Below, in pieces: positions 1-64,000 of a DNA stretch of 64,000 nt. The stretch spans positions 124,001-188,000 of the forward strand of contig SCMQ01000005.1 in assembly GCA_005503335.1 (NCBI GenBank). The letters are read 5' to 3'. Under the pieces are notes generated by a model. The model was given only the letters and a program-made list of their open reading frames with translations. It ran no database searches and was not told where the DNA came from. The translations under genes were made by a program, and so were the position numbers. Position 1 is the stretch's first letter; every line of letters begins with the position of its first letter. The stretch is from Comamonadaceae bacterium 2FH (GTDB lineage: Bacteria > Pseudomonadota > Gammaproteobacteria > Burkholderiales > Burkholderiaceae_C).

Positions 1-1
1 C

Positions 2-622
2 TTTCGCAGCGGCACCTCGCACCGCCTGCGCATTGCGCTCAATCTCAAAGGGCTGGACACGGAGTACGTGGCCGTGGACCTGCGAACCGAACAGCACCTG
101 CAGGAGGCGTTCAAGGCGGTCAACCCACAGCAGTTGGTGCCCGCGCTGGACACGGGCGAGCAGATTCTGATCCAGTCGCCGGCCATCATCGAGTGGCTGG
201 AGGAGAAGTACCCCACCCCGGCGCTGCTGCCGACTGCGGCGCTGGAGCGCGCTCACGTGCGGGCTCTGGCGGCCCTCGTGGGCTGCGACATCCATCCGGT
301 GAACAACCGCCGCATCCTCGAGTACCTGCGCAAGCAGTTCGGCGCCGACGCTGCCGCTGTCGACGCTTGGTGCGGCACCTGGATCAACGCCGGCTTCAGC
401 GCCTACGAGGCATTGATGGCATCGGCCCCGAAGCGCGGGCGCTTCAGCTTCGGCGACACACCTACGCTGGCCGACGTCTACCTGGTGCCCCAGGTGGAGA
501 GTGCGCGCCGCTTCAACGTGGACCTCACGCCCTATCCGTTGATTCGCGCGGTGGATGCCGCCTGCGGCGAGCTCGATGCCTTCAGGCGTGCGGCGCCTTC
601 CGTGCAGCCCGACGCGGCCTGA
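2..622 (+). CDS. Maleylacetoacetate isomerase / zeta-class glutathione S-transferase (5' truncated by window)
   Basis: The reading frame is open from the window edge and ends in TGA, giving about 206 codons against a usual 210-220, so only a few N-terminal residues are missing. It begins with the zeta-class GST signature FRSGTSHRLRIALNLKG, where the Ser/Cys-rich glutathione-activating region sits. It continues through an IIEWLEEKYP thioredoxin-fold segment and an all-helical C-terminal domain with FGDTPTLADVYLVPQ. Family members isomerise maleylacetoacetate (tyrosine/homogentisate pathway) or maleylpyruvate (gentisate pathway) with glutathione as cofactor, in the cytosol. The partner hydrolase that would decide between the two lies outside the window. 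Family assignment is firm; the exact substrate is not. Confidence 0.85.
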   Translation, partial: FRSGTSHRLRIALNLKGLDTEYVAVDLRTEQHLQEAFKAVNPQQLVPALDTGEQILIQSPAIIEWLEEKYPTPALLPTAALERAHVRALAALVGCDIHPVNNRRILEYLRKQFGADAAAVDAWCGTWINAGFSAYEALMASAPKRGRFSFGDTPTLADVYLVPQVESARRFNVDLTPYPLIRAVDAACGELDAFRRAAPSVQPDAA

Positions 623-792
623 GCCGGCAGCTTTCCCCGCAAGCCTTGGCCCGGCCATCGAGCGATGGCGTCAGGTGCCGGATTCGATCTGGACGCTGCG
701 CCTTCGGTTGAGCGTCGCACCCGCAGGCGGCCCGGAACCTTGCCCGCATTGCGCCGCGGTCAGCGCTCGACGGCGTTATTGACCCAGTAGGA

Positions 793-1974
793 TCAGTGCT
801 TCAAGTACGCTGCGACGAGTTCAGCCCAGAAGGCCGCGCCCGGCTCGATGATGTCGTCGTTGTAATCGTAGCTGGGGTTATGCACCGTGCAGGCCCCGGG
901 CGTGCCCGGACCGCCGTTGCCGACGAAGAAATAGCAGCCAGGCACCTCGTTCAGCATGAAGGCAAAGTCTTCGCTGGCGGTTAGCGGCGGGCCGTCGGGG
1001 TCGACGCGTTCAGGGCCGAACAAACGGGTCGCCACGTCGATCGCCAGTTTGGTTTCCCTGGGGGTGTTGACCAGCACGTCGTAGCCATCCCGCCAGTCGA
1101 CAGTGGCCTTTACCCTGTAGCTGGCCGCCTGCAGCTCGACCAGTTCGAAGATGCGCGTCTTGAGCAGCTGGCGCACCTGCGGGTCCAGCGCCCGCACGCT
1201 CAGCTCCAGCCGGGCCTCCTCGGGGATGACGTTGTTGGCCTGGCCCGCATGCAACGCGCCGACCGAGACCACGCCCGACTTCACCGGATCGACGTTCCTG
1301 GCCACGATGGTCTGCAGGGCCATCACGACGGATGCCGCGGCCACCACGGTGTCGACCGACTCGTGCGGCAGGGCGCCGTGCCCACCCACCCCCGTGAGGG
1401 TGATGGTCACGTTATCGCTCGACGCCATGGCCGGCCCGGTCCTGAACTTGAAGCACCCGGTCTCGATGCCCGGTAGGTTGTGCAGGGCATAAACGGCATC
1501 GCAAGGGAATTTCTCGAACAGGCCGTCGGCGAGCATCTGCAGTGCGCCGCCGGCTCCCTCCTCCGCCGGCTGGAAGATCAGATGGAGCGTGCCGTCGAAG
1601 GCAATGTCCTCCGCGATGATCCGGGCCGCCGCCAGCAGCGTAGCCGTATGACCGTCGTGACCGCAGGCGTGCATGCGGCCGGGCGTGCGGCTCCTCCATT
1701 CGGCGGTTCCCATCTCCTGGATGGGCAGGGCATCCATGTCGGCCCGTATGCCCATCGACCGCGTGCCGCTGCCGCGTCGCAGGGTGCCCACCACGCCTGT
1801 CCGCCCCAGGCCGGTGGTGACCTCGTAGCCCCAGTCGCCCAGCTTCTGCGCCACGAGTGCGGCCGTGCGGTGCTCCTCGAACGCGAGCTCGGGGTGGGCG
1901 TGGATGTCCCGACGGATGCGGATGAACTCGCCGATGCGCTCCGACAGCGAATGACCAAGGTAGGTGGCTTCCAT
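793..1974 (-). CDS. M20 family metallo-amidohydrolase (hippurate hydrolase-like)
   Basis: The 393-residue protein has the full length of the M20D amidohydrolase family (hippuricase, N-acyl-amino acid deacylase, IAA-amino acid hydrolase). Metal-site motifs are visible: RADMDALP, HACGHDGHTA, QPAEEGAGG and a C-terminal HNPSYDYND, with the lid-domain motif GVGGHGALPH between them. It would hydrolyse an N-acyl amide in the cytosol using two divalent metals. It ends about 170 bases from the convergent GST gene. It begins 19 bases downstream of the Bug-protein stop on the same strand, so the two are probably co-transcribed, with the Bug protein delivering the amide or acid. The true substrate cannot be read from sequence. 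Confidence 0.85.
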   Translation of the reverse strand: MEATYLGHSLSERIGEFIRIRRDIHAHPELAFEEHRTAALVAQKLGDWGYEVTTGLGRTGVVGTLRRGSGTRSMGIRADMDALPIQEMGTAEWRSRTPGRMHACGHDGHTATLLAAARIIAEDIAFDGTLHLIFQPAEEGAGGALQMLADGLFEKFPCDAVYALHNLPGIETGCFKFRTGPAMASSDNVTITLTGVGGHGALPHESVDTVVAAASVVMALQTIVARNVDPVKSGVVSVGALHAGQANNVIPEEARLELSVRALDPQVRQLLKTRIFELVELQAASYRVKATVDWRDGYDVLVNTPRETKLAIDVATRLFGPERVDPDGPPLTASEDFAFMLNEVPGCYFFVGNGGPGTPGACTVHNPSYDYNDDIIEPGAAFWAELVAAYLKH

Positions 1975-1993
1975 CAGTTCCTCCTGGCTGCCG

Positions 1994-2980
1994 TCACTGC
2001 GGCTTCAGGTTCATCGACTTGGCGATCGCTTGGTACTTGGCCGTATTCTCTGCATACAGCTTGGCCACGGCCGCCAGCGGCTGGGGGCGCGGCACGATCA
2101 TGGCTTGCGCTTCCAGGGCATCGCGCACCGTCGCATCGTTCGCGACTTCGCTCAACGCCTTGTGCAGCGCCTGCACCACAGGCTCGGGCGTGTCCTTGTG
2201 GACGAAGTAGCCGGCCCAGGTATCGAACACGAAGCCCTTGAGCGCGGTGCTCTCGTTGAGCGTCGGAACCTTCTTGAACAGCTCCTGGCGCTCTGCCGAC
2301 AGCACAGCCGGCGCCTTGAGCTTGCCGTCTTCCACCAGTTGCACCTGCCCTTTGCCATAGGGCGTCATGAAAATGTCGACCTGGCCACCCAGGAGGTCCT
2401 GCACAGCCGGCGCGCCGCCCTTGTAGGCAACGTGGGTCATGGGTACGCCTGTCAGTTTGGACATGTGCTCGCCCAGCAGGTGGTACAGCGAGCCGGGGCC
2501 CACGCTTGCGAAGGTCATGGGCTTGCCGGCGGCGGCAGTCTTCTTCGCATAAGCCACCAGTTCGTCGCCATTGCCGGCAGGCAGGTCCTTGCGGGCCAGC
2601 ATCACCAGCGGGTTGATGGTGATCATCTGCACCAGGCGGAAGTCCTCGGGCTTGTACTTGATGGCGGCGTTCGACAGGGGGGCCAGAATCAACTCATTGG
2701 GCGAGCCCTGGAAAACCATGTGACCGTCGGCCGGGCTGTTGAGGACCTTTTGCGCCGCGATGCCCCCGCCGGCTCCGCCCAGGTTCTCGACCAGTACCGG
2801 CTGGCCCAGGCGCTTGGCCAGGACCGTGTTGACGGTGCGTGCGATCACGTCCGATACCCCGCCGGCCGGATACGGCACCATGAGCGTCACGGGCTTGGAG
2901 GGGAAGTTCTGTGCCGACGCAGCGCCACAGATCAAAAGGCTGCCGAGTGCGCCGGCCAGCGCCTTGAGAGGGGATTTCAT
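1994..2980 (-). CDS. Bug/TctC family tripartite tricarboxylate-type substrate-binding protein
   Basis: The mature part carries the Bug hallmarks: PSKPVTLMVPYPAGGVSDVIAR at the N-terminus, GQPVLVENLGGAGGGIAAQ, a FASVGPGSLYHLLGE segment and MTHVAYKGGAPAVQDLLGGQ. The ATG at 2980 is chosen because AGGAGT lies just upstream and it opens a normal signal peptide (KSPLKALAGALGSLLICGAASAQ); an upstream in-frame ATG at 3019 would add 13 unlikely residues. The product is about 328 aa. Bug proteins are periplasmic carboxylate or amide binders. No TctA/TctB membrane partner is present, which is usual for the expanded Bug families of Burkholderiales. It is divergent from a LysR gene that probably controls it. 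Confidence 0.9.
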   Translation of the reverse strand: MKSPLKALAGALGSLLICGAASAQNFPSKPVTLMVPYPAGGVSDVIARTVNTVLAKRLGQPVLVENLGGAGGGIAAQKVLNSPADGHMVFQGSPNELILAPLSNAAIKYKPEDFRLVQMITINPLVMLARKDLPAGNGDELVAYAKKTAAAGKPMTFASVGPGSLYHLLGEHMSKLTGVPMTHVAYKGGAPAVQDLLGGQVDIFMTPYGKGQVQLVEDGKLKAPAVLSAERQELFKKVPTLNESTALKGFVFDTWAGYFVHKDTPEPVVQALHKALSEVANDATVRDALEAQAMIVPRPQPLAAVAKLYAENTAKYQAIAKSMNLKPQ

Positions 2981-3047
2981 TTCTGACTCCTGTGCAAGAT
3001 GGAATGTTTCCCGGGTCATCTTAGAGACGTAGAATCATGGCGTCCAA

Positions 3048-3063
3048 TGCATTTTGTTTTGCA
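3048..3063. promoter_or_regulatory. Candidate LysR operator between Bug and LysR genes
   Basis: The divergent gap (2981-3091) contains TGCATTTTGTTTTGCA, two TGCA half-sites separated by 8 bases, in an AT-rich patch that stands out from the GC-rich surroundings. LysR-type regulators typically bind an interrupted dyad in such divergent promoters. The assignment is by position and symmetry only. Confidence 0.35.
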
Positions 3064-3091
3064 TTTTCATGATCTCAAACGCATTGATTCC

Positions 3092-3970
3092 ATGACTCTG
3101 GTCCAGCTGCGCCACTTCATCGTCCTGGCCCAAGTGGGCTCTTTCGTGAAGGCGTCAAGCCAGTTGTGCATGACGCAACCTGCGCTGAGCCGCAGCATCA
3201 AGTCCCTGGAGGATGAGCTCGGCCAGTTGCTGTTTGACCGCATCGGCAAGCGCATCGAGCTCACCGTCTTCGGCCGCGAGGTGCTCGCACGCAGCCGGGC
3301 ACTGGTCGAGGAAGCGGAGCAGCTCAGGCACTGCGGCAAGCACTTGGGCGCGCAAGACTCGGGGCGCGTGCGGCTGGGGCTGAGTTCCGGGCCGGGGGCT
3401 ATGCTGACTGCCCCGGTCATGGCGCACTTCGCGCAGCACTTCCCCCGCTTCCATGTCGACATCGTGCGGTCCAACACCGCAAGTCTCGTCCAGATGCTCA
3501 GGGAGCGCCAGCTCGATGCGCTCGTGGTCGACGTTCGCGCGCTGCAACCGGCCCCCGACCTCAGCGTGACGCAGGTCGCCGAGATGGACGGCATCTTCAT
3601 GTGCAGGAAAGACCATCCCTTGGCGAAGTCAGCCAAGGTCAGCTTCGAGCACCTGACCAGCTACCCCATCGCCTCGACGCCGCAGAGTGAGGAAACGGCC
3701 CGAATCCTGATCGAGCGCTATGGGGAGAAGGCACACCCCGAGGTCATGGTGAAGTTCCGAAGCGACGAGATATCCCACCTGATACAGGTGACTGAAGACA
3801 CTGACACTGTTCTATTGGCCATACGGGCATGCGCGCCAGACTTGGTAGAAATCAAGCTTCACCCGCCACTGGCGATAAAGGCTCGCTTCGGCCTGGTCAC
3901 CATCGCCCACAAGGCCGAGGCTCTCTACCTGCCCGAGATTCGAAAGCTGATGGCAACGGTTCTGCGGTGA
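3092..3970 (+). CDS. LysR family transcriptional regulator
   Basis: The 292-residue protein opens with a winged helix-turn-helix (MTLVQLRHFIVLAQVGSF, then MTQPALSRSIKSLEDELG and LFDRIGKRIELTVFG) followed by a periplasmic-binding-protein-like effector domain (RVRLGLSSGPGAMLTAPV). The ATG at 3092 is preferred over in-frame starts at 2999 and 3047 because the HTH then begins within the first few residues, as in the family. It is transcribed away from the Bug/M20 pair, the classic arrangement for a LysR activator of the adjacent operon responding to its substrate or an intermediate. Confidence 0.88.
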   Translation: MTLVQLRHFIVLAQVGSFVKASSQLCMTQPALSRSIKSLEDELGQLLFDRIGKRIELTVFGREVLARSRALVEEAEQLRHCGKHLGAQDSGRVRLGLSSGPGAMLTAPVMAHFAQHFPRFHVDIVRSNTASLVQMLRERQLDALVVDVRALQPAPDLSVTQVAEMDGIFMCRKDHPLAKSAKVSFEHLTSYPIASTPQSEETARILIERYGEKAHPEVMVKFRSDEISHLIQVTEDTDTVLLAIRACAPDLVEIKLHPPLAIKARFGLVTIAHKAEALYLPEIRKLMATVLR

Positions 3971-4120
3971 AGTCGCCGTTCTGACATTTGCTCAATGTGT
4001 TCGCCAGAACGCCTTCCATGCGGCGGGCGATCCTGTCCGAGTCCAGCCAATGACAGGATTCAAATGAATGATTTCGATATCGTTGAACGCAAATTAGTAG
4101 TGCAAGATTGACCGGAGTCG

Positions 4121-5128
4121 TCAGACTACGCAGCCGGCTTCGGCGCCCGGCGCGGCAGGGGTCACTTGGACTGGATCGGGAATCACGTAGCCGTAGCGCA
4201 CCGCAGTCAGCTGAGCGAGGATGCTCACGGCGATCTCCGGCGGTGTGCGGGCACCGTTCTTGATTCCCACCGGTCCGTGCAGCCGTGTGAGCTGCTCGTC
4301 CGTGAGGCCGAAGTGCTCCCCAAGCCGCTGTTTGCGCCTAGCCTGATTCACGCGCGATCCGATCGCCCCGATGTAGAACGCGGGGCCGCGCAGCGCCTCC
4401 ATCAGCGCGAGATCGTCGAGCTTAGGGTCGTGGGTGAGGGCGATGACTGCGGTATGACCGTCGGGCCGCAGCTCCACGACCACGTCGTCGGGCATGCCGC
4501 GCACCAGCCGCGCGCCGTCGATGCAGAAGCCCTCGGCATACTCGTCGCGGGGATCGCAGACGATGACGTCGTAGTCCAGTGCGCGCGCCATCGTCGCGAT
4601 GTACTGGGTCATCTGGCCAGCGCCGATCAGCAGCAGCCGCCAGCACGGCCCGTGCGTCGTGACGAGCGTTGTTTCGGTGAGCTGAAGAACGTCGCCGTCG
4701 CCCGGCGGGGTCAACGTGACTTCGCCCGTCCGTAGGTGCAGCTCGCGTCGCACGAGTTCGCCGCGCGCGAGGCGCTCGACGAGCTCGGACAGCTTGGACT
4801 GCTCGCCCACCGGTTCAAGCACGAGCTCCAGCGTGCCGCCGCAGGGTAGGCCGAAGCGCGTCGCTTCCTCCGCGCCCACGCCGTAGCGCACCACCTCCGG
4901 CTTGGCAAGTCCGAGCGCGCCGTTGCGCACCTTGTCGATCAAGTCGTCCTCGATGCAGCCACCCGAAACCGACCCGACGATCTGGCCATCACCACGCACG
5001 GCCACCACTGAGCCGATCGGCCGTGGCGCCGATCCCCAGGTGCGGGTGACAGTGCCGAGCACAACATGATGGCCGCCTTCTCGCCAGGCGAGGACTTGCT
5101 TGAGAACGCTCAGATCGACGTTGTCCAT
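4121..5128 (-). CDS. XdhC/CoxI family molybdenum cofactor insertion/sulfuration factor
   Basis: The 335-residue protein has an N-terminal XdhC_CoxI domain with TWGSAPRPIGSVVAV and GSVSGGCIEDDLI. After about residue 160 comes a Rossmann-like domain (RLLLIGAGQMTQYIATMA, VIVCDPRDEYAEGF, FYIGAIGSR). XdhC proteins bind the molybdenum cofactor and hand the sulfurated form to xanthine dehydrogenase-family apoenzymes. The gene is last in the cox-like operon, 154 bases after the large-subunit stop, supporting a maturation role for that hydroxylase. It might also be named CoxF/CoxI from its setting. Confidence 0.88.
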   Translation of the reverse strand: MDNVDLSVLKQVLAWREGGHHVVLGTVTRTWGSAPRPIGSVVAVRGDGQIVGSVSGGCIEDDLIDKVRNGALGLAKPEVVRYGVGAEEATRFGLPCGGTLELVLEPVGEQSKLSELVERLARGELVRRELHLRTGEVTLTPPGDGDVLQLTETTLVTTHGPCWRLLLIGAGQMTQYIATMARALDYDVIVCDPRDEYAEGFCIDGARLVRGMPDDVVVELRPDGHTAVIALTHDPKLDDLALMEALRGPAFYIGAIGSRVNQARRKQRLGEHFGLTDEQLTRLHGPVGIKNGARTPPEIAVSILAQLTAVRYGYVIPDPVQVTPAAPGAEAGCVV

Positions 5129-5282
5129 GGATCGCTCTTAGGGCGGCGGGCGCCAGCCGTCGCCGCAGTGTCACTGATTCGAACCGCCTGGCGCCAAGTG
5201 GCGATTTCTCTTTGCCAGCAACTGTGCAGGATGCATGGCACCCATGCACAGTCACATGGCGGGCCCCTTGCCGGCCTCTCCC

Positions 5283-7694
5283 TCAGCGCCCCTGGATCAG
5301 GTTGAGGACGCGTTCCGGAGTCAGCGGCAGGTAGGTTGCACGCTTGGCCCCGAGCGGAGCAAGCGCATCGTCCACCGCGCAGGCAATAGCGGCGGGTGCG
5401 TGCATCCGGCCGCCTTCGCCGCCGCCCTTCATGCCGTAGGGAGTGAAGGGGGAAGGCGTCTCGTGGTGGCCCAGTCGGACCTCCGGCACCTCCATGGCCG
5501 ACGGGATCAGGTAGTCCATCAGCGACGAGCTGACGATCTGCCCATCCTCGTCGTAGACGTACTCCTCCAGCAGCGTTTGGCCCACCCCCTGGGCCAGGCC
5601 GCCGATGACGTGGCCATCGAGCGAGCGCGGGTTCACGACGGTCCCGCAGTCGTGAACGGCCACATAGTCGAGAAACTTGATCGCGCCGGTCTGCACATCC
5701 ACCTCCACCACGGCAATGTGCGCCGCGTGGGCCATCATCGGGTAGAAGACACCAAGATCGCTGCGGTCGGCGGTCGGAAGCGTCGTGTACGGGTGGTCGA
5801 AGACCATGTCCGCCTCGAAGCCGCTGTCGATGTCTGCCGGCAGCTGGTGCTTGAACAGGCGCGGCATGACGGCGATCTGCGCCAGGCTCAACCGTTTGCC
5901 GGCATCGCCTTTGACCTGGACGCCGCCGTTGACAAACTCGAGGTCGTTCTCGCTGATCTCCATCATGTGCGCGGCGACCTTCAGCGCCTTCGCACGGATC
6001 TTTGCGGCCGCCCCTTGCACGGCACCGGAGATCATCACGGTGAACCGGCTGCCGCCCGGGCCGCTGGCCGGCAGCCCCTTGGCCGTTCCCGCGTAGCTGA
6101 AGCTAACGTCATCCGGGTTGACGCCGAGTTCCTCGCCCAGCACCTGCGCCACTACCGTTTCGGGGCTGTTGCCCCAGAATGCGGTCGAATAGAGTGTCAC
6201 CGAAACGGCGCCGAGTGCGTCGACGCTGATCGAGATGCTCTCGGGCACGCTGGTCACGCCCATGGCCGGGCTTCGGCGGAAGAACCACCACTCGTTGGCG
6301 GCGTAGACGCTGCGCTCTTGGCAGGTGACCAGGCCGATCCCGATGTAGCGACCCTGCGCCCTCGCCTTCGTCTGCTCGGCACGCCAGTGGTCCAGCTTGG
6401 CGAGATCAAGCGCCTGCTTCAGGACGCCCTCGTAGTTGCCGGAGTCGTAGACATTCCCACCCGGAATCTTGAAGGGGAATTGCGACGGCTGGATGAAGTT
6501 GCGGCGCCGCAGCTCGATCGGATCGAAGCCGTGTTCCCGCACCGCTTTGTCGACGATGCGTTCAATCGCGAAGTTGTGGACTTCGGAGCCGAAACCTCGA
6601 TAGGCGCCTTGTTGGCACTTGTTGCTGAACACGCCGCGCGCGCGATAGGATACGGCCTTGATGTTGTACGGTCCGATCACCTGCGACATCGCATTGCCGT
6701 GGGTGCCCAGGCCGAACTGGAAGTAGGCGCCATAGTCGTCGATGACGTCGAACCGGATGGCACGGAGCTCGCCTTCTTTTGTCATTGCCAACTCGATCTC
6801 GTACTCGCGCTCGGAGCCGTGATGATCACAACTGACGGCGTGATCGAGCCGGTCCTCCACGTATTTGACGGGCCGGCCGAGAAACTTCGAGCACATGCCG
6901 GCCGTGACGGCCACTCGCACCGCCCAGAACTTCGCACCGAAGCTGCCACCGGCGGGCATTGGGATCAGGTCCAGCTTGTTGCTGGGCACCTTCAGCGTGC
7001 CGGCGACGAGGAACGCGAAGTTGGTGAGCGCTACCGAATTCGAATTGATCGTCAACATCCCCGTGGCCGGGTTGAAGTTGGCTATCGCACCCACTGTCTC
7101 CAGCGGCTGCGCCGACGTGCGGCCCCAGCGTACGGTCTCGCGCACCACGATGTCAGCGCGTGCGAACTCGCCGTCCACGTCGCCGAACGAAAGTGTGCTG
7201 TCCAGCGCCACGTTGGACTCCATCTTTTCGTGGAGCAAGGCTGCGCCGGGCTGCATCGCGGCCCGGGCATTCGGGATTACCGGAAGAGGCTCGTACTCAA
7301 CGTCCACCAGCTCCCGCGCGTCCTCGGCGATGTAGCGGCTCTGCGCCACGACGACCGCGACGCCTTCACCGACGAATCGGACCTTCTCGTCGGCCAGAAC
7401 GCGCCACTTGTGCAGGTTCGGCTCCGGGTTGAAGTCCGGCATGTAATCACAGAGCTCCGCGGCCTGCTTGCCGGTAATCACAGCGACCACACCGTCAAGC
7501 TCCAGTGCGCGCGATGTGTCGATGCTTGTGATGCGGGCGTGTGCCACCGGGCTGCGCACCACGGCGACATGTAGCATGTTCGGCAGGTCGAGGTCGTCGA
7601 CGTAGCCGCCCTGCCCCATGAGGAACTTGCGATCCTCGACCTTCGGAATGGATCGACCGATCCATTGCAGTTGCTTCATGCCTTGCATGGCCAT
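5283..7694 (-). CDS. Molybdopterin-binding large subunit of a xanthine dehydrogenase/CoxL-like hydroxylase
   Basis: At 803 residues this matches CoxL-type subunits. Visible elements are GRSIPKVEDRKFLMGQGGYVDD at the start, the moly-site loop GGSFGAKF (about 249-256), the active-site loop GAYRGFGSE (about 363-371) and the catalytic-Glu motif GGGEGG near the C-terminus. True form I CO dehydrogenases carry AYRCSFR with the copper-binding Cys; this loop has no Cys, so CO oxidation is not supported. It is probably an aldehyde, purine or N-heterocycle hydroxylase, acting on the inner face of the membrane or in the cytosol. The ATG at 7694 overlaps the small-subunit stop as ATGA and is preceded by GAAGGAGA. 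Confidence 0.9.
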   Translation of the reverse strand: MAMQGMKQLQWIGRSIPKVEDRKFLMGQGGYVDDLDLPNMLHVAVVRSPVAHARITSIDTSRALELDGVVAVITGKQAAELCDYMPDFNPEPNLHKWRVLADEKVRFVGEGVAVVVAQSRYIAEDARELVDVEYEPLPVIPNARAAMQPGAALLHEKMESNVALDSTLSFGDVDGEFARADIVVRETVRWGRTSAQPLETVGAIANFNPATGMLTINSNSVALTNFAFLVAGTLKVPSNKLDLIPMPAGGSFGAKFWAVRVAVTAGMCSKFLGRPVKYVEDRLDHAVSCDHHGSEREYEIELAMTKEGELRAIRFDVIDDYGAYFQFGLGTHGNAMSQVIGPYNIKAVSYRARGVFSNKCQQGAYRGFGSEVHNFAIERIVDKAVREHGFDPIELRRRNFIQPSQFPFKIPGGNVYDSGNYEGVLKQALDLAKLDHWRAEQTKARAQGRYIGIGLVTCQERSVYAANEWWFFRRSPAMGVTSVPESISISVDALGAVSVTLYSTAFWGNSPETVVAQVLGEELGVNPDDVSFSYAGTAKGLPASGPGGSRFTVMISGAVQGAAAKIRAKALKVAAHMMEISENDLEFVNGGVQVKGDAGKRLSLAQIAVMPRLFKHQLPADIDSGFEADMVFDHPYTTLPTADRSDLGVFYPMMAHAAHIAVVEVDVQTGAIKFLDYVAVHDCGTVVNPRSLDGHVIGGLAQGVGQTLLEEYVYDEDGQIVSSSLMDYLIPSAMEVPEVRLGHHETPSPFTPYGMKGGGEGGRMHAPAAIACAVDDALAPLGAKRATYLPLTPERVLNLIQGR

Positions 7695-8242
7695 CACCGT
7701 GTCTCCTTCGTTGGGTCGCGCAGTTCCGCGGCCGGGATGCCAGCCGTCGCGGACCATTCCTCACCACGCAGCCTGGCTGCCGCCTCCATCACCGAATCGA
7801 TAATGTGCTGATAGCCCGTGCACCGGCAGAGGTTGCTCGCGATGGCTTCGCGCGCTTCTTCCCGTGTCGGCGTGGGATTCGTCTCCAGGAACTCCGTCAC
7901 CCGCATCAGCATGCCTGGCGTGCAGAAGCCGCACTGAAGACCGTTGCAGCGCCAGAACGCCTCCTGTACCGGATGGAGCTTCGTTCCATCGGCCAGTCCT
8001 TCCACGGTGTCGACGCTACTTCCATCGATCTGCACTGCCAGCGTGATGCAGGAGCGCGCAGACTTGCCATCGATCCGCACGGTGCAGGCGCCGCAAACGC
8101 CATGCTCACAGCCGGCGTGCACGCCGACGAGGCCGAGGTCTCGTCGCAGCACATCGGACAGCAGCGATCGGCTCTCGACACCGACCACCCGCTTCGTGCC
8201 GTTGACGACCAGGGTGATGTTTTGCTTTCCAGATTGGCTCAC
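7694..8242 (-). CDS. [2Fe-2S]-binding small subunit (CoxS-like)
   Basis: The 182-residue protein has the two ferredoxin-like clusters of this family. The plant-type cluster is CEHGVCGACTVRIDG, and the all-helical C-terminal cluster is CGFCTPG with LCRCTGY. It passes electrons from the molybdenum site to the FAD subunit. The start is GTG at 8242, overlapping the FAD-subunit stop as GTGA and preceded by AGGAG; a longer upstream reading frame exists but would run back into that gene. It is slightly longer than the usual ~160 residues, because of an Arg/Glu-rich tail after the second cluster. Confidence 0.9.
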   Translation of the reverse strand: MSQSGKQNITLVVNGTKRVVGVESRSLLSDVLRRDLGLVGVHAGCEHGVCGACTVRIDGKSARSCITLAVQIDGSSVDTVEGLADGTKLHPVQEAFWRCNGLQCGFCTPGMLMRVTEFLETNPTPTREEAREAIASNLCRCTGYQHIIDSVMEAAARLRGEEWSATAGIPAAELRDPTKETR

Positions 8243-9120
8243 TGTCGTTCTCCTGCATTTGCCCGCGCGACCGCGGTGCCGATGACCCGGGCCGCGTAGA
8301 CGCGACCGATGTTCGTACGGTAGGCCGCGGACCCGTGCATGTCCTCGCTGCATTCGACGCCCTCGAGCGCCGCGGCAGCCGCCCGTTCGATGACTTCGGC
8401 CGTCGGGACCTTGCCAAGCAGTGCCTGCTCGGCCATAGAGGCGCGCAGCGGCCGGCTCGCCAGTCCGAAGAGACTCAGCGCCGCCCGGCGGACGGAACCG
8501 TCGGCGTCCAGCTCTATGATGCTCACGGCTCCCGCGATGGCGAAATTCCCGTGCGTCCGGGCGAACTCCGCGATCGCATAGCCCGCCGAGCTCGGGATCG
8601 CTGGAAACTTGACCGCTGTCACCATTTCCGAGGGCCCGACGGCCGTCATGAACGGACCGAAGTAGAACTCGGAAGCCGGGACGTGGCGTTCGCCCAACGG
8701 GCCCGCGATTGTGATCACTGCATCGAGCGCCACAGCAACTGCCGGCAGTTCGGAATGGGGGTCGGCGTGCGCGAGGCTGCCGCAGACCGTGCCGCGATGA
8801 CGGATCGTCTCATGGGCCACAAGTTTGAGCGCCTCCGGCACGAGCGGACAAACGCGCTTGACGACGTCGCTTCCTTCGACTGCGTAGTGGCGCGCCGCGG
8901 CGCCGATCACGACACCGTCGGAGTGCTCCTCCACCCGGTCGAGACCGGGGATGCGCGTGATGTCGATCAGGTGCGTGGGCCGCGCAATTCGCAGGTTCAT
9001 CATCGGAACCAGGCTCTGCCCGCCGGCCAGGATCCGCGCACCTTCGCCGTACTCACTGAGCGCGGCGATGGCGCCCTTGACAGAGTCGGCACGCACGAAT
9101 TCGAATTTGGGTGGCTTCAT
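8239..9120 (-). CDS. FAD-binding medium subunit (CoxM-like)
   Basis: The 293-residue protein shows the FAD-binding motifs of the xanthine dehydrogenase medium subunit: ILAGGQSLVPMMNLRIARP near residue 31 and HETIRHRGTVCGSLAHADPHSELPA near 103-127, then a CO-dehydrogenase flavoprotein C-terminal domain. It takes electrons from the [2Fe-2S] subunit and passes them to an acceptor. It begins 3 bases after the CoxE stop and overlaps the small-subunit start, so the operon is translationally coupled. The order M-S-L matches cox clusters. Confidence 0.9.
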   Translation of the reverse strand: MKPPKFEFVRADSVKGAIAALSEYGEGARILAGGQSLVPMMNLRIARPTHLIDITRIPGLDRVEEHSDGVVIGAAARHYAVEGSDVVKRVCPLVPEALKLVAHETIRHRGTVCGSLAHADPHSELPAVAVALDAVITIAGPLGERHVPASEFYFGPFMTAVGPSEMVTAVKFPAIPSSAGYAIAEFARTHGNFAIAGAVSIIELDADGSVRRAALSLFGLASRPLRASMAEQALLGKVPTAEVIERAAAAALEGVECSEDMHGSAAYRTNIGRVYAARVIGTAVARANAGERQ

Positions 9121-9122
9121 CG

Positions 9123-10508
9123 TCAGCTCCTGCGACGCTGCATCGTCGATGGATGGATAGGCATGTCTTCGCCGCGCCCCGCCGGCGTCCGACTCGAAAA
9201 ATGATCAGCTGTCATGTGTCTCCTCAGTGCAGTGGTTGAATGATCCGGTAGCGCCCCGCGACTCCCCATCCGGGGCGTTGCGGCGCTGATGGCCGCGACG
9301 ACCTCTTCCAAGGCTCGATAGGTATGGCCCGGCACGAAAGTATTCACCCAAGGAAGCGCGGCAGCCATGCCGCCCACCAGGGGGCGATAGCCATCAGCCG
9401 CCATGCGCGGATTTATCCAGACGATGTGGTGGGCCAGTCGCGACAGCTCACGCATGGAGCTTTCGACCAGCCCGACGTTCTGAGTCTCCCAGCCGTCGGA
9501 AACGATCACGATTACCGCGCCGCGTGCCACGCCGCGCCGGCCGTGCTGGTCCACGAAGTCGGCCAGTGCCTGTCCGATCCGCGTGCCACCGGACCAGTCG
9601 GGCGCGCTGTCCAGGGCCCGCCGATAGGCTGCATTAGGATGGTGGGTGCCGAGCACCTTTGTCAAACGGGTGAGTCTCGTGGCGAACACGAAGGCTTCCG
9701 CGTGCAGCGCCTGCACCGCGCCGCGCATCAAGTGCAGGTAGAGTCTCGCAAAGGACTCCATTGATCCTGAAACGTCGGCGATCAAAACCACCCGTCGCGG
9801 ACGCAAGACGCGCTCCTGCCGCACGAGGACCATGGGCTCGCCAGCCGTTCGACAAGATCGCCGGATCGTGGCCCGCACATCGACGTTCCGGCCCTTACGG
9901 CCGCTACGCATGCGCGATGTGCGACGCGGCGGTGGCATCAAGCGAAGCCGCTCGATAGCACTCGCCAGCGTCGCCAGCTCCTCGGGCGTGCAGGCCGCGA
10001 AGTCCTTGACCGCCAGGCGCTCCTCGGCGCTCATCCGGAGAACCGCTCCTGCGCGCTTGCTCTCGCCAGAAAGCTCGCCCGCCGGTTCGCCCGCCGCAGT
10101 ACGCGCTAGGTCCGACGCATCGTCCGCCAAGGCCAGTTGGTCCGGCAGGGACGAGCCGGACGTCGCGTCCCCGGACTCGTACTCTGCCCCCCCATCGTTG
10201 ACGGACTCCTCCGGCATGCCCGGCGTGCCTTCGTCGGGCCGCCGCTCGTCCTTCAGGGCCTGCGCATACGGCGACGCATCCATGAAGCACTGCTGGAAAA
10301 CAGCGTCGTAGGCGGGTACCTGATCGCGTGCTGTCAAGAGGGTCACGCGCCCGATCCAGTAGAGTTGCTCGACGGTCTTGGGCTCGGCAAGACCGATGGC
10401 ATCGGCAAAGCGTGCGCTGCGGTCGGGGTCGACCGGCACCCCGGCAGCATGCAGGCGGTTCCCGAAGGCCCCGACCAGTCGTCCGAACAGATCGTTTTCG
10501 GATCTCAT
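9123..10508 (-). CDS. CoxE-like von Willebrand factor A domain protein
   Basis: From the ATG at 10508, which overlaps the CoxD stop as ATGA, the protein has 461 residues. An N-terminal helical region (RSENDLFGRLVGAFGNRLH) and an acidic linker precede a C-terminal VWA domain whose metal-site motif is DVSGSMESF, with GGTRIGQAL and VIVSDGWE further on. CoxE acts with the CoxD ATPase in maturing the active site of Mo-CO dehydrogenase. The longer open frame up to 10814 is a shadow running through coxD. Keeping coxD/coxE with a non-CO large subunit is noteworthy. Confidence 0.87.
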   Translation of the reverse strand: MRSENDLFGRLVGAFGNRLHAAGVPVDPDRSARFADAIGLAEPKTVEQLYWIGRVTLLTARDQVPAYDAVFQQCFMDASPYAQALKDERRPDEGTPGMPEESVNDGGAEYESGDATSGSSLPDQLALADDASDLARTAAGEPAGELSGESKRAGAVLRMSAEERLAVKDFAACTPEELATLASAIERLRLMPPPRRTSRMRSGRKGRNVDVRATIRRSCRTAGEPMVLVRQERVLRPRRVVLIADVSGSMESFARLYLHLMRGAVQALHAEAFVFATRLTRLTKVLGTHHPNAAYRRALDSAPDWSGGTRIGQALADFVDQHGRRGVARGAVIVIVSDGWETQNVGLVESSMRELSRLAHHIVWINPRMAADGYRPLVGGMAAALPWVNTFVPGHTYRALEEVVAAISAATPRMGSRGALPDHSTTALRRHMTADHFSSRTPAGRGEDMPIHPSTMQRRRS

Positions 10509-11389
10509 CTGCCTGCGATCCATGCGAGGCCACGGCCGCGTGCGACGTCCTGGTCCTCCCGGTACTTCAATACGGAAGCAAGGGTCTGATCGGAGGCCTC
10601 GGCGGTTAGCAGCGAGATTCCGAGAAGCTGCGCGGCACGTGCCCAGTCGATGGCCTCCGCCAAGCCTGGTGGCTTCTGCACGTCCAGCTCGCGCAGCCGC
10701 TGCACGGCAGCCGCGATTTGTGCGGCCAGTGCGGCCGGCGCTTGAGGCACACGGCGCCGAACGATCCTGGTAGTGAGTTCGACGTCGGGGTAGTCGATCC
10801 AGTGATATAGGCATCGGCGCTTGAGCGCGTCATGGAGATCTCGCGTCCGATTCGAGGTGAGGACCACTACCGGAGGGACGGCCGCACGTATGGTGCCCAG
10901 TTCGGGAATAGTGATTGCCGCCTCAGACAGCATCTCGAGGAGGAACGCCTCGAACTCTTCGTCGGCTCGATCGACCTCGTCGACGAGGAGCACGGCCGGC
11001 ATCGGACCCGGATGCTCCAGCGCCTGCAAGAGCGGCCGTCGCAAGAGATACTCGCGCGAAAACAGAGAGTGTCCGTCAAGCGCATCACCACGCGCCTCGG
11101 CAAGCCGGATGTCGAGGAGTTGTCGAGGGTAGTTCCATTCGTAGAGAGCCTGGCTGGCGCTGATGCCTTCGAAGCACTGAAGCCGGATCAACGGAGATCC
11201 CAGCATCGCGGCAAGCGACTTGGCAGCCTGCGTCTTGCCAACGCCCGCTTCGCCCTCCAGCAGCAGCGGCTGAGGCAGCCGAAGGGTACAAAACAGCGCG
11301 ACCGCCAAGCCCCGCGCAGCAAAATAGTCATGCGCCTCCAGCCGCGCGATGAGCTTCTCCACGTCCGGAATGAGTTCAGCGGCGGTCAT
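10505..11389 (-). CDS. CoxD-like MoxR family AAA+ ATPase
   Basis: The 294-residue protein has a Walker A GEAGVGKTQ around residue 45, Walker B VLLVDEVDRAD around 134, sensor-1 VVLTSNRTRDLHDALKRRC, and the MoxR-type lid domain. MoxR ATPases pair with VWA proteins to remodel cofactor-containing enzymes; in cox systems CoxD is required for making the Cu-S-Mo centre. It is directly coupled to the coxE-like gene by a 4-base overlap. The upstream gap to the coxG-like gene is 55 bases, so it belongs to the same transcript. Confidence 0.9.
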   Translation of the reverse strand: MTAAELIPDVEKLIARLEAHDYFAARGLAVALFCTLRLPQPLLLEGEAGVGKTQAAKSLAAMLGSPLIRLQCFEGISASQALYEWNYPRQLLDIRLAEARGDALDGHSLFSREYLLRRPLLQALEHPGPMPAVLLVDEVDRADEEFEAFLLEMLSEAAITIPELGTIRAAVPPVVVLTSNRTRDLHDALKRRCLYHWIDYPDVELTTRIVRRRVPQAPAALAAQIAAAVQRLRELDVQKPPGLAEAIDWARAAQLLGISLLTAEASDQTLASVLKYREDQDVARGRGLAWIAGR

Positions 11390-11444
11390 GCGGATTTCCT
11401 CTCATGCTTGCTATGCCGTGGCTGCGACGCGTGCAACCGGTGGC

Positions 11445-12125
11445 TCAGCGAGTGAACCACCAGACCGCTACCGCGAGGACAGCGACGGCCGCCGACATGA
11501 ATCCCACGCGCTTGAGCACGGGACTCAGGGCGATGGTCGCAAGATCAAGCGGCTCGTTGCTGGATGGCTGCGCTGGTGCCGCACCGGGCCTGGGCGCCGC
11601 GACAGCGGCCATTGCCAGCTCCGGCATCGCCACCGTCGCCGCTGCCGATCCTTGCGCGGCTGGCGAGGCTGCAGCATTGCGCGCGACGATGACTTTCTCC
11701 AGGTTGGCGGCGAACTGCGCGACCAAGTGCTTGGAGACGTCGACCATCAGGCCGCGGCCGAACTGCGCAGCCTTTCCCGTGATGGTGAGGTCGGTCTCGA
11801 GGGTGGCGGTGGTTGAGGCCGGGCCGCTCGGGAGCAGCTGCACGGTGACCAAGGCTTTGGCACCGCCGGCGCCCTGCTTTTCCTTGCCCTTCGCTTCGAT
11901 GACCACGGTGTACGTGGCATCGTCCTTGCGCACGAACGCGCCCTCGCCAGCGTACGTCATCAGAACGGGGCCGAGTTTCACTTTCATGTCGGCAGTGAAC
12001 GAGTCTCCGTCGAAGCCGGTCAGGGTGGCGCCGGGCATGCAGGGCGCGACGGCCTCAAGGTCCAGCAGTGCCCGCCACGCGGTGTCGATGTCCGCGGGGA
12101 CCACGAAGGTGTTGTCGAGTTTCAT
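11445..12125 (-). CDS. CoxG family SRPBCC-domain protein with C-terminal membrane anchor
   Basis: The 226-residue protein has an N-terminal SRPBCC fold characteristic of CoxG: FVVPADIDTAWRALLDLEAVAPCMPGATLTG in pieces at residues 6-36, then a KVKLGPV strand. After about residue 155 an Ala/Pro-rich linker leads to a final hydrophobic helix (VGFMSAAVAVLAVAVWWF) ending in TR, i.e. a tail anchor. CoxG proteins link Mo-hydroxylases to the membrane and its quinone pool. It appears to be the first gene of the operon, so the promoter should lie just above 12125. Confidence 0.85.
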   Translation of the reverse strand: MKLDNTFVVPADIDTAWRALLDLEAVAPCMPGATLTGFDGDSFTADMKVKLGPVLMTYAGEGAFVRKDDATYTVVIEAKGKEKQGAGGAKALVTVQLLPSGPASTTATLETDLTITGKAAQFGRGLMVDVSKHLVAQFAANLEKVIVARNAAASPAAQGSAAATVAMPELAMAAVAAPRPGAAPAQPSSNEPLDLATIALSPVLKRVGFMSAAVAVLAVAVWWFTR

Positions 12126-12262
12126 GGGTTTCTTCCAATGGCGGGGCGTCGCCGCCTGAGTGACTGATCTGGGCCGCAGTTGCCCCCGTGAACCACGAGC
12201 GCGGAACGGCCAATTGCGCGGGATGTGCCTGGCTCGCTGTCTGTTGCAGGCGTCCGACGCCC

Positions 12263-12497
12263 TTACTGCCTTGCGATTGGTAACTGGGACGGTTGCGCGA
12301 TTCGGGCGGAACGCTCAAGGACTGGGCATTGGAGGCGACCGCGATGACGATGTCGATGAACACGCGCTTGGCCGGAACCGACTGTTCGCGTACATGTGAC
12401 CCCGGCCTCGATGGTGTCCCGGCGGGCGATCGCGGCCGGCGCCGAGCCGACGAAGGCCGCGGCAAGCAAGCAATGTAGATCTCTTCATGGATGTCTC
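12263..12497 (-). pseudogene. Possible frame-disrupted gene for a small exported protein
   Basis: On the minus strand AAGGAGA is followed at good spacing by ATG at 12497 and MKRSTLLA. The frame then breaks at a tandem TTGCTTGC (about 12466-12473); removing one TTGC unit would give a convincing signal peptide continuing LAAAFVGSAPAAIA. A second shift near 12375 would join a further frame (RVFIDIVIAVASNAQSL). The reconstructed protein is not recognised. A ribosome binding site plus signal-peptide-like sequence suggests a decayed gene, but chance cannot be excluded. Confidence 0.3.
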
Positions 12498-12653
12498 CTT
12501 CCAGGCGCCGTTGTGAATGCGTTGTGGCGGCGACCGGTGCAAAGCATACCTGAGCGACCAGTGCTCGCAACAGGGCTTCGCGCGAGAATCTACGTTCCAG
12601 AAGGAGAAACTGTCCGGCGTGTTCCGAGGTCGCAGCGCTTGTGTGTTTCAGGC

Positions 12654-12676
12654 CCCGCAAGGCGGCGCCTTGCGGG
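12654..12676. other. Strong hairpin (10-bp arms, 3-base loop)
   Basis: CCCGCAAGGC and GCCTTGCGGG are perfect inverse repeats separated by GGC. No T-run follows on either strand, so it is not a classical intrinsic terminator. It lies in the gene-free gap. Confidence 0.5.
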
Positions 12677-13172
12677 CCGCGCTCTTCGCTCGCATACCAT
12701 TTACCGCAATGCAGACGCCGCGGTCGCTTGCAGCGGCGTGGATCCGCGTTCGAACGATCTCGGCAGTAGGCGCGACTGATGCGAAGGCTACAACCGAGGG
12801 CCGGTGCACTTGCGAAGACGGCTCTGTCTCGTTGGCTCCGCGGTAAGTCACAGTCAGGCACCCTGAAGCTGCTGTACGATTCTTTGCAGGGGAGCTTGGC
12901 CATCACAGATGCATGCGTCATCCTCGTGCAAGAGCTGCTTTGGGCCGCATCTTCTGTCTGGAAGACGGGCAAGCCATGGGGGAGCCCGCCAGGCTGTTGC
13001 TCAAATCTGCTTGAGAAAATATGGAACGTCAAGCACTGATTTTCAGGGGGGAAGTTTCGGTGGCAGAAACGCTGGTTTTCGGCCCTCGGGCTTATTTTCG
13101 CGGACTTTGCTGGCTACTATTCCAGCGCCGGCTTCACCGCCAGACACCCCTCTAAGACAACGCGGAGACACG

Positions 13173-14042
13173 ATGCCTAGCTTCAACGAGCACAACCTCA
13201 CCGAATGCGTGGTTCAACGGTTTGACGGCTGTGAGTCCCCACGGCTGAAACAGTTGATCCAGGCGCTCACGCGTCACCTGCACGCCTTCGTGAAGGAGAC
13301 CGCCCTCAGTCAGGACGAGTGGATGGTGGCCATCGAGTTCCTGACCCGCACGGGTCAGACATGCACGGACCGGCGCCAGGAATTCATCCTGCTCTCAGAT
13401 GTTCTCGGCGTTTCGATGTTGGCCGATGCGATCAACCACCGGATGCCCGAAGGCGCCACTGAGACTACGGTACTCGGCCCCTTCTATCTGGGTGAACACA
13501 GGCTGATGCCAAATGGCGCGGATCTGGCGCCGGCGGCGACAGGGGAGCGGCTGTACATGGCCGGGACGGTCCGCGGCGTTGACGGCCAGCCCCTTGCCGG
13601 GGCCACCATCGATGTCTGGCATGCCGACCGTGACGGTTTTTACGACGCCCAGAAGCCGGAGCTCGGTGGCGCTCCATCCATGCGGGGGCGCTTCCGCACC
13701 GATGCGAAAGGGTGCTTCTCCTTCAGGTCACTGGTGCCGGCGAGCTACCCGATACCGCACGATGGCCCTGTTGGCGACTTGCTCAAAGCCACCGGCCGGC
13801 ATCCCATGCGCCCCGCGCATGTGCATTTCCATGTCAGCGCCCCCGGCCACGAGGCGCTGGTCACGCATGTCTTTTTCAGCGGGGATCCCTGGCTGGAGAG
13901 TGATGCGGTCTTCGGTGTGAAAGACAGCCTGGTCGTAGGCCTCGAGGAGTGCACGCAGTCCACCTATCCGGACGGCACGCCAGCGCCGAGCAGCTGGAAG
14001 CTGCTGGCTTACGACTTCAGGTTGAAGCGCTCGCCTTCCTGA
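13173..14042 (+). CDS. Intradiol ring-cleavage dioxygenase, hydroxyquinol 1,2-dioxygenase type
   Basis: The 289-residue protein has the N-terminal helical dimerisation domain of catechol/hydroxyquinol dioxygenases (residues 1-100) and the beta-sandwich catalytic domain. The Fe(III) ligands can be placed: Tyr157 in DGFYD, Tyr192 in SYPIPHDGP, His216 and His218 in AHVHFH, with spacings of 35, 24 and 2 residues as in the family. With a maleylacetate reductase nearby, the likely reaction is hydroxyquinol to maleylacetate; catechol as substrate is the alternative. The ATG at 13173 follows CGGAG. Cytosolic, NAD-independent. Confidence 0.85.
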   Translation: MPSFNEHNLTECVVQRFDGCESPRLKQLIQALTRHLHAFVKETALSQDEWMVAIEFLTRTGQTCTDRRQEFILLSDVLGVSMLADAINHRMPEGATETTVLGPFYLGEHRLMPNGADLAPAATGERLYMAGTVRGVDGQPLAGATIDVWHADRDGFYDAQKPELGGAPSMRGRFRTDAKGCFSFRSLVPASYPIPHDGPVGDLLKATGRHPMRPAHVHFHVSAPGHEALVTHVFFSGDPWLESDAVFGVKDSLVVGLEECTQSTYPDGTPAPSSWKLLAYDFRLKRSPS

Positions 14043-14147
14043 CGGTCGGCGGCGAGCCGCCGCAGGCAGGAACCTGCGACAAGCCTCGGACGAATCGTTC
14101 ACGTCGCTGAGCGGCGTATTTTCCAAGTCCCTTTAGGAGTATTCGAA

Positions 14148-14435
14148 ATGCTGTTCGTCATTCATGCCTTCGACAAGCCGGGCGCCCTTGCCACGCGTCT
14201 GGCCCACTATGACGCCCACAAGGCCTATCTCGCGCAGATGGAAGGCGCGGGTATCAAGACCGTCATGTCCGGCCCGCTCGTCGAAGACGACGGACAAACC
14301 ATGAAAGGGTCCATGTTTCTGGTCGACGTTCCTGACCGTGCCGCCGCTGAATCCTTCCATCGGAACGACCCATTCTTCAAAGCTGGTGTCTGGCAGCCGG
14401 CCATCATCACGGCGTACATCAAGCGGGTGGGATGA
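14148..14435 (+). CDS. YciI family protein
   Basis: The 95-residue protein begins MLFVIHAFDKPGALATR and has the YciI/muconolactone-isomerase-like ferredoxin fold, with conserved His-Asp (AHYDAHKAYL) and a GPLVEDDG turn, ending in WQPAIITAYIKR. It lies 105 bases after the dioxygenase with AGGAGT upstream of its start and is probably co-transcribed. YciI-like proteins recur in aromatic-degradation operons, where lactone isomerisation or dehalogenation has been suggested. No specific reaction can be assigned from sequence. Confidence 0.75.
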   Translation: MLFVIHAFDKPGALATRLAHYDAHKAYLAQMEGAGIKTVMSGPLVEDDGQTMKGSMFLVDVPDRAAAESFHRNDPFFKAGVWQPAIITAYIKRVG

Positions 14436-14460
14436 GTCGCGACCAGAGAGTCCGACGCGT

Positions 14461-15375
14461 TCACGCCATCCACTTTTTCTCGTAATCCATCTTTCGGAAG
14501 TGATCCAGCAGGAAGTCCATGAACGTCCTGCATTTCGCCGACAGGTACTTTTGGCTTGGGTAGGCGATGTTGATCGTCAGGTCGGGCAGGCTGAATTCAT
14601 CAAGCAGAGGCAGAAGTCGACCGGCCACGAGATCGTCGTAGATGATGTAGCGCGGCTGGACCAGGATGCCATGGCCCGCAAGCGCCGCGGCACGAATGAT
14701 CTGTCCATCGTTTGACACCATTGTCCAGGGGAGGCGAATCACCCGTTCCATTCCATCGCGACGAAAGTGCAGTTCGTCGGGCCGGTTCGACAGCGAGTAC
14801 TGCAGCATCGAGTGCTCATGCAGATCTTCCAGGGTTCTCGGCGTGCCACGCCTGGCCAGGTATTGGGGGGATGCGGCGAGAACACGGCGTGTTGTTGCGA
14901 GCTTGCGGATCGTGATGCTCGAATCCGGCTCGAATTCCCTGGTGCGGATTGCAAGGTCGATGCCGCTCTCGATGAGGTCCACATAGCGATTTGCGGCGAC
15001 GATGTTCACGACCACATCCGGGTACAGTTCGTGATACTTCGGAAGCAGCGGCCCGAGGTGGAGCATCGCGAAACTGAGCGAGGACGTGATTGTCAATTTG
15101 CCCTTCGGCTGCAGGGTGACGCTGTTCACCGCCTTCTCTACTTCCTGCAGTTCGTTGTGCAGGAGTTTGCACCGCTCGAAGAACTGCTGGCCTGCCTCGG
15201 TCACATGCAGATTTCGAGAGTTGCGCTCGATCAACCGGGCGCCCAACCTAGCCTCGAGAGAGGCGAGATGACGCGAGACCGCGGCTTTGGACATGTCCAT
15301 CGCCTCGCCGGCTTTGGAGAGCCCGCGCTTCTCGACGATGTTGAGGAAGAGCTCGATCTCAGTCCAGCGATCCAT
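14461..15375 (-). CDS. LysR family transcriptional regulator of the hydroxyquinol-type cluster
   Basis: The 304-residue protein has a LysR HTH (FLNIVEKRGLSKAGEAMDMS, KAAVSRHLASLEARLGARL) and an effector domain with KLTITSSLSFAMLHLGPLLPK, of the CrgA/DmlR-like subgroup in which LysR proteins regulate a divergent operon. It is convergent with the YciI gene and divergent from the second dioxygenase-like gene with a 92-base gap, so it probably controls the rightward operon, and perhaps the 13.2 kb dioxygenase too. Confidence 0.87.
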   Translation of the reverse strand: MDRWTEIELFLNIVEKRGLSKAGEAMDMSKAAVSRHLASLEARLGARLIERNSRNLHVTEAGQQFFERCKLLHNELQEVEKAVNSVTLQPKGKLTITSSLSFAMLHLGPLLPKYHELYPDVVVNIVAANRYVDLIESGIDLAIRTREFEPDSSITIRKLATTRRVLAASPQYLARRGTPRTLEDLHEHSMLQYSLSNRPDELHFRRDGMERVIRLPWTMVSNDGQIIRAAALAGHGILVQPRYIIYDDLVAGRLLPLLDEFSLPDLTINIAYPSQKYLSAKCRTFMDFLLDHFRKMDYEKKWMA

Positions 15376-15467
15376 GGCGACGCTATTGTTCCGTCCAATG
15401 CAACCGATGTTCCCGCTGCCTAGCCTTTATTTTGGAAATGCAGCTCCTTACCATGGGGAGATGATAC

Positions 15468-16376
15468 ATGGTCGAAACAAAGATGCTTGACATTAACGAG
15501 GACAGCATCACTGGCGAAGTGATCGTTCGAAACGCGGGCTGCACCGATGCACGGCTTCGGGAACTGATGCTGGCACTGGTGCAGCACCTCCACGCCTTCG
15601 TGCGGCAAGCCAAGGTCACGACCGCCGAATGGGATGCCACGCTGCTATTCCTTGAAGAGGTCGGCCGCCACTCCGATGCGTCGCGCTCCGAGTTCCGGCT
15701 GTTCTCAGATGCGCTCGGCGTTTCGAGTCTGGTCCACCTGTTGAATGGCAGCAGCGGCGTGCCGACAGCCGGCGTGCGCGACACGCTCCCCATCAATGAG
15801 GCGCGGCAGTGGGTTGAGCTGTGCGACCTCGAAGACACAAAGTGCTTCGTGAGTGGCACGGTCAAAGGCGCAGAGGGCGAGCGGATTCCCGGCGCCGAGT
15901 TGGTCATCCTGCCAGTCGATGCCCGTGGGTTGGTAGGTGTCGCGACACCGAATGTGATGCCGCTCGGGATTGTTCGTTGCGACGCGCATGGGCGTTTCGG
16001 ATTTTGTGTCCCCCCCCCGAAGCCGTTTGCGTTCCCCGCGGACGGGCCGGTTGCACGGATGCTGCGCGCGCTGAACCGCCACGCGTGGCGGGCGGCCCAC
16101 CTTCACTTGCAGATCTGGGCGCAGGGCTACGTTCCACTCGACAGCCGCGTGTTCCGAAGTGACTGCGAGCACCTGTCGAGTGATGCGTCCTTCAGCCTGC
16201 GAAGCCATGAGATCGCGGACTGGACGCTGCATGCCCCGGGAGTTGCGCCGGACGGATCGCGGATGACGCAACCCTTCTACACGCTGGATCGGGACTTCGT
16301 GCTGGTTCGCGCGCCCGCCGCGCGGGCCTCACCCCCTCTTCCGTTTCCGTCCACTTCACAGGAGAAATCCAGTTGA
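15468..16376 (+). CDS. Intradiol dioxygenase-like protein lacking both tyrosine iron ligands
   Basis: The 302-residue protein aligns by eye with the dioxygenase at 13173: LRELMLALVQHLHAFV, FRLFSDALGVSSLVHLLN, VSGTVKGAEGERIPGAEL and RAAHLHLQI all match. The ligand positions differ. Tyr157 is replaced by Val156 (ARGLVG) and Tyr192 by Phe187 (PFAFPADGP), while His211 and His213 are kept. Spacing from the Phe to the histidines is unchanged (24 residues), so no indel explains this. A run of nine C at 16010-16018 encodes the Pro-rich segment before Phe187. It may be inactive, structural, or use a different chemistry. First gene of a tightly packed operon. Confidence 0.8.
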   Translation: MVETKMLDINEDSITGEVIVRNAGCTDARLRELMLALVQHLHAFVRQAKVTTAEWDATLLFLEEVGRHSDASRSEFRLFSDALGVSSLVHLLNGSSGVPTAGVRDTLPINEARQWVELCDLEDTKCFVSGTVKGAEGERIPGAELVILPVDARGLVGVATPNVMPLGIVRCDAHGRFGFCVPPPKPFAFPADGPVARMLRALNRHAWRAAHLHLQIWAQGYVPLDSRVFRSDCEHLSSDASFSLRSHEIADWTLHAPGVAPDGSRMTQPFYTLDRDFVLVRAPAARASPPLPFPSTSQEKSS

Positions 16377-17446
16377 AACACCCGAAAATCGCAATCCTGG
16401 GAACCGGTGCGCAGGGCGCATCCATCGGCGCGGACTTGATCCTCGCCGGGCTCGACGTTACGTTCATCGAGCAGTGGCCCGACCATGTGGAGGCCATGCG
16501 CAGGAACGGTATCACGGTCAATCTTCCCTCGCGGTCCATCCACGCGCGGCCGCGTGCCCTGCATCTGTGCCAGGTGGCTGAGCTGCGCGAGAAGTTCGAT
16601 GTCGTGCTGCTCGTCGTCAAGGCCTACGACACAAAATGGTCGTGCCAGCTCATCGAGCCGTACCTAAAGAAGGATGGATTCGTGGTGGGGGTGCAAAACG
16701 GCATGTCGATCGACGACATCGCCAGCGTCGTGGGTATCGAGCGCACGATCGGCGCCGTGATCGAGATCGCGTCGAATATGTTCGACCCGGGGATCACCAA
16801 TCGCCAGAACGACCACGACACCTCTTGGTTCGCGGTCGGTGGTCTGGTTCCGTCCGCGCAGCGACGCGCGGGTGAGATCGCGGAAATTCTTGGGCACAGC
16901 GGAACGGTAACGATCAGTGAAGACATCCGATCGTCTAAGTGGATGAAGCTGGTGGTGAATGCCGCGGAGCTCGTCCCCTCAGCTATATTGGACTTGCCGT
17001 TGCGAGAAGCCGCGCGTGTGCCCGGCATGCTCGACTTCATGCGTAGAGCGGGCTACGAGGCGATCCGTGCGGCCATTGGCAGCGGAAGTCAGCTGGTCCC
17101 AATCTTCGGTGTCGACTCGGTGGATCCGTCGCGGCCGGAGAAGTTCGTCGATGATCTCTTCGAGGAGGTGCTTCGCACGTTCATGCAGGACAACACCCTC
17201 ACAACGACCTTGCAGGACTGGCGCAAGGGTCGTCGTGGGGAGATCAATGAGGTAAACGGCTACGTCGTGACCCATCTGGCGCGGCTCGGCCACGCGGCCC
17301 CGGTCAATGCGCGAGTCGTGGAGGTTGCACACAGGATCGAACAGGGCGAGCTGCTGGCCGCCCCGTCCAACATCGATCTTCTTCTGGCGAACCTAGGGCC
17401 TGATGACGGCGAGGCCGCGGGCACTTGTGCCCATGACCGGGAGTAA
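16373..17446 (+). CDS. Ketopantoate reductase (PanE/ApbA)-like NAD(P)-dependent oxidoreductase
   Basis: Translation starts at TTG 16373, overlapping the preceding TGA (TTGA), with AGGAG about 9 bases upstream. The 357-residue protein has a Rossmann dinucleotide motif KIAILGTGAQGASIGADLI, VVLLVVKAYDT, VGVQNGMS and a C-terminal helical domain with KWMKLVVNAAELVPSA. At 357 residues it is longer than PanE (about 300). In this cluster it is unlikely to make pantoate; it probably reduces a 2-oxo or 3-oxo acid intermediate. Substrate unknown. Confidence 0.8.
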   Translation: MKHPKIAILGTGAQGASIGADLILAGLDVTFIEQWPDHVEAMRRNGITVNLPSRSIHARPRALHLCQVAELREKFDVVLLVVKAYDTKWSCQLIEPYLKKDGFVVGVQNGMSIDDIASVVGIERTIGAVIEIASNMFDPGITNRQNDHDTSWFAVGGLVPSAQRRAGEIAEILGHSGTVTISEDIRSSKWMKLVVNAAELVPSAILDLPLREAARVPGMLDFMRRAGYEAIRAAIGSGSQLVPIFGVDSVDPSRPEKFVDDLFEEVLRTFMQDNTLTTTLQDWRKGRRGEINEVNGYVVTHLARLGHAAPVNARVVEVAHRIEQGELLAAPSNIDLLLANLGPDDGEAAGTCAHDRE

Positions 17447-17450
17447 AGGG

Positions 17451-18512
17451 ATGAACGAGTTTACGCATGAAATTCTGCCGTCGCGGATTGTGTTCGGCAC
17501 CGGCGCGCTCGGCAAATTGCCGGAGGAAGTCCGGCGCCTGTCCGCGACTCGGGCGCTGCTGTTGTGCACGCCTGAGCAGCAGCGACTCGCCAAGCAGGTC
17601 ACCGATTTGCTGGGGCCGCTCGCGGTCGGCATCTTTGCGGGAGCTGTGATGCATGTGCCAGCGGAGTGCGTCGAGCGCGCGCTCGGCGAAGCCCGCCGGC
17701 ACAGGGCGGATGTCTGCATTGCGGTCGGCGGCGGATCCACCATCGGACTCGCCAAGGCAATGGCACTGGTCGCCGACATCCGCATCATTGCGGTGCCGAC
17801 GACGTACGCGGGCAGCGAGGTCACGCCCATCTACGGCATCACGACGGATGGATTGAAAAAGACCGGGCGCGACGTGCGCGTCCTGCCCCGTACCGTGATC
17901 TACGACCCCGACCTCACGCTGACGCTTCCGGCGGCCATCAGCGTCGCCAGTGGCATGAATGCCATGGCGCATGCCGCCGAGGGTCTGTACGCCAGGGACC
18001 GCAACCCCGTGTGCAGCCTGATGGCCGAGGAGGGCTTGCGTGCGCTGGCCCGGTCCCTGCCCGTGCTGGCCACGAACGGCGCGGATCGGGAGGCACGGGC
18101 GAGTGCCTTGTACGGCGCGTGGTTGTGTGGCAGCGTTCTGGGAAGCGTCGGCATGGCGCTGCACCACAAGCTGTGCCACACGCTGGGCGGAACCTTTAAC
18201 CTGCCGCATGCCGAACTGCATACCGTCATGCTGCCGCATGCGATCGGCTACAACGAGGTCGTCGCCTCGGATGCCGCCGCGCGCATCGCGTCGGCCATCG
18301 GCTCGAGCCGTGCTGGCGCTGGCTTGCAGGATCTCGCCAGGCGGTGCGGCGCCCCACTTGCGTTGAAGGACATCGGGATGAAGGCGGAAGACCTGCCGCG
18401 TGCCGCGGATCTGGCCTGCCAGGATCCGTACTGGAACCCGCGCGCATTTCAGCGTTCGGACGTGTTGGAATTGTTGCAGCGTGCGTTCGACGGCGTACCA
18501 ATCACTGCGTAG
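17451..18512 (+). CDS. Maleylacetate reductase (iron-containing alcohol dehydrogenase family)
   Basis: The 353-residue protein has IVFGTGALGKLPEEV near the start, the nucleotide-binding AVGGGSTIGLAKAMAL, VPTTYAGSEVTPIYGIT and the metal-site region GMNAMAHAAEGLYA followed by HHKLCHTLGGTFNLPHAELH. These are signatures of maleylacetate reductases, which reduce maleylacetate to 3-oxoadipate with NAD(P)H, the step after hydroxyquinol ring cleavage. The ATG at 17451 is preceded by an AAAGGG ribosome site, 4 bases after the previous stop. It is the strongest evidence that the cluster runs via hydroxyquinol. Confidence 0.88.
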   Translation: MNEFTHEILPSRIVFGTGALGKLPEEVRRLSATRALLLCTPEQQRLAKQVTDLLGPLAVGIFAGAVMHVPAECVERALGEARRHRADVCIAVGGGSTIGLAKAMALVADIRIIAVPTTYAGSEVTPIYGITTDGLKKTGRDVRVLPRTVIYDPDLTLTLPAAISVASGMNAMAHAAEGLYARDRNPVCSLMAEEGLRALARSLPVLATNGADREARASALYGAWLCGSVLGSVGMALHHKLCHTLGGTFNLPHAELHTVMLPHAIGYNEVVASDAAARIASAIGSSRAGAGLQDLARRCGAPLALKDIGMKAEDLPRAADLACQDPYWNPRAFQRSDVLELLQRAFDGVPITA

Positions 18513-18519
18513 GAGAACC

Positions 18520-19401
18520 ATGATGAAGATCGCATTCGTGGGAGTTGGAAAGATGGGCCTGCCCATGGCGACGCACTTGCGCTCGGCAGGGCATGCTGTG
18601 GCCGCCTTCGATCCAGGGCCGGCGGCTCAGCAACGGGCTCGGCAAGCCGGCCTGGAGGTGGCCGAGTCATTCGAAGCTGCAGCGGCCGACGCGGAGGTGA
18701 TCGTGTCCTCGTTGTCGAACGACGCGGTGCTGCTCGCGGTGGCGGACCAGATCGCAGCACGCAGCCGTGGCCGTTGTTCGTGGATCGACACCAGCACCGT
18801 GTCGGTCGCCGCGTCGGCCTCGGCCGCCGAGCGCGTGGCCGAGGCAGGGGTGCCGCACCTGCGTGCCACCGTGTCGGGCAACGCATCGATGGCCGAGGCG
18901 GCGCAGTTGACCGTGATGGCTTCCGGGCCGCGTGAGCTCTACGCTGCGCTGCTTCCGCTGCTAGCGTGCTGGGGTCCCCGGCAGTTCTATCTGGGCGATG
19001 CCGAGCAAGCGAGACTCATGAAGCTTGTCATCAACCTGATGATCGCCCATACGACCGCAGCGCTTTCTGAAGCGCTGACGTTGGGTCGAAAGGGCGGCCT
19101 CGAATGGTCCGACCTCTGGGCGGTGATCTCCGAAAGCGCCGTCGCCTCACCGATCGTGAAGGCGAAGGGCAGGCAGCTCGTCGATCGCGACTTCTCGCCC
19201 ACATTCACTGTGGAGCAAATGCGCAAGGATCTGCATCTCATCATGGAGGCCGGCACCCAGCTCGGCGCGCCGCTGCCACTGACATCCCAAGTGGCTGCGC
19301 AGCAGTCCGCCGCCGACGAGGCTGGCTTTGGCGCAGAGGACTACGCCGCTGTGATCAAGCTTGCCGAGCAGGCCGCCGGACTGCCGATCGATCGAACGTA
19401 A
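18520..19401 (+). CDS. NAD-binding beta-hydroxyacid dehydrogenase (3-hydroxyisobutyrate dehydrogenase-like)
   Basis: The 293-residue protein starts KIAFVGVGKMGLPMATHL, a GxGxxG Rossmann motif followed by the family signature, then WIDTSTVSV, a substrate-site VSGNASMAEAAQLTVMASG segment and the catalytic-Lys helix RLMKLVINLMIA. AGGAG precedes a double ATG (18520/18523), so the exact start is uncertain by one codon. The family oxidises beta-hydroxyacids with NAD(P)+. It sits 7 bases after the maleylacetate reductase gene. The substrate is unknown; it and the PanE-like gene are extra relative to a minimal hydroxyquinol pathway. Confidence 0.82.
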   Translation: MMKIAFVGVGKMGLPMATHLRSAGHAVAAFDPGPAAQQRARQAGLEVAESFEAAAADAEVIVSSLSNDAVLLAVADQIAARSRGRCSWIDTSTVSVAASASAAERVAEAGVPHLRATVSGNASMAEAAQLTVMASGPRELYAALLPLLACWGPRQFYLGDAEQARLMKLVINLMIAHTTAALSEALTLGRKGGLEWSDLWAVISESAVASPIVKAKGRQLVDRDFSPTFTVEQMRKDLHLIMEAGTQLGAPLPLTSQVAAQQSAADEAGFGAEDYAAVIKLAEQAAGLPIDRT

Positions 19402-19618
19402 GACACACGATCCTGAAGCCATTCTCCCCGCCGCCTACGAGGCGCTGGAGCTGGGCGTCGTCAAGCTCGACCGAATCGGGTCAATCGCTTCAAGGACTCC
19501 ATTAAGGATGCACGTCCAACTGGGAAGATGTGGTGAATCAGCTGCGTTCGGCACGGCGGATGGCGTTGCATCAGCGGCGAGTGGCGCAGCAATTCAGCCC
19601 CTGATTGGGAAGATAGAT
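19402..19618. other. 217-base spacer with no recognised gene
   Basis: Reading frames cross this spacer between the dehydrogenase and the Dabb gene, but none shows a family motif or a ribosome site. A short plus-strand peptide ending NRFKDSIKDARPTGKMW is present without a start. It may be scar sequence from a deletion or insertion. Confidence 0.4.
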
Positions 19619-19924
19619 ATGCCTGTCAAGCACATTGTCATGTGGGATGTTCGCGGGGACACCCCCAAGGAGAAAGGCGAAGCGATCCAGTTCGTCCGGC
19701 AGCGGTTCGAGTCCCTTCGAGGTCAGATCCCAGGGCTGCTGCATCTCGAGTTGGGTGTCGATGTCAGCCTCGTGGACTATGCTTGCGATGTGGTTCTCTA
19801 CACCGAATTCGACAGCCAGGAGTCGCTGCAGAGCTATGCACGTCACCCCGCCCACTTGCGGGTTCGAGAGGAGGTTGGAAGTCTGCGCATAGCACGACAC
19901 CAAGTGGACTATTTCGTGCCATAG
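19619..19924 (+). CDS. Dabb (stress-responsive A/B barrel) domain protein
   Basis: The 101-residue protein begins MPVKHIVMWDVRGDTPKEK and shows the Dabb pattern: KHIVMWDV strand, IPGLLHLELGVDVS, DVVLYTEFDSQESLQSYARHPAHLRV and a final HQVDYFVP. Dabb proteins are small dimeric ferredoxin-fold proteins; some, such as olivetolic acid cyclase, act on polyketide or aromatic intermediates. It is at the end of the hydroxyquinol-type cluster, 217 bases after the dehydrogenase. The upstream continuation of the frame lacks family sequence, so the ATG at 19619 is used. Confidence 0.75.
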   Translation: MPVKHIVMWDVRGDTPKEKGEAIQFVRQRFESLRGQIPGLLHLELGVDVSLVDYACDVVLYTEFDSQESLQSYARHPAHLRVREEVGSLRIARHQVDYFVP

Positions 19925-20084
19925 GTGTGCGTTCGCGGTTTTCCGTCTATCAGTATCCGGGTCGATCGGACGGCAGAAAAACTGGCAGGTCGTTCGGCCT
20001 GCATGCCGCGCTCACGGGCGTATCTGTTCCATAAGCCGCTTCCGGCCCGCCGAGCAGATGCTCGACCCTGGCCTGAACCCGTGA

Positions 20085-20361
20085 CTAGTTGCGGTTCTTG
20101 GCGCGGGAGGCCTCGTCGACGATGCCGCCTCGCCGGGTACGCTGGTTCGTGAAGTCTCGGGCTTGTTTAAGGGCCTTGCCCTCGTTCAGACCCGTCTGGC
20201 TGGCATAGGCCGAGTCGCCGTACACGCGGTGCTCGGCGCCATGCAGGAAGTCAGCAGCGGATGTTTGTCGTTCACGGTGGCAGAAATACCATTGCTGACC
20301 CTTGCGGGCAGATCTGGTGCGCCTCTGGGTCGAGCGCCTTGTCGGTATTCTTGGTCGAGCT
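20085..20361 (-). pseudogene. IS5-family transposase remnant
   Basis: On the minus strand, fragments of an IS5-type DDE transposase occur in two frames: STKNTDKALDPEAHQ, then after a frameshift near 20300 ARKGQQWYF, LHGAEHRVYGDSAYASQ and ARDFTNQRTRRGGIVDEASRAKNRN (given in overlapping parts). Compared with intact family members, roughly 25 residues after WYF are missing and a stop interrupts the C-terminus, beyond which RVEHLLGGPEAAYG continues to about 20041. The N-terminal half was not found. It is a dead element marking past rearrangement between the two catabolic clusters. Confidence 0.75.
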
Positions 20362-20647
20362 GGGCGTGCCAATGCATGCCCGACCTGGCCTCGCAGTGAG
20401 ACCGCCGCACGGTACGAGCCAAAGCAGCCCGAGGCCCTCCGCGGCAGGCTGTTGCGCGACGTGGTCGCTGTCCTGTCGCCGTCCCCCACTGTCCTGATCT
20501 TCGGCGAGCTCCGACCGTTCTCGACGGGTATTTCCTGAGGTTATATCTCTAGGAGTATTTTTCAGTCGTTTTTTTATTCCTGTCTTCCTACACTTCAACG
20601 CACCGCCAAACAAGAAGGATTGGCGGCAACCCCAGCGGAGACAATGG
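20362..20647. other. Gap upstream of the aldehyde dehydrogenase operon
   Basis: No gene is recognised. The last 130 bases are relatively AT-rich (TTATATCTC, TTTTTCAGTCGTTTTTTTATTCC) and probably contain the promoter of the rightward operon, with GGAGACA ahead of the ATG at 20648. Confidence 0.45.
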
Positions 20648-22150
20648 ATGAACGAGGCGCAAGCAACGCAAGAGCGGACGGCCGATTTGGAGTCGTTTCA
20701 GCTATTCATCGACGGCCAGACCGTGGATGCAGCATCGGGACGGACCTTTGGAACGGTTGACCCGTACACCGGTGAGACCTGGGCGACCGTGGCCGATGGC
20801 AGCACGGAAGACGTGGATCGGGCGGTGTCTGCCGCGCGCCGTGCCCTGCAAGGATCTTGGGGCAAGCTCAGCGGTTTTCAGCGCGCCAAGCTGATGCGCC
20901 GCCTGGGTGAACTGATCGACCGGAATGCGGAAGCGCTCGCCCGCCTGGAGGTGCGCGACTCGGGCAAGCTGTACCGGGAGATGATCTTCCAACTGCGCTA
21001 CCTGCCCGAGTGGTTCAACTACTACGCGGGCCTCGCTGACAAGCTCGAGGGGCGCACCATACCCACCGACAAGAGCAATTTCTTCGTCTACACCAAGCGC
21101 GAGCCAGCCGGGGTGGTCGCGGCAATCACGCCCTGGAACGCGCCGCTCATGTTGATGGCGTTCAAGCTGGCCCCTGCACTGGCCGCGGGCTGCACCTTCG
21201 TGATCAAGCCCTCCGAGCACGCCCCGGCCTCGACGCTGGCCTTTGCGCGCCTGGTCGAGGAGGCGGGATTTCCGCCGGGGGTGTTCAACGTCGTCACCGG
21301 CCTCGACCGCTCTCTGGGGGCCCACCTGGCCGGCCATCCCGATGTCAACAAGGTCGTCTTCACCGGTTCCACCGCCACCGGCCGTGCCGTGGCCCAGGCC
21401 GCGGCGGGCAAGCTCAATGGCGTGGTTCTGGAGCTGGGCGGAAAGTCACCGCAGATCGTCTTCGAGGATGCCGATGTGACCGCTGCGGCCAATGGCGTGA
21501 TTGCGGGTATCTTCGCCGCCTGCGGTCAGACCTGCATGGCCGGCTCGCGACTCATCGTCCATCGCAGCATCGCCGACGAGCTGGTGGCCCGCATTGCGGA
21601 GCGCGCGAGAACGATTCGCCTTGGAGATCCCCAGGATGAAGCCACCGAGATGGGGCCGATTTCGAACCTCCCCCAGTTTCAGCGGGTCAGCGAGTACCTG
21701 CGCAGTGCCGAGCTTGAGGGCGCGAGGATGCTGGTGGGCGGGGTCGCGGACATTGGCAGCGGCTGGTTCGTCAAGCCCACCATCCTGACCGACGTGACAC
21801 CCGCCATGCGCGTGTGGCGCGAGGAGATCTTCGGGCCGGTGCTGTGCGTGAGCCCCTTCGACACGGAAGAACAAGCCATCGCCATGGCCAACGACACCGA
21901 GTATGGCCTGGCGGGTTCGGTATGGACACTCAACATCCAGCGCGCCCATCGCGTGGCGGATCGCATGCACGCGGGCACCGTGTGGATCAACTCCTACCGC
22001 GCCGTCTCGCCCAGTGTGCCGTTCGGAGGCTTCGGTGCAAGCGGCCTCGGCCGCGAGAACGGGATCGAATCGGTGCTGGACTTCACCGAAACCAAGTCGG
22101 TGTGGGTGGAGCTGACAGGGGCCACGCGCGACCCCTTCCGCATGGTCTGA
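20648..22150 (+). CDS. NAD(P)-dependent aldehyde dehydrogenase
   Basis: The 500-residue protein has full ALDH-superfamily length. Motifs: TPWNAPLMLMAFKLAPALAAG, FTGSTATGR (cofactor binding), the general-base Glu in LELGGKSPQ and the catalytic Cys in GQTCMAGSR, then EEIFGPVL and PFGGFGASGLGREN. It oxidises an aldehyde to the acid in the cytosol. It leads a compact operon with an SDR, a sulfatase and two Bug binding proteins, suggesting stepwise alcohol to aldehyde to acid oxidation of a compound released by the sulfatase. The substrate is not inferable. Confidence 0.92.
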   Translation: MNEAQATQERTADLESFQLFIDGQTVDAASGRTFGTVDPYTGETWATVADGSTEDVDRAVSAARRALQGSWGKLSGFQRAKLMRRLGELIDRNAEALARLEVRDSGKLYREMIFQLRYLPEWFNYYAGLADKLEGRTIPTDKSNFFVYTKREPAGVVAAITPWNAPLMLMAFKLAPALAAGCTFVIKPSEHAPASTLAFARLVEEAGFPPGVFNVVTGLDRSLGAHLAGHPDVNKVVFTGSTATGRAVAQAAAGKLNGVVLELGGKSPQIVFEDADVTAAANGVIAGIFAACGQTCMAGSRLIVHRSIADELVARIAERARTIRLGDPQDEATEMGPISNLPQFQRVSEYLRSAELEGARMLVGGVADIGSGWFVKPTILTDVTPAMRVWREEIFGPVLCVSPFDTEEQAIAMANDTEYGLAGSVWTLNIQRAHRVADRMHAGTVWINSYRAVSPSVPFGGFGASGLGRENGIESVLDFTETKSVWVELTGATRDPFRMV

Positions 22151-22184
22151 ATCAGGTATGAAAACAGCATCAGGAACTACTGCC

Positions 22185-22967
22185 ATGAACAACGTGCAAG
22201 AGCCGACGCCGCAGAGGCTCAAGGGCAAGGTCGTCGTCGTCACCGGGGCCGGACAGGGCATTGGCAAGGCGTATTCACGCCGCCTGGCCGAGGAGGGGGC
22301 GCAGGTGTTGATGGTCGACATCAACGAGAAGGCCGTGCGGGAGGCCGCAGCGGAGCTCCGGGAGGCCTCGCTGAACGTGCAGGGCTGGGCCCTGGACGTG
22401 GCGCGCGCCGAGGATGTCAAGCGCTTTGCTGACGAGCTCTCTGAGCAGCATGAGCGCATCGACGGACTCGTGAACAACGCAGCCATCTTCTCCTCGCTCA
22501 AGCTCATGCCGTTCTGGGAGATCGATACGGCCCAATGGGACCAGGTGATGGCGGTGAATGTCCGCGGGCCTTGGATGCTGGTCACGGCGCTGCTGCCTAG
22601 GCTGCGCGCGGCGGGCGGGGCCAGCGTGGTCAACATCGGCTCGGACGCAGTGTGGATGGGAAAGCCGGGCTACCTGCACTACGTGGTCAGCAAGGCCGCC
22701 GTTTACGGCATGACGCACGCCATGGCCCGCGAGCTGGGTGCTGACAACATCCGCGTCAACACGCTCTCACCGGGCTTCACGACGACCGAGGTGCCGCGCG
22801 AAACCTTCACCGAAGCACAGCTCACCGGCATCCTGAAGTCGCAGGCTCTCCAGCGCGTGGCAAGCACGGGCGACATGGTGGGCGTTGTGTCCTTCCTGAT
22901 GAGCGAGGACAGCCGCTGGATCACGGGCCAGACGCTGCACGTGACCGGTGGCCTCCTGCATCGCTGA
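22185..22967 (+). CDS. SDR family NAD(P)-dependent oxidoreductase
   Basis: A classical short-chain dehydrogenase of about 260 residues: TGAGQGIGKAY for cofactor binding, an LVNNAAIFSS motif, VVNIGSDAVW, catalytic YVVSK and LSPGFTTTEV. An Asp at the end of the second strand (LMVDINEKA) suggests NAD preference. The ATG at 22185 has AGGA at reasonable spacing; an in-frame ATG at 22158 would add nine residues. It probably oxidises an alcohol whose aldehyde or ketone product is passed to the neighbouring aldehyde dehydrogenase. Confidence 0.88.
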   Translation: MNNVQEPTPQRLKGKVVVVTGAGQGIGKAYSRRLAEEGAQVLMVDINEKAVREAAAELREASLNVQGWALDVARAEDVKRFADELSEQHERIDGLVNNAAIFSSLKLMPFWEIDTAQWDQVMAVNVRGPWMLVTALLPRLRAAGGASVVNIGSDAVWMGKPGYLHYVVSKAAVYGMTHAMARELGADNIRVNTLSPGFTTTEVPRETFTEAQLTGILKSQALQRVASTGDMVGVVSFLMSEDSRWITGQTLHVTGGLLHR

Positions 22968-22981
22968 GACGGATTGCATCC

Positions 22982-24592
22982 ATGACCTCGAAACCGAATT
23001 TCCTCTTCATCACGACCGACCAGCAGCGTGCGGATCATCTGGGCTGCTACGGCAATGCGCAGATCCGAACGCCGCACATCGATTCGTTGGCCAACCGGGG
23101 CCGTCGCTTTGACCGCTTCTACGTTGCCACCGGCGTGTGCATGGCCAACCGCGCCTCTCTCATGACCGGGCGCATGCCATCGCTGCATGGCACCCGGTGC
23201 AACGGCATTCCTTTGGCGCGCAATGCCACGACCTTCGTGGACCTGCTGCGCGACGCCGGCTATTACACCGGCCTGGTGGGCAAGTGCCACCTGCAGAACA
23301 TGACGGACATGCCTCCCGAGGCGCCGCCCGACCCGGTGCCGGCGGGCCTGACGCCGCCGGTGGAAGCGCATGCGGACGCCGTCAAGAACCGCTGGAGCGA
23401 AGGCGGCTACGACATGGAGCTGTTGCGCAAGTGGCGCGACGATCCTGCGCACCGGGTGCAGACGCCGTACTATGGCTTCGACCATGTCGATCTCTGCACC
23501 ATGCACGCAGACATGGTGGAGGGCGACTACGCGCGATGGTTGCACGAGGTGGCGGGTGACATAGACCGACTGCGCGGGCCGAAAAATGCCATTCCCGACG
23601 ATCGCTACACCGCCCCTCAGGCCTACCGGACCCGCGTCCCGGAGCACCAGTATCCCAGCGCCTGGGTCGGCGACCGAGCCGATGATTTCCTGGAGTCGGC
23701 CGCGCGGCGCAAGCAACCCTTCTTCCTTCACTGTTCGTTCGCTGATCCGCACCACCCCTTTACGCCGCCTGGCAAGTACTGGGACATGTACGACCCCAAG
23801 GACATGGTCCTTCCGGCATCGTTCTACCAGAGCGCCGATAGCTCCTTTGCCCCCGTGGCCGCGCTGCACCGGGAACGCGCGCAAGGGCGCGGCCGCATCA
23901 ACTCCACCGTCGGCTTTGCCGCCACGGAGCGCGAGGCCAAGGAGGCGCTGGCGCTGACCTACGGCATGATCAGCATGATCGACGATGTCGTCGGTCGGCT
24001 GATGGCCAAGCTGGCGGCGCTGGGTCTCGACCGCAACACCGTCGTCATCTTCACCAGCGACCATGGCGATTTCATGGGCGACCATGGGCTGCTGCTGAAA
24101 TCGGCCCTGCATTACCAGAGCCTCATTCGAGTGCCGTTCATCTGGGCTGAGCCACCGGGGGCTGCCCTGACTGCAGCGGGACAGTCGACCCACGCGCTCG
24201 CGGGAACGGTCGATATCCCGGCAACCATTCTTGCTCGCGCGCAATTGGCGTCGTTTCATGGCATGCAGGGGCGCAATCTGCTGCCGCTGCTTGCGGGTCA
24301 CGAGGCGGCCGGACGGGATGCGGTGTTGATCGAGGAGGACGGCCACGCGCCGACATTCGGTCTGACGGTGCCCGTGCGTGTACGCACGGTGGTGACCGCC
24401 ACGCACCGCCTGACGCTCTATGACCAGCCCGGCTGGTCCGAGCTGTATGACCTGCGCAGCGACCCGAACGAGTTGGTCAATTTGATCGACGACCCTCGCC
24501 ACGCCAGCGAACGGGCTCACATGTTCGAGCTGCTGGCTCGCGAGCTGATGATGGCCGATGACCGCTCACCGTTTCCGTTGGGGCGGGCCTGA
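22982..24592 (+). CDS. Sulfatase family hydrolase (formylglycine-dependent)
   Basis: The 536-residue protein starts with the metal-site strand PNFLFITTDQQRADHLGCYG and has the active-site motif CMANRASLMTGR, i.e. Cys-x-Ala-x-Arg, in which the Cys is converted to formylglycine. Further metal and sulfate-site motifs are KCHLQNM, HCSFADPHHPF, FTSDHGDFMGDHGLL. There is no signal peptide, so it is cytosolic. The family hydrolyses sulfate esters, and some members phosphonate or phosphate esters. The activating enzyme is not in the window. It is encoded 14 bases after the SDR, in the same operon. Confidence 0.9.
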   Translation: MTSKPNFLFITTDQQRADHLGCYGNAQIRTPHIDSLANRGRRFDRFYVATGVCMANRASLMTGRMPSLHGTRCNGIPLARNATTFVDLLRDAGYYTGLVGKCHLQNMTDMPPEAPPDPVPAGLTPPVEAHADAVKNRWSEGGYDMELLRKWRDDPAHRVQTPYYGFDHVDLCTMHADMVEGDYARWLHEVAGDIDRLRGPKNAIPDDRYTAPQAYRTRVPEHQYPSAWVGDRADDFLESAARRKQPFFLHCSFADPHHPFTPPGKYWDMYDPKDMVLPASFYQSADSSFAPVAALHRERAQGRGRINSTVGFAATEREAKEALALTYGMISMIDDVVGRLMAKLAALGLDRNTVVIFTSDHGDFMGDHGLLLKSALHYQSLIRVPFIWAEPPGAALTAAGQSTHALAGTVDIPATILARAQLASFHGMQGRNLLPLLAGHEAAGRDAVLIEEDGHAPTFGLTVPVRVRTVVTATHRLTLYDQPGWSELYDLRSDPNELVNLIDDPRHASERAHMFELLARELMMADDRSPFPLGRA

Positions 24593-24639
24593 GCGCCCGT
24601 CTATCGGTCATGACACCCAAGAGTTTCGAGGAGATAAGC

Positions 24640-25632
24640 ATGACAGCACTTCGTACCATCCGGCGCCGGACCTTCTTGCAGAGCGCCAGCGCGTTCGGCG
24701 CCTGCCTTGCGCTGCCCGCACTCGCGCAGGGTCCCGCTTTTCCCAGGGGGCCGATCAGGTTCGTTCTTCCGGTGGCCGCCGGTGGCGCCGCCGATGCGAG
24801 CACCCGACCGCTGACGCTGGAGCTGGAGCGGTCGCTCAAGCAGCCGGTGATCGTCGAGAACAAGCCGGGCGGGCTCTTCACGATAGGCCTGCAGACCGTC
24901 CTGCAGGCGCCAGCCGATGGGCACACGCTCATCTACCTCTACAACAGCGTGGCGTCGGTGCAGGCGGTCCACAGGCGGTTCGACATCAACCGCCAGCTGA
25001 TTCCGGTCACGCAGACCTCCAGCATTCCCATGGTCCTGTTGGTGCCGGGAAATTCGCGCTTCAAGACGCTAGGCGAACTGGTGGCCTACGCCCGTGCCAA
25101 CCCCCGCAAGCTGAACTACTCGTCCCTTGGCCCCGGCAGCACCGAGCATCTGAAGGCCGTTCAGATCGAACGGTCCGCGGGCTTCCAGGCGCAGAACGTG
25201 CCTTACAAGTCCGGTCCGGAGATGGTCAAAGGCCTGATCGGGGGCGAGGTGGACTTCACGCTGACGGCCGCGACGTTCGCGCACACGTTTGCCCCAAAAG
25301 GACAGGTTCGTGTGCTCGCGGTTCTTGACCGTCTGCGCATGAGGGAGATGCCCGACGTTCCCACCCTCTCGGAGGCCGGCGTCAACGTACCTCCGCTGAC
25401 CTTCTGGGGCGGCTATGCCGTTCATGCCGACACACCGGCGCCCATCGTGCAGCGCCTGTACGAGGAACTCACCGCTGCGGCCACCAAGCCTTCGGTGCGC
25501 GAGCTTCTGGCGCCCATGGGTATCCTGACCGTCACGAGCAAGTCGCCCCAGGACTTTCGGAAGCTGATCGCGGACGATGTCGCCTGGATGGCGGAAACCG
25601 CGAAAGATCTCGACATCGCGCTCGAGAAGTGA
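24640..25632 (+). CDS. Bug/TctC family substrate-binding protein
   Basis: The product is about 330 residues. Its signal peptide contains a twin-arginine-like RRRTFLQSASAFGACLALPALAQG. The body shows Bug motifs: GPIRFVLPVAAGGAADASTR, KQPVIVENKPGG, NYSSLGPGSTEHLKAVQ and VPYKSGPEMVKGLIGGEVDF. AGGAGATAAGC precedes the ATG at 24640; an upstream in-frame ATG at 24610 overlaps no signal. It is one of two consecutive Bug genes in the sulfatase operon and probably binds a carboxylate or sulfated substrate in the periplasm. Confidence 0.9.
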   Translation: MTALRTIRRRTFLQSASAFGACLALPALAQGPAFPRGPIRFVLPVAAGGAADASTRPLTLELERSLKQPVIVENKPGGLFTIGLQTVLQAPADGHTLIYLYNSVASVQAVHRRFDINRQLIPVTQTSSIPMVLLVPGNSRFKTLGELVAYARANPRKLNYSSLGPGSTEHLKAVQIERSAGFQAQNVPYKSGPEMVKGLIGGEVDFTLTAATFAHTFAPKGQVRVLAVLDRLRMREMPDVPTLSEAGVNVPPLTFWGGYAVHADTPAPIVQRLYEELTAAATKPSVRELLAPMGILTVTSKSPQDFRKLIADDVAWMAETAKDLDIALEK

Positions 25633-25681
25633 TGCGCGCTTCCCCCCTCCACTTGATCCCAACGCATTCGAGGACATTCAT

Positions 25682-26659
25682 ATGAGATTGTGCCAATGGC
25701 TTGTTGCCGCCCTCGCGGCTACCGGTTTGGGTGCCTTTGCACCGACGCTTCTTGCCGCGGACTTTCCAGCCAGGCCCGTGACACTGATTTCGCCCACGGT
25801 CCCGGGCGGCGCCATGGATGGCGTTGCACGCCTGATCGCGCAACGACTCGGGCCGCGGCTGGGCCAGCCCGTGGTCATCGATTCGAAACCTGGTGCAGGG
25901 GGCACGTTGGGCGTCAGCCTCGCGGCCAGGGCGCCGGCGGACGGCCATACCCTGGTGATCGTGGCCGACTCCTACCTGACGGTGGCCCCGCGCTTGCTGC
26001 GCGGTGTGAGCTTGCAGCCTTTCAAGGACCTGGCGCCGGTGATCGAGCTGGGTTCATCGCCCATGGTGCTCGTCGCCCACCCTTCGCTGCGCGTCAAGAC
26101 GCTGGCCGAGTACCTGGCCAAGGTGCGTGCCGAGCCGGGCAAGGTGACATATGCCTCGGCAGGCGCCGGCTCTCCGCATCATCTGTTCATGGCGACGCTC
26201 GAGCAGCAACTGGGCTTGCGTCTGGCCCATGTGCCCTACAAGGGCGGGCCGCAAGCGTTCTCCGATGTGCTGGGCGGTCATGCCGACAGCATGTTCATCG
26301 CCATGAGCACGGCCGAGCCGCACATCAAGAGCGGCAAGCTGGTGGCACTGGGCGTGTCCGGGGCCAAGCGCCTGACTGAGCATCCCGGCATCCCGCCCAT
26401 CGCCGAGCAGGCTCCGGGATATGAGAGCGAGTTCTGGTTCGCCCTGTTCGCACCCGGTGGCACGCCCGCTCCAGTGACCGCACGCCTTCACCGCGAGATT
26501 GCGGCAGTGCTCGCCGAGCCGGAGGTGATCCAGGGCATGAAGGCGCTCGGGGTGGCACCCAGCGCTGGCAGCACGCCCGACTTATTGGCCCAGAAGCTGC
26601 GCCGCGAAGACGCGAAGATGGAACGACTCATTCGTGAGACCGGCCTCAAGCCCGAGTAA
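25682..26659 (+). CDS. Bug/TctC family substrate-binding protein
   Basis: The 325-residue protein has a Sec signal peptide (RLCQWLVAALAATGLGAFAPTLLA, cleavage near AADFPARP) and Bug motifs VTLISPTVPGGAMDGVAR, GQPVVIDSKPGAGG and VPYKGGPQAFSDVLGGHADSM. The start at 25682 is set by the signal peptide; the longer open frame to 25577 runs back into the previous gene. It is the last gene of the operon that began at 20648. The convergent gene beyond it differs in codon use, so this is also a composition boundary. Confidence 0.9.
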   Translation: MRLCQWLVAALAATGLGAFAPTLLAADFPARPVTLISPTVPGGAMDGVARLIAQRLGPRLGQPVVIDSKPGAGGTLGVSLAARAPADGHTLVIVADSYLTVAPRLLRGVSLQPFKDLAPVIELGSSPMVLVAHPSLRVKTLAEYLAKVRAEPGKVTYASAGAGSPHHLFMATLEQQLGLRLAHVPYKGGPQAFSDVLGGHADSMFIAMSTAEPHIKSGKLVALGVSGAKRLTEHPGIPPIAEQAPGYESEFWFALFAPGGTPAPVTARLHREIAAVLAEPEVIQGMKALGVAPSAGSTPDLLAQKLRREDAKMERLIRETGLKPE

Positions 26660-26680
26660 GCGCGGCTGAGCGCCCCGGCT

Positions 26681-28060
26681 TCAGTCCAGCGGCTTGAGCT
26701 GCTGCAGCAGCGTCGGCACCAGCTCGGTCACCGTGGGATGGATGTGGACCGCGCGCGAGATCGCGGTGTAGGGCCGGTCCGCGGCCATCACGTCGAGCAG
26801 GCTGTGCACCACCTCGTCGCCGTTCATGCCCAGGATGGCGGCGCCCAGGATGCGCTGGTTGCCGGCGTCGACCAGCACCTTCATGAAGCCCTGGGTCTCG
26901 CCGGCCTCGCGCGCGCGGCCCACGCGCTGCATCGGCATCTTGGCCATCAGGGCCGGGCGGCCGCTGGCGCGCAGCTCGCGCTCGGACAGGCCCACCCGGC
27001 CCAGTGCCGGATCGATGAACAGCGCGTAGCAGGGGATGCGGTCGGACAGGCGGCGCGGGTCGGCGTCGAACAGGTTGGCGGCGACGATCTCGTAATCGTT
27101 CCAGGCCGTGTGCGTGAAGGCGCCGCGGCCGTTGCAGTCGCCCAGGGCCCAGACGCCCTCGGCGCTGCTGCGGCATTGCTCGTCGACCCGGATGTAGCCG
27201 CGCTCGTCGGTCTCGACGCCGGCCAGCTCCAGGCCCAGGCCGTCGGTGTTGGGCTGCCGGCCCACGGCCAGCAGCACATGGCTGCCGACCACGGCCGAGG
27301 CGGCGTCGCCGCACAGGGTGCCGACCGCGATCTGAGCGCCCTGGGGCGCCAGCGAGAGGCAGTCGGCGCCCAGCTGCAGGCGCACGCCCTCGGCCTCCAG
27401 GATGGCGCGTATGCCCTCGGCCACGTCCTCGTCCTCGCGCGGCAGCAATTGGGGCGAGCGCTCGACCACCGTGACCTCGGCGCCCAGGCGCCGCATGATC
27501 TGCGCGAACTCAAGGCCGATGTAGCTGCCGCCCACGATCACCAGGTGCTCGGGTACCTGCTCGAGCTCCATGACCGAGGCGTTGTCCAGCGTTGGCACGC
27601 TGTCCAGGCCCTGCAGCGCGGGCCGCAGCGGCCGCCCGCCCAGGTTGAGGAAGATGCGCGGCGCCGTGAGGCGGCGCTCGCCGACCGCGATCGTTTGCGG
27701 CGCGACGAAGCGCGCCTCGCCGCGGATCAGCTCGCCCTGGGCCAGCCCGCCCAGCCACTTGGCCAGGCCGTCGCGCGACTGCTGCACGATCTGCTCCTTG
27801 CGTGCCTTCACGCGCGCCATCTCGACGTGCACCGGACCGGCGGAAAAGCCGAACTCCGCGCCGCGGCGCGCCAGGTGCACGGCGCGCGCGCTGGCCACCA
27901 GGGTCTTGGTCGGTATGCAGCCGTTGTTGACGCAGGTGCCGCCGAGGGGGCCGCGCTCGACGATGGCGGTGCGCAGGCCCTCCTTGCTGCAGCGTGCGGC
28001 CAGGGCCGGGCCGGCCTGGCCGGCGCCGATCACGATGGCGTCGAAATGCTCCAGGGACAT
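26681..28060 (-). CDS. FAD-dependent pyridine nucleotide-disulfide oxidoreductase (mercuric reductase-like)
   Basis: The 459-residue protein has an FAD-binding start (DAIVIGAGQAGPALAARC), the redox-active disulfide GGTCVNNGCIPTKTL, an NAD(P)-binding VIVGGSYIGLEFAQIM and the dimer-interface motif AAILGMNGDEVVHSLL with HIHPTVTELVP. This is the class I disulfide oxidoreductase family. The N-terminal metal-binding domain and C-terminal vicinal cysteines of true MerA are absent, so a soluble oxidoreductase of unknown physiological substrate is the safer call. It converges on the Bug gene at 26659 with only 21 bases between stops. Confidence 0.88.
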   Translation of the reverse strand: MSLEHFDAIVIGAGQAGPALAARCSKEGLRTAIVERGPLGGTCVNNGCIPTKTLVASARAVHLARRGAEFGFSAGPVHVEMARVKARKEQIVQQSRDGLAKWLGGLAQGELIRGEARFVAPQTIAVGERRLTAPRIFLNLGGRPLRPALQGLDSVPTLDNASVMELEQVPEHLVIVGGSYIGLEFAQIMRRLGAEVTVVERSPQLLPREDEDVAEGIRAILEAEGVRLQLGADCLSLAPQGAQIAVGTLCGDAASAVVGSHVLLAVGRQPNTDGLGLELAGVETDERGYIRVDEQCRSSAEGVWALGDCNGRGAFTHTAWNDYEIVAANLFDADPRRLSDRIPCYALFIDPALGRVGLSERELRASGRPALMAKMPMQRVGRAREAGETQGFMKVLVDAGNQRILGAAILGMNGDEVVHSLLDVMAADRPYTAISRAVHIHPTVTELVPTLLQQLKPLD

Positions 28061-28185
28061 GGCGTCTCCTTATCCGGGCATGGACCCGCCATCATGGCGG
28101 CGCCCGGCCGCCTTGTCGATTGACTACGACGCCAGCAGGGCCAGCACCTCGTCATGCAGCGCGCCGGCCGAACGTTTGCGCGGTG

Positions 28186-28842
28186 TTACAGCGCCAGGCC
28201 CGGCGCGCCGGGCTGGCGCAGCGTCTCGCGCAGGTCCTGGGCGGCGCGCAGCATGAGATCGCTCAGGGCCTTGTGCGTGGCCTTGCCGATCTCCTCGCCC
28301 GGCGAGCCCGAGATCATGTAGGCCGGCATCTCCACCGTGCCCGATTCGTAGCTGCGCCGGCGCAGCGGCTTGCCGGCGCCGTCGAGCACCGAGACATCGA
28401 GCGTCAGGATCACCGTGGGCGTGATCGCGAAGCCCAGGTTCTTGGCCTGGTTGTACTCGTAGCTGAACTGGCGCACCTTGGGCTGCACCACCACGCGGTA
28501 CTGGGCCGCGCCATCCAGCGAGGCCGACTTGACGGCGCCGTCGCGGAACAGCTCGCCGAACACCGTGGCGGCGATTTCGCGCGCGATCAGGCCCAGCGGG
28601 ATCGTGAGCTTGGTGGCGCTGCCGGTGAAGCTGGTCGGCGCGCCGACATAGGGGGTCTCGTCGTCGGCCTTCTCGGTGTAGACCAGCACGCGGCCGGCCA
28701 GGCGCTCGGTCTCCTGGAAGCCCGGCTTGTTGACATAGGCCGCGTTGTAGGTGGCGGTCTGGGCGCAGCCCGCCAGCAGGGCGGCCAGGGCCAGGGCCGC
28801 CAGGGCGCCGAGGCGGCTGAGGTTCGTTTGGAAAGTTGCCAT
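28186..28842 (-). CDS. Putative lipoprotein of unknown function
   Basis: The 218-residue protein has a lipoprotein signal peptide with lipobox LLAGC at about residues 22-26 (LAALALAALLAGCAQ). The mature part contains an alternating strand pattern (YRVVVQPKVRQFSYEYNQ, TPTVILTLDVSVLDGAGK) reminiscent of periplasmic outer-membrane-associated lipoproteins. No named family is recognised. It lies 35 bases after the PDZ lipoprotein gene on the same strand, so the two probably form one transcript and may work together in the envelope. Confidence 0.75.
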   Translation of the reverse strand: MATFQTNLSRLGALAALALAALLAGCAQTATYNAAYVNKPGFQETERLAGRVLVYTEKADDETPYVGAPTSFTGSATKLTIPLGLIAREIAATVFGELFRDGAVKSASLDGAAQYRVVVQPKVRQFSYEYNQAKNLGFAITPTVILTLDVSVLDGAGKPLRRRSYESGTVEMPAYMISGSPGEEIGKATHKALSDLMLRAAQDLRETLRQPGAPGLAL

Positions 28843-28877
28843 GGGTCTTCTCCTTCTTCTTCAGTGGTGGTTTGGAT

Positions 28878-29597
28878 TCACAGGGCGCGCTGCGCGGTCT
28901 GTTCGATGCGGCGCAGCTGCTCGCCGCCGGCGCTGCGCACCAGCAGCTCCAGCGCCGGCGCCTCGCGCAGACGCGTGATGTGCAGCGCCAGGCTGTCCGG
29001 GTCCGCCACGGCCTCGCCGTTGACGCGCAGGATCAGGTCGCCGGCCTGCAGGCCGGCGCGCTCGGCCGGCGAGCCCGCCTCCACCTGCAGCACGGCCACG
29101 CCTTCCTGCCCCGGCTGCGCCCGACCCACCTGCAGGCCCAGCCGCGGCGGGCGTGCCGCCGCGGCGGCCTCGCGCAGCGCGCCCGGCTCGCAGCGCATGG
29201 GCACCGAGAGCAGCTGGGGGTAGTCGTAGGCCGCGCCGTTGTGGATGTCGACCCCCGCGCCTATCACCCCGCCGAACAGGATGTTGCCGAAGGCCATGCC
29301 CTTGGTGGTGGAGGCGAAGCTGGCCGGCTCCGCCTCCACACCGTCCTTGCTGCACAGCACCTGCAGGTTGTTGTAGGAGCGGTTGAGGGTGACCGTGCCC
29401 GGCGTGCTGGACACGAGCCACTTGCCCTTGTCGTTCGAGAGCTCGCAGCGCGCCGCCTCGCAGCCCGGCGTCTGCACCGAGACCACCTGGGTCTGGCCCG
29501 AGACGATGGAGGCGCAGCCCGGCAGCAGCAGGGACAGCGCGGCCAGCCACAGCGCCTGTGGCCCCCTGGAACGAACGGCTGATCGCGGCATGCCCAT
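28878..29597 (-). CDS. PDZ-domain lipoprotein
   Basis: The 239-residue protein has a signal sequence with lipobox LLPGC (about residues 24-28). It has an N-terminal region resembling small YceK-like lipoproteins (SIVSGQTQVVSVQTPG, FGNILFGGVIGAGVD) and a C-terminal PDZ domain (about 150-225: GVAVLQVEAGSPAERAGLQ, AGDLILRVNGEAVADPDSL). There is no protease domain. PDZ domains bind C-terminal tails; here it probably scaffolds an envelope complex with the downstream lipoprotein. The combination is unusual but the reading frame is intact. Confidence 0.78.
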   Translation of the reverse strand: MGMPRSAVRSRGPQALWLAALSLLLPGCASIVSGQTQVVSVQTPGCEAARCELSNDKGKWLVSSTPGTVTLNRSYNNLQVLCSKDGVEAEPASFASTTKGMAFGNILFGGVIGAGVDIHNGAAYDYPQLLSVPMRCEPGALREAAAAARPPRLGLQVGRAQPGQEGVAVLQVEAGSPAERAGLQAGDLILRVNGEAVADPDSLALHITRLREAPALELLVRSAGGEQLRRIEQTAQRAL

Positions 29598-29678
29598 CTC
29601 CTCCTGCCTTGGTTTGGCGGGGATTATGCGGGGTGCCCCCGGCAGGGCCGCTTGACCTGCGTCAAGCCGCGTGCGGCT

Positions 29679-30368
29679 TCAGGCCGGCTCCATGCCGTTG
29701 CGGCGCTTGGGTTCGTCGGCGGCGGGCGAGGCCATGAAGGCCAGCATGGCGCGCACCGCCTCGGGCTGGGTCGAGGTCGCGGCCAGGCCGGCCGAGAAGG
29801 CGGTGATGATCTGGATCTCGGGCGGCAGCGGGCCCAGCACGGCTATGCCCTCCAGGTGCATCAGCTCGCTCAGCTGCTGGAAGCCCAGCGCCACCTCGCC
29901 CTTGGCCACCAGCGAGCCCACGGGCACGCCGGGCGGCGCCTGCACGATGCGGTCCCTGATCTGCTCGGCGATGCCCCAGCGCTCGAACAGCTTGGCCAGC
30001 GCCACCCCGCTGGGCCCGGTGGAGTAGCTGAGGCTGGGCGCGGCCAGTACGGCCTGCCTGACCGCCTCCTCGGAGGCTATGTCGGGCCGCGGCGCGCCGG
30101 CGCGCACCGCGATCGCCACGCCCGAGCGCACCAGGTCGACCCGGCTGCCGGCCACCACCCGGCCCGCCTCGGTCAGCTGCTCGATCGCGTTGGACGCCAG
30201 GATCACCGCGTCGAAGGCCTCGCCGGCCTGCACGCGCTTGGCGGCGTCGACCCCGCCGACCGACTCCACGGATACCAGCTGTCCCGAGCCCTGCTGATAC
30301 TGGGCCACGAGGTCGGCCAGCACCTGCTTGGTTGCCATCGAGGAAATGATTCGGATTGGGGATGCCAT
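29679..30368 (-). CDS. ModA-like substrate-binding domain protein without signal peptide
   Basis: From the ATG at 30368 the product is 229 residues: SPIRIISSMATKQVLADLV, GGVDAAKRVQAGEAFDAVILA, SLSYSTGPSGVALAKLFERWG, GEVALGFQQLSELMHLEGI. This is the type II periplasmic-binding fold of molybdate-binding ModA. It starts directly at the first strand, so no export signal exists, and no ABC permease or ATPase is nearby. Longer upstream frames add only sequence from the divergent promoter. Probably a cytosolic ligand-binding protein; ligand unknown. Confidence 0.8.
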   Translation of the reverse strand: MASPIRIISSMATKQVLADLVAQYQQGSGQLVSVESVGGVDAAKRVQAGEAFDAVILASNAIEQLTEAGRVVAGSRVDLVRSGVAIAVRAGAPRPDIASEEAVRQAVLAAPSLSYSTGPSGVALAKLFERWGIAEQIRDRIVQAPPGVPVGSLVAKGEVALGFQQLSELMHLEGIAVLGPLPPEIQIITAFSAGLAATSTQPEAVRAMLAFMASPAADEPKRRNGMEPA

Positions 30369-30489
30369 GGGGCCCTCCGTCGTGTGGTTTGGAACATGCG
30401 CCCGGCCGTGGGGCGGGAAACCGGTATTAGAACGCAGCGGTTTTCCCTGCATGGCACGCGAGCGAGCCGTATCGCTGGAAATACGACTC

Positions 30490-31083
30490 ATGAAGGCCCA
30501 TGCCCGTCCCGTCTACCTCTGGCAACAGCCCGGCTGGCCGCTCCTGCAGGTCGACGCGGCGGCCCTGTCGGGCGTCCTGCAGCAAGCGCGCAAACGTCAG
30601 GGCGAGGCGCTGGCGCTGGCGCAGGACCTGGGGACGCCCACCCGCCTGTACAGCCTGTCCGACCAGCTGTTGGCCTCGCGCAGCGACTATTACGAGGCCT
30701 TGAACCAGGCGCAAAAGGGCACGCCCGATGTCACGGCCTGGGTCCGCTGGTTTGCCGACGCGCTGGCCCAGGCCGGCGTGCGCACCACGCGGATCATGCT
30801 GTCGGCGCTGCAAAAGCAGCGCTTCTGGGCGGCCCATGCTGCAACGCCGCTCAACGAACGGCAACGCAAGGTCGTCAAGAAGCTGCTGGACGCGGGCGAC
30901 GGCGGTTTTCTGGGTGGACTGAGCGCCGAGAAATACGTCAAGATCACCGGCGCTTCCAAGGCCACGGCCACGCGGGACCTGGCGGCGCTGCTGCAGCATG
31001 GCTTGTTGCGCGTGCAGGGCAGTGGCAAGGCCAGCCGGTATCAGGTCAATGTGCAGGAATGGGGGCACGCGGGGGCGGATTGA
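30490..31083 (+). CDS. Fic-family protein lacking the Fic catalytic core (internal deletion)
   Basis: The 197-residue protein begins with a DUF4172-like N-terminus (PVYLWQQPGWPLLQVDAAAL, ARKRQGEALALAQDLG). It then jumps at about residue 50 to what is normally the C-terminal third of DUF4172-Fic proteins: RLYSLSDQLLASRSDYYEALNQAQKG, WVRWFADALAQA, FWAAHAATPLNERQRKVVKKLLDAG and a winged helix (GASKATATRDLAALLQHGLL). The inhibitory (S/T)xxxE(G/N) motif and the catalytic HPFxDGNGR are both absent, a loss of roughly 170 residues kept in frame. It is divergent from the ModA-like gene. It may survive as a DNA-binding regulator or be a decaying gene. Confidence 0.7.
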   Translation: MKAHARPVYLWQQPGWPLLQVDAAALSGVLQQARKRQGEALALAQDLGTPTRLYSLSDQLLASRSDYYEALNQAQKGTPDVTAWVRWFADALAQAGVRTTRIMLSALQKQRFWAAHAATPLNERQRKVVKKLLDAGDGGFLGGLSAEKYVKITGASKATATRDLAALLQHGLLRVQGSGKASRYQVNVQEWGHAGAD

Positions 31084-31187
31084 GGCGCATAGGCTCACTC
31101 CCATCCGGGCGCAGAGCGCCGCCTTTGCAAGGCGTTTACAGTCGGTCAAGGAACCAATCCCCTTGCTTGCGGCTCCTGTTATCCATC

Positions 31188-32027
31188 ATGAAACTCGGCA
31201 AGTCCATCACCATCACCCTGCTGGCCGTATTCGGCCTGGGCCTGGGTCTCAGCCTGGCCCAGGCCCCGGTGACCAACGGCAGCGCCGAAGCGCGCAGCTG
31301 GCAGACCGCACCCAAGCATTCCGCAGGCATCGCGCCCGACCCGGCGCAGCTGGCCGGCGTCGCCCTGGTCCAGGTCTACGCGGCGCCGACCTACGGCTGG
31401 CGCGGCGTCTTTGCCGTCCATCCCTGGATCATCTACAAGCGCGCCGGCGAGACCGCGTACACCCGCTACGACGTGGTCGGCTGGCGCGCCCCCGACGTGG
31501 TCCAGCGCAACTACGCCATCCCCGACGGACTCTGGTTCGGCGCCAGTCCCAGCCTGCTGGTGGAGCACCGCGGCGAGGGTGTCGAGGCCATGATTGCCGC
31601 CATCGAGGCGGCCATAGACAGCTACCCCCATGCGAGCGAGTACCGCAGCTACCCGGGGCCGAACAGCAACACCTTCCTGGCCCACATCGGGCGCGAGGTG
31701 CCCGCGCTGAAGCTGGACCTGCCGGCCAATGCCATAGGCAAGGACTACCGCCCGCTGACCTCGCCCCTGGGCATTTCGCCCACGGGCGCCGGCATACAGG
31801 CCTCGCTGCTGGGGCTCTTCGGCATCAGCCTGGGGCTGCAGGAGGGGGTCGAGTTCAACCTGCTCGGCCTGAACTTCGGCCTGGACCTGAACCGCCCGGC
31901 CTTGCGCCTGCCGTTCCTGGGGCGGCTGGGCTGGGACGATGCCAGGGCCACGGGCAGCATGGCCGAAGCCGGGCCGCCACGCCCGAGCCCAGGGCCGGCC
32001 ATGGCCGTCGCGCAGGAAGAGCGCTGA
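31188..32027 (+). CDS. DUF3750-like exported protein
   Basis: The 279-residue protein has a signal peptide (KLGKSITITLLAVFGLGLGLSLAQA). The body carries VALVQVYAAPTYGWRGVFAVHPWIIYK, YDVVGWRAPDVVQRNYAIPDGLWFG and PGPNSNTFLAHIGREVP, which I recognise as the DUF3750 pattern. A hydrophobic stretch at about 205-225 and a Pro-rich tail follow. Function unknown; the NSNTF motif might be a catalytic or binding element. The start at 31188 is fixed by the signal peptide. Monocistronic as far as can be seen. Confidence 0.75.
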   Translation: MKLGKSITITLLAVFGLGLGLSLAQAPVTNGSAEARSWQTAPKHSAGIAPDPAQLAGVALVQVYAAPTYGWRGVFAVHPWIIYKRAGETAYTRYDVVGWRAPDVVQRNYAIPDGLWFGASPSLLVEHRGEGVEAMIAAIEAAIDSYPHASEYRSYPGPNSNTFLAHIGREVPALKLDLPANAIGKDYRPLTSPLGISPTGAGIQASLLGLFGISLGLQEGVEFNLLGLNFGLDLNRPALRLPFLGRLGWDDARATGSMAEAGPPRPSPGPAMAVAQEER

Positions 32028-34487
<2,460 letters not shown>

Positions 34488-34617
34488 TGTCGAGGGGCGG
34501 CGCTTGAGCGGTCTGTAGGGCGCAGCCGCGAACGGGCATCCGGCTGTCCCGGGCCCGGTCGCGCGGCGTTCGCGGCGCCTTCGAACCGGCAGGAACAGCA
34601 GGACGGCCGATGGGCCC

Positions 34618-35313
34618 TCAACCCTGTGGCTGTCCCGCCTGTTCGCCCTGCGCCTGCTGCGCGGCCTGCAGCCGCGCCACCATGAAGCCCGCGGCCTGGG
34701 TGATGTGCGTGCGCGCCAGCGCCTCGGCGCGGTCCGCGTCGCCGGCGCAAATGGCCTCCAGGATGGCCGCGTGCTGGTCCCAGATGTTGCGCGGCGTCTG
34801 GTCGCGCATCAGCACCTCGCCCATCACGCGCTGGGTGTAGGTCAGGTGGGAGTCCAGCGAGGGCGCGATCAGCGGGTTGCCCGACAGGCCGTACAGGAAC
34901 TCGTGGAAGCGCATGTCGGCCGCGATCATGCGGGCGACCGAGCCGCTGGCCACCGCCTTGCGGCCCGTCTCTATCAGTGCCGCGCCCTGGCGCGCGGCCT
35001 GGGGGCTCTGCTGCCCGGCGGCGCGACGGCATGCCAGGCCCTCGAGCACGGCCCGTATGTCGTACATGTGCTGCACATGCTCGGGGTCCAGCGGCGCGAC
35101 GATCAGGCCGCGGCCCGGAGCGTCGCGCAGCATGCCCTGGTTGCGCAGCAGCAGCAGCGCCTGCTGCACCGGCTGGCGCGAGACGCCCAGGGCCTGCGCG
35201 ATCTGCTCCTGGATGATGCGCTCGCCCGGTGGCAGCTGGCCGGACGCGATCTCCTCGAGGATGGCATCGCGCACTTGCTCGACGAGGTTGGGCTGGGCGG
35301 ACAGGGCCTTCAT
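34618..35313 (-). CDS. GntR family (FCD subfamily) transcriptional regulator
   Basis: The 231-residue protein has a winged HTH (VRDAILEEIASGQLPPGERI, IAQALGVSRQPVQQALLLLRNQG) and an all-helical FCD effector domain with metal-site-type residues in DMRFHEFLYGLSGN and DQHAAILEAICAGD. FCD-GntR proteins usually repress a nearby catabolic operon until its substrate or acyl-CoA intermediate binds. It lies 110 bases upstream of, and on the same strand as, the acyl-CoA ligase stop. The paired palindromes at 37027-37090 are the obvious candidate targets. Confidence 0.88.
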   Translation of the reverse strand: MKALSAQPNLVEQVRDAILEEIASGQLPPGERIIQEQIAQALGVSRQPVQQALLLLRNQGMLRDAPGRGLIVAPLDPEHVQHMYDIRAVLEGLACRRAAGQQSPQAARQGAALIETGRKAVASGSVARMIAADMRFHEFLYGLSGNPLIAPSLDSHLTYTQRVMGEVLMRDQTPRNIWDQHAAILEAICAGDADRAEALARTHITQAAGFMVARLQAAQQAQGEQAGQPQG

Positions 35314-35423
35314 GGGTAGCGGGTGGGGCTGCGGTCGCGGAGGGGACCGTCAGGGCCGAGTTTAGCGCCCCGGCGGGTCCCTGCCCGGGATGAGGTCGGA
35401 GGATGGGCCGCCGCGCCTGGGCT

Positions 35424-36977
35424 TCAGTCCTTGGGCAGCTGCTCGCGCAGCACGCGGTGCAGGATCTTGCCCGTGGCGGTGCGCGGCATGGCCTCGTCGG
35501 CGATGAAGCGCACCGACTGCGGTCGCTTGTAGCCGGCCATGCGGCTGCGGCACCAGTCGAGTATCTCCTCCTCCTGCGCCTGCAGGCCCGCGTGCAGCAC
35601 CACCACCGCGTGCACGGCCTCGCCCCATTTCTCGTGGGGCAGGCCCAGCACGGCCACGTCCTTGACCTTGGGGTGCGCACCGATCACGCCCTCGACCTCC
35701 GAGGGGTAGACGTTCTCGCCGCCGCTGATGATCATGTTGCTCTTGCGGTCCACCAGGTGGATGTAGCCGTCGGCGTCGCGGCGGGCCATGTCGCCCACCG
35801 AGCACCAGTCGCCGCGCAAGGCCTCGGACGTCTTCTCGGGGTTCTTCCAGTAGCCGTCGAACACGTAGGGCGTGCGTGAAAAGAGCTCGCCGACCTCGCC
35901 GTCGGGCACCTCGCGGCCCTCGGGGTCGAGCAGGCGGATGGCGCCCGAGCCGGCCCATTCGCGACCCACCGAGCCCAGCCGGTCGAACTGCTCGTGGGGG
36001 CGCAGCAGCGTGACCCAGCCGGCCTCGGTCGAACCGTAGAGTTCGTAGAGCTTGCCGTTGCGGAAGAACTCCATGATGGCCAGCTTGGTGTCCTTGCGCG
36101 CGGGGGCCGAGGAGATCATCAGCTTTTCCACGGCGCTCACGTCGTACTTCGCCTTGGTGTCCGCCGGCAGGCCCAGCATCATGATGTAGTGGGTAGGCAC
36201 CAGCGAGGTGAAGGTCACCTTGTCGCTGGCCAGGGTGGCCAGCAGCGCCTCGGGGTCGAAGCTCTTGCGGTCGTCGATCACGCAGGTCGCGCCCAGGTGC
36301 ACGAAGGTGTGGCTGAAATACAGCGAGTTGGCGTGGCACATGGGCATCACGAGCAGGGCGGTGTCCTCGCGCGTGAAGCCCATCTCCAGCGCCGTGGCCA
36401 GGGCGATCAGCGTATTGCCCTCGTGGCTGCGGATGGCGCCCTTGGGCCGGCCGGTGGTGCCCGAGGTGTACATGAGCGCGCAGGGGTCTGCCGGCAGCAC
36501 CTGCACCGCCGGCGGTTCGGCCGATGCGGCGGCGAGCAGCGACTCGTAGGCCGTCCATCCTGCCGGCACGCGCTCGCCGAAGGCGATGCAGGCGCCCTCG
36601 GCCACGGCGAGCTCGCCGCGCACCGGGTCCACCCGGTCCACCAGCTCGTCCTGGACGATGAAGGCGCGCGCCTCGCTGTGGCCGGCGATGTAGGCGATCT
36701 CGGGCGCCGTCAGCCGGAAGTTGATGGGCACGGCCACCAGGCCGGCGCGCGCCAGGGCGGCGTACAGCTCCATCCACTCCACGCAGTTGTAGGCCAGCAG
36801 CGCGACGCGGTCGCCCTTTTGCAGGCCCAGGCCGAGCAGGCCATTGGCCAGCCGGTTGGCGCGCTCGTGCCACTGCGCGAAGCTCAGGCGGCGGCGCGAA
36901 TCGCGCGCGCCGAGCTTGTGGGGGGTCAGGCGGGCATGGGTGGCGACGGCGTCGGCCACGGTCAGCAAGTGGTTCAT
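35424..36977 (-). CDS. Acyl-CoA synthetase (AMP-forming, class I adenylate-forming enzyme)
   Basis: The 517-residue protein has the AMP-binding P-loop YTSGTTGRPKGAIRSH, ELYGSTEAGWVTLL, the hinge region GDWCSVGDMARRDADGYIHLVDRKSNMIISGGENVYP, and the C-terminal catalytic Lys in PRTATGKILHRVLRE. It activates a carboxylic acid to the acyl-CoA with ATP. It is divergent from the TRAP-transporter operon across the palindromic operator region, suggesting co-regulation and that the transported acid is activated to a CoA ester before attack by the ACAD/SDR/kinase enzymes. Confidence 0.9.
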   Translation of the reverse strand: MNHLLTVADAVATHARLTPHKLGARDSRRRLSFAQWHERANRLANGLLGLGLQKGDRVALLAYNCVEWMELYAALARAGLVAVPINFRLTAPEIAYIAGHSEARAFIVQDELVDRVDPVRGELAVAEGACIAFGERVPAGWTAYESLLAAASAEPPAVQVLPADPCALMYTSGTTGRPKGAIRSHEGNTLIALATALEMGFTREDTALLVMPMCHANSLYFSHTFVHLGATCVIDDRKSFDPEALLATLASDKVTFTSLVPTHYIMMLGLPADTKAKYDVSAVEKLMISSAPARKDTKLAIMEFFRNGKLYELYGSTEAGWVTLLRPHEQFDRLGSVGREWAGSGAIRLLDPEGREVPDGEVGELFSRTPYVFDGYWKNPEKTSEALRGDWCSVGDMARRDADGYIHLVDRKSNMIISGGENVYPSEVEGVIGAHPKVKDVAVLGLPHEKWGEAVHAVVVLHAGLQAQEEEILDWCRSRMAGYKRPQSVRFIADEAMPRTATGKILHRVLREQLPKD

Positions 36978-37026
36978 CTCATGGGTCTCCAGGTGAAGGG
37001 CTGCGCCTTCGGATGGGTGGATGATA

Positions 37027-37090
37027 GAACTCTGAATTCAGAGTTCACTAGGGAATATCCCGATGTTAACGAACTCTGAATTCAGAATAC
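37027..37090. promoter_or_regulatory. Paired palindromic operators in the ligase/TRAP divergent promoter
   Basis: GAACTCTGAATTCAGAGTTC at 37027-37046 is a perfect 20-bp palindrome. A second copy at 37071-37090 (GAACTCTGAATTCAGAATAC) keeps the left arm and a 12-bp core dyad. Their centres are 44 bp apart, about four helical turns, favouring cooperative binding by a dimeric regulator on one face. They lie between the outward starts of the acyl-CoA ligase (36977) and the TRAP binding protein (37165). The adjacent FCD-GntR protein is the likely ligand. Confidence 0.75.
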
Positions 37091-37164
37091 TTCGGTCCTG
37101 TCGCCGTCAGGCAGCCCAGAAACCAACCCGCGCCACAACAGGCGCAAGCCCAGGAGTCCAGAAC

Positions 37165-38178
37165 GTGATCAATCGCAGAACGCTCATCCAATCCGGCGCC
37201 ATGGCCGCCTCGATGCTGGTGCCCGGCCTGGCGCCGGCGCAGGGCCGAGCCCCGGAGTTCCGCTTCAAGCTGGGCACCGACCTGCCGGTGACCCATTCGG
37301 TGAACGTGCGCCTGAAGGAGGCGATCGCCGCCATCGCCGCCGAGACGGGCGGCCGTGTGGAGATCCAGCTGTTCCCGAACAACCAGCTGGGCAGCGACTC
37401 GGACATGATGTCCCAGATCCGCTCGGGCGCCCTGGAGCTGGCGACCTTCCCCGGCACGGTGATGTCCACCCTGATCCCGGCCACCGCGCTGACGGGCGCG
37501 GGCTTCCTGTTCTCCGGCTACGACAAGGTCTGGTCCGCCATGGACGGCGCGGTAGGCAACTACATCCGCGCCTCGATCGAGAAGGTCAACCTGGTGCCCT
37601 TCTCCACCGTCTGGGACAACGGTTTCCGCCAGGTGACTTCCAGCACCAGGCCGATCCGCACCCCCGAGGACCTGAAGAACTTCAAGATCCGCGTGCCCGT
37701 GGTGCCGCTGTGGGTCAGCATGTTCAAGGCCCTGGGCGCTGCGCCGGTGAGCCTGCCGCTGAGCGAGGCCTATCAGGCCCTGCAGACCAAGGTGGCCGAC
37801 GGCCAGGAGAACCCGCTGGCGCTGATCGAGTCGGCCAAGTTCTTCGAGGTGCAGAAGTACTGCTCGCTGACCAACCACTCCTGGGACGGCTTCTGGTTCG
37901 TCGCCAACGGCAAGCTGTGGAAGTCGCTGCCGGCGGACATCCAGGCCGTGATGGCCAAGCACATCAACGCCGCGGCGCGCAAGCAGCGGGACGACATCGC
38001 CCGCGCCAACGTCGACCTGCAAAAGCAGCTCGAGGCCAAGGGCCTGGTGTTCAACCAGGTGGACACCGCGGCCTTCCGCCAGGCGCTGGCCGGCAGCGGC
38101 TTCTACGCGCAGGTCAAGGAGCGTTTCGGCGCCGACGCCTGGTCGCTGCTGCAGCCCTTCACCGGCAACCCCGCCTGA
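37165..38178 (+). CDS. TRAP transporter periplasmic substrate-binding protein (DctP family)
   Basis: Translation is assigned to GTG 37165 because CAGGAGT precedes it and it opens a twin-arginine-like signal peptide (NRRTLIQSGAMAASMLVPGLAPAQG). Starting upstream would run through the operator. The 337-residue product shows DctP motifs: FKLGTDLPVTHSVNVRLKEA, GRVEIQLFPNNQLGSDSDMM, LPLSEAYQALQTKVADGQENPL. It captures an organic acid in the periplasm for the fused permease encoded next. First gene of the operon running to 45.8 kb. Confidence 0.92.
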   Translation: MINRRTLIQSGAMAASMLVPGLAPAQGRAPEFRFKLGTDLPVTHSVNVRLKEAIAAIAAETGGRVEIQLFPNNQLGSDSDMMSQIRSGALELATFPGTVMSTLIPATALTGAGFLFSGYDKVWSAMDGAVGNYIRASIEKVNLVPFSTVWDNGFRQVTSSTRPIRTPEDLKNFKIRVPVVPLWVSMFKALGAAPVSLPLSEAYQALQTKVADGQENPLALIESAKFFEVQKYCSLTNHSWDGFWFVANGKLWKSLPADIQAVMAKHINAAARKQRDDIARANVDLQKQLEAKGLVFNQVDTAAFRQALAGSGFYAQVKERFGADAWSLLQPFTGNPA

Positions 38179-38188
38179 GGCCCGCGCC

Positions 38189-40081
38189 ATGGATGCCTCC
38201 GTCCACTTCCACGGCGCCGCGGCGCAGGTGCCGGCGAGCCGCCCGGCGCTGCGCTGGGTCGACCCCCTCGACCGCTACCTGGGCGGGGGCATCGAACGGC
38301 TGGCCGCCGCGCTCATCGCCATCGAGATCGCCATCCTGCTGGCCGGCGTGACCGCACGCTACCTGCTGCACACGCCGCTGGTGTGGACCGACGAGGCGGC
38401 GTCCCTCCTGTTCCTGTGGCTGGCCGTGCTCGGCGCGGTGGTCGCCTTCCGCCGCGGCGAGCACATGCGCATGACCGCGCTGGTGGCCAAGGCCTCGCCC
38501 GCCACCCGCGCCTTCCTGGACACGGTGGCCATCGCCGCCGCGCTGGCCTTCCTGCTGCTCAACGCCTGGCCGGCGCTCGAGTACGCGATGGAGGAGCTGC
38601 ACGTCACCACGCCGGCGCTGGACATCTCCTCGGCCTGGCGCGCCTCGGCCCTGCCGGTGGGCCTGGCGCTGATGGCCGTGATGTCGCTGCTGCGCCTGCT
38701 GCGCACCGCGCGCGGCTCGACGGCCCTGGCGGCGGTCGCCACCGTGGTCCTGCTGTGCGCCGGCATGGCCGCGCTCTCGCCGCTGCTGCGCGGCCTGGGC
38801 AACCTCAACCTGGTGATCTTCTTCGTCGGCATCACCGCCGCCTGCGTGCTGGCCGGCGTGCCGATCGCGGTGTCCTTCGGCCTGGCCACCTTCGGCTTCC
38901 TGGCACTGACGACGAAGGTGCCGGTGGGCGTGATCGTGGGCCGCATGGACGAGGGCATGTCGCACATCGTGTTGCTGTCGGTGCCGCTGTTCGTCTTCCT
39001 GGGCCTGCTGATCGAGATGACCGGCATGGCCCGCGCCATGGTGGCCCTGCTGGCCAGCCTGCTGGGCCATGTGCGCGGCGGCCTGTCCTATGTGCTGATC
39101 GGCGCGATGTACCTGGTCTCGGGCATCTCCGGCTCCAAGGTCGCGGACATGGCCGCCTGCGCGCCGGTGTTGTTCCCCGAGATGCGCAAGCGCGGCGCCA
39201 AGGACGGCGACCTGGTGGCCCTGCTGTCGGCCAGCGGCGCGCAGACCGAGACCATCCCGCCCAGCCTGGTGCTCATCACGATCGGCTCGGTGACCGGCGT
39301 GTCGATCGCGGCGCTGTTCGCCGGCGGCATGCTGCCCGGGGTGGTGATGGGCCTGGCGCTGTGCGCGGTGATCGGCTGGCGCTACCGTGGCGAGGACCTG
39401 TCGGCCGTGCGCCGGGCCACGCGCGGCGAGATCGGCCGTGCGGCCCTGGTGGCCCTGCCGGCCATCGCACTGCCCTTCGTGATCCGGGCCGCGGTGGTCA
39501 ACGGCGTGGCCACGGCCACCGAGGTCTCGACGCTGGGCATCGCCTATGCGGTGCTGGCCGGCCTGCTGTTCTACCGCCAGTTCGACTGGTCCCGCCTGCG
39601 CCCCATGCTGGTGGAGACGGCCGCGCTGTCCGGCGCCATCCTGTTCATCATCGGCACCGCCACCGGCATGGCCTGGTCGCTCACGCAGTCGGGCTTCTCC
39701 AACAGCCTGGCGCAGGCCATGGGCAGCCTACCCGGCGGGGCGGCGATGTTCCTGCTGGTGTCCATCGTCGCCTTCGTCATCCTGGGCAGCGTGCTGGAGG
39801 GCATTCCGGCGATCGTGCTGTTCGGCCCGCTGCTGTTCCCGATCGCCCGCCAGGTCGGCGTGCACGAGGTGCATTACGCCATGGTGGTGGTGCTGGCCAT
39901 GGGCATAGGCCTGTTCGCACCGCCCTTTGGCGTGGGCTACTACGCCGCCTGCGCTATCGGCCGCGTCGACCCCAAGGACGGCATGCGAGCCATCGTCGGC
40001 TACATGCTGGCCCTGCTGGCCGGCCTGGCCGTGATCGCCGCCGTCCCCTGGATTTCCACCGGCTTCCTGCCCGGCCGCTGA
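38189..40081 (+). CDS. TRAP transporter fused small/large permease (DctQM)
   Basis: The 630-residue membrane protein joins a DctQ-like domain of four hydrophobic segments (residues about 35-180, including PLVWTDEAASLLFLWLAVLG) to a DctM domain with many transmembrane helices (GVPIAVSFGLATFGFLAL, LLSVPLFVFLGLLIEMTG, GISGSKVADMAACAPVLFPEM, LFAPPFGVGYYAACAIG). DctQ and DctM are often separate genes; fusion is a known variant. With the DctP protein it forms a sodium-coupled high-affinity acid importer in the inner membrane. It starts 10 bases after dctP. Confidence 0.92.
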   Translation: MDASVHFHGAAAQVPASRPALRWVDPLDRYLGGGIERLAAALIAIEIAILLAGVTARYLLHTPLVWTDEAASLLFLWLAVLGAVVAFRRGEHMRMTALVAKASPATRAFLDTVAIAAALAFLLLNAWPALEYAMEELHVTTPALDISSAWRASALPVGLALMAVMSLLRLLRTARGSTALAAVATVVLLCAGMAALSPLLRGLGNLNLVIFFVGITAACVLAGVPIAVSFGLATFGFLALTTKVPVGVIVGRMDEGMSHIVLLSVPLFVFLGLLIEMTGMARAMVALLASLLGHVRGGLSYVLIGAMYLVSGISGSKVADMAACAPVLFPEMRKRGAKDGDLVALLSASGAQTETIPPSLVLITIGSVTGVSIAALFAGGMLPGVVMGLALCAVIGWRYRGEDLSAVRRATRGEIGRAALVALPAIALPFVIRAAVVNGVATATEVSTLGIAYAVLAGLLFYRQFDWSRLRPMLVETAALSGAILFIIGTATGMAWSLTQSGFSNSLAQAMGSLPGGAAMFLLVSIVAFVILGSVLEGIPAIVLFGPLLFPIARQVGVHEVHYAMVVVLAMGIGLFAPPFGVGYYAACAIGRVDPKDGMRAIVGYMLALLAGLAVIAAVPWISTGFLPGR

Positions 40082-40102
40082 GCCTCTTCAAGGAGCAACC
40101 CC

Positions 40103-41824
40103 ATGAGCAATCCCCATATCACCGACGACAGCGCCGCGGCGCTCATCGCGCGCTTCCTCAAGGCGCGCGGCGTGGACCGCGTGTTCGCCCTGTGCGGCGG
40201 CCACGTCATGCCGATCTGGATGCGGCTGGACGCCGAAGGCATCCGCATCGTCGACGTGCGCGACGAGCGCGCCGCCGTCTACATGGCCCATGCCCACGCC
40301 GAGCTCACCGGTGGCCTGGGCGTGGCCCTGGTGACCGCCGGCCCGGGCGTCACCAACGCCATGACCGGCATCGCCAACGCCCACGTGGCACGCGCGCCGG
40401 TGCTGGTGCTCTCGGGCACGCCGCCGCGCCCGCAGGAGAACCGCGGCGCGCTGCAGGACATGTCGCACGTGGAGTTCGTCCGTCCGCTCACCCGCTATGC
40501 GCGCACCGTGCGCGAGCCCGCGCTGGTGCTGCAGGAGCTGGACGAGGCGGTGGCCCGCGCACAAGGCCATGCCGGCGAGCCCGGCCCGGCCTACCTGGAC
40601 TTCCCGGTCGACACCCTGCGCGCCAGCGTGCCCAGCGCGGTCCAGCTGCCCGAGCTGTTCGCGCCCCGCCGCAAGCCCGTGCTGGGGCCCGACCCCGAGG
40701 CGGTGAAGCAGGCGGTGGAGCTGCTGTGGAACGCGCGTCGCCCGCTGGTGATCACCGGCCGCGGCGCGCGCGAGGCCGCCGAGCCGCTGCTGCGCCTGCT
40801 CGACCGGCTGGGCGCGCTGTACCTGGACACCGGCGAAAGCCGCGGCCTGGTGCCCGATGCCCATCCCTCGGTGGTGGCCGCGATGCGGGGCACCGTGATG
40901 GGCGAGGCCGACGTGGTGCTGACCATAGGCCGCCGGCTGGACTTCCAGCTGGCCTACGGCTCGCCCGCCGTGTTCGGACCGGCGAAGTTCGTGCGCATCG
41001 CCGACTGCGCCAGCGAACTGCGCGACAACCGCCGCGGTGCGGCCGAGGTGCTGGCCAGCCCCGCCGCCGCGCTGGAGGCGCTGCTGGCCCAGGCCGGCGA
41101 ACGCGCGCCGGCCACCGACCGCGAGTGGGCCGCCCGCCACCGCGCCGGGCACGATGCGCGGGCGGCCAAGCTGGTGCAGGCCATGTCGAACGCGCCCGCC
41201 GGCAGCGATGGGCTGATGCATCCCAACCGCCTGCTCGCCGCGCTGCGCGAGGCGTTGCCGCAGGACGCCATCGTCGTGGCCGACGGCGGCGACTTCCTGA
41301 GCTTCGCCCGCGTGGGGCTGCCGGCCTCCACCTACCTCGATCCCGGCCCCCTGGGCTGCATAGGCGTGGGCACGCCCTTCGGCGTGGCCGCCAGCCTGGC
41401 CTGCCCGGACAGGACCGTGGTGGTGGCCACCGGCGACGGGTCCTTCGGCTTCAACGCGATGGAGATCGACACCGCGGCGCGCCACCGGGCGCCGGTGCTC
41501 ATCGTGGTGGCGAACAACGGATCCTGGGCCATCGAGGTGCGCGACCAGCAGGAGACGCACGGCAAGGTGGTGGGCACGCGGCTGCAGTTCAGCGACCACG
41601 CCGCCATGGCCCGGGCCTTCGGCCTGCACGCCGAACGCGTGGAGCGCCCCGAGGACCTGCCCGGCGCGATCCAGCGCGCCCTGGCCAACCGCCCGGCGCT
41701 GCTGGACGTGCTGGTCACGCCCGAGGCCGCGTCCTCCGACGCCAAGAGCGGCCTGGCCTGGGTGCCCGACCTGCAGGCCCTGGGCGCCTGGGACGAGGCC
41801 GAACGCGCCTGGCGCGAGGGCTGA
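40103..41824 (+). CDS. Thiamine diphosphate-dependent enzyme (acetolactate synthase / 2-hydroxyacyl-CoA lyase-like)
   Basis: The 573-residue protein has the three-domain ThDP architecture: Pyr domain with catalytic Glu in VRDERAAVYMAHAHAELTG and GPGVTNAMTGIANAH, a central domain (RRPLVITGRGAREA), and the PP domain with GDGSFGFNAMEIDTA and VVANNGSW, the ThDP/Mg motif. Families with this layout include acetolactate synthase, oxalyl-CoA decarboxylase and 2-hydroxyacyl-CoA lyase. No regulatory subunit gene is adjacent, so a biosynthetic acetolactate synthase is unlikely. A C-C lyase or decarboxylase in acid catabolism is inferred. Confidence 0.85.
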   Translation: MSNPHITDDSAAALIARFLKARGVDRVFALCGGHVMPIWMRLDAEGIRIVDVRDERAAVYMAHAHAELTGGLGVALVTAGPGVTNAMTGIANAHVARAPVLVLSGTPPRPQENRGALQDMSHVEFVRPLTRYARTVREPALVLQELDEAVARAQGHAGEPGPAYLDFPVDTLRASVPSAVQLPELFAPRRKPVLGPDPEAVKQAVELLWNARRPLVITGRGAREAAEPLLRLLDRLGALYLDTGESRGLVPDAHPSVVAAMRGTVMGEADVVLTIGRRLDFQLAYGSPAVFGPAKFVRIADCASELRDNRRGAAEVLASPAAALEALLAQAGERAPATDREWAARHRAGHDARAAKLVQAMSNAPAGSDGLMHPNRLLAALREALPQDAIVVADGGDFLSFARVGLPASTYLDPGPLGCIGVGTPFGVAASLACPDRTVVVATGDGSFGFNAMEIDTAARHRAPVLIVVANNGSWAIEVRDQQETHGKVVGTRLQFSDHAAMARAFGLHAERVERPEDLPGAIQRALANRPALLDVLVTPEAASSDAKSGLAWVPDLQALGAWDEAERAWREG

Positions 41825-41849
41825 TCGCCACCGAGACACAAGGAAACCC

Positions 41850-43030
<1,181 letters not shown>

Positions 43031-43034
<4 letters not shown>

Positions 43035-43807
43035 CGCACCCCGTGGACGCCTTCCGCCTCGACGGGCGCACGGCCCTGGTCACCGGCGCCTCCAGCGGCC
43101 TGGGCCGCCATTTCGCCGGCACACTCGCGCGCGCCGGCGCGCGGCTGGTGGTGGCCGCGCGCCGCAGCGAACGCCTGCAGGACCTGGTCGCGCATCTGCG
43201 CGAGGCCGGCCACCAGGCCCTGGCCGTGCCCATGGACGTGACCGACCCGGCCAGCGTGGCCGCGGCCTTCGACGCCATGGCTGGCGAATGGGGCGCGCCC
43301 GACCTGGTCGTGAACAGCGCCGGCGTGGCCGTCTCGCGCCCCTTGCTGGAGCAGTCCGTGCAGGACTGGGACAGCGTGGTCGACACCAACCTCAAGGGCG
43401 CCTGGCTGGTCTCGCAGGAAGCCGCGCGCCGGCTGCTGGCGCAGGGCCGGCCCGGCGCCATCGTCAACATCGCCTCCATCACCGGCGAACGGGTGGCCGG
43501 CGGCGTCGCGCCCTACTGCGCCTCCAAGGCCGGCCTGCTGCACCTGACCCGCGCCATGGCGCTGGAGCTGGCGCGCGCCGGCATCCGCGTCAACGCGCTG
43601 GCGCCGGGCTACGTGGCCACCGAGCTCAATGCCGGCTTCCTGGCCTCCGAGGCGGGCGAGCGGCTGAAGGCGCGCATCCCGCAGAAGCGCTTCGGCCGGC
43701 CCGAGGACCTGGACGGCCCGCTGCTGCTGCTGGCCAGCGACGCCGGCCGCTTCATGACCGGCAGTGTCGTCGCCGCCGACGGCGGCCACCTGGTGGGCAG
43801 CCTGTGA
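43031..43807 (+). CDS. SDR family oxidoreductase
   Basis: The 258-residue classical SDR has TGASSGLGRHFAGTLA, VVNSAGVAVS (NSAG variant of NNAG), IVNIASITGE, catalytic YCASKAG and LAPGYVATELNAGF. The ATG overlaps the ACAD stop (ATGA), so the two are translationally coupled. In Lva-type pathways an SDR interconverts 4-oxoacyl-CoA and 4-hydroxyacyl-CoA; that role fits here but is inferred from neighbours. Confidence 0.88.
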
Positions 43808-44829
43808 GCGCCGCGCTGCCCGATGCCGCCCGCCTGGCCGACTGGCTGCGGGCACAGGTGCGGCCCTTCCGCGGCGGCGTGCAGGTCGAGCCGCTGGCCG
43901 GCGGCCAGTCCAACCCGACCTTCCGCGTCACCGCCGGCGAGCATCGCTGGGTGCTGCGGCGCAAACCGCCCGGCGTGCTGCTGGCATCGGCCCATGCGGT
44001 CGAGCGCGAGTTCCGCGTCATGCGCGCGCTGCAAGGCACGGCGGTGCCGGTGCCCGCCATGCACGCGCTGTGCGAGGACGCCTCGGTCATAGGCAGCCCC
44101 TTCTATGTGATGGACTTCGTCGAAGGCCGGGTGCTGGCCGACCCCGCGCTGCCGGGCATGGACCCGGCAGCGCGGGCCGCCATCTACTCGGAGCTGCAGC
44201 GCGTGATGGGCGCCATCCACCGCGTGGACGTCCAGGCCGTCGGGCTGGCCGACTTCGGCCGTCCGCAGAACTACCTGGCGCGCCAGGTCGAGCGCTGGAC
44301 GCGCCAGTACCGCGCCAGCGAGACCGAACGCATCGAGGCGATGGAGCACCTGATCGCATGGCTGCCCGCGCACCTGCCAAGCCACGAGGAGGCGGCCCTG
44401 GTGCACGGCGACTTCCGCATCGACAACGTGATCTTCCATCCCAGCTTGCCCCGCGCGGTGGCGGTGATCGACTGGGAGCTGTCCACCCTGGGCCACCCGG
44501 TGGTCGACTTCGCCTACCACGCCATGGCCTGGCGCGTGACGCCCGACGAGTTCCGGGGCCTGCGCGGCCACGACCTGGCGGCCCTGGGCATTCCCGACGA
44601 GGCGGCCCACGCCGCCGGCTACTGCGCGCGCGTCGGCCGCACCGACCTGCCCCACTGGGAGTACTGCCTGGTCTTCAACATGTTCCGCATGGCGGCCATC
44701 CTCCAGGGCATCCTGGCGCGTGCCCGCGCGGGCAACGCCGCCGCAGCCGATGCCCAGGCCACCGGCCAGCGCGCGCGCCGCATGGCCGAGGCCGGATCGC
44801 GCCTGGCCCGGCAGGTCACGGGGGCCTGA
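43804..44829 (+). CDS. APH-family phosphotransferase (LvaA / ACAD10-kinase-like)
   Basis: The start is GTG at 43804, overlapping the SDR stop (GTGA). The 341-residue protein is kinase-like: GGQSNPTFRVTAGEHRWVLRRKPPG for nucleotide binding, VEREFRVMRAL, FYVMDFVEGRVL, the catalytic loop VHGDFRIDNVIFHP and the metal-binding IDWELSTLGHPVVDFAY. This is the subfamily fused to ACAD in animal ACAD10/11 and represented by LvaA in levulinate catabolism, where it phosphorylates the hydroxyl of a 4-hydroxyacyl-CoA. Aminoglycoside phosphorylation is not implied. Confidence 0.87.
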   Translation: MSAALPDAARLADWLRAQVRPFRGGVQVEPLAGGQSNPTFRVTAGEHRWVLRRKPPGVLLASAHAVEREFRVMRALQGTAVPVPAMHALCEDASVIGSPFYVMDFVEGRVLADPALPGMDPAARAAIYSELQRVMGAIHRVDVQAVGLADFGRPQNYLARQVERWTRQYRASETERIEAMEHLIAWLPAHLPSHEEAALVHGDFRIDNVIFHPSLPRAVAVIDWELSTLGHPVVDFAYHAMAWRVTPDEFRGLRGHDLAALGIPDEAAHAAGYCARVGRTDLPHWEYCLVFNMFRMAAILQGILARARAGNAAAADAQATGQRARRMAEAGSRLARQVTGA

Positions 44830-45812
44830 TGGCGCTGCTGGCCCAGATTCTGGGCGTGACCTTCCCCTTCTTCGCGCTGGTGCTGTGCGGCTTCGTGGCG
44901 GCACGCCGGCGCCTCGTCGGCTTCGAGGCGATCCCGGGGCTCAACGTCTTCGTGCTGTATCTGGCGCTGCCGTGCATGCTGTACCGCTTCGCCGCGCGCA
45001 CGCCGCTGGCCCAGCTGCTCGACGCGGGCGTGGTGCTGACCTACCTGCTGGCCGGCCTGGCCATGCTGGCGCTGGCCCTGGCGGCCGCCCGGCGTCGCGG
45101 GCTGGGCTGGAACGACGCCGCCTTCGGCGCGCTGGTGGCGGCCTTCCCAAATTCGGGCTTCATGGGCGTTCCGCTGCTGGTGGCCCTGCTGGGGCCGCTG
45201 GCGTCCGCGCCGGCCATCGTCACCCTGGCGCTGGACATGGTGCTGACCTCGTCGGTCTGCATCGCGCTGTCGCGGCTGGACGCCGGCGGCGCGCAGGGCC
45301 CCGGCCGCGCGGCGGCACTGGCCCTGCGCGGCATGGCGGCCAACCCGCTGCCCTGGGCCATCCTGCTGGGCGTGGCATCCTCGGCCACCGGGCTGCAGGC
45401 GCCGCCGCCGCTGGAGCGCGTGGTGGGCCTGCTGGCCGACTGCGCCTCGCCCGCGGCGCTGTTCACCCTGGGTTGCGTGCTGGCGCGCACCCGGCACCAG
45501 GCGGCGCAGGCCAAGGTCGCCGGCACGCGCCTACGCGGCGACGTGCTGGAGGTGGCGCTGCTCAAGCTGCTGGTGCATCCGCTGGTGGTGCTGGCCCTGG
45601 GACTGGCGCTGGATCCGTTCAGCGCCCTGGTGCTGGTGCTGGTCGCGGCCCTGCCCAGCGCCAGCAACGTGCCCATGCTGGCCGAGCGCTTCGGCGCGCA
45701 GGACGGCCGCATCGCCCAGGTCGTGCTGCTGACCACGGCCGCGGCCTTCCTGACCTTCTCCGTGGCCGTCGCCCTGCGTGTGCCGGCCGGCGGGCTGGCG
45801 CGGCTGGGTTAG
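44829..45812 (+). CDS. AEC family transporter (auxin efflux carrier-like)
   Basis: The 327-residue membrane protein has about ten hydrophobic helices, beginning ILGVTFPFFALVLCGFVAARR, with the family motifs AFPNSGFMGVPLLVALLG and PSASNVPMLAERFGA. AEC proteins move malate-, malonate- or other carboxylate-like solutes across the inner membrane. The start overlaps the kinase stop (TGATG), so it closes the operon as a second transporter alongside the TRAP system, possibly for overflow or an alternative substrate. Confidence 0.87.
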   Translation: MALLAQILGVTFPFFALVLCGFVAARRRLVGFEAIPGLNVFVLYLALPCMLYRFAARTPLAQLLDAGVVLTYLLAGLAMLALALAAARRRGLGWNDAAFGALVAAFPNSGFMGVPLLVALLGPLASAPAIVTLALDMVLTSSVCIALSRLDAGGAQGPGRAAALALRGMAANPLPWAILLGVASSATGLQAPPPLERVVGLLADCASPAALFTLGCVLARTRHQAAQAKVAGTRLRGDVLEVALLKLLVHPLVVLALGLALDPFSALVLVLVAALPSASNVPMLAERFGAQDGRIAQVVLLTTAAAFLTFSVAVALRVPAGGLARLG

Positions 45813-45973
45813 GGCTTGTTAACGCACGGCCTCGGTCCAGTGCAGACATGCGGATGTCACGAGCCAGGCGCAGACTCGGGCGCGACCAACACGACAGCTT
45901 CTGATCCAGGCGTAGCCGCGACCCTGCGGCGTTCCGTGTGATGATCCGGCCTGGTACCACCGCGGAGAATCCC

Positions 45974-47152
45974 ATGGCCTCAGCCCCCGACCACGTCAGC
46001 ATGGCGCTGTTCTGCGACTTCGAGAACGTCGCGCTCGGCGTGCGCGACGCCAAGTATGAAAAATTCGACATCAAGCCGGTGCTGGAGCGCCTGCTGCTCA
46101 AGGGCAGCATCGTGGTCAAGAAGGCGTATTGCGACTGGGAGCGCTACAAGGGCTTCAAGGCCGGCATGCACGAGGCCAACTTCGAGCTGATCGAGATTCC
46201 GCATGTGCGCCAGTCGGGCAAGAACTCGGCCGACATCCGCCTGGTGGTGGACGCGCTGGACCTGTGCTACACCAAGTCGCATGTCGACACCTTCGTCATC
46301 ATCAGCGGCGATTCGGATTTCTCGCCCCTGGTCTCCAAGCTGCGCGAGAACGCCAAGCAGGTGATAGGCGTGGGCGTCAAGCAGTCCACCTCGGACCTGC
46401 TGATCGCCAATTGCGACGAATTCATCTTCTACGACGACCTGGTGCGCGAGAGCCAGCGCGCGCTGAGCCGGCGCCAGGCCCCTGGTGCGCCCGCCGCGCC
46501 GCGGCGCTCGCCCGAGGAAGAGCGGCACCGCAAGGAGACGCAGGAAGCGCGCCGCAGCCAGGCCATCGAGATGGCGGCCGAAACCTTCGATGCGCTGATG
46601 GCCGAGCGCGGGGACAGCGGCAAGATCTGGGCCTCCGTGCTCAAGGAGGCGATCAAGCGGCGGCGGCCGGATTTCAACGAGACCTACTACGGCTTCCGCA
46701 GCTTCGGCAACCTGCTGGAGGAAGCGCAGGCGCGCGGCCTGCTGGCGTTCGGCCGGGACGAGAAATCGGGCGCCTACGTGTACCGCAGCCTCGGCCCCGG
46801 CGCTCGCGCTGGCGCCCCGGAGCTGCCCGAGCCGGCGACCGAGCGGCCGGCAGGCCGCTATTTCCAGCCGGAGCCGCCCGCTGCCCCGGTGGCCGAACCC
46901 GCCGAGCCCGCCGAGCCCTTCGAGCGCATCGAGCCCGCCGGTGAGGCGCCCGTTCGGCCCCGCCGCGCCCGCGGCGGCCGCAAGCCGGCAGCGGCGCCGA
47001 CGGGCCCGGTGGCGCAGGAAGCCCAGGAACCACCGGCAACGCCCTTGGCCGCAGGCAGCGCGACGCCGGTCGAGGCCTCTGCCGAGACGCCCGCGAAGCC
47101 GCGCAAGACCACCGCGCGGCCGCGGAAGTCCTCTGCGGCCGCACCCTCCTGA
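45974..47152 (+). CDS. NYN-domain ribonuclease-like protein with OST-HTH/LOTUS domain
   Basis: The 392-residue protein has an N-terminal NYN (PIN-like) domain: acidic residues in LFCDFENVALG, KNSADIRLVVDAL and IISGDSDFSPLV fit the metal-dependent RNase site. Residues about 205-285 form a LOTUS/OST-HTH domain (GKIWASVLKEAIKRRRPDFNE, FGNLLEEAQARGLLAF). The last 110 residues are a Pro/Ala/Glu linker and basic tail (KPRKTTARPRKSS), probably disordered and nucleic-acid binding. Likely an RNA-processing enzyme; target unknown. ATG 45974 is chosen as the first codon before the conserved domain. Confidence 0.83.
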   Translation: MASAPDHVSMALFCDFENVALGVRDAKYEKFDIKPVLERLLLKGSIVVKKAYCDWERYKGFKAGMHEANFELIEIPHVRQSGKNSADIRLVVDALDLCYTKSHVDTFVIISGDSDFSPLVSKLRENAKQVIGVGVKQSTSDLLIANCDEFIFYDDLVRESQRALSRRQAPGAPAAPRRSPEEERHRKETQEARRSQAIEMAAETFDALMAERGDSGKIWASVLKEAIKRRRPDFNETYYGFRSFGNLLEEAQARGLLAFGRDEKSGAYVYRSLGPGARAGAPELPEPATERPAGRYFQPEPPAAPVAEPAEPAEPFERIEPAGEAPVRPRRARGGRKPAAAPTGPVAQEAQEPPATPLAAGSATPVEASAETPAKPRKTTARPRKSSAAAPS

Positions 47153-47270
47153 GCCCGCGCGTGGCCACCCGCGCCTGGCCGCAATCGCATTGAAGTAGCG
47201 CCGCTCGATGTCTCGCAGCCGGTACAGCGGCTTCCCCGCCATGACCGCGATGGCGAGCCTGGGGGCCGGT

Positions 47271-47714
47271 TCAGGCGGCGACCGACACGCCGTGGTCGCG
47301 CAGGATGTCCATCACCTTGGGCAGGTCCGGCGGCCCCGGCGGGATCTCCTGGTCCAGCTTCCTGAACATCGCGGTCGCCGCCGCGCCCTGGCCGGCGATC
47401 TCCAGCATCGCGCCGCCGCCCGGGCCGAACTGGAAGGCGTGCACCGTGCCGGCCGGCACATGGATGAAGCTGCCCGCCTGCCCGCGCACCGGCTGGCCGT
47501 CGACCAGGCAGTCCACGCGGCCGCGCAGCACATAGAAGGACTCATCCCAGCCGTGGCTGTGCGGCGGCGGGCCCGCGCCCTCGGGGCCTTCCTGCAGCGT
47601 CACCTCGTGGCTGCCGGTCTGCTCGCGCGAGGCCAGCACGGTGATGTTCACCCCGATCACGCGCAGCGGCGCGGCGCAGGCGTCGGCGGCGAGGGTGATG
47701 GCTTGCTTGCTCAT
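47271..47714 (-). CDS. Cupin domain protein
   Basis: The 147-residue protein has a single cupin barrel. Motif 1 is GPPPHSHGWDESFYVLRGRVDCLVDG in parts (HSH, E and later residues as metal ligands), and motif 2 is AGSFIHVPAGTVHAFQFG. AGGAGT precedes ATG 47714; the longer frame to 48014 runs into the divergent LysR gene. Its function is unknown; small cupins bind a metal and a small ligand and may be dioxygenases, isomerases or sensors. It is divergent from, and probably regulated by, the adjacent LysR protein. Confidence 0.82.
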   Translation of the reverse strand: MSKQAITLAADACAAPLRVIGVNITVLASREQTGSHEVTLQEGPEGAGPPPHSHGWDESFYVLRGRVDCLVDGQPVRGQAGSFIHVPAGTVHAFQFGPGGGAMLEIAGQGAAATAMFRKLDQEIPPGPPDLPKVMDILRDHGVSVAA

Positions 47715-47850
47715 TTCTGGACTCCTGAAGCTGGATCGACGAAGGGGCCGGCTGCAGCATGCAGCGCGGCGCCAGCTCCATTCAAACTGTTTCCTTTCAC
47801 CGAATAAACATCGATTCATCGAACATGCTGTTCTATGATGTGCAACAGTC

Positions 47851-48777
47851 ATGGGCCTGGACCTGATCGCCGCGATGCGCGTGTTCACCACGGTGGTGGA
47901 TGCGGGCAGCTTCGCGGCCGCCGCGGACCGGCTGGAGATCTCGCGCGCCATGGTCACGCGGCATGTGGCGCTGCTGGAGGCGCATCTGGGCGTGCGGCTG
48001 CTGCACCGCACCACGCGGCGCGTCTCGCTGACCGAGGCCGGCGCGGCCTACCAGCCGCGCGCCGCTCAGGTGCTGGCCATGGCGCAGGAGGCGGCCGACC
48101 TGGTCACGCAGCAGGCAAGCCTGCCCAGCGGCAGGCTGCGCGTGGCCAGCTCCTTCGGCTTCGGCGAGCACCATCTGCAGCAGGCGGTCACCGGCTTCCT
48201 GCGCCGGCACCCGGCCGTGCAGATCGACCTGGTGCTCGGCGAGCGGCAGGTGGACCTGGTGGAGGAGGGCGTGGACCTGGCCGTGCGCGTGGCCGCCGCG
48301 ATCGAGCCCGGGCTGGTGGCACGCCGCCTGGCGCGCGTGCGCACCCTGCTGTGCGCCGCGCCCGCCTACCTGCAGGCGCATGGCGAGCCGCGCGAGCCGC
48401 AGGAGCTGCAGGCCCATGCCTGCATCGTCTACGCGCACAAGGACTGGCGCAGCGAATGGCGGCTGCGCCGCGGCGACGAGCTGCAGGTGGTGCCGATCGC
48501 GGGCCGGCTGCGCGCCAGCGGCGGATCGGTGCAGGTCAGTGCCGCCATCGACGGCCTGGGCCTGGCGCTGGAGCCCGAGTTCCTGCTCTGCGACGCGCTG
48601 CGCGAGGGCCGGCTGGTGCGCCTGCTGCCCGATTGGCAGGGGCCGGAGCTCTCGGTGTTCGCCGTCTATCCCGAGCGCAGGCAGCTGCCGCTGAAGGTGC
48701 GCAGCTTCATCGACCATCTGGTCGAGGCCTTCGCCGCGCCGCCGCCCTGGGAGCGCTGGCAGGCACCGGGGCGCTGA
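47851..48777 (+). CDS. LysR family transcriptional regulator
   Basis: The 308-residue protein has a LysR HTH (MRVFTTVVDAGSFAAAADRLE, SRAMVTRHVALLEAHLGVRLLHRTTR) and an effector domain of the CrgA-like group (LPSGRLRVASSFGFGEHHLQ, GLALEPEFLLCDALREG). It diverges from the cupin gene with a 136-base gap, containing an AT-richer patch near 47790-47840, that should hold both promoters. It is a probable cupin-gene regulator and unrelated to the accessory island that begins to its right. Confidence 0.88.
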   Translation: MGLDLIAAMRVFTTVVDAGSFAAAADRLEISRAMVTRHVALLEAHLGVRLLHRTTRRVSLTEAGAAYQPRAAQVLAMAQEAADLVTQQASLPSGRLRVASSFGFGEHHLQQAVTGFLRRHPAVQIDLVLGERQVDLVEEGVDLAVRVAAAIEPGLVARRLARVRTLLCAAPAYLQAHGEPREPQELQAHACIVYAHKDWRSEWRLRRGDELQVVPIAGRLRASGGSVQVSAAIDGLGLALEPEFLLCDALREGRLVRLLPDWQGPELSVFAVYPERRQLPLKVRSFIDHLVEAFAAPPPWERWQAPGR

Positions 48778-48848
48778 TCGCCCAGCTGTCGCGGACAGGC
48801 AAATGCTCCACCCCGCGACGCCGCGGGTCAGGAACAGCGGGCGGCAGC

Positions 48849-49181
48849 TCAGGCCTTCTTCAAGAACTCCGCCTTGAGCATGAAGTTGCCCTGATCGGTC
48901 TTGCAGTCCACGTCGTGGCCGGCTGCGCCCGGGCTCAGCCGGATGCTTTTCACCTTGGTGCCTTTCTTGAGGACGATGGACGAGCCCTTGACCTTCAGGT
49001 CCTTGATCAGGATGACGGCGTCGCCATCGGCCAGCGGGTTGCCGTTGGCGTCGCGGATGACGGCATCGACCTCGGCGCCGTCCTCGTCATTGAGGGTGGC
49101 GCTCATCGGCCACTCGTGCGCGCAGTCCGGGCAGACGTAGTTGTCGCCGTGTCGATGGCAGTGGCATGACGGGGCGGTCAT
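48849..49181 (-). CDS. PhnA/YjdM-family zinc ribbon protein, copy 1 (shortened ribbon)
   Basis: The 110-residue protein shares with the copy at 56360 the C-terminal PhnA domain ([59 protein letters not shown]). Its N-terminus is compressed: a CHCH cluster replaces the normal CxxC plus spacer, followed by YVCPDCAHEW. PhnA/YjdM is a small protein named from phosphonate clusters with no firmly known function. Zinc binding may be altered. It marks the left edge of the accessory island; nucleotide divergence from copy 2 rules out recent duplication. Confidence 0.85.
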   Translation of the reverse strand: MTAPSCHCHRHGDNYVCPDCAHEWPMSATLNDEDGAEVDAVIRDANGNPLADGDAVILIKDLKVKGSSIVLKKGTKVKSIRLSPGAAGHDVDCKTDQGNFMLKAEFLKKA

Positions 49182-49202
49182 GTTGACATAACGTACGCCG
49201 GG

Positions 49203-49375
49203 CTACTTGGGAGGCATGGCCCCCAGGCGCTGCGCTGCGCCCTGCAGGCCCTCGAGGATGCGCGTGGCCACCCGCTCCGGGAAGTCCCGCGGAAGCCGGC
49301 TGCGCACCTGCTGGATGACGCCCGGTGTCGCCTCGAGGATCTTCTCGATGAGGGGCTCCGCGTCCATGCGGGCGC
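49203..49375 (-). pseudogene. Orphan 3' end of a second hipA gene
   Basis: Directly after the hipA stop, the minus strand encodes DAEPLIEKILEATPGVIQQV, RSRLPRDFPERVATRILEG and AAQRLGAMPPK then a stop. This closely parallels the C-terminus of the intact HipA next to it (EDIIGELLAKVEGAIDAVAK, QLPEGFPEDVAAAIFEG, QARRLEAQ). It has no N-terminal kinase part, so it is the tail of a different hipA allele left by recombination. Confidence 0.7.
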
Positions 49376-49379
49376 GAAA

Positions 49380-50726
49380 CTAAGTCGCAGGCTGCGCTTC
49401 CAGTCGCCTGGCTTGTGTTCGCATACCCTCGAAAATTGCTGCGGCAACATCCTCCGGAAAGCCTTCGGGCAGCTGCTTTGCGACCGCGTCGATAGCGCCT
49501 TCTACCTTTGCAAGCAGCTCGCCGATGATGTCCTCGGCGTTGTCTCCCCAGCCGCACTTCGCGGCAGTCGCGTTGAAGTGGCGCCGCATGATGGTTGCCA
49601 GGTTGTAGTGGCGGTTCTTTCCGGAGACTGCCATCGCTAGCTTGGCGTTCTTCCAGGCAAGCTGATTCTTGCCATTGCCGATGATGGGCCAGGCCGAGAG
49701 CACGTCGTACAAGGGTGTTAACGCGTACGTCCCGCCGGCGTGCAGCCGGATGCTGAAGTTCTTTGCGTGGCCGTCGGTTGCGGCCATCAGCCAGAAGGCG
49801 ATCTGGCTTGCCAAGAGCGTGCGCAAGTCGGCGCGCGCGTTCTGGGAGCCGTGCAGCACCTGCGCCAGCTGCTCGATGCCGGGGCCGCCCTCTGCTTCGT
49901 ACTTGACGGCAGGGCTCACCCCGCGCGCCTGGCAGAAATCTTCCTGGGGTAGGCGAAGAATCCATGGCCCCGATGGGTGTGGCTTGCGGTCAAAGCGCTG
50001 GACCACCAATACGGGGGGATGGTCTGCGAAGGTGGCGATGTTTGCCTGGGCTACGTCGAATCCAAGCGCGCCCATGAGCCTCAAACACAGCCACTCGTTG
50101 TAGACCGAGGTGCGCATGTCGGCCTGCATATTGCCAACCAGCCCCAGAGGCAACTTGAGGATGTGCGTCGTCGGTGTGGCGCCGCGCGGCCGCATCCACT
50201 TGCCGTCGTGCCAGAGCAAGGCCGTCTTCTCTTGGGCGCCGGCAATCGAAATACGAAAGTCCTGTTCCTGGTCCTGTTTGCCGAATTGGGACCCAGTCAC
50301 CGTGCTGCGAAGCAAGGCTGCCACGGTCTCGTCATCCAGAGGCTCTCCTTCTGTGTGGTCAAACCCCTTCGGCTCTTCATCCGCGCCCAGAAGTTGCACG
50401 GCGCCAACGCAGTCGCGTCCGATGGCAGCGAGCAAGTCAAAGGTGTCCTCGGAGCCCGCGGCATACCGCTGCGCGAGGCGTTTTCGGATGGCACTGCTTT
50501 CCGGCAGCAGGTTCTCGAAGAAGTTCGCAACGGTCTCACCACGCAGGGGCTCGTTGCCCAGCAGCGGCATCGGCAGAGACAGCGACAGCGGCCGCGCGGA
50601 GGCTGACTTCAGCCAGCTATCTGCGTAGGTCAGCTCCATGGGTCGACGACCCGCCGGAGCCCATTGCCCCACGAACTCACCATTGGTCCAGATGGAAAGC
50701 GGACGAGAATGTGCGCGGCGGCCCAT
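49380..50726 (-). CDS. hipA: HipA family serine/threonine kinase toxin
   Basis: The 448-residue protein has complete HipA architecture. The Ser-containing P-loop FRISIAGAQEKTALL corresponds to the autophosphorylation segment, HILKLPLG supplies the ATP lysine, ATDGHAKNFS is the catalytic loop and LYDVLS the metal-binding Asp. An N-terminal HipA_N-like domain (SIWTNGEFVGQW) precedes it. HipA kinases phosphorylate aminoacyl-tRNA synthetases such as GltX, inducing growth arrest. It lies 3 bases after hipB and all catalytic positions look intact, so it is probably active. Confidence 0.93.
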   Translation of the reverse strand: MGRRAHSRPLSIWTNGEFVGQWAPAGRRPMELTYADSWLKSASARPLSLSLPMPLLGNEPLRGETVANFFENLLPESSAIRKRLAQRYAAGSEDTFDLLAAIGRDCVGAVQLLGADEEPKGFDHTEGEPLDDETVAALLRSTVTGSQFGKQDQEQDFRISIAGAQEKTALLWHDGKWMRPRGATPTTHILKLPLGLVGNMQADMRTSVYNEWLCLRLMGALGFDVAQANIATFADHPPVLVVQRFDRKPHPSGPWILRLPQEDFCQARGVSPAVKYEAEGGPGIEQLAQVLHGSQNARADLRTLLASQIAFWLMAATDGHAKNFSIRLHAGGTYALTPLYDVLSAWPIIGNGKNQLAWKNAKLAMAVSGKNRHYNLATIMRRHFNATAAKCGWGDNAEDIIGELLAKVEGAIDAVAKQLPEGFPEDVAAAIFEGMRTQARRLEAQPAT

Positions 50727-50729
50727 GGC

Positions 50730-50996
50730 TTACCAGATGGCAGCGGGGGTGCCTAACGCGGGCAGGTTGTCGTCGCGCGGCTGCACGCTTAGCTGTAGGC
50801 CCAGTTGGGCGCAAATCGCCAGGAGCTGGTCAACGCTCAGCGTACCCGGGGCGAGTTCCAGCTCAGACAGTCGCTTTTGGCTCAAGCCCAGCCGTGCGCC
50901 CAGCTGAGCTTGGGTGAGCTTGCGGCTCTTGCGAGCACTTTGCAGCAGCGTCCCAAGCTGTGATGCTGTGGCGATGGATTGGATTCGAGTGGACAT
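50730..50996 (-). CDS. hipB: HipB-like XRE family antitoxin
   Basis: The 88-residue protein is a single Cro/C1 helix-turn-helix: LGTLLQSARKSRKLTQAQLG, ARLGLSQKRLSELELAPGTLS, followed by a short C-terminal strand region (QLSVQPRDD, LPALGTPAAIW) like the HipB tail. It should neutralise HipA and autorepress the hipBA operon by binding the palindromes immediately upstream. It ends 3 bases before the hipA start, the canonical antitoxin-first order. Confidence 0.92.
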   Translation of the reverse strand: MSTRIQSIATASQLGTLLQSARKSRKLTQAQLGARLGLSQKRLSELELAPGTLSVDQLLAICAQLGLQLSVQPRDDNLPALGTPAAIW

Positions 50997-50997
50997 G

Positions 50998-51092
50998 TTT
51001 ACCGCCTATTCCGGTAAAATTATTTTAGTTGCATAACCAGTAATCGTCAAACACCGGCATTCCCGGTAAACCGTATTTACCGGAATGCCCGG
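50998..51092. promoter_or_regulatory. hipBA control region with inverted repeats
   Basis: Two dyads built on TTTACCGG/CCGGTAAA lie upstream of hipB. One at 50998-51018 reads TTTACCG-7-CGGTAAA and touches the hipB start. A longer imperfect inverted repeat at 51054-51092 (arms CCGGCATTCCCGGTAAA and TTTACCGGAATGCCCGG) faces the truncated hipA fragment on the plus strand. The AT-rich stretch between them probably holds the promoter. HipB dimers are the likely binders. Confidence 0.65.
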
Positions 51093-51124
51093 TTCTCTGA
51101 CGATTCGGCACCGACAGAACGCTC

Positions 51125-51550
51125 TTGCCTGCGGCGGCAACACCTCAAGTCACGGAGGGCGCAAAGGCGCTCCAGCGGGAGCTTTGGCGCCGCATGGCTT
51201 TCAACGCCATCTGCGGCTATGGCGACGACCACCCGCGCAACCACGGCCTGCTGTTTCGGGACGGCCGCTGGGGCCTGTCCGAGGCCTTCGATATCGCCCC
51301 GTACATCAGCTTCCCGGGCACGCTGGCCATGGCCATCACCCGCGAAGGGAGCGCTTTGGCGACCACTGAGAACCTCCTGAAAACCTGCGACAACTTCGCC
51401 TACGACGCGAAGGCGGCGGCAGAGTACATCGAGCAGTGCAAGGACAGCATCGCCAAGGGCTGGGGCGAGGAGCTGGCAGCCTGCGGACAAGCGCGAGACC
51501 TGTTGCCGGCGCCCACCTTTGAGTGGCTGGACGGCAGCACCTTACGGTAG
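51125..51550 (+). pseudogene. 5'-truncated hipA-like gene fragment
   Basis: The plus strand encodes the C-terminal third of a HipA-family kinase: LWRRMAFNAICGYGDDHPRN, HGLLFRDGRWGLSEAFDIAP and an all-helical end (TENLLKTCDNFAYDAKAAAEY). GDDHPRNHG corresponds to the TDGHAKN catalytic loop and FDIAP to the metal-site Asp. The N-terminal domain, P-loop and ATP lysine are absent, and it begins beside the hipBA operator, so an earlier inverted hipA-type gene was truncated here. About 141 codons; no convincing start. Confidence 0.72.
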
Positions 51551-51686
51551 GGCGGGCCTCGCCGTCCGGCTATCGACCCGACCGGCGCGCCAGGTACCGA
51601 TGGCCGCGCCCGGCTGCAGGCAGCATCCTGGCCATGGCGGTGAGCTTCACATACGGGCAACAGTTGAAAACGGGCCTGATGATTCA

Positions 51687-52175
51687 TCATGCCTTCCACT
51701 TGGCCAGGCGCGTTTGGCACTCCGCGTGAGGCAGTCGCGCACCACGCGCAAGCATGGCCTCCAAGCCTGTCGCGGCCCGTGCAGGCGGAATGACAGCGTG
51801 GGTAAGCATTTCATCGAGCAGCCACAGAGCGCCATGCACCTCGAGGCCGTCGTGCATCGCTTGCTTGCGCAGGCGGCCATCCCCGGTCAGCAATGGGCGG
51901 CCCGTTTCTTGTGCGAGCAGGTAACACGACACGTCTGCCAAGGAGCTGTTGTTGTGTGTGGTGATCAATGCAGCCAGTTTGGGTGTCGCGCTCGAATCCA
52001 ATGTCTCGACGAGGAGACCAAGCTGCGTCAGCGCGCCATGATCGAAGTCGTCCAGTTCGGCCAGGACGAAGTCGGTGCAGCACAGCGTGAAGGGCAGCCG
52101 AAAGAGCTTGTCGAGCAGACCCGCGTTCCTGAAGTCGATCCAGATGTTGCTGTCGCCGACGTAGACGCGGTTCAT
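51687..52175 (-). CDS. PIN-domain protein, probable toxin
   Basis: The 162-residue protein has the four acidic positions of PIN nucleases: Asp in GDSNIWIDF, Glu in VLAELDDFD, Asp in LADVSCYLLA, and Asp in LTGDGRLRKQA. Its start overlaps the stop of the XRE-ImmA/IrrE gene (ATGA), which supports a coupled toxin-antitoxin unit with the PIN nuclease as toxin, probably an RNase. It is longer than VapC (about 130), with an additional C-terminal helix region. Confidence 0.82.
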   Translation of the reverse strand: MNRVYVGDSNIWIDFRNAGLLDKLFRLPFTLCCTDFVLAELDDFDHGALTQLGLLVETLDSSATPKLAALITTHNNSSLADVSCYLLAQETGRPLLTGDGRLRKQAMHDGLEVHGALWLLDEMLTHAVIPPARAATGLEAMLARGARLPHAECQTRLAKWKA

Positions 52176-53230
52176 TCATGCTCCGCAGCTGCATGAAGCG
52201 CGGGTTCCAGATCTCCGATCGGACGCTGCAAGAACTCTGCCGCACGCGACGGGCTGAACAAGTCCTCGGCAAGGCCCCAGAAAACGAGCGATTCAAACCG
52301 CCGGGGTCGCTCGGGCAAGAGAGGCTCCGGTTCTGCCGAACGCCAGCCCGCCTGGCTGAACTGGATGAACGCAGCCTTGTAGCCCGCCTCGCTCAGCAGG
52401 CTGAGGTCTTTCAGGCGTCGTAGAGCCACCTGCATGGAAATGCCGTAGCGTCGCTTGGCGTTGAGCAATTCGACGGGATGCACCTTCGACCTCTTGTGGC
52501 TGCCGAAGTCGATCAGCACGTGGTCTCGCGGATAGAGAAACGCACCGGCGAACCGGTGACAACATGCCTCCTTGTCCTTCTCTGGCATATCGTCCGGCAA
52601 AGCCATGATCCAGTGCCCCAGCTCATGCGCCGCGGTAAAGCGCATCCGCTCGCCAGGCCGCGCGGTGTTGAGCGCGATCAGTACATGCTGTTCGTCATGC
52701 GTCGCAGCGCAGGCGCCATCGAAGTCGTCCTGCGCATCTATCAATGCCACCTTGATGCCATGCTCTTCGAGCAGCTGGGTCAGGTTTGCAATGGCATCCC
52801 CCCCGATATCCCATTGCTGCCGAAGCCGATGCGCCGCATTCTCTGCTTCCTCTACCACCGTCACGGCGATGGACCGGGCGGGCGGTGGCGCAACGCTCAC
52901 GTCTGCCGCATCGAAGCAGCGCTCGAGGGCCATGTAGCGTTCCAGATGCTCGCGCATCTGCTCTTCCACCTGAAGCTGCCGGTACTTCGGCATCTTGGCC
53001 AGCTTGCGGAACTCCAGGGGAGCGAGCGTTACAGCCTCGGACCGGAAGAAGTATTCCGGCTTGACGTGGAGCGCCTTCGCAAGCTGCAGCAAGCGGGTCG
53101 AGTTGGGCGTGGCTTCCCCCTTCTCGAACTTGCTCAACCCTTGCTTGGTGATGTCCCCCAGGCGTTGAGCGAGCGCATCAAGGCTCATGCCTCTCAACAC
53201 GCGCGCACGCCGAATGCGGTCGTGAATCAT
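52172..53230 (-). CDS. XRE HTH fused to ImmA/IrrE metallopeptidase domain
   Basis: From ATG 53230 the protein has 352 residues. Residues 1-60 are a Cro/C1 HTH (RARVLRGMSLDALAQRLGDIT, KQGLSKFEKGEATPNS). The middle and C-terminal parts form a COG2856 domain with the zinc motif HELGHWIM and a downstream CCHRFAGAFLYP. A TTG-initiated longer frame to 53254 would start inside the operator. Such fusions serve as antitoxin/regulators whose protease can relieve repression. Here it is coupled to the PIN gene. Confidence 0.87.
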   Translation of the reverse strand: MIHDRIRRARVLRGMSLDALAQRLGDITKQGLSKFEKGEATPNSTRLLQLAKALHVKPEYFFRSEAVTLAPLEFRKLAKMPKYRQLQVEEQMREHLERYMALERCFDAADVSVAPPPARSIAVTVVEEAENAAHRLRQQWDIGGDAIANLTQLLEEHGIKVALIDAQDDFDGACAATHDEQHVLIALNTARPGERMRFTAAHELGHWIMALPDDMPEKDKEACCHRFAGAFLYPRDHVLIDFGSHKRSKVHPVELLNAKRRYGISMQVALRRLKDLSLLSEAGYKAAFIQFSQAGWRSAEPEPLLPERPRRFESLVFWGLAEDLFSPSRAAEFLQRPIGDLEPALHAAAEHE

Positions 53231-53245
53231 CGCTGTGGTCCCCTT

Positions 53246-53283
53246 GGTTGACAAAAATTATATCAACTTGAAATTTGTCAACC
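53246..53283 (-). promoter_or_regulatory. Operator/promoter of the XRE-ImmA-PIN unit
   Basis: A perfect 10-bp-arm inverted repeat, GGTTGACAAA and TTTGTCAACC separated by 18 bases, lies just above the ATG at 53230. On the coding strand it includes TTGACA and a TATAAT 13 bases later. It is the only strongly AT-rich element nearby and is presumably bound by the XRE domain for autoregulation. Confidence 0.6.
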
Positions 53284-53326
53284 TTGGCCACAGTCCAGGC
53301 TTGGCTGGGCCCACGATAGGCTCGGC

Positions 53327-54286
53327 TCAATCGAATCGCCGACGCAGGTTCTCGATGCGCCACTCCAGCGCTTCGCGCTTGGGCGCGAAGCGGGCCTGCG
53401 TTGGCAGGATCAACGCCTTGCCTTCGAGGTTTATCAGCATGGCGAGGTCGGGCAGGCGGTCGTCCAGGACAGGACTCACATGCCACTTTAGATCGGGGCC
53501 GGGGGCGATCAGGTTGCGGTCCATGGCCCAGTGCATGTTGGGCGTCAGCGCGAGGCCGTTACGCGGGTCGTCATCGCCCGCCTCGCTGAAGGGATGGATG
53601 TGCGCGGCCTCGACCATGGCCTCACCGGTAGGCAGCAGGATGCGGACGCCCGTGGCCGCGCAGCGGTAGTCATACAGCTCCGTGACCAAACGGCGGAACG
53701 CTGGATCGCGTACATAGGCTGGGGGCGGGCCCTCGGTGGCCGTTGCGACAGACCCGAGCCGCAGGCGCTGCTCGTAGCGGCTGATCTCGCTGCTGGCGGC
53801 GGCGATACCGCGCAAGTCTTGCAGCCCTCGATCGAGCCAGTGCGTGGAGATCGTCTCGGCCAGCGCCTCCAGGGTCACTGGCTGCTGCAGCAGGTCGAAC
53901 AATTCTTCGTCGAGTGCTGCGCATTCGATGTTGGCCGTTATGTCAGAAGGACTGCGGGCCGTCGCCATCGCGGCCAGGACGGCCTCGCGCCCCGGCAGCG
54001 GCTTCAAATGCCAGAAGCTGGTTCCGCCTCCTCGCAGCTTTCCCTCAAGGTGGAAGAACGGAAAGTACGGATTGGGGTGATCGCCCGGCGCCCTCACCGC
54101 CGAGAAGAAGCGGTTGTAGCGTTCGAGCAGTGGGGGCGCATAGAGCACGCGGTTCTCTGCTATTCCGCCGGCCCGGGCCAGGTCCAGCACAGCCAGCAAC
54201 ATGCAAAGCTTGTGCGGGCTCGCGCGCCCGCCGCTCATGTTGACGACGAGTCGCTTGAACTTGTCCTGATACTCAGCAAGGCTCAT
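53327..54286 (-). CDS. HNH endonuclease with sulfur-binding-domain-like N-terminus
   Basis: The 319-residue protein has an N-terminal domain (about 10-100: RASPHKLCMLLAVLDLARAG, PYFPFFHLEG, FWHLKPLPG) resembling the modified-DNA or sulfur-binding domains of McrA-type restriction enzymes. The C-terminal HNH nuclease spans about 195-258: YRCAATGVRI, VEAAHIHPFSEAGDDDPRNG, LTPNMHWAMDRN. Such proteins cut phosphorothioated or otherwise modified DNA, a type IV restriction activity. ATG 54286 gives the conserved N-terminus; the frame extending to 54388 overlaps the previous gene. It lies 82 bases after the nuclease-helicase gene. Confidence 0.8.
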   Translation of the reverse strand: MSLAEYQDKFKRLVVNMSGGRASPHKLCMLLAVLDLARAGGIAENRVLYAPPLLERYNRFFSAVRAPGDHPNPYFPFFHLEGKLRGGGTSFWHLKPLPGREAVLAAMATARSPSDITANIECAALDEELFDLLQQPVTLEALAETISTHWLDRGLQDLRGIAAASSEISRYEQRLRLGSVATATEGPPPAYVRDPAFRRLVTELYDYRCAATGVRILLPTGEAMVEAAHIHPFSEAGDDDPRNGLALTPNMHWAMDRNLIAPGPDLKWHVSPVLDDRLPDLAMLINLEGKALILPTQARFAPKREALEWRIENLRRRFD

Positions 54287-54368
54287 GACCGATCGTGGTG
54301 CTAATTGCTGTGACACAGCGCCGACGCCTCGCACGCTCTGCACTCGGTGAAGGCCTGTCGCGCGGGCA

Positions 54369-56354
54369 TCAAATCTGCGCCAAGCCAAGGCTCAGCAGGT
54401 AATCAAACGTCGAGTCGCAGAACTGTGGCAAACGGGTCGGATCGTTGCGGTCACCTTCTGGCACAACGATGACCATACCCTGCCGGGCACGAGTCAGCAG
54501 CACGCGGTAGGCATTCTTGAGATAGGTCTGACGTTCAGCTTTGTGAATATGTTGCCAGCGAGAGCCAACAAATGAGAAATGCTGCCAGCCATCCGGGCTG
54601 TGTCGGAAGTCGCCATCCCAAACGACGCATGCCCAGTCGAGTTCCAGCCCCTGCACATGGAATTCGGTCGCGACATCCTCGAGGTAGTACGACGAGCGTA
54701 CGTCGTCTTTGCCATCAAGAAACCAGTGAATGGGGTCTATGGGTGACCGGACGTCGATGGCGTGCGGCTTGAGGCGCTGTGCCTGTGAAGACACGACGAG
54801 CCCATAACGTTCGCTACCTCTCGCCTGGGCTTTCAGCCAGGCTTTTGCCTGGCCCAGATGGCGTGTTATCAGTATGGGAAAGCGCTTCGTCACTAGCTCC
54901 AACGATTGCCGCGCTTGCGCGATGTCACGGTCCAGCAGCTGCTTCACGAGCGCAGACACATGCTCCGAACGGAAGGATCGCATAGACACGCGCAGGTGCA
55001 AATCGTCACTGAAATGCACGTTGCCATGACCTTGCACCGCTTCGAGGATTCGGCCCGCACCGTATTCGTCATCGTGCAGACGCGGTGACATGTGGACATG
55101 CCAGTCCGGAAACGATCGCCGGAGGGCATCGATCCACTCTTCGATGCCCGCTTCGCCGGTATTGATCTCCTGACCGCCGCCAACAAGACAGATGACGACC
55201 GCCCAGTCTCGATGGCGGTCGAGGCAGGAAATCAAGAATTCCGGCTCAGATTGACTGAAGCCAGGGCGTTGCTTCTTGCGCTGCATGAACGCCGCGGTTT
55301 GCTCCAGGTTCCAGGCCCGCTGCGCTTCGTCAAAGATGGCGACATGCTCAATCGGTGGTCGTTCGAGATCGATTAGACAGTCATCTCGGAAATGATGGAC
55401 GTTCTGAATGAACTGCTTGACACGGCTGAGCGCCTCGCCTTTCTTTAGCTTGCGTCCACCTTCGGCCTCTCGACGCACACTGTCGCGGGCCAATGCCTCA
55501 CGCAAGATATCAACCAAGGGACCATTGCCTGACAAGAACACGGAATACAGCGCGCTGTCTTTGTCCGTATGCTGGTTGGCGATGTTGAGTCCTACGAGGG
55601 TCTTCCCGGCGCCGGGTACTCCGGTGACTAGACAAAGGACTTTGTGCCGATTGATTTGTGACGACTCGATGATGCTGGAGATCGCATCGGATGTTTGGCT
55701 CAAATTGATGGCCGCGGCATCGCTGCGCGAGATGTCGGTGACGGCGTGGCCACCATACAAGGCCATGGCTGCCTCGATGATGGTAGGTGTGGGGTGATAC
55801 CCGCCGGTCTCCCACTGTGCGGGGGCAATCGCCGGACCGTCACAGAACTGCAGCGCCAGTTCTATGAGATCCCCGATCTGGCGCGGAGCGATGCACATTG
55901 GTCGCAGTACGCCGTCATCTTGCAGCGTGGTCTCCGGCAGTAGCGGTTGCTCGGTCGCACGGGTGGCGATCAGTACAGGAACGACGGCTTTGTCGTGGGT
56001 GGTCTCGTGGAAGTTCTTCAGATCGATTGCGTAGTCCCAGACCTGATCAACGGCGTAGGACGGGAAGGTATCTTCGCCGACCTTAAATTCGAGCACAAAG
56101 AGCACATGTTCGATGAGCAGCACCACATCGATTCGCTTACCAAGGCGTGGGATGGCGTACTCGAAATACACCTTGCCCCGTTGGACATAGGGGGCCAGGT
56201 TTATGTGAAGAAGGCGGATCTGTTCTGCCCACGCATCGCGCTGGGTTGCTTCGACAGCAAAGGTGCTCTTTGCTGTAAGCGCCCCGAGAATTTCGTTAGA
56301 TGAGCGCCCGAGAAAATCAGTAATGGAATCGCTGTAGTACGCCCGGGCGGTCAT
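54369..56354 (-). CDS. DUF2075/Schlafen-like helicase with N-terminal PD-(D/E)xK-like nuclease
   Basis: The 661-residue protein has an N-terminal region with a plausible PD-(D/E)xK site: Glu65 in VYFEYAIP, Asp76 in KRIDVVLL and Glu89-x-Lys91 in VLEFKVG. A DUF2075 superfamily 1-like ATPase follows: Walker [15 protein letters not shown] (about 244-257), Walker [27 protein letters not shown] and a motif [16 protein letters not shown]. Cytosolic DNA- or RNA-dependent motor-nuclease, with defence the likely setting. It begins 5 bases after the PhnA copy 2 stop and precedes the HNH gene on the same strand. Confidence 0.82.
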
Positions 56355-56359
56355 GGACG

Positions 56360-56719
56360 TCAGGCCTTCTTCAGGAACTCCGATTTGAGGAGCATGCTGC
56401 CAAGGTCGGTCTTACAGTCGACGTTGTGGCCATCGGCGCCGTCCACCAGCCGGATGCTCTTGATCTTGGTGCCCTTCTTCAGCACCGAGGACGAGCCCTT
56501 GACCTTCAGGTCTTTCACCAAGATCACGGTGTCGCCATCGGCAAGCGAATTGCCGTTGGCGTCGCGCACGACGAAGTCTGAGGCGTCATCGTCCTCTGCA
56601 GCAGCCTCGACCATCGGCCATTCGAAGCAGCAATCCGGACAGATGTAGTTGTCGCTGTCGACGTAGGTGTTCTCAAGCCCGCATTGCGGGCAGGCCGGCA
56701 AAGTGTTGGGTGTCGACAT
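56360..56719 (-). CDS. PhnA/YjdM-family zinc ribbon protein, copy 2
   Basis: The 119-residue protein has a complete zinc ribbon ([22 protein letters not shown]) and the PhnA C-terminal domain ([34 protein letters not shown]). ATG 56719 (MSTPNTLP) is preferred; ATG 56725 two codons upstream overlaps the gyrB stop. It directly follows gyrB and may be co-transcribed with it. It is intact, unlike copy 1 whose ribbon is shortened, so this may be the resident gene. Confidence 0.88.
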
Positions 56720-56724
56720 TCCCA

Positions 56725-59409
<2,685 letters not shown>

Positions 59410-60528
59410 TCAGATGCGCATCGGCATGACGACGTACTTGAACGTCGCGTTTTCCGGAATCGTGACCAGCGCCGAGCTGTTGGCGTCCTGCAGGTCGATC
59501 TTCACCATGTCCTGGTCCATGTTGGCCAGGGCGTCGATCAGGTAGCTCACGTTGAAGCCGATTTCTATGCTGTCGCCGCCGTAGTCGATGTCGAGCTCGT
59601 CCACGGCCTCTTCCTGCTCGGCGTTGTTGGAGGCCACGCGCAGGGTGCCGGGCTCGACGTTCAGGCGCACGCCCTTGAACTTCTCGCTGGTCAGGATGGC
59701 GGTGCGCTGCAGGCTGGCCAGCAGCGGTTGGCGGCCCAGGGTCACGCTGTTCTTGTGGTGGCGCGGGATCACGCGGTTGTAGTCGGGGAACTTGCCCTCC
59801 ACCAGCTTGCTCACGAACTCCATGCCGCCGAAGCTGAACTTGGCCTGGTTGCTGGCGAACTGCATCTCGATGTGGGGCTGGTTCTCGCCGCCGGCGTCGG
59901 ACAGCAGGCGCTGCAGCTCCAGCACGGTCTTGCGCGGCAGGATCACCTCCTGCTTGGGCACTTCCACGTCCAGCGTGGCCGAGGCGTAGGCCAGGCGGTG
60001 GCCGTCGGTGGCCACCAGCGACAGCTGCTTGCCCTCGGCCACGAACAGGATGCCGTTGAGGTAGTAGCGGATGTCGTGCACCGCCATGGCGAACGAGACC
60101 TGGCCCAGCAGGTCCTTGAGCGTCTTCTGCGGCACGCTGAAGGCGGGGCCGAAGCTGGCCGCCTCCTGCACCAGGGGGAAGTCTTCGGCCGGCAGGGTCT
60201 GCAGCGTGAACTTGCTCTTGCCGCCCTTGAGGATCAGCTTGGCCTGGTTGGATTCCAGGCTCACGGTCTGGTCGGCCGGCATGGTGCGCAGGATGTCGAT
60301 CAGCTTGCGCGCGCCCACCGTGGTGGTGAAGCTGCCGGCGTCGCCGTCGAGCTCGGCCGTGGTGCGGATCTGGATTTCGAGGTCGCTGGTCGTCAGCTGC
60401 ACGCTGGATCCGGTCTTGCGGATCAGCAGGTTGGCCAGGATGGGCAGCGTGTGGCGCCGCTCCACGATGCCGGACACGGATTGCAGCACCGCGAGCAGCT
60501 TGTCTTGTGTTGCCTTCAGGACGATCAT
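59410..60528 (-). CDS. dnaN: DNA polymerase III sliding clamp (beta subunit)
   Basis: The 372-residue protein has the three-domain clamp architecture, starting [20 protein letters not shown] and with [37 protein letters not shown] and [13 protein letters not shown], ending in the conserved VVMPMRI. It encircles DNA as a ring and tethers polymerase III. It follows dnaA with an 81-base gap. Confidence 0.98.
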
Positions 60529-60609
60529 GTCAACCTCGGTTGGGGTGGTTTCTGGTTCTGGTTACAAGGCGCCCTCCGGCGGCCCAATCCGCCATTTTCG
60601 CCTTTTTCA

Positions 60610-62022
60610 TCAGCCCTTGAGCGTCTGCTCCAGCACGTGCAGCTGCTGGTTCAGCTCGGTCAGCTGCTGGCGCTCGGCGGAGATCTTGCGCACCGCGTGC
60701 AGCACCGTCGTGTGGTCGCGCCCGCCGAACAGCTCGCCGATCTCGGGCAGGCTCTTTTGCGTCAGCTCCTTGGCCAGGTACATGGCGATCTGGCGCGGCC
60801 GCGCGATGCTGGCCGGGCGCTTCTTGGAGTACATGTCGGCGACCTTGATCTTGTAGTAGTCGGCCACCGTCTTCTGGATGTTCTCCACGCTGATCTGCCG
60901 GTTCTGGATCGACAGCAGGTCGCGCAGCGCCTCGCGTGCCAGCTGGATCGAGATTTCCTTCTGGTTGAAGCGCGAATAGGCCAGGATCTTGCGCAGCGCG
61001 CCCTCGAGCTCGCGCACGTTGGAGCGCACGTTCTTGGCGACGAAGAAGGCCACTTCCTCGGGCATCTCGGCGCCCTCGGCGCGCGCCTTGTTGATCAGGA
61101 TGGCCACGCGCATCTCGAGCTCGGGCGGCTCGATCGCCACCGTGAGGCCCGAGTCGAAGCGCGAGACCAGGCGCTCGTGGATGTCGGCCAGGCCCTTGGG
61201 GTAGGTGTCGCTGGTCATCACGATGTGCGACTTCTTGGCCAGCAGCGCCTCGAAGGCGTTGAAGAACTCCTCCTGGGTGCGGTCCTTGTTGGCGAAGAAC
61301 TGCACGTCGTCGATCAGCAGCAGGTCCAGCGAGTGGTAGCGCTCCTTGAACTCGTCGAAAGTCTTGCGCTGGTAGGCCTTGACCACATCCGACACGAACT
61401 GCTCGGCGTGGATGTAGAGAACTTTGGCGTCGGGGCGGTCGGCCAGCAGCTTGTTGCCGACCGCGTGCACCAGGTGGGTCTTGCCCAGGCCCACGCCGCC
61501 GTAGATGAACAGCGGGTTGTAGAGCTGGCCCGGCATGCCGGCCACGTGCATGGCGGCGGCGCGCGCCATGCGGTTGGCCGTGCCCTCGACCAGGGTGTCG
61601 AAGGTCAGGGCCGTGTTGAGCCGGCTCTTGAAGCCGTTGGCCACCGGTTCGGTGTCGGGCTCGGCCGCTTCGGTGGGCGCTTCGAAGCTCGGCGGGCGCG
61701 GCGCGGCATAAGTCTTGACGGGGCCCTCACGCGGAGTGAGGGCTAACTCAAGTTGCACCGGCTGGCCGTAGAGCTTTTCCAGCAGGCCGGCGATGCGCCC
61801 GGCGTACTGGGCACGCACCCAGTCCAGCTTGAAGCGGTTGGCGACGAAAACGGTGACCTTGGAGAAGTCTTCGGTGACCTGGGCCGTCAGCGGCTTGATC
61901 CAGGTGTTGAACTGCTGCTCGGGCAGCTCCTGCGCGAGCTGGTCGACGCAGGCCTGCCACAGGCTTTGTCCCGCGCCGGCGGCCGCTGAGGCTGCCGGGC
62001 TGGCATGGAATCCATCGGACAT
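60610..62022 (-). CDS. dnaA: Chromosomal replication initiator protein DnaA
   Basis: The 470-residue protein has the four DnaA domains: N-terminal oligomerisation domain ([20 protein letters not shown]), a Pro-rich linker (about 100-135), the AAA+ domain with [21 protein letters not shown] and LLIDDVQFF, and the C-terminal DNA-binding helix-turn-helix ([29 protein letters not shown]). It binds DnaA boxes, including those in the gap just upstream, which also allow autoregulation. Confidence 0.98.
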
Positions 62023-62350
62023 TATGGTTATAGGCTTCTGTGGATATTTCGAATGTACGCGACCGGCGATTCTAAATTATCAAGAATTTATCCACACGGG
62101 AAAGGGTGGCCGGCGCCGATGTGGCGCCTGCGCCGCGCCGAGGCCCCCAGCATTGCCGAGGCGGCGAAAATTTGTGATAATCGCGGGTTTCCCGAGAAAT
62201 CCGGGACAAATTTTCCTGGGCAGTCGGCCCAGGGCATGGGGGTAGAGGGCCGAGGGCTGCTACCGGCTTCGTCCAGAAGGGCCTAGCCAGAGCAGAGCAG
62301 GGCCATCATGCCGCCATAGAACCCGTCGTACCCCCAGAGGAACCTAGATC
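62023..62350. other. dnaA-rpmH intergenic region, candidate origin of replication
   Basis: A perfect DnaA box TTATCCACA lies at 62088-62096. A near-perfect inverse copy, TGTGGATAT, is at 62039-62047, with an AT-rich stretch (TCTAAATTATCAAGAATTTA) between them; a weaker TTGTGATAA occurs at about 62172. Coding direction flips here: dnaA-dnaN-gyrB leave leftward and rpmH-rnpA-yidD-yidC rightward, the arrangement flanking oriC in many bacteria. The right half also holds the rpmH promoter. Confidence 0.65.
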
Positions 62351-62485
62351 ATGAAACGCACTTACCAGCCCTCCAAGACGCGCCGCGCCCGTACCCACGG
62401 CTTCCTGGTCCGCATGAAGACCCGCGGCGGCCGTGCCGTCATCAACGCGCGTCGCGCCAAGGGCCGCAAGCGTCTGGCCGTCTGA
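62351..62485 (+). CDS. rpmH: 50S ribosomal protein L34
   Basis: The 44-residue protein [19 protein letters not shown] ending in GRKRLAV is the universal, highly basic L34 sequence. It is first in the rightward rpmH-rnpA-yidD-yidC block. GAGGAACC lies upstream of the ATG. Confidence 0.98.
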
Positions 62486-62540
62486 GTCCGCACCTGCGGA
62501 CTCCGGCGGGCCTTGTGCCTTGTCTGCGCAGGGCGGTACC

Positions 62541-62975
62541 GTGCAGCGGCTGAAAACGCGTTCGCAGTTCCAGGCGGTCATGGCCGGCGGCACGGTGTCA
62601 CGCACCGCGCACTTCGTCCTGCACCGCGCGGCGCTGAACGCATCGCCTCCCGCCAGCGAAACGCCTTCAGGGCCTGGGTCGCATCGACCGCAGGCCCTGT
62701 TTGTCGTTCAAGATGTCTGGCTGGGGGCCCTGGTGCCCAAGCGCTGGGCGCGCCGCGCCGTGACGCGCAACACCATCAAGCGCCAGATCTACGCCGTGAG
62801 CGCGGCCTTCGCCTCGCGCCTGCCGCTGGCCGCCCATGTGGTGCGGCTGCGCGCGGGCTTCGACCGCGCCGAGTTCGTCAGCGCCAAGTCCGAGCCGCTC
62901 AAGCGCGCGGTGCGCGGCGAGCTCGAGCAGCTGTTCGCCCGCGCCGCGCGGCCGGCCGCCGGGGTGGCCCCATGA
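62541..62975 (+). CDS. rnpA: Ribonuclease P protein component
   Basis: About 144 residues with the RNase P protein pattern: VQRLKTRSQFQAVMAGG at the start and the RNR-type motif PKRWARRAVTRNTIKRQIYAV. It assists the catalytic RNA in 5' processing of tRNA. The start is taken as GTG 62541, which gives the usual N-terminus; a TTG at 62520 and an ATG at 62433, the latter inside rpmH, are less likely. It has a loop insertion (NASPPASETPSGPGSH) relative to shorter homologues. Confidence 0.93.
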   Translation: MQRLKTRSQFQAVMAGGTVSRTAHFVLHRAALNASPPASETPSGPGSHRPQALFVVQDVWLGALVPKRWARRAVTRNTIKRQIYAVSAAFASRLPLAAHVVRLRAGFDRAEFVSAKSEPLKRAVRGELEQLFARAARPAAGVAP

Positions 62976-63244
62976 TCGCACGCCTGCTGGCCGGCCTGGT
63001 GCGCGGCTACCGCCTGCTGCTGAGCCCCTGGCTGGGTTCGGACTGCCGCTTCGAGCCCACCTGCTCGGTCTATGCGCTCGAAGCGCTCGAGCGCCATGGC
63101 GCCGCGGCCGGCAGCTACCTGACGCTGCGCCGCCTGGCGCGCTGCCAGCCCTGGTGCGCCGGTGGCTGCGACCCGGTGCCCGAGCATCCGCCCAGGCTGT
63201 TGAGCCGGCTGCTTTCCCCCACCTTCCAGAAGAAGTCTTCATGA
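62972..63244 (+). CDS. yidD: YidD membrane protein insertion efficiency factor
   Basis: The 90-residue protein has the YidD pattern: LLAGLVRGYRLLLSPWLGSDC, FEPTCSVYALEALERHG, and RLARCQPWCAGGCDPVPE with conserved cysteines. It is a small, membrane-associated helper of YidC-dependent insertion. It overlaps the rnpA stop (ATGA) and its own stop overlaps the yidC start. Confidence 0.95.
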   Translation: MIARLLAGLVRGYRLLLSPWLGSDCRFEPTCSVYALEALERHGAAAGSYLTLRRLARCQPWCAGGCDPVPEHPPRLLSRLLSPTFQKKSS

Positions 63245-64000
63245 ACGATATCCGCCGCACCATCCTGTGGGTGATTTTTGGTTTCTCCATGGTTCTGCTG
63301 TGGGACCAGTGGCAGGTCTACAACGGGCACAAGGCGACCTTTTTCCCCTCGCCCACCCCGCCGGCCGTGACGGCCGCGGCCCCCGGCGGCGCCGCTTCCG
63401 CGCCGGCCGGCGCGGCCAGCGTGCCCTCTGCCGCTACCACCTCGCCGCTGGCCCAGGTGCCGGCCACCACAGCCACCGCCACCACGCCCGCCCCGGCGAT
63501 CCCGCGCGAGCGCATAGCGGTCAGCACCGACGTGCTCAAGCTGAGCTTCGACACCGAGGGCGGCTCGCTGGTGCGCGCCGAGTTCGTGCGCCACAACGAC
63601 CTGGCCGACCGCAGCAAGCCCTTCGTGCTGCTGGACGAGAGCCAGGAGCGCGTCTACCTGGCCCAGACCGGCCTGATCGGCGGTGCCTTCCCCACGCACA
63701 AGACGCCCATGAAGTTCAGCGGCGAGCGCGCGCTCAAGGACGGCAGCGACGAGCTCAGCGTGAAGTTCGAGTCGGCCGACCTGGGCGGCGTCAAGCTGGT
63801 CAAGACCTACAGCCTCAAGCGCGGCAGCTACGCCATGGCCGTGCGCCACGAGGTGGTGAACACCGGCGCGGCCCCCGTGTCGCCGCAGCTCTACCTGCAG
63901 CTGGTGCGCGACGGCAACAAGCCGGCCGGCGAGTCCTCGTTCTACTCCACCTTCACCGGCCCGGCCATCTACACCGACGCCAAGAAATACCACAAGGTCG
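63241..64000 (+). CDS. yidC: Membrane protein insertase YidC (3' truncated by window)
   Basis: The visible 253 codons give the N-terminus of a Gram-negative YidC. The first transmembrane helix is RRTILWVIFGFSMVLLWDQW, followed by an Ala/Pro/Thr-rich linker and the start of the periplasmic P1 domain (VSTDVLKLSFDTEGGSLVRAE, SVKFESADLGGVKLVKTYSLK, FTGPAIYTDAKKYHKV). The catalytic membrane domain lies beyond the window. The ATG overlaps the yidD stop. Confidence 0.96.
   Translation, partial: MNDIRRTILWVIFGFSMVLLWDQWQVYNGHKATFFPSPTPPAVTAAAPGGAASAPAGAASVPSAATTSPLAQVPATTATATTPAPAIPRERIAVSTDVLKLSFDTEGGSLVRAEFVRHNDLADRSKPFVLLDESQERVYLAQTGLIGGAFPTHKTPMKFSGERALKDGSDELSVKFESADLGGVKLVKTYSLKRGSYAMAVRHEVVNTGAAPVSPQLYLQLVRDGNKPAGESSFYSTFTGPAIYTDAKKYHKV

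Follow-up and report, generated by a model that had tools for sequence, protein, structure and literature searches.

The window (the whole stretch of 64,000 nucleotides analysed here) encodes a homologue of hydroxyquinol 1,2-dioxygenase (HQD) that lacks both tyrosine ligands of the catalytic iron and, as judged by alignment, is almost certainly inactive as a ring-cleaving enzyme. We consider it possible, at a probability of roughly 0.4, that this protein is a maintained pseudoenzyme that works by way of its helical N-terminal domain, perhaps within a heteromer that also contains the HQD encoded nearby, its putative partner. This reading is based on the loss of the active site, on a fold that is kept by prediction, on the recurrence of such dead copies in at least two other lineages of soil bacteria, on their linkage to an intact HQD in 12 of 12 cases and on purifying selection in the two groups that allow a measurement.

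An operon gene without its tyrosine ligands

The degenerate gene (Table 1; hereafter the window gene) runs from ATG to TGA and is open over 302 codons with zero internal stops. As the first-pass annotation had described, it is full-length and heads an operon; the operon is tight and includes maleylacetate reductase (MAR). Its stop overlaps the following ApbA/PanE-like gene by 4 bases, and the next two gaps measure 4 bases (to MAR) and 7 bases (from MAR to the 3-hydroxyisobutyrate dehydrogenase-like gene). Both Pfam matches exceed their cut-offs (PF04444 Dioxygenase_N, E 2.1e-21; PF00775 Dioxygenase_C, E 2.4e-11), the solved structures nearest by sequence are HQDs, the coding composition is normal (GC3 0.75) and tblastn of the protein gives a single continuous frame. 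Identity amounts to 40-47% with the nearest intact relatives and 33% with the linked intact HQD.

Table 1. Genes and residues around the degenerate HQD homologue, in positions of the window
Feature	Position	Strand	Basis
Intact hydroxyquinol 1,2-dioxygenase, linked paralogue, 33% identical to the window gene product	13173..14042	+	Pfam, alignment
YciI-like small protein, 3' of the intact dioxygenase	14148..14435	+	Translation; family by sequence resemblance
LysR-type regulator, divergent from the window gene	14461..15375	-	Domain match
Window gene: degenerate HQD homologue, 302 aa, operon gene 1	15468..16376	+	ORF, Pfam, alignment, model
N-terminal helical domain (dimerisation/lipid-binding type), residues 27-93	15546..15746	+	Pfam PF04444, five model helices
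Codons 105-107 DTL, site of the lost GPF pocket motif	15780..15788	+	Alignment
Catalytic beta-sandwich domain, residues 124-256	15837..16235	+	Pfam PF00775, model
Codon 156 Val, first Tyr-ligand position	15933..15935	+	Alignment
Codon 166 Leu, position of an Arg found in 117/118 relatives	15963..15965	+	Alignment
Codon 187 Phe, second Tyr-ligand position	16026..16028	+	Alignment
Codons 211-213 HLH, both His ligands retained	16098..16106	+	Alignment
Codon 227 Arg, position of the active-site His/Gln	16146..16148	+	Alignment
ApbA/PanE-like reductase, TTG start, 4-base overlap with the stop of the window gene	16373..17446	+	Domain match, translation
Maleylacetate reductase (MAR), iron-containing alcohol dehydrogenase family	17451..18512	+	Domain match, translation
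3-hydroxyisobutyrate dehydrogenase-like protein, end of the tight run	18520..19401	+	Domain match, translation

An alignment of the window protein, the intact HQD encoded at 13173-14042 and about 117 relatives (118 other intradiol sequences) agreed with the initial observation of Val156 and Phe187 at the tyrosine positions together with retained His211 and His213, the residue-by-residue assignment of Val156 being approximate because it lies in a low-confidence loop of the structure model (residues 152-162). Both tyrosine columns hold Tyr in 116 of the 118 other sequences, and the two exceptions, L084 and L100, are themselves further dead copies. The spacing, first described as unchanged, is indeed so from the second tyrosine position to the histidines (24 residues) but not between the two tyrosine positions, where 4 residues are lost (the interval is 31 residues, whereas the local intact HQD has 35 and L004 has 37). 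The possibility of other tyrosines at the metal was also looked at: only Tyr221 and one near residue 271 remain, neither at a ligand position, and since intact relatives also have Tyr at both columns a substitute ligand is excluded.

Trp148, Asp157, Gln159 and the GPF loop are lost as well, Arg166 is replaced by Leu and His227 by Arg, so that, of the 75 columns with at least 95% invariance among intact relatives, 26 are altered in the window protein. These changes are unevenly distributed, with 23 of 27-28 invariant columns kept in the N-domain versus 26-27 of 48-50 in the C-domain (boundary at residue 93; Fisher p 0.015). In intradiol chemistry, Fe(III)-tyrosinate catalysis is excluded for a protein without both Tyr ligands; with both gone and no other tyrosine usable, such catalysis is almost certainly impossible for the window protein, as had been proposed.

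In its AlphaFold model (pLDDT 77.8) the window protein is predicted to form five N-terminal helices and a beta-sandwich, with the HQD 1tmx as the best solved match (Z 18.6, 220 residues, rmsd 4.2). The pLDDT falls below 50 at residues 97-109 and 152-162, which are the sites of the lost GPF and first-Tyr loops. A dead copy from Pseudomonas (L084) was modelled at pLDDT 87; because the input alignments are dominated by intact relatives, these models indicate compatibility with the HQD fold rather than proof of it. A run of nine C at window positions 16010-16018 lies in frame just 5' of the second Tyr position and is a possible slippage site.

Dead relatives in other genomes

An alignment-based scan of about 85,000 genomes returned 80 relatives, among them two full-length copies without both tyrosines, from Pseudomonas sp. 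GM79 (L084) and from the MAG RUBRI1 (L100). Searches within the two genera added seven dead copies from 298 Pseudomonas genomes (L128, L129, L130, L131, L135, L137 and L140) and two from the 81 genomes of the genus of L100, which is that of G788 (L197 and L199). Besides the window gene there are thus 11 dead HQDs, eight in Pseudomonas and three in the genus of the proteobacterial MAG, all of them full-length and lacking both tyrosines. The homologue search proposed by the first-pass annotation therefore did yield dead homologues adjoining MAR genes, and these are not the obvious pseudogenes that it had thought might turn up. Closer to the window gene, an exact-peptide scan of genome contigs with the window protein alone gave zero relatives, and no close orthologue was found, the genus of the window's genome being represented by that single genome; a search of 400 genomes of the family gave one relative at E < 1e-60, which is intact. 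All ligands are intact in the homologues from plasmids (L005-L010 and L161-L165).

Ten columns are lost alike in the window protein, L100 and the dead copies of Pseudomonas; among them are both Tyr, Gly105, Phe107, Asp157, Gln159 and His227. In each of the three groups the near-invariant columns are kept more often in the N-domain than in the C-domain (Fisher p 0.015, 0.002 and 0.013, respectively). The histidines vary: the second is Glu, Gln or Lys in all eight Pseudomonas dead copies and Asn in L199, both are gone in L100, and both are kept only in the window protein and L197. At the column of Asp81 of the window protein (the conserved Asp of the LLSD motif), most Pseudomonas dead copies have His (L084, L128, L129, L130, L135, L137 and L140) and L131 keeps Asp, a change specific to this clade.

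The Pseudomonas dead copies form one clade (support 100/100) beside intact Pseudomonas copies, and L100, L197 and L199 form a separate one (99/99) with the intact L046 next to it. That all dead copies go back to a single origin was marginally rejected (AU p 0.043 with all ten rows; p 0.017 for L100 plus the Pseudomonas clade). The position of the window gene shifts with sampling because of its very long branch, with an AU p of 0.177 for joining the L100 clade and support of 76/62 for a grouping with the Pseudomonas dead clade. A grouping with L100 seen in the first trees vanished under better sampling, and we treated it as long-branch attraction.

Linkage to an intact dioxygenase, and selection

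An intact HQD lies within 7 kb of all 12 dead copies. Among the intact relatives whose flanks are long enough (about 68), one, L087, has such a neighbour. The Fisher p of 2e-13 for this contrast is only nominal, since flanks vary in length and the 12 dead copies stand for three independent lineages at most. The distance is 1.4 kb in the window, about 5 kb for L100 and L197 and about 7 kb for L199. All eight Pseudomonas loci have the arrangement intact HQD, MFS, (porin), LysR / dead HQD, MAR, one of them (L151) being the sole Pseudomonas locus where the contig ends before MAR can be seen whole; at the loci of intact Pseudomonas sisters, no second HQD was found nearby. Furthermore, the intact partner type (85-100% identical to L124) and the dead copy occur in exactly the same eight of the 298 Pseudomonas genomes, which is partly explained by the inheritance of one cluster. 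Between the three groups, the intact partners share 40-46% identity and represent three HQD types, indicating that the pairing of a dead with an intact HQD was made more than once. Each linked intact HQD is 32-43% identical to its dead copy.

For the intact members of the HQD clade to which the window gene belongs, a neighbouring LysR gene and MAR are the ordinary setting. The LysR regulator of the window is about 54% identical to the one placed likewise beside the Pseudomonas dead copies, and its MAR about 51-61% identical to that of related clusters. The ApbA insertion looks private, since this neighbour, used as synteny bait in 400 genomes, matched the window's own copy alone at E < 1e-60. 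Two other loci may be mentioned here. In L087, a Polaromonas MAG, two HQDs of different types lie within about 4 kb and both are apparently intact, which is possibly the state preceding the loss of one copy. At about 8917-10839 of the Pseudomonas locus L157 (G874), an in-frame stop breaks an intact-type HQD, and MAR is split into three fragments; this is true decay, in contrast to the conserved dead copies.

Both dead clades, that of Pseudomonas and that of the L100 genus, are under purifying selection. In the Pseudomonas dead clade the ML omega is 0.153 (NG86 dN/dS 0.20) and a model with omega = 1 is worse by 338 lnL, and in the clade of L100, L197 and L199 omega is about 0.15 and omega = 1 is worse by 71 lnL; with dS near saturation these values are approximate, and they describe selection after the loss only if the loss predates each clade, as the shared lost residues and the clade support indicate. 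The intact partner, MAR and LysR of the same Pseudomonas genomes have omega values of about 0.07, 0.04 and 0.04, and amino acid identity among the dead copies is 62% versus 88-92% for these neighbours. In the Pseudomonas dead copies, constraint on the N-terminal domain is near-normal (NG86 dN/dS 0.125, versus 0.117 for the intact partner genes), whereas it is relaxed in the active-site segment (0.320 versus 0.050). An ML grid by segment was flatter, at 0.10, 0.15 and 0.15, and omega = 1 was rejected for every segment of the Pseudomonas dead clade. The window gene resembles the dead clades in full length, coding composition, loss pattern and setting and would be under the same selection; in a neutral-decay simulation with substitutions alone, its frame stayed open at 70% identity with P about 0.1, a value that by itself does not prove selection on this gene. 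The earlier suggestion of selection for something other than normal catalysis is borne out in the independent dead relatives, at omega about 0.15, and may extend to the window gene by resemblance.

Possible roles of the dead copies

The dead copies probably have a role outside catalysis, for instance as partners of the working enzyme. We propose that the window gene may descend from the HQD of a LysR / HQD / MAR operon, the catalytic job of which would have been taken over by the second, distantly related HQD encoded 1.4 kb away, and that the displaced protein would have retained its fold, above all the N-terminal helical domain. Through this domain it could act as a non-catalytic partner, in the simplest form by making heteromers with the linked working HQD, which it might stabilise, localise, tune or tether to MAR. 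A partner role of this kind is favoured by the shared N-terminal helical domain and outer fold and by precedents in the family. Among the three roles first put forward (a two-His metal site, a ring-binding scaffold and a heteromeric partner), our comparison is best compatible with the last. Against a heteromer, the linked HQD is 33% identical to the window protein, which is less favourable than close isozymes would be; furthermore, the retained N-domain fits a homodimeric dead protein equally well, and the window gene is a singleton on a very long branch. We are more doubtful of a general version, according to which hydroxyquinol pathways at least twice, perhaps three times, made a displaced HQD the obligate non-catalytic subunit of a newly acquired one, giving hetero-oligomeric intradiol dioxygenases with one dead subunit.

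The main rival to the partner reading is a homomeric role, in which the dead HQD would work alone as a homodimer, either as a scaffold or regulator for MAR or LysR or as a lipid-binding protein. We regard it as rather unlikely. The constraint on the N-domain suits homodimerisation as well as heterodimerisation, and in the window, as in all Pseudomonas loci with enough sequence, the dead gene has kept its place between LysR and MAR. However, a homodimer does not explain why, in all groups, an intact HQD is tightly linked to the dead copy and strictly co-occurs with it, and a MAR gene was absent from about 5 kb around L100 and from 10 kb around the L213 copy. Slow decay of a gene made redundant by the arrival of a second HQD is in our view unlikely; its frame would have stayed open either by chance or through the polar effect that a stop would have on MAR. 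In favour of decay, displacement would account for the linkage, the dead copies have evolved several times as fast as the neighbouring genes (see the identities given above), and the window gene has its long branch and lacks a close orthologue. A frame kept open for polarity alone is expected to have an omega near 1, which is strongly rejected in both dead clades (omega about 0.15); moreover, 12 of 12 dead copies are full-length, the window gene retains a normal coding composition with its GC3 of 0.75, and the truly decaying G874 locus, with its stop and fragmented MAR, looks different. Pure decay of the dead copies is thus disfavoured by the omega values, an argument that we weigh less firmly for the window gene itself.

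A third idea, that the window protein was neofunctionalised as a two-His metalloprotein or came to bind an intermediate of the pathway in its former pocket, appears improbable. The HxH motif is kept in the window protein and in L197, along with Arg208 and the DGPV motif, but the other dead relatives lose the second histidine or both, which makes a two-His metal site unlikely as a shared function. Nor is the retention of both histidines in the window protein remarkable, because 26 of 48 conserved C-domain columns survive, and at this retention (54%) both histidines would be kept by chance in about 3 of 10 cases. The pocket-forming loops (97-109 and 152-162) are lost or predicted to be disordered, which also weakens the ring-binding scaffold. 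A sequencing or assembly artefact, for example around the nine-C run at 16010-16018, is very improbable: this homopolymer does lie next to the second Tyr position, but conserved sequence continues in one frame on either side of it, tblastn found zero alternative-frame matches of any strength, and independent dead homologues exist in other genomes. A frameshift or artefact as the cause of the degenerate gene was accordingly rejected on the single continuous tblastn frame.

The partner reading can be set beside several known systems, as pseudoenzymes and dead intradiol subunits are already-known kinds. Compared with HQDs proper (PF04444 plus PF00775; PDB 1tmx, 3n9t), the window protein has the same two-domain fold and length, the same LysR / MAR setting and both His ligands, but it lacks both Tyr ligands, the GPF pocket loop, Arg166 and His227, and the Fe(III) site cannot form. 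A precedent in the family is PcaG, the alpha subunit of protocatechuate 3,4-dioxygenase: this intradiol homologue has no functional metal site and is paired with a working homologue. The window protein differs from it in carrying the N-terminal helical domain, the dead copies having arisen separately inside the HQD family, and it gave no match to the alpha-subunit model TIGR02423 at E 0.001. In catechol 1,2-dioxygenases, the subunits dimerise through a lipid-containing helical zipper to which each contributes five N-terminal helices, and the alpha and beta subunits of the Pseudomonas arvilla C-1 enzyme form both homo- and heterodimers (PMC7287156). There too, a single strain has a pair of intradiol subunits of the dimeric type with a helical zipper, but those subunits are described as isozymes, whereas one gene of the window pair lacks an active site and the two products are about a third identical. 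Dead paralogues that activate a live partner are known from the AdoMetDC prozyme (PMC5201418) and deoxyhypusine synthase (PMC3663545); as with the window gene, a dead paralogue is kept beside a live one, but those are other enzymes, from trypanosomatids, and an interaction within the window pair would be a putative one.

Among open-licence papers, we found nothing relevant on inactive intradiol dioxygenases, and no description in that literature of a recurrent, selected dead HQD paralogue linked to different working HQDs. The recurrence in a similar genetic setting with three working partners makes the fate of an enzyme after takeover of its reaction testable. On a practical level, the annotation 'intradiol ring-cleavage dioxygenase' beside MAR may not mean a ring-cleaving enzyme, and misannotated dead HQDs matter for the genome-based prediction of degradation pathways.

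Several other genes of the window are worth recording. A molybdenum-hydroxylase cluster (CO dehydrogenase/xanthine dehydrogenase-like) with XdhC, CoxG and a CoxD-like AAA ATPase, at 4124-12125 on the minus strand, adjoins the hydroxyquinol genes and may feed the pathway. A sulfatase-like gene at 22982-24592 on the plus strand, named by sequence appearance, lies 3' of co-oriented aldehyde dehydrogenase and SDR genes and may hint at a sulfated upstream substrate. Finally, a PIN-like protein is encoded beside an Xre-type HTH protein (51690-53230, minus strand), both also named by sequence appearance; the pair lies near gyrB/dnaN/dnaA-like genes (56728-62022) and resembles a small insertion near a replication origin.

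What the first reader, a model, noticed from the sequence alone, without database searches (positions are those of the whole stretch)
30490..31083. Fic protein with its AMP-transferase core cleanly removed
The DUF4172-like N-terminus is joined in frame at about residue 50 to the C-terminal winged-helix part of a Fic protein, omitting the inhibitory motif and HPFxDGNGR. The frame and helix-turn-helix remain intact, so the product could act as a regulator or dominant partner instead of a toxin.
Basis: partly seen in the sequence, partly recalled or inferred. Interest (0 to 1): 0.5.

Follow-up and report, generated by a model that had tools for sequence, protein, structure and literature searches.

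The report
Fic enzyme gene that lost its core
One bacterium carries a shortened version of a protein-modifying enzyme in which the catalytic middle has been deleted but the pairing helix, the DNA-binding end and the matching DNA site are still there; it looks like a private deletion product rather than a conserved regulator.

Summary
The ORF at 30490-31083 (197 aa) is an in-frame internal deletion of a DUF4172-Fic-wHTH protein. The junction is at about residues 39-41, not about 50. Some 185-190 residues are gone, including the inhibitory helix and HPFxDGNGR. Kept are most of the helix that forms the dimer in the solved relative CbFic2, and the winged helix.

Full-length homologues have such palindromes there, and the half-site follows the recognition-helix type in 80 of 89 genes (words chosen after seeing the sequences). 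The window's helix fits its own site. The family is therefore probably autoregulatory, as shown experimentally for CccR, and the short protein could still bind its own promoter.

Against a functional short form: this junction was seen in no other genome of family, order and class sets of 399, 399 and 369 (own included). Five other internal deletions lie at other points, each broken or trimmed. The window's promoter-like box is weak (second lowest of 21). Coding decay is not seen (0 of 44 conserved positions changed), so the deletion may be recent.

Verdict: a private deletion derivative with retained DNA-binding parts; modest interest. The helix-to-operator correspondence is the more useful result.

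The parts
30464..30489 (+). Palindromic operator-like site GAGCCGTAT-n8-ATACGACTC directly before the ATG; right half-site carries one change from the family form CGGCTC
   Evidence: the same palindrome type stands upstream of most full-length homologues with the same recognition helix (18 of 23)
30477..30482 (+). Position of the -10-like box (common form TAnAAT, 7 nt before ATG, suggesting a leaderless mRNA); here GGAAAT
   Evidence: A at -12 in 15 of 15 and 20 of 20 anchored homologues, G in the window; box plus right half-site lowest of 17, second lowest of 21
30490..31083 (+). ORF of 197 aa: core-deleted DUF4172-Fic-wHTH protein
30514..30609 (+). Residues 9-40: kept N-terminal part of DUF4172, corresponding to about CbFic2 6-37 and most of its dimer helix alpha-1
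   Evidence: dimer helix from PMC10628234 (passages)
30604..30612 (+). Deletion junction, about residues 39-41
   Evidence: MAFFT placed residues 23-25 to 40 otherwise
30610..30843 (+). Residues 41-118: end of the Fic region and long connecting helix
30856..31053 (+). Residues 123-188: winged helix-turn-helix; recognition helix with SKATATRDL (helix 157-169 in the model, 30958-30996)
   Evidence: no change at 44 conserved columns of residues 41-197

Best explanation
It is a private, perhaps recent, in-frame internal deletion of an autoregulated class II Fic protein of the DUF4172-Fic-wHTH kind. Shown: about 185-190 residues holding the inhibitory helix and the whole catalytic motif are gone; most of the alpha-1 helix, the winged helix and a matching operator remain. 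Inferred: the product, if made, cannot AMPylate, can probably still fold and bind its own operator as a dimer, and would at most repress its own promoter. Inferred: because its promoter-like box and one half-site have changed and no second copy of the site was found in the genome, it is mainly a leftover of losing the enzyme, not a regulator of other genes.
For: Core missing, ends present. This junction in no other genome of the family (399), order (399) and class (369) sets, own genome included in each and the sets overlapping; the search does show such shapes, since single alignments across a junction came up for G136 and G756. Of 34 regions with odd-length copies examined, 5 show other internal excisions (G136, G090, G132:C27, G756, G1113), each with stops, a frameshift or a lost end, so these genes are repeatedly lost this way. 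Box plus right half-site: 8.5 bits, lowest of 17; 8.0 bits, second lowest of 21 when five more genes are added. A/T in the six bases before the palindrome 1 of 6, others 3-6. No sigma-70-like promoter by consensus scan of 30300-31200. Only one operator copy with 2 or fewer mismatches at this spacing in the genome.
Against: The C-terminal part shows no decay: 0 of 44 conserved columns changed, level with the three best of 34 homologues (those 34 were picked by likeness to the window). The recognition helix still fits the operator. L031, a full-length gene, has an even lower box score (7.4) and as many deviations (2 of 10), and L041 has 3 of 10, so a weak box does not prove a dead gene. No same-genus genome was available, so the age of the deletion is unknown.
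Confidence: 0.6

Rival explanations
1. A working enzyme-free autorepressor or dominant partner: the short protein dimerises through alpha-1, holds its operator through the winged helix, and may pair with a full-length DUF4172-Fic protein.
For: Both ends and the operator are kept and still match; coding part undecayed. In CccR, delivered H192A protein still represses, residues 201-380 alone still bind the promoter, and the dimer mutant loses repression (PMC9755527, passages).
Against: No second case with this junction. Only its own site was found in the genome at this spacing. The one full-length DUF4172-Fic gene in this genome is of the other helix type with GCGGnGA sites (L002) and 39% identical over the C-terminal part, so sharing an operator is unlikely. 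CccR dimerisation also uses K175, which by its numbering, just before His192 of the Fic motif, is probably in the part deleted here (inferred). Weak promoter-like box.
Confidence: 0.22
2. A dead fragment: the junction destroys folding and nothing stable is made.
For: Half of DUF4172 and the whole Fic domain are missing; the model from the sequence alone is poor (pLDDT 49).
Against: With three relatives in the alignment the model reaches pLDDT 69.5 and residues 121-170 of the winged helix average 71-89 per block of ten (wing region 59-67); the best structural match is CbFic2 (8cil, E 3.3e-9). The helix across the junction (23-47) is in both models (23-44), but the alignment used misplaces residues 25-40, so it is weak evidence there.
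Confidence: 0.13
3. An assembly error that collapsed a full-length gene.
For: Draft genome in 84 contigs; short similar words at both deletion ends of homologues.
Against: The site lies at about 154 kb of a contig that reaches at least 188 kb, not at an end; the similar words are only a few bases long, too short for usual mis-joins (inference).
Confidence: 0.05

Closest known systems
CbFic2 (CBU_0822, PDB 8CIL), PMC10628234
   Same: DUF4172 start, linker and winged helix align; most of the alpha-1 dimer helix kept
   Different: CbFic2 has the Fic motif (205-216) and inhibitory helix (62-67); both absent here. The authors used random DNA sequences in their binding assays (passage)
CccR of Yersinia pseudotuberculosis, PMC9755527
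   Same: Class II Fic with C-terminal HTH that represses its own gene through inverted repeats; the authors call the regulatory and toxic activities independent (passages)
   Different: CccR is an active enzyme and secreted effector; its site is 10-bp repeats separated by 26 bp, here 9-bp half-sites with 8 bases between. CccR itself was not aligned here
SoFic (NF046030; 3eqx, 3zec)
   Same: Fic protein with N-terminal helix and C-terminal winged helix; weak profile and structure matches
   Different: 12.2 bits against a cut-off of 550; enzyme with a Fic core
Full-length homologues in the same taxonomic family (for example L008, L028)
   Same: 64-65% identity from residue 41 to 191-193, same operator type at the same place
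   Different: Open frames of 409 and 393 aa with intact Fic core

Membership tests
Fic AMP-transferase (PF02661) | HPFx[DE]GNGR catalytic motif | tested here: not met
   Absent from the 197 aa; no Fic match in Pfam at E up to 1
Class II Fic | N-terminal inhibitory [ST]xxxE[GN] helix | tested here: not met
   TAAIEGE and the like of the homologues have no counterpart in the window protein
DUF4172 (PF13776) | Profile match over cut-off | tested here: met
   28.4 bits, cut-off 25, but only positions 1-46 of 82
Autorepressor of the CccR kind | DNA-binding helix-turn-helix | tested here: met
   Homology to CbFic2 and model of residues 123-188; Pfam and NCBIfam HTH matches stay below their cut-offs
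Autorepressor of the CccR kind | Inverted-repeat site at its own promoter, of the kind that goes with its helix type | tested here: met
   30464-30489, one changed base in one half-site
Autorepressor of the CccR kind | Binding to the operator and repression | not testable with these tools
   Needs EMSA or reporter
Autorepressor of the CccR kind | Working promoter | tested here: inconclusive
   Box GGAAAT instead of TAnAAT; lowest of 17, second lowest of 21; no consensus promoter
Conserved short DUF4172-wHTH family | Same short form in several species | tested here: not met
   None beside the own genome in sets of 399, 399 and 369; no other genome of the genus held

The most novel reading that the evidence does not exclude
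DUF4172-Fic enzymes as a whole are autorepressors with start-codon-abutting operators whose half-site can be read from one recognition helix (TATRDL: GAGCCG; TASREL: GAGTCG; TAYREL: GAAGCG; TALRDI: GCGGnGA). The window protein is a natural separation-of-function product: an enzyme-free dimer that still silences that operator and could act as a trans repressor of incoming full-length Fic genes of the same operator type.
Probability: 0.18. Interest if true: 0.6.

Novelty: new variant of a known kind. Interest (0 to 1): 0.33.

Why it matters
The short gene alone is a small curiosity: a natural experiment in which the enzyme is removed and the DNA-binding ends kept. The wider pattern matters more. 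The CccR paper says that nearly nothing is known about the biology of class II Fic proteins (passage); a readable match between recognition helix and operator would make their autoregulation testable gene by gene.

Tried and rejected
Phage records gave no match and a viral-contig scan found none that encodes a relative. Plasmids gave 431 records, all under 60% identity; 30 were listed, some with alignments running past the junction (as far as residue 13), and the one I opened (Dinoroseobacter) is an annotated Fic gene of 1119 bases; I did not open the other 430. The genome-contig scan gave three relatives, all with full-length frames. Synteny: the flanking genes were sought in relatives; the tallies, own genome included, are 7 of 90 for the downstream gene (similar plasmid genes are annotated DUF3750) and 35 of 90 for the divergent substrate-binding gene; I did not compare gene order further. 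A first operator statistic used too strict a start motif (20 genes) and was replaced (89 genes). One search read no files and was repeated. The helix classes left 7 of 89 genes unclassified; I widened the patterns (2 left). The half-site words and helix classes were chosen after seeing the sequences, so the table is descriptive. The single-sequence model was too poor to use. An RNA hairpin instead of a DNA operator was considered and set aside because half-site letters change with the protein; not tested by a covariance model. Paper searches (listings of titles and abstract starts) showed me no family-wide operator-helix rule, and CccR as the only Fic protein shown to bind its own promoter; I read passages of CccR and of the CbFic2 paper, part 1 of its section 15 and its abstract and outline. 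Nothing else was read.

Limits: the large genome searches score at most 8 candidates per genome, so a short copy could be missed where there are many; the three sets overlap; only spacing 8 was tried for the operator in the own genome, with a pattern already fitted to the window. The 89 genes were found by similarity to the window protein or to DUF4172, are related, and are no random sample.

Full report
What is there. The ORF at 30490-31083 on the + strand codes for 197 aa. Pfam sees the first half of DUF4172 at residues 9-54 and no Fic domain. Homologues with frames mostly of about 370-430 aa align at both ends and not in the middle: 43 of 53 C-terminal alignments start at residue 41, and 21 of 23 N-terminal ones end between residues 34 and 80, the other two at 118 and 172. 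With the solved relative CbFic2 (8cil) residues 9-61 match 6-62 weakly and 41-187 match 223-370. So the junction is at about residues 39-41 and CbFic2-equivalent residues of about 38-222 are missing. MAFFT placed residues 23-25 to 40 beside the Fic motif instead; the likeness of ARKRQGEA to the N-terminal ARKWQGEV/ARRLQGEV speaks against that. By the paper's numbering the loss takes the inhibitory helix 62-67 and the Fic motif 205-216, and leaves most of the dimer helix alpha-1 (17-41 or 20-43 in two places of the text) and the winged helix (PMC10628234, passages).

Fold. Alone, the sequence gives a poor AlphaFold model (pLDDT 49, helix 23-44). With three relatives it reaches 69.5, with helices at 23-47 and 82-115 and a winged helix at 123-188, of which residues 121-170 average 71-89 per block of ten and the wing 59-67. 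The alignment used misplaces residues 25-40, so only the C-terminal half gains from it. The best solved match is 8cil (E 3.3e-9, 138 columns, TM 0.60 by query). The fusion looks foldable, at moderate confidence.

The operator. Directly before the ATG lies GAGCCGTAT-n8-ATACGACTC (30464-30489). Palindromes of this kind, by eye one to three in a row, stand at this place in the homologues. For 89 distinct full-length genes the best inverted repeat with 9-base arms in the 170 bases before the W..WP motif had 9 of 9 matches in 40, 8 of 9 in 45 and 7 of 9 in 4; in 890 dinucleotide shuffles 9 of 9 came up 10 times, 8 of 9 103 times. The half-site follows the recognition helix: type TATRDL has GAGCCG (18 of 23), TASR[ED]L GAGTCG (6 of 7), TA[YF]REL GAAGCG (4 of 5), TALRDI GCGGnGA (51 of 51), TARRDL GAGCGA (1 of 1): 80 of 89. 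Of the other 9, two T-type genes (L110, L056) have GAGTCG, five have no clear site (L108, L141, L041, L046, L098) and two (L043, L048, with GAGTCG) have no classed helix. In one search, with narrower helix patterns, 7 genes were unclassified and 13 of 18 T-type genes had two or more GAGCCG. Classes and words were chosen after looking. On a midpoint-rooted FastTree of the part up to just behind the Fic motif, helix type changes 8 times and half-site 12 times by parsimony, and the Y type with GAAGCG sits in two separate places (L009/L052 and L109/L114); supports were not examined. The genes are related, so the counts are not independent events. The window's helix SKATATRDL belongs with GAGCCG, which is what its operator has.

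Meaning. CccR, a class II Fic protein with a C-terminal HTH, represses its own gene by binding inverted repeats; delivered H192A protein still represses, residues 201-380 alone still bind, and a dimer mutant does not repress (PMC9755527, passages). By analogy the homologues here are probably autorepressors, and the short form keeps much of what repression needs, although the CccR dimer also uses K175, probably in the region lost here. This is inference; no binding was tested.

In T-type homologues that could be anchored, a TAnAAT-like box ends 7 bases before the ATG, which suggests a leaderless message and an operator lying across the promoter (15 genes, 20; three of 23 could not be anchored; inference).

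Is the short form functional? For: the part from residue 41 on has no change at 44 columns conserved in 85% or more of 34 homologues (homologues 0-11 changes). Against: the window's box is GGAAAT, losing an A present in 20 of 20; box plus right half-site scores 8.5 bits, lowest of 17, and 8.0, second lowest of 21, in the wider set, where the full-length gene L031 is lower (7.4); the six bases before the palindrome have 1 A/T of 6 against 3-6; no consensus promoter is found. In the own genome the site occurs once with 2 or fewer mismatches at this spacing; a second hit has 3 mismatches, and the reversed control pattern gives 5 and 2. The genome holds 6 Fic matches; its one full-length DUF4172-Fic gene, on contig 22, has the other helix type and sites (L002).

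Is it shared? No genome other than the window's own has a copy with this junction in the family set (399), order set (399) or class set (369), own genome included in each; DUF4172 itself is found in 109 of 399 family genomes. I examined 34 regions with odd-length copies (16, 9, 2). Five show internal excisions at other points: G136 (own junction, two stops, end lost, palindrome kept), G090 (a stretch with the inhibitory motif joined in frame to the winged helix, Fic core and DUF4172 start gone), G132:C27 (the joined end seen by eye only), G756 (inhibitory helix gone, Fic motif kept, end lost) and G1113 (frameshifted). G132:C4 has a winged helix close behind a GAAGCG palindrome, matching its TAYREL helix. 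The rest are cut by contig ends, split by frameshifts, lack one terminus, or are full length. Loss of the middle of these genes is thus recurrent, but each case seen is private, and the window's is the one that keeps both ends in frame.

Deletion ends. In some homologues both flanks of the deletion carry short similar words (CTGG and neighbours), which would fit a deletion between very short repeats; the ancestor is not available, so this is only a suggestion.

Verdict. The most likely account is a private in-frame deletion of an autoregulated Fic gene, leaving a foldable DNA-binding remnant behind a weakened promoter. The helix-to-operator correspondence is the more general result; in the paper searches made I saw a Fic operator for CccR only, not a family rule.

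Noticed in passing
Own genome, contig 22, about 185693-190636 (L002, L005, L006): Three Fic genes lie within about 5 kb of each other, one of them the genome's only full-length DUF4172-Fic gene.
   Followed up: no
Upstream of 89 full-length homologues (for example L028, L038, L045, L009, L012): Operator half-sites change together with the recognition-helix type of the encoded Fic protein (80 of 89); some genes carry two or three palindromes in a row.
   Followed up: partly
L093 (G090:C2), about 1194-1574: A short in-frame ORF joins a stretch with the Fic inhibitory motif directly to a winged helix, with the Fic core gone; a second, different core-less form.
   Followed up: partly
L102 (G132:C4), about 800-1100: A winged-helix-only ORF starts at a palindrome of GAAGCG type that matches its TAYREL helix, as if everything between operator and winged helix had been deleted.
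   Followed up: partly
window 31188-32027: The downstream gene (similar plasmid genes are annotated DUF3750) is found in only 7 of 90 genomes of the relatives set, own genome included, so this stretch is variable among relatives.
   Followed up: no
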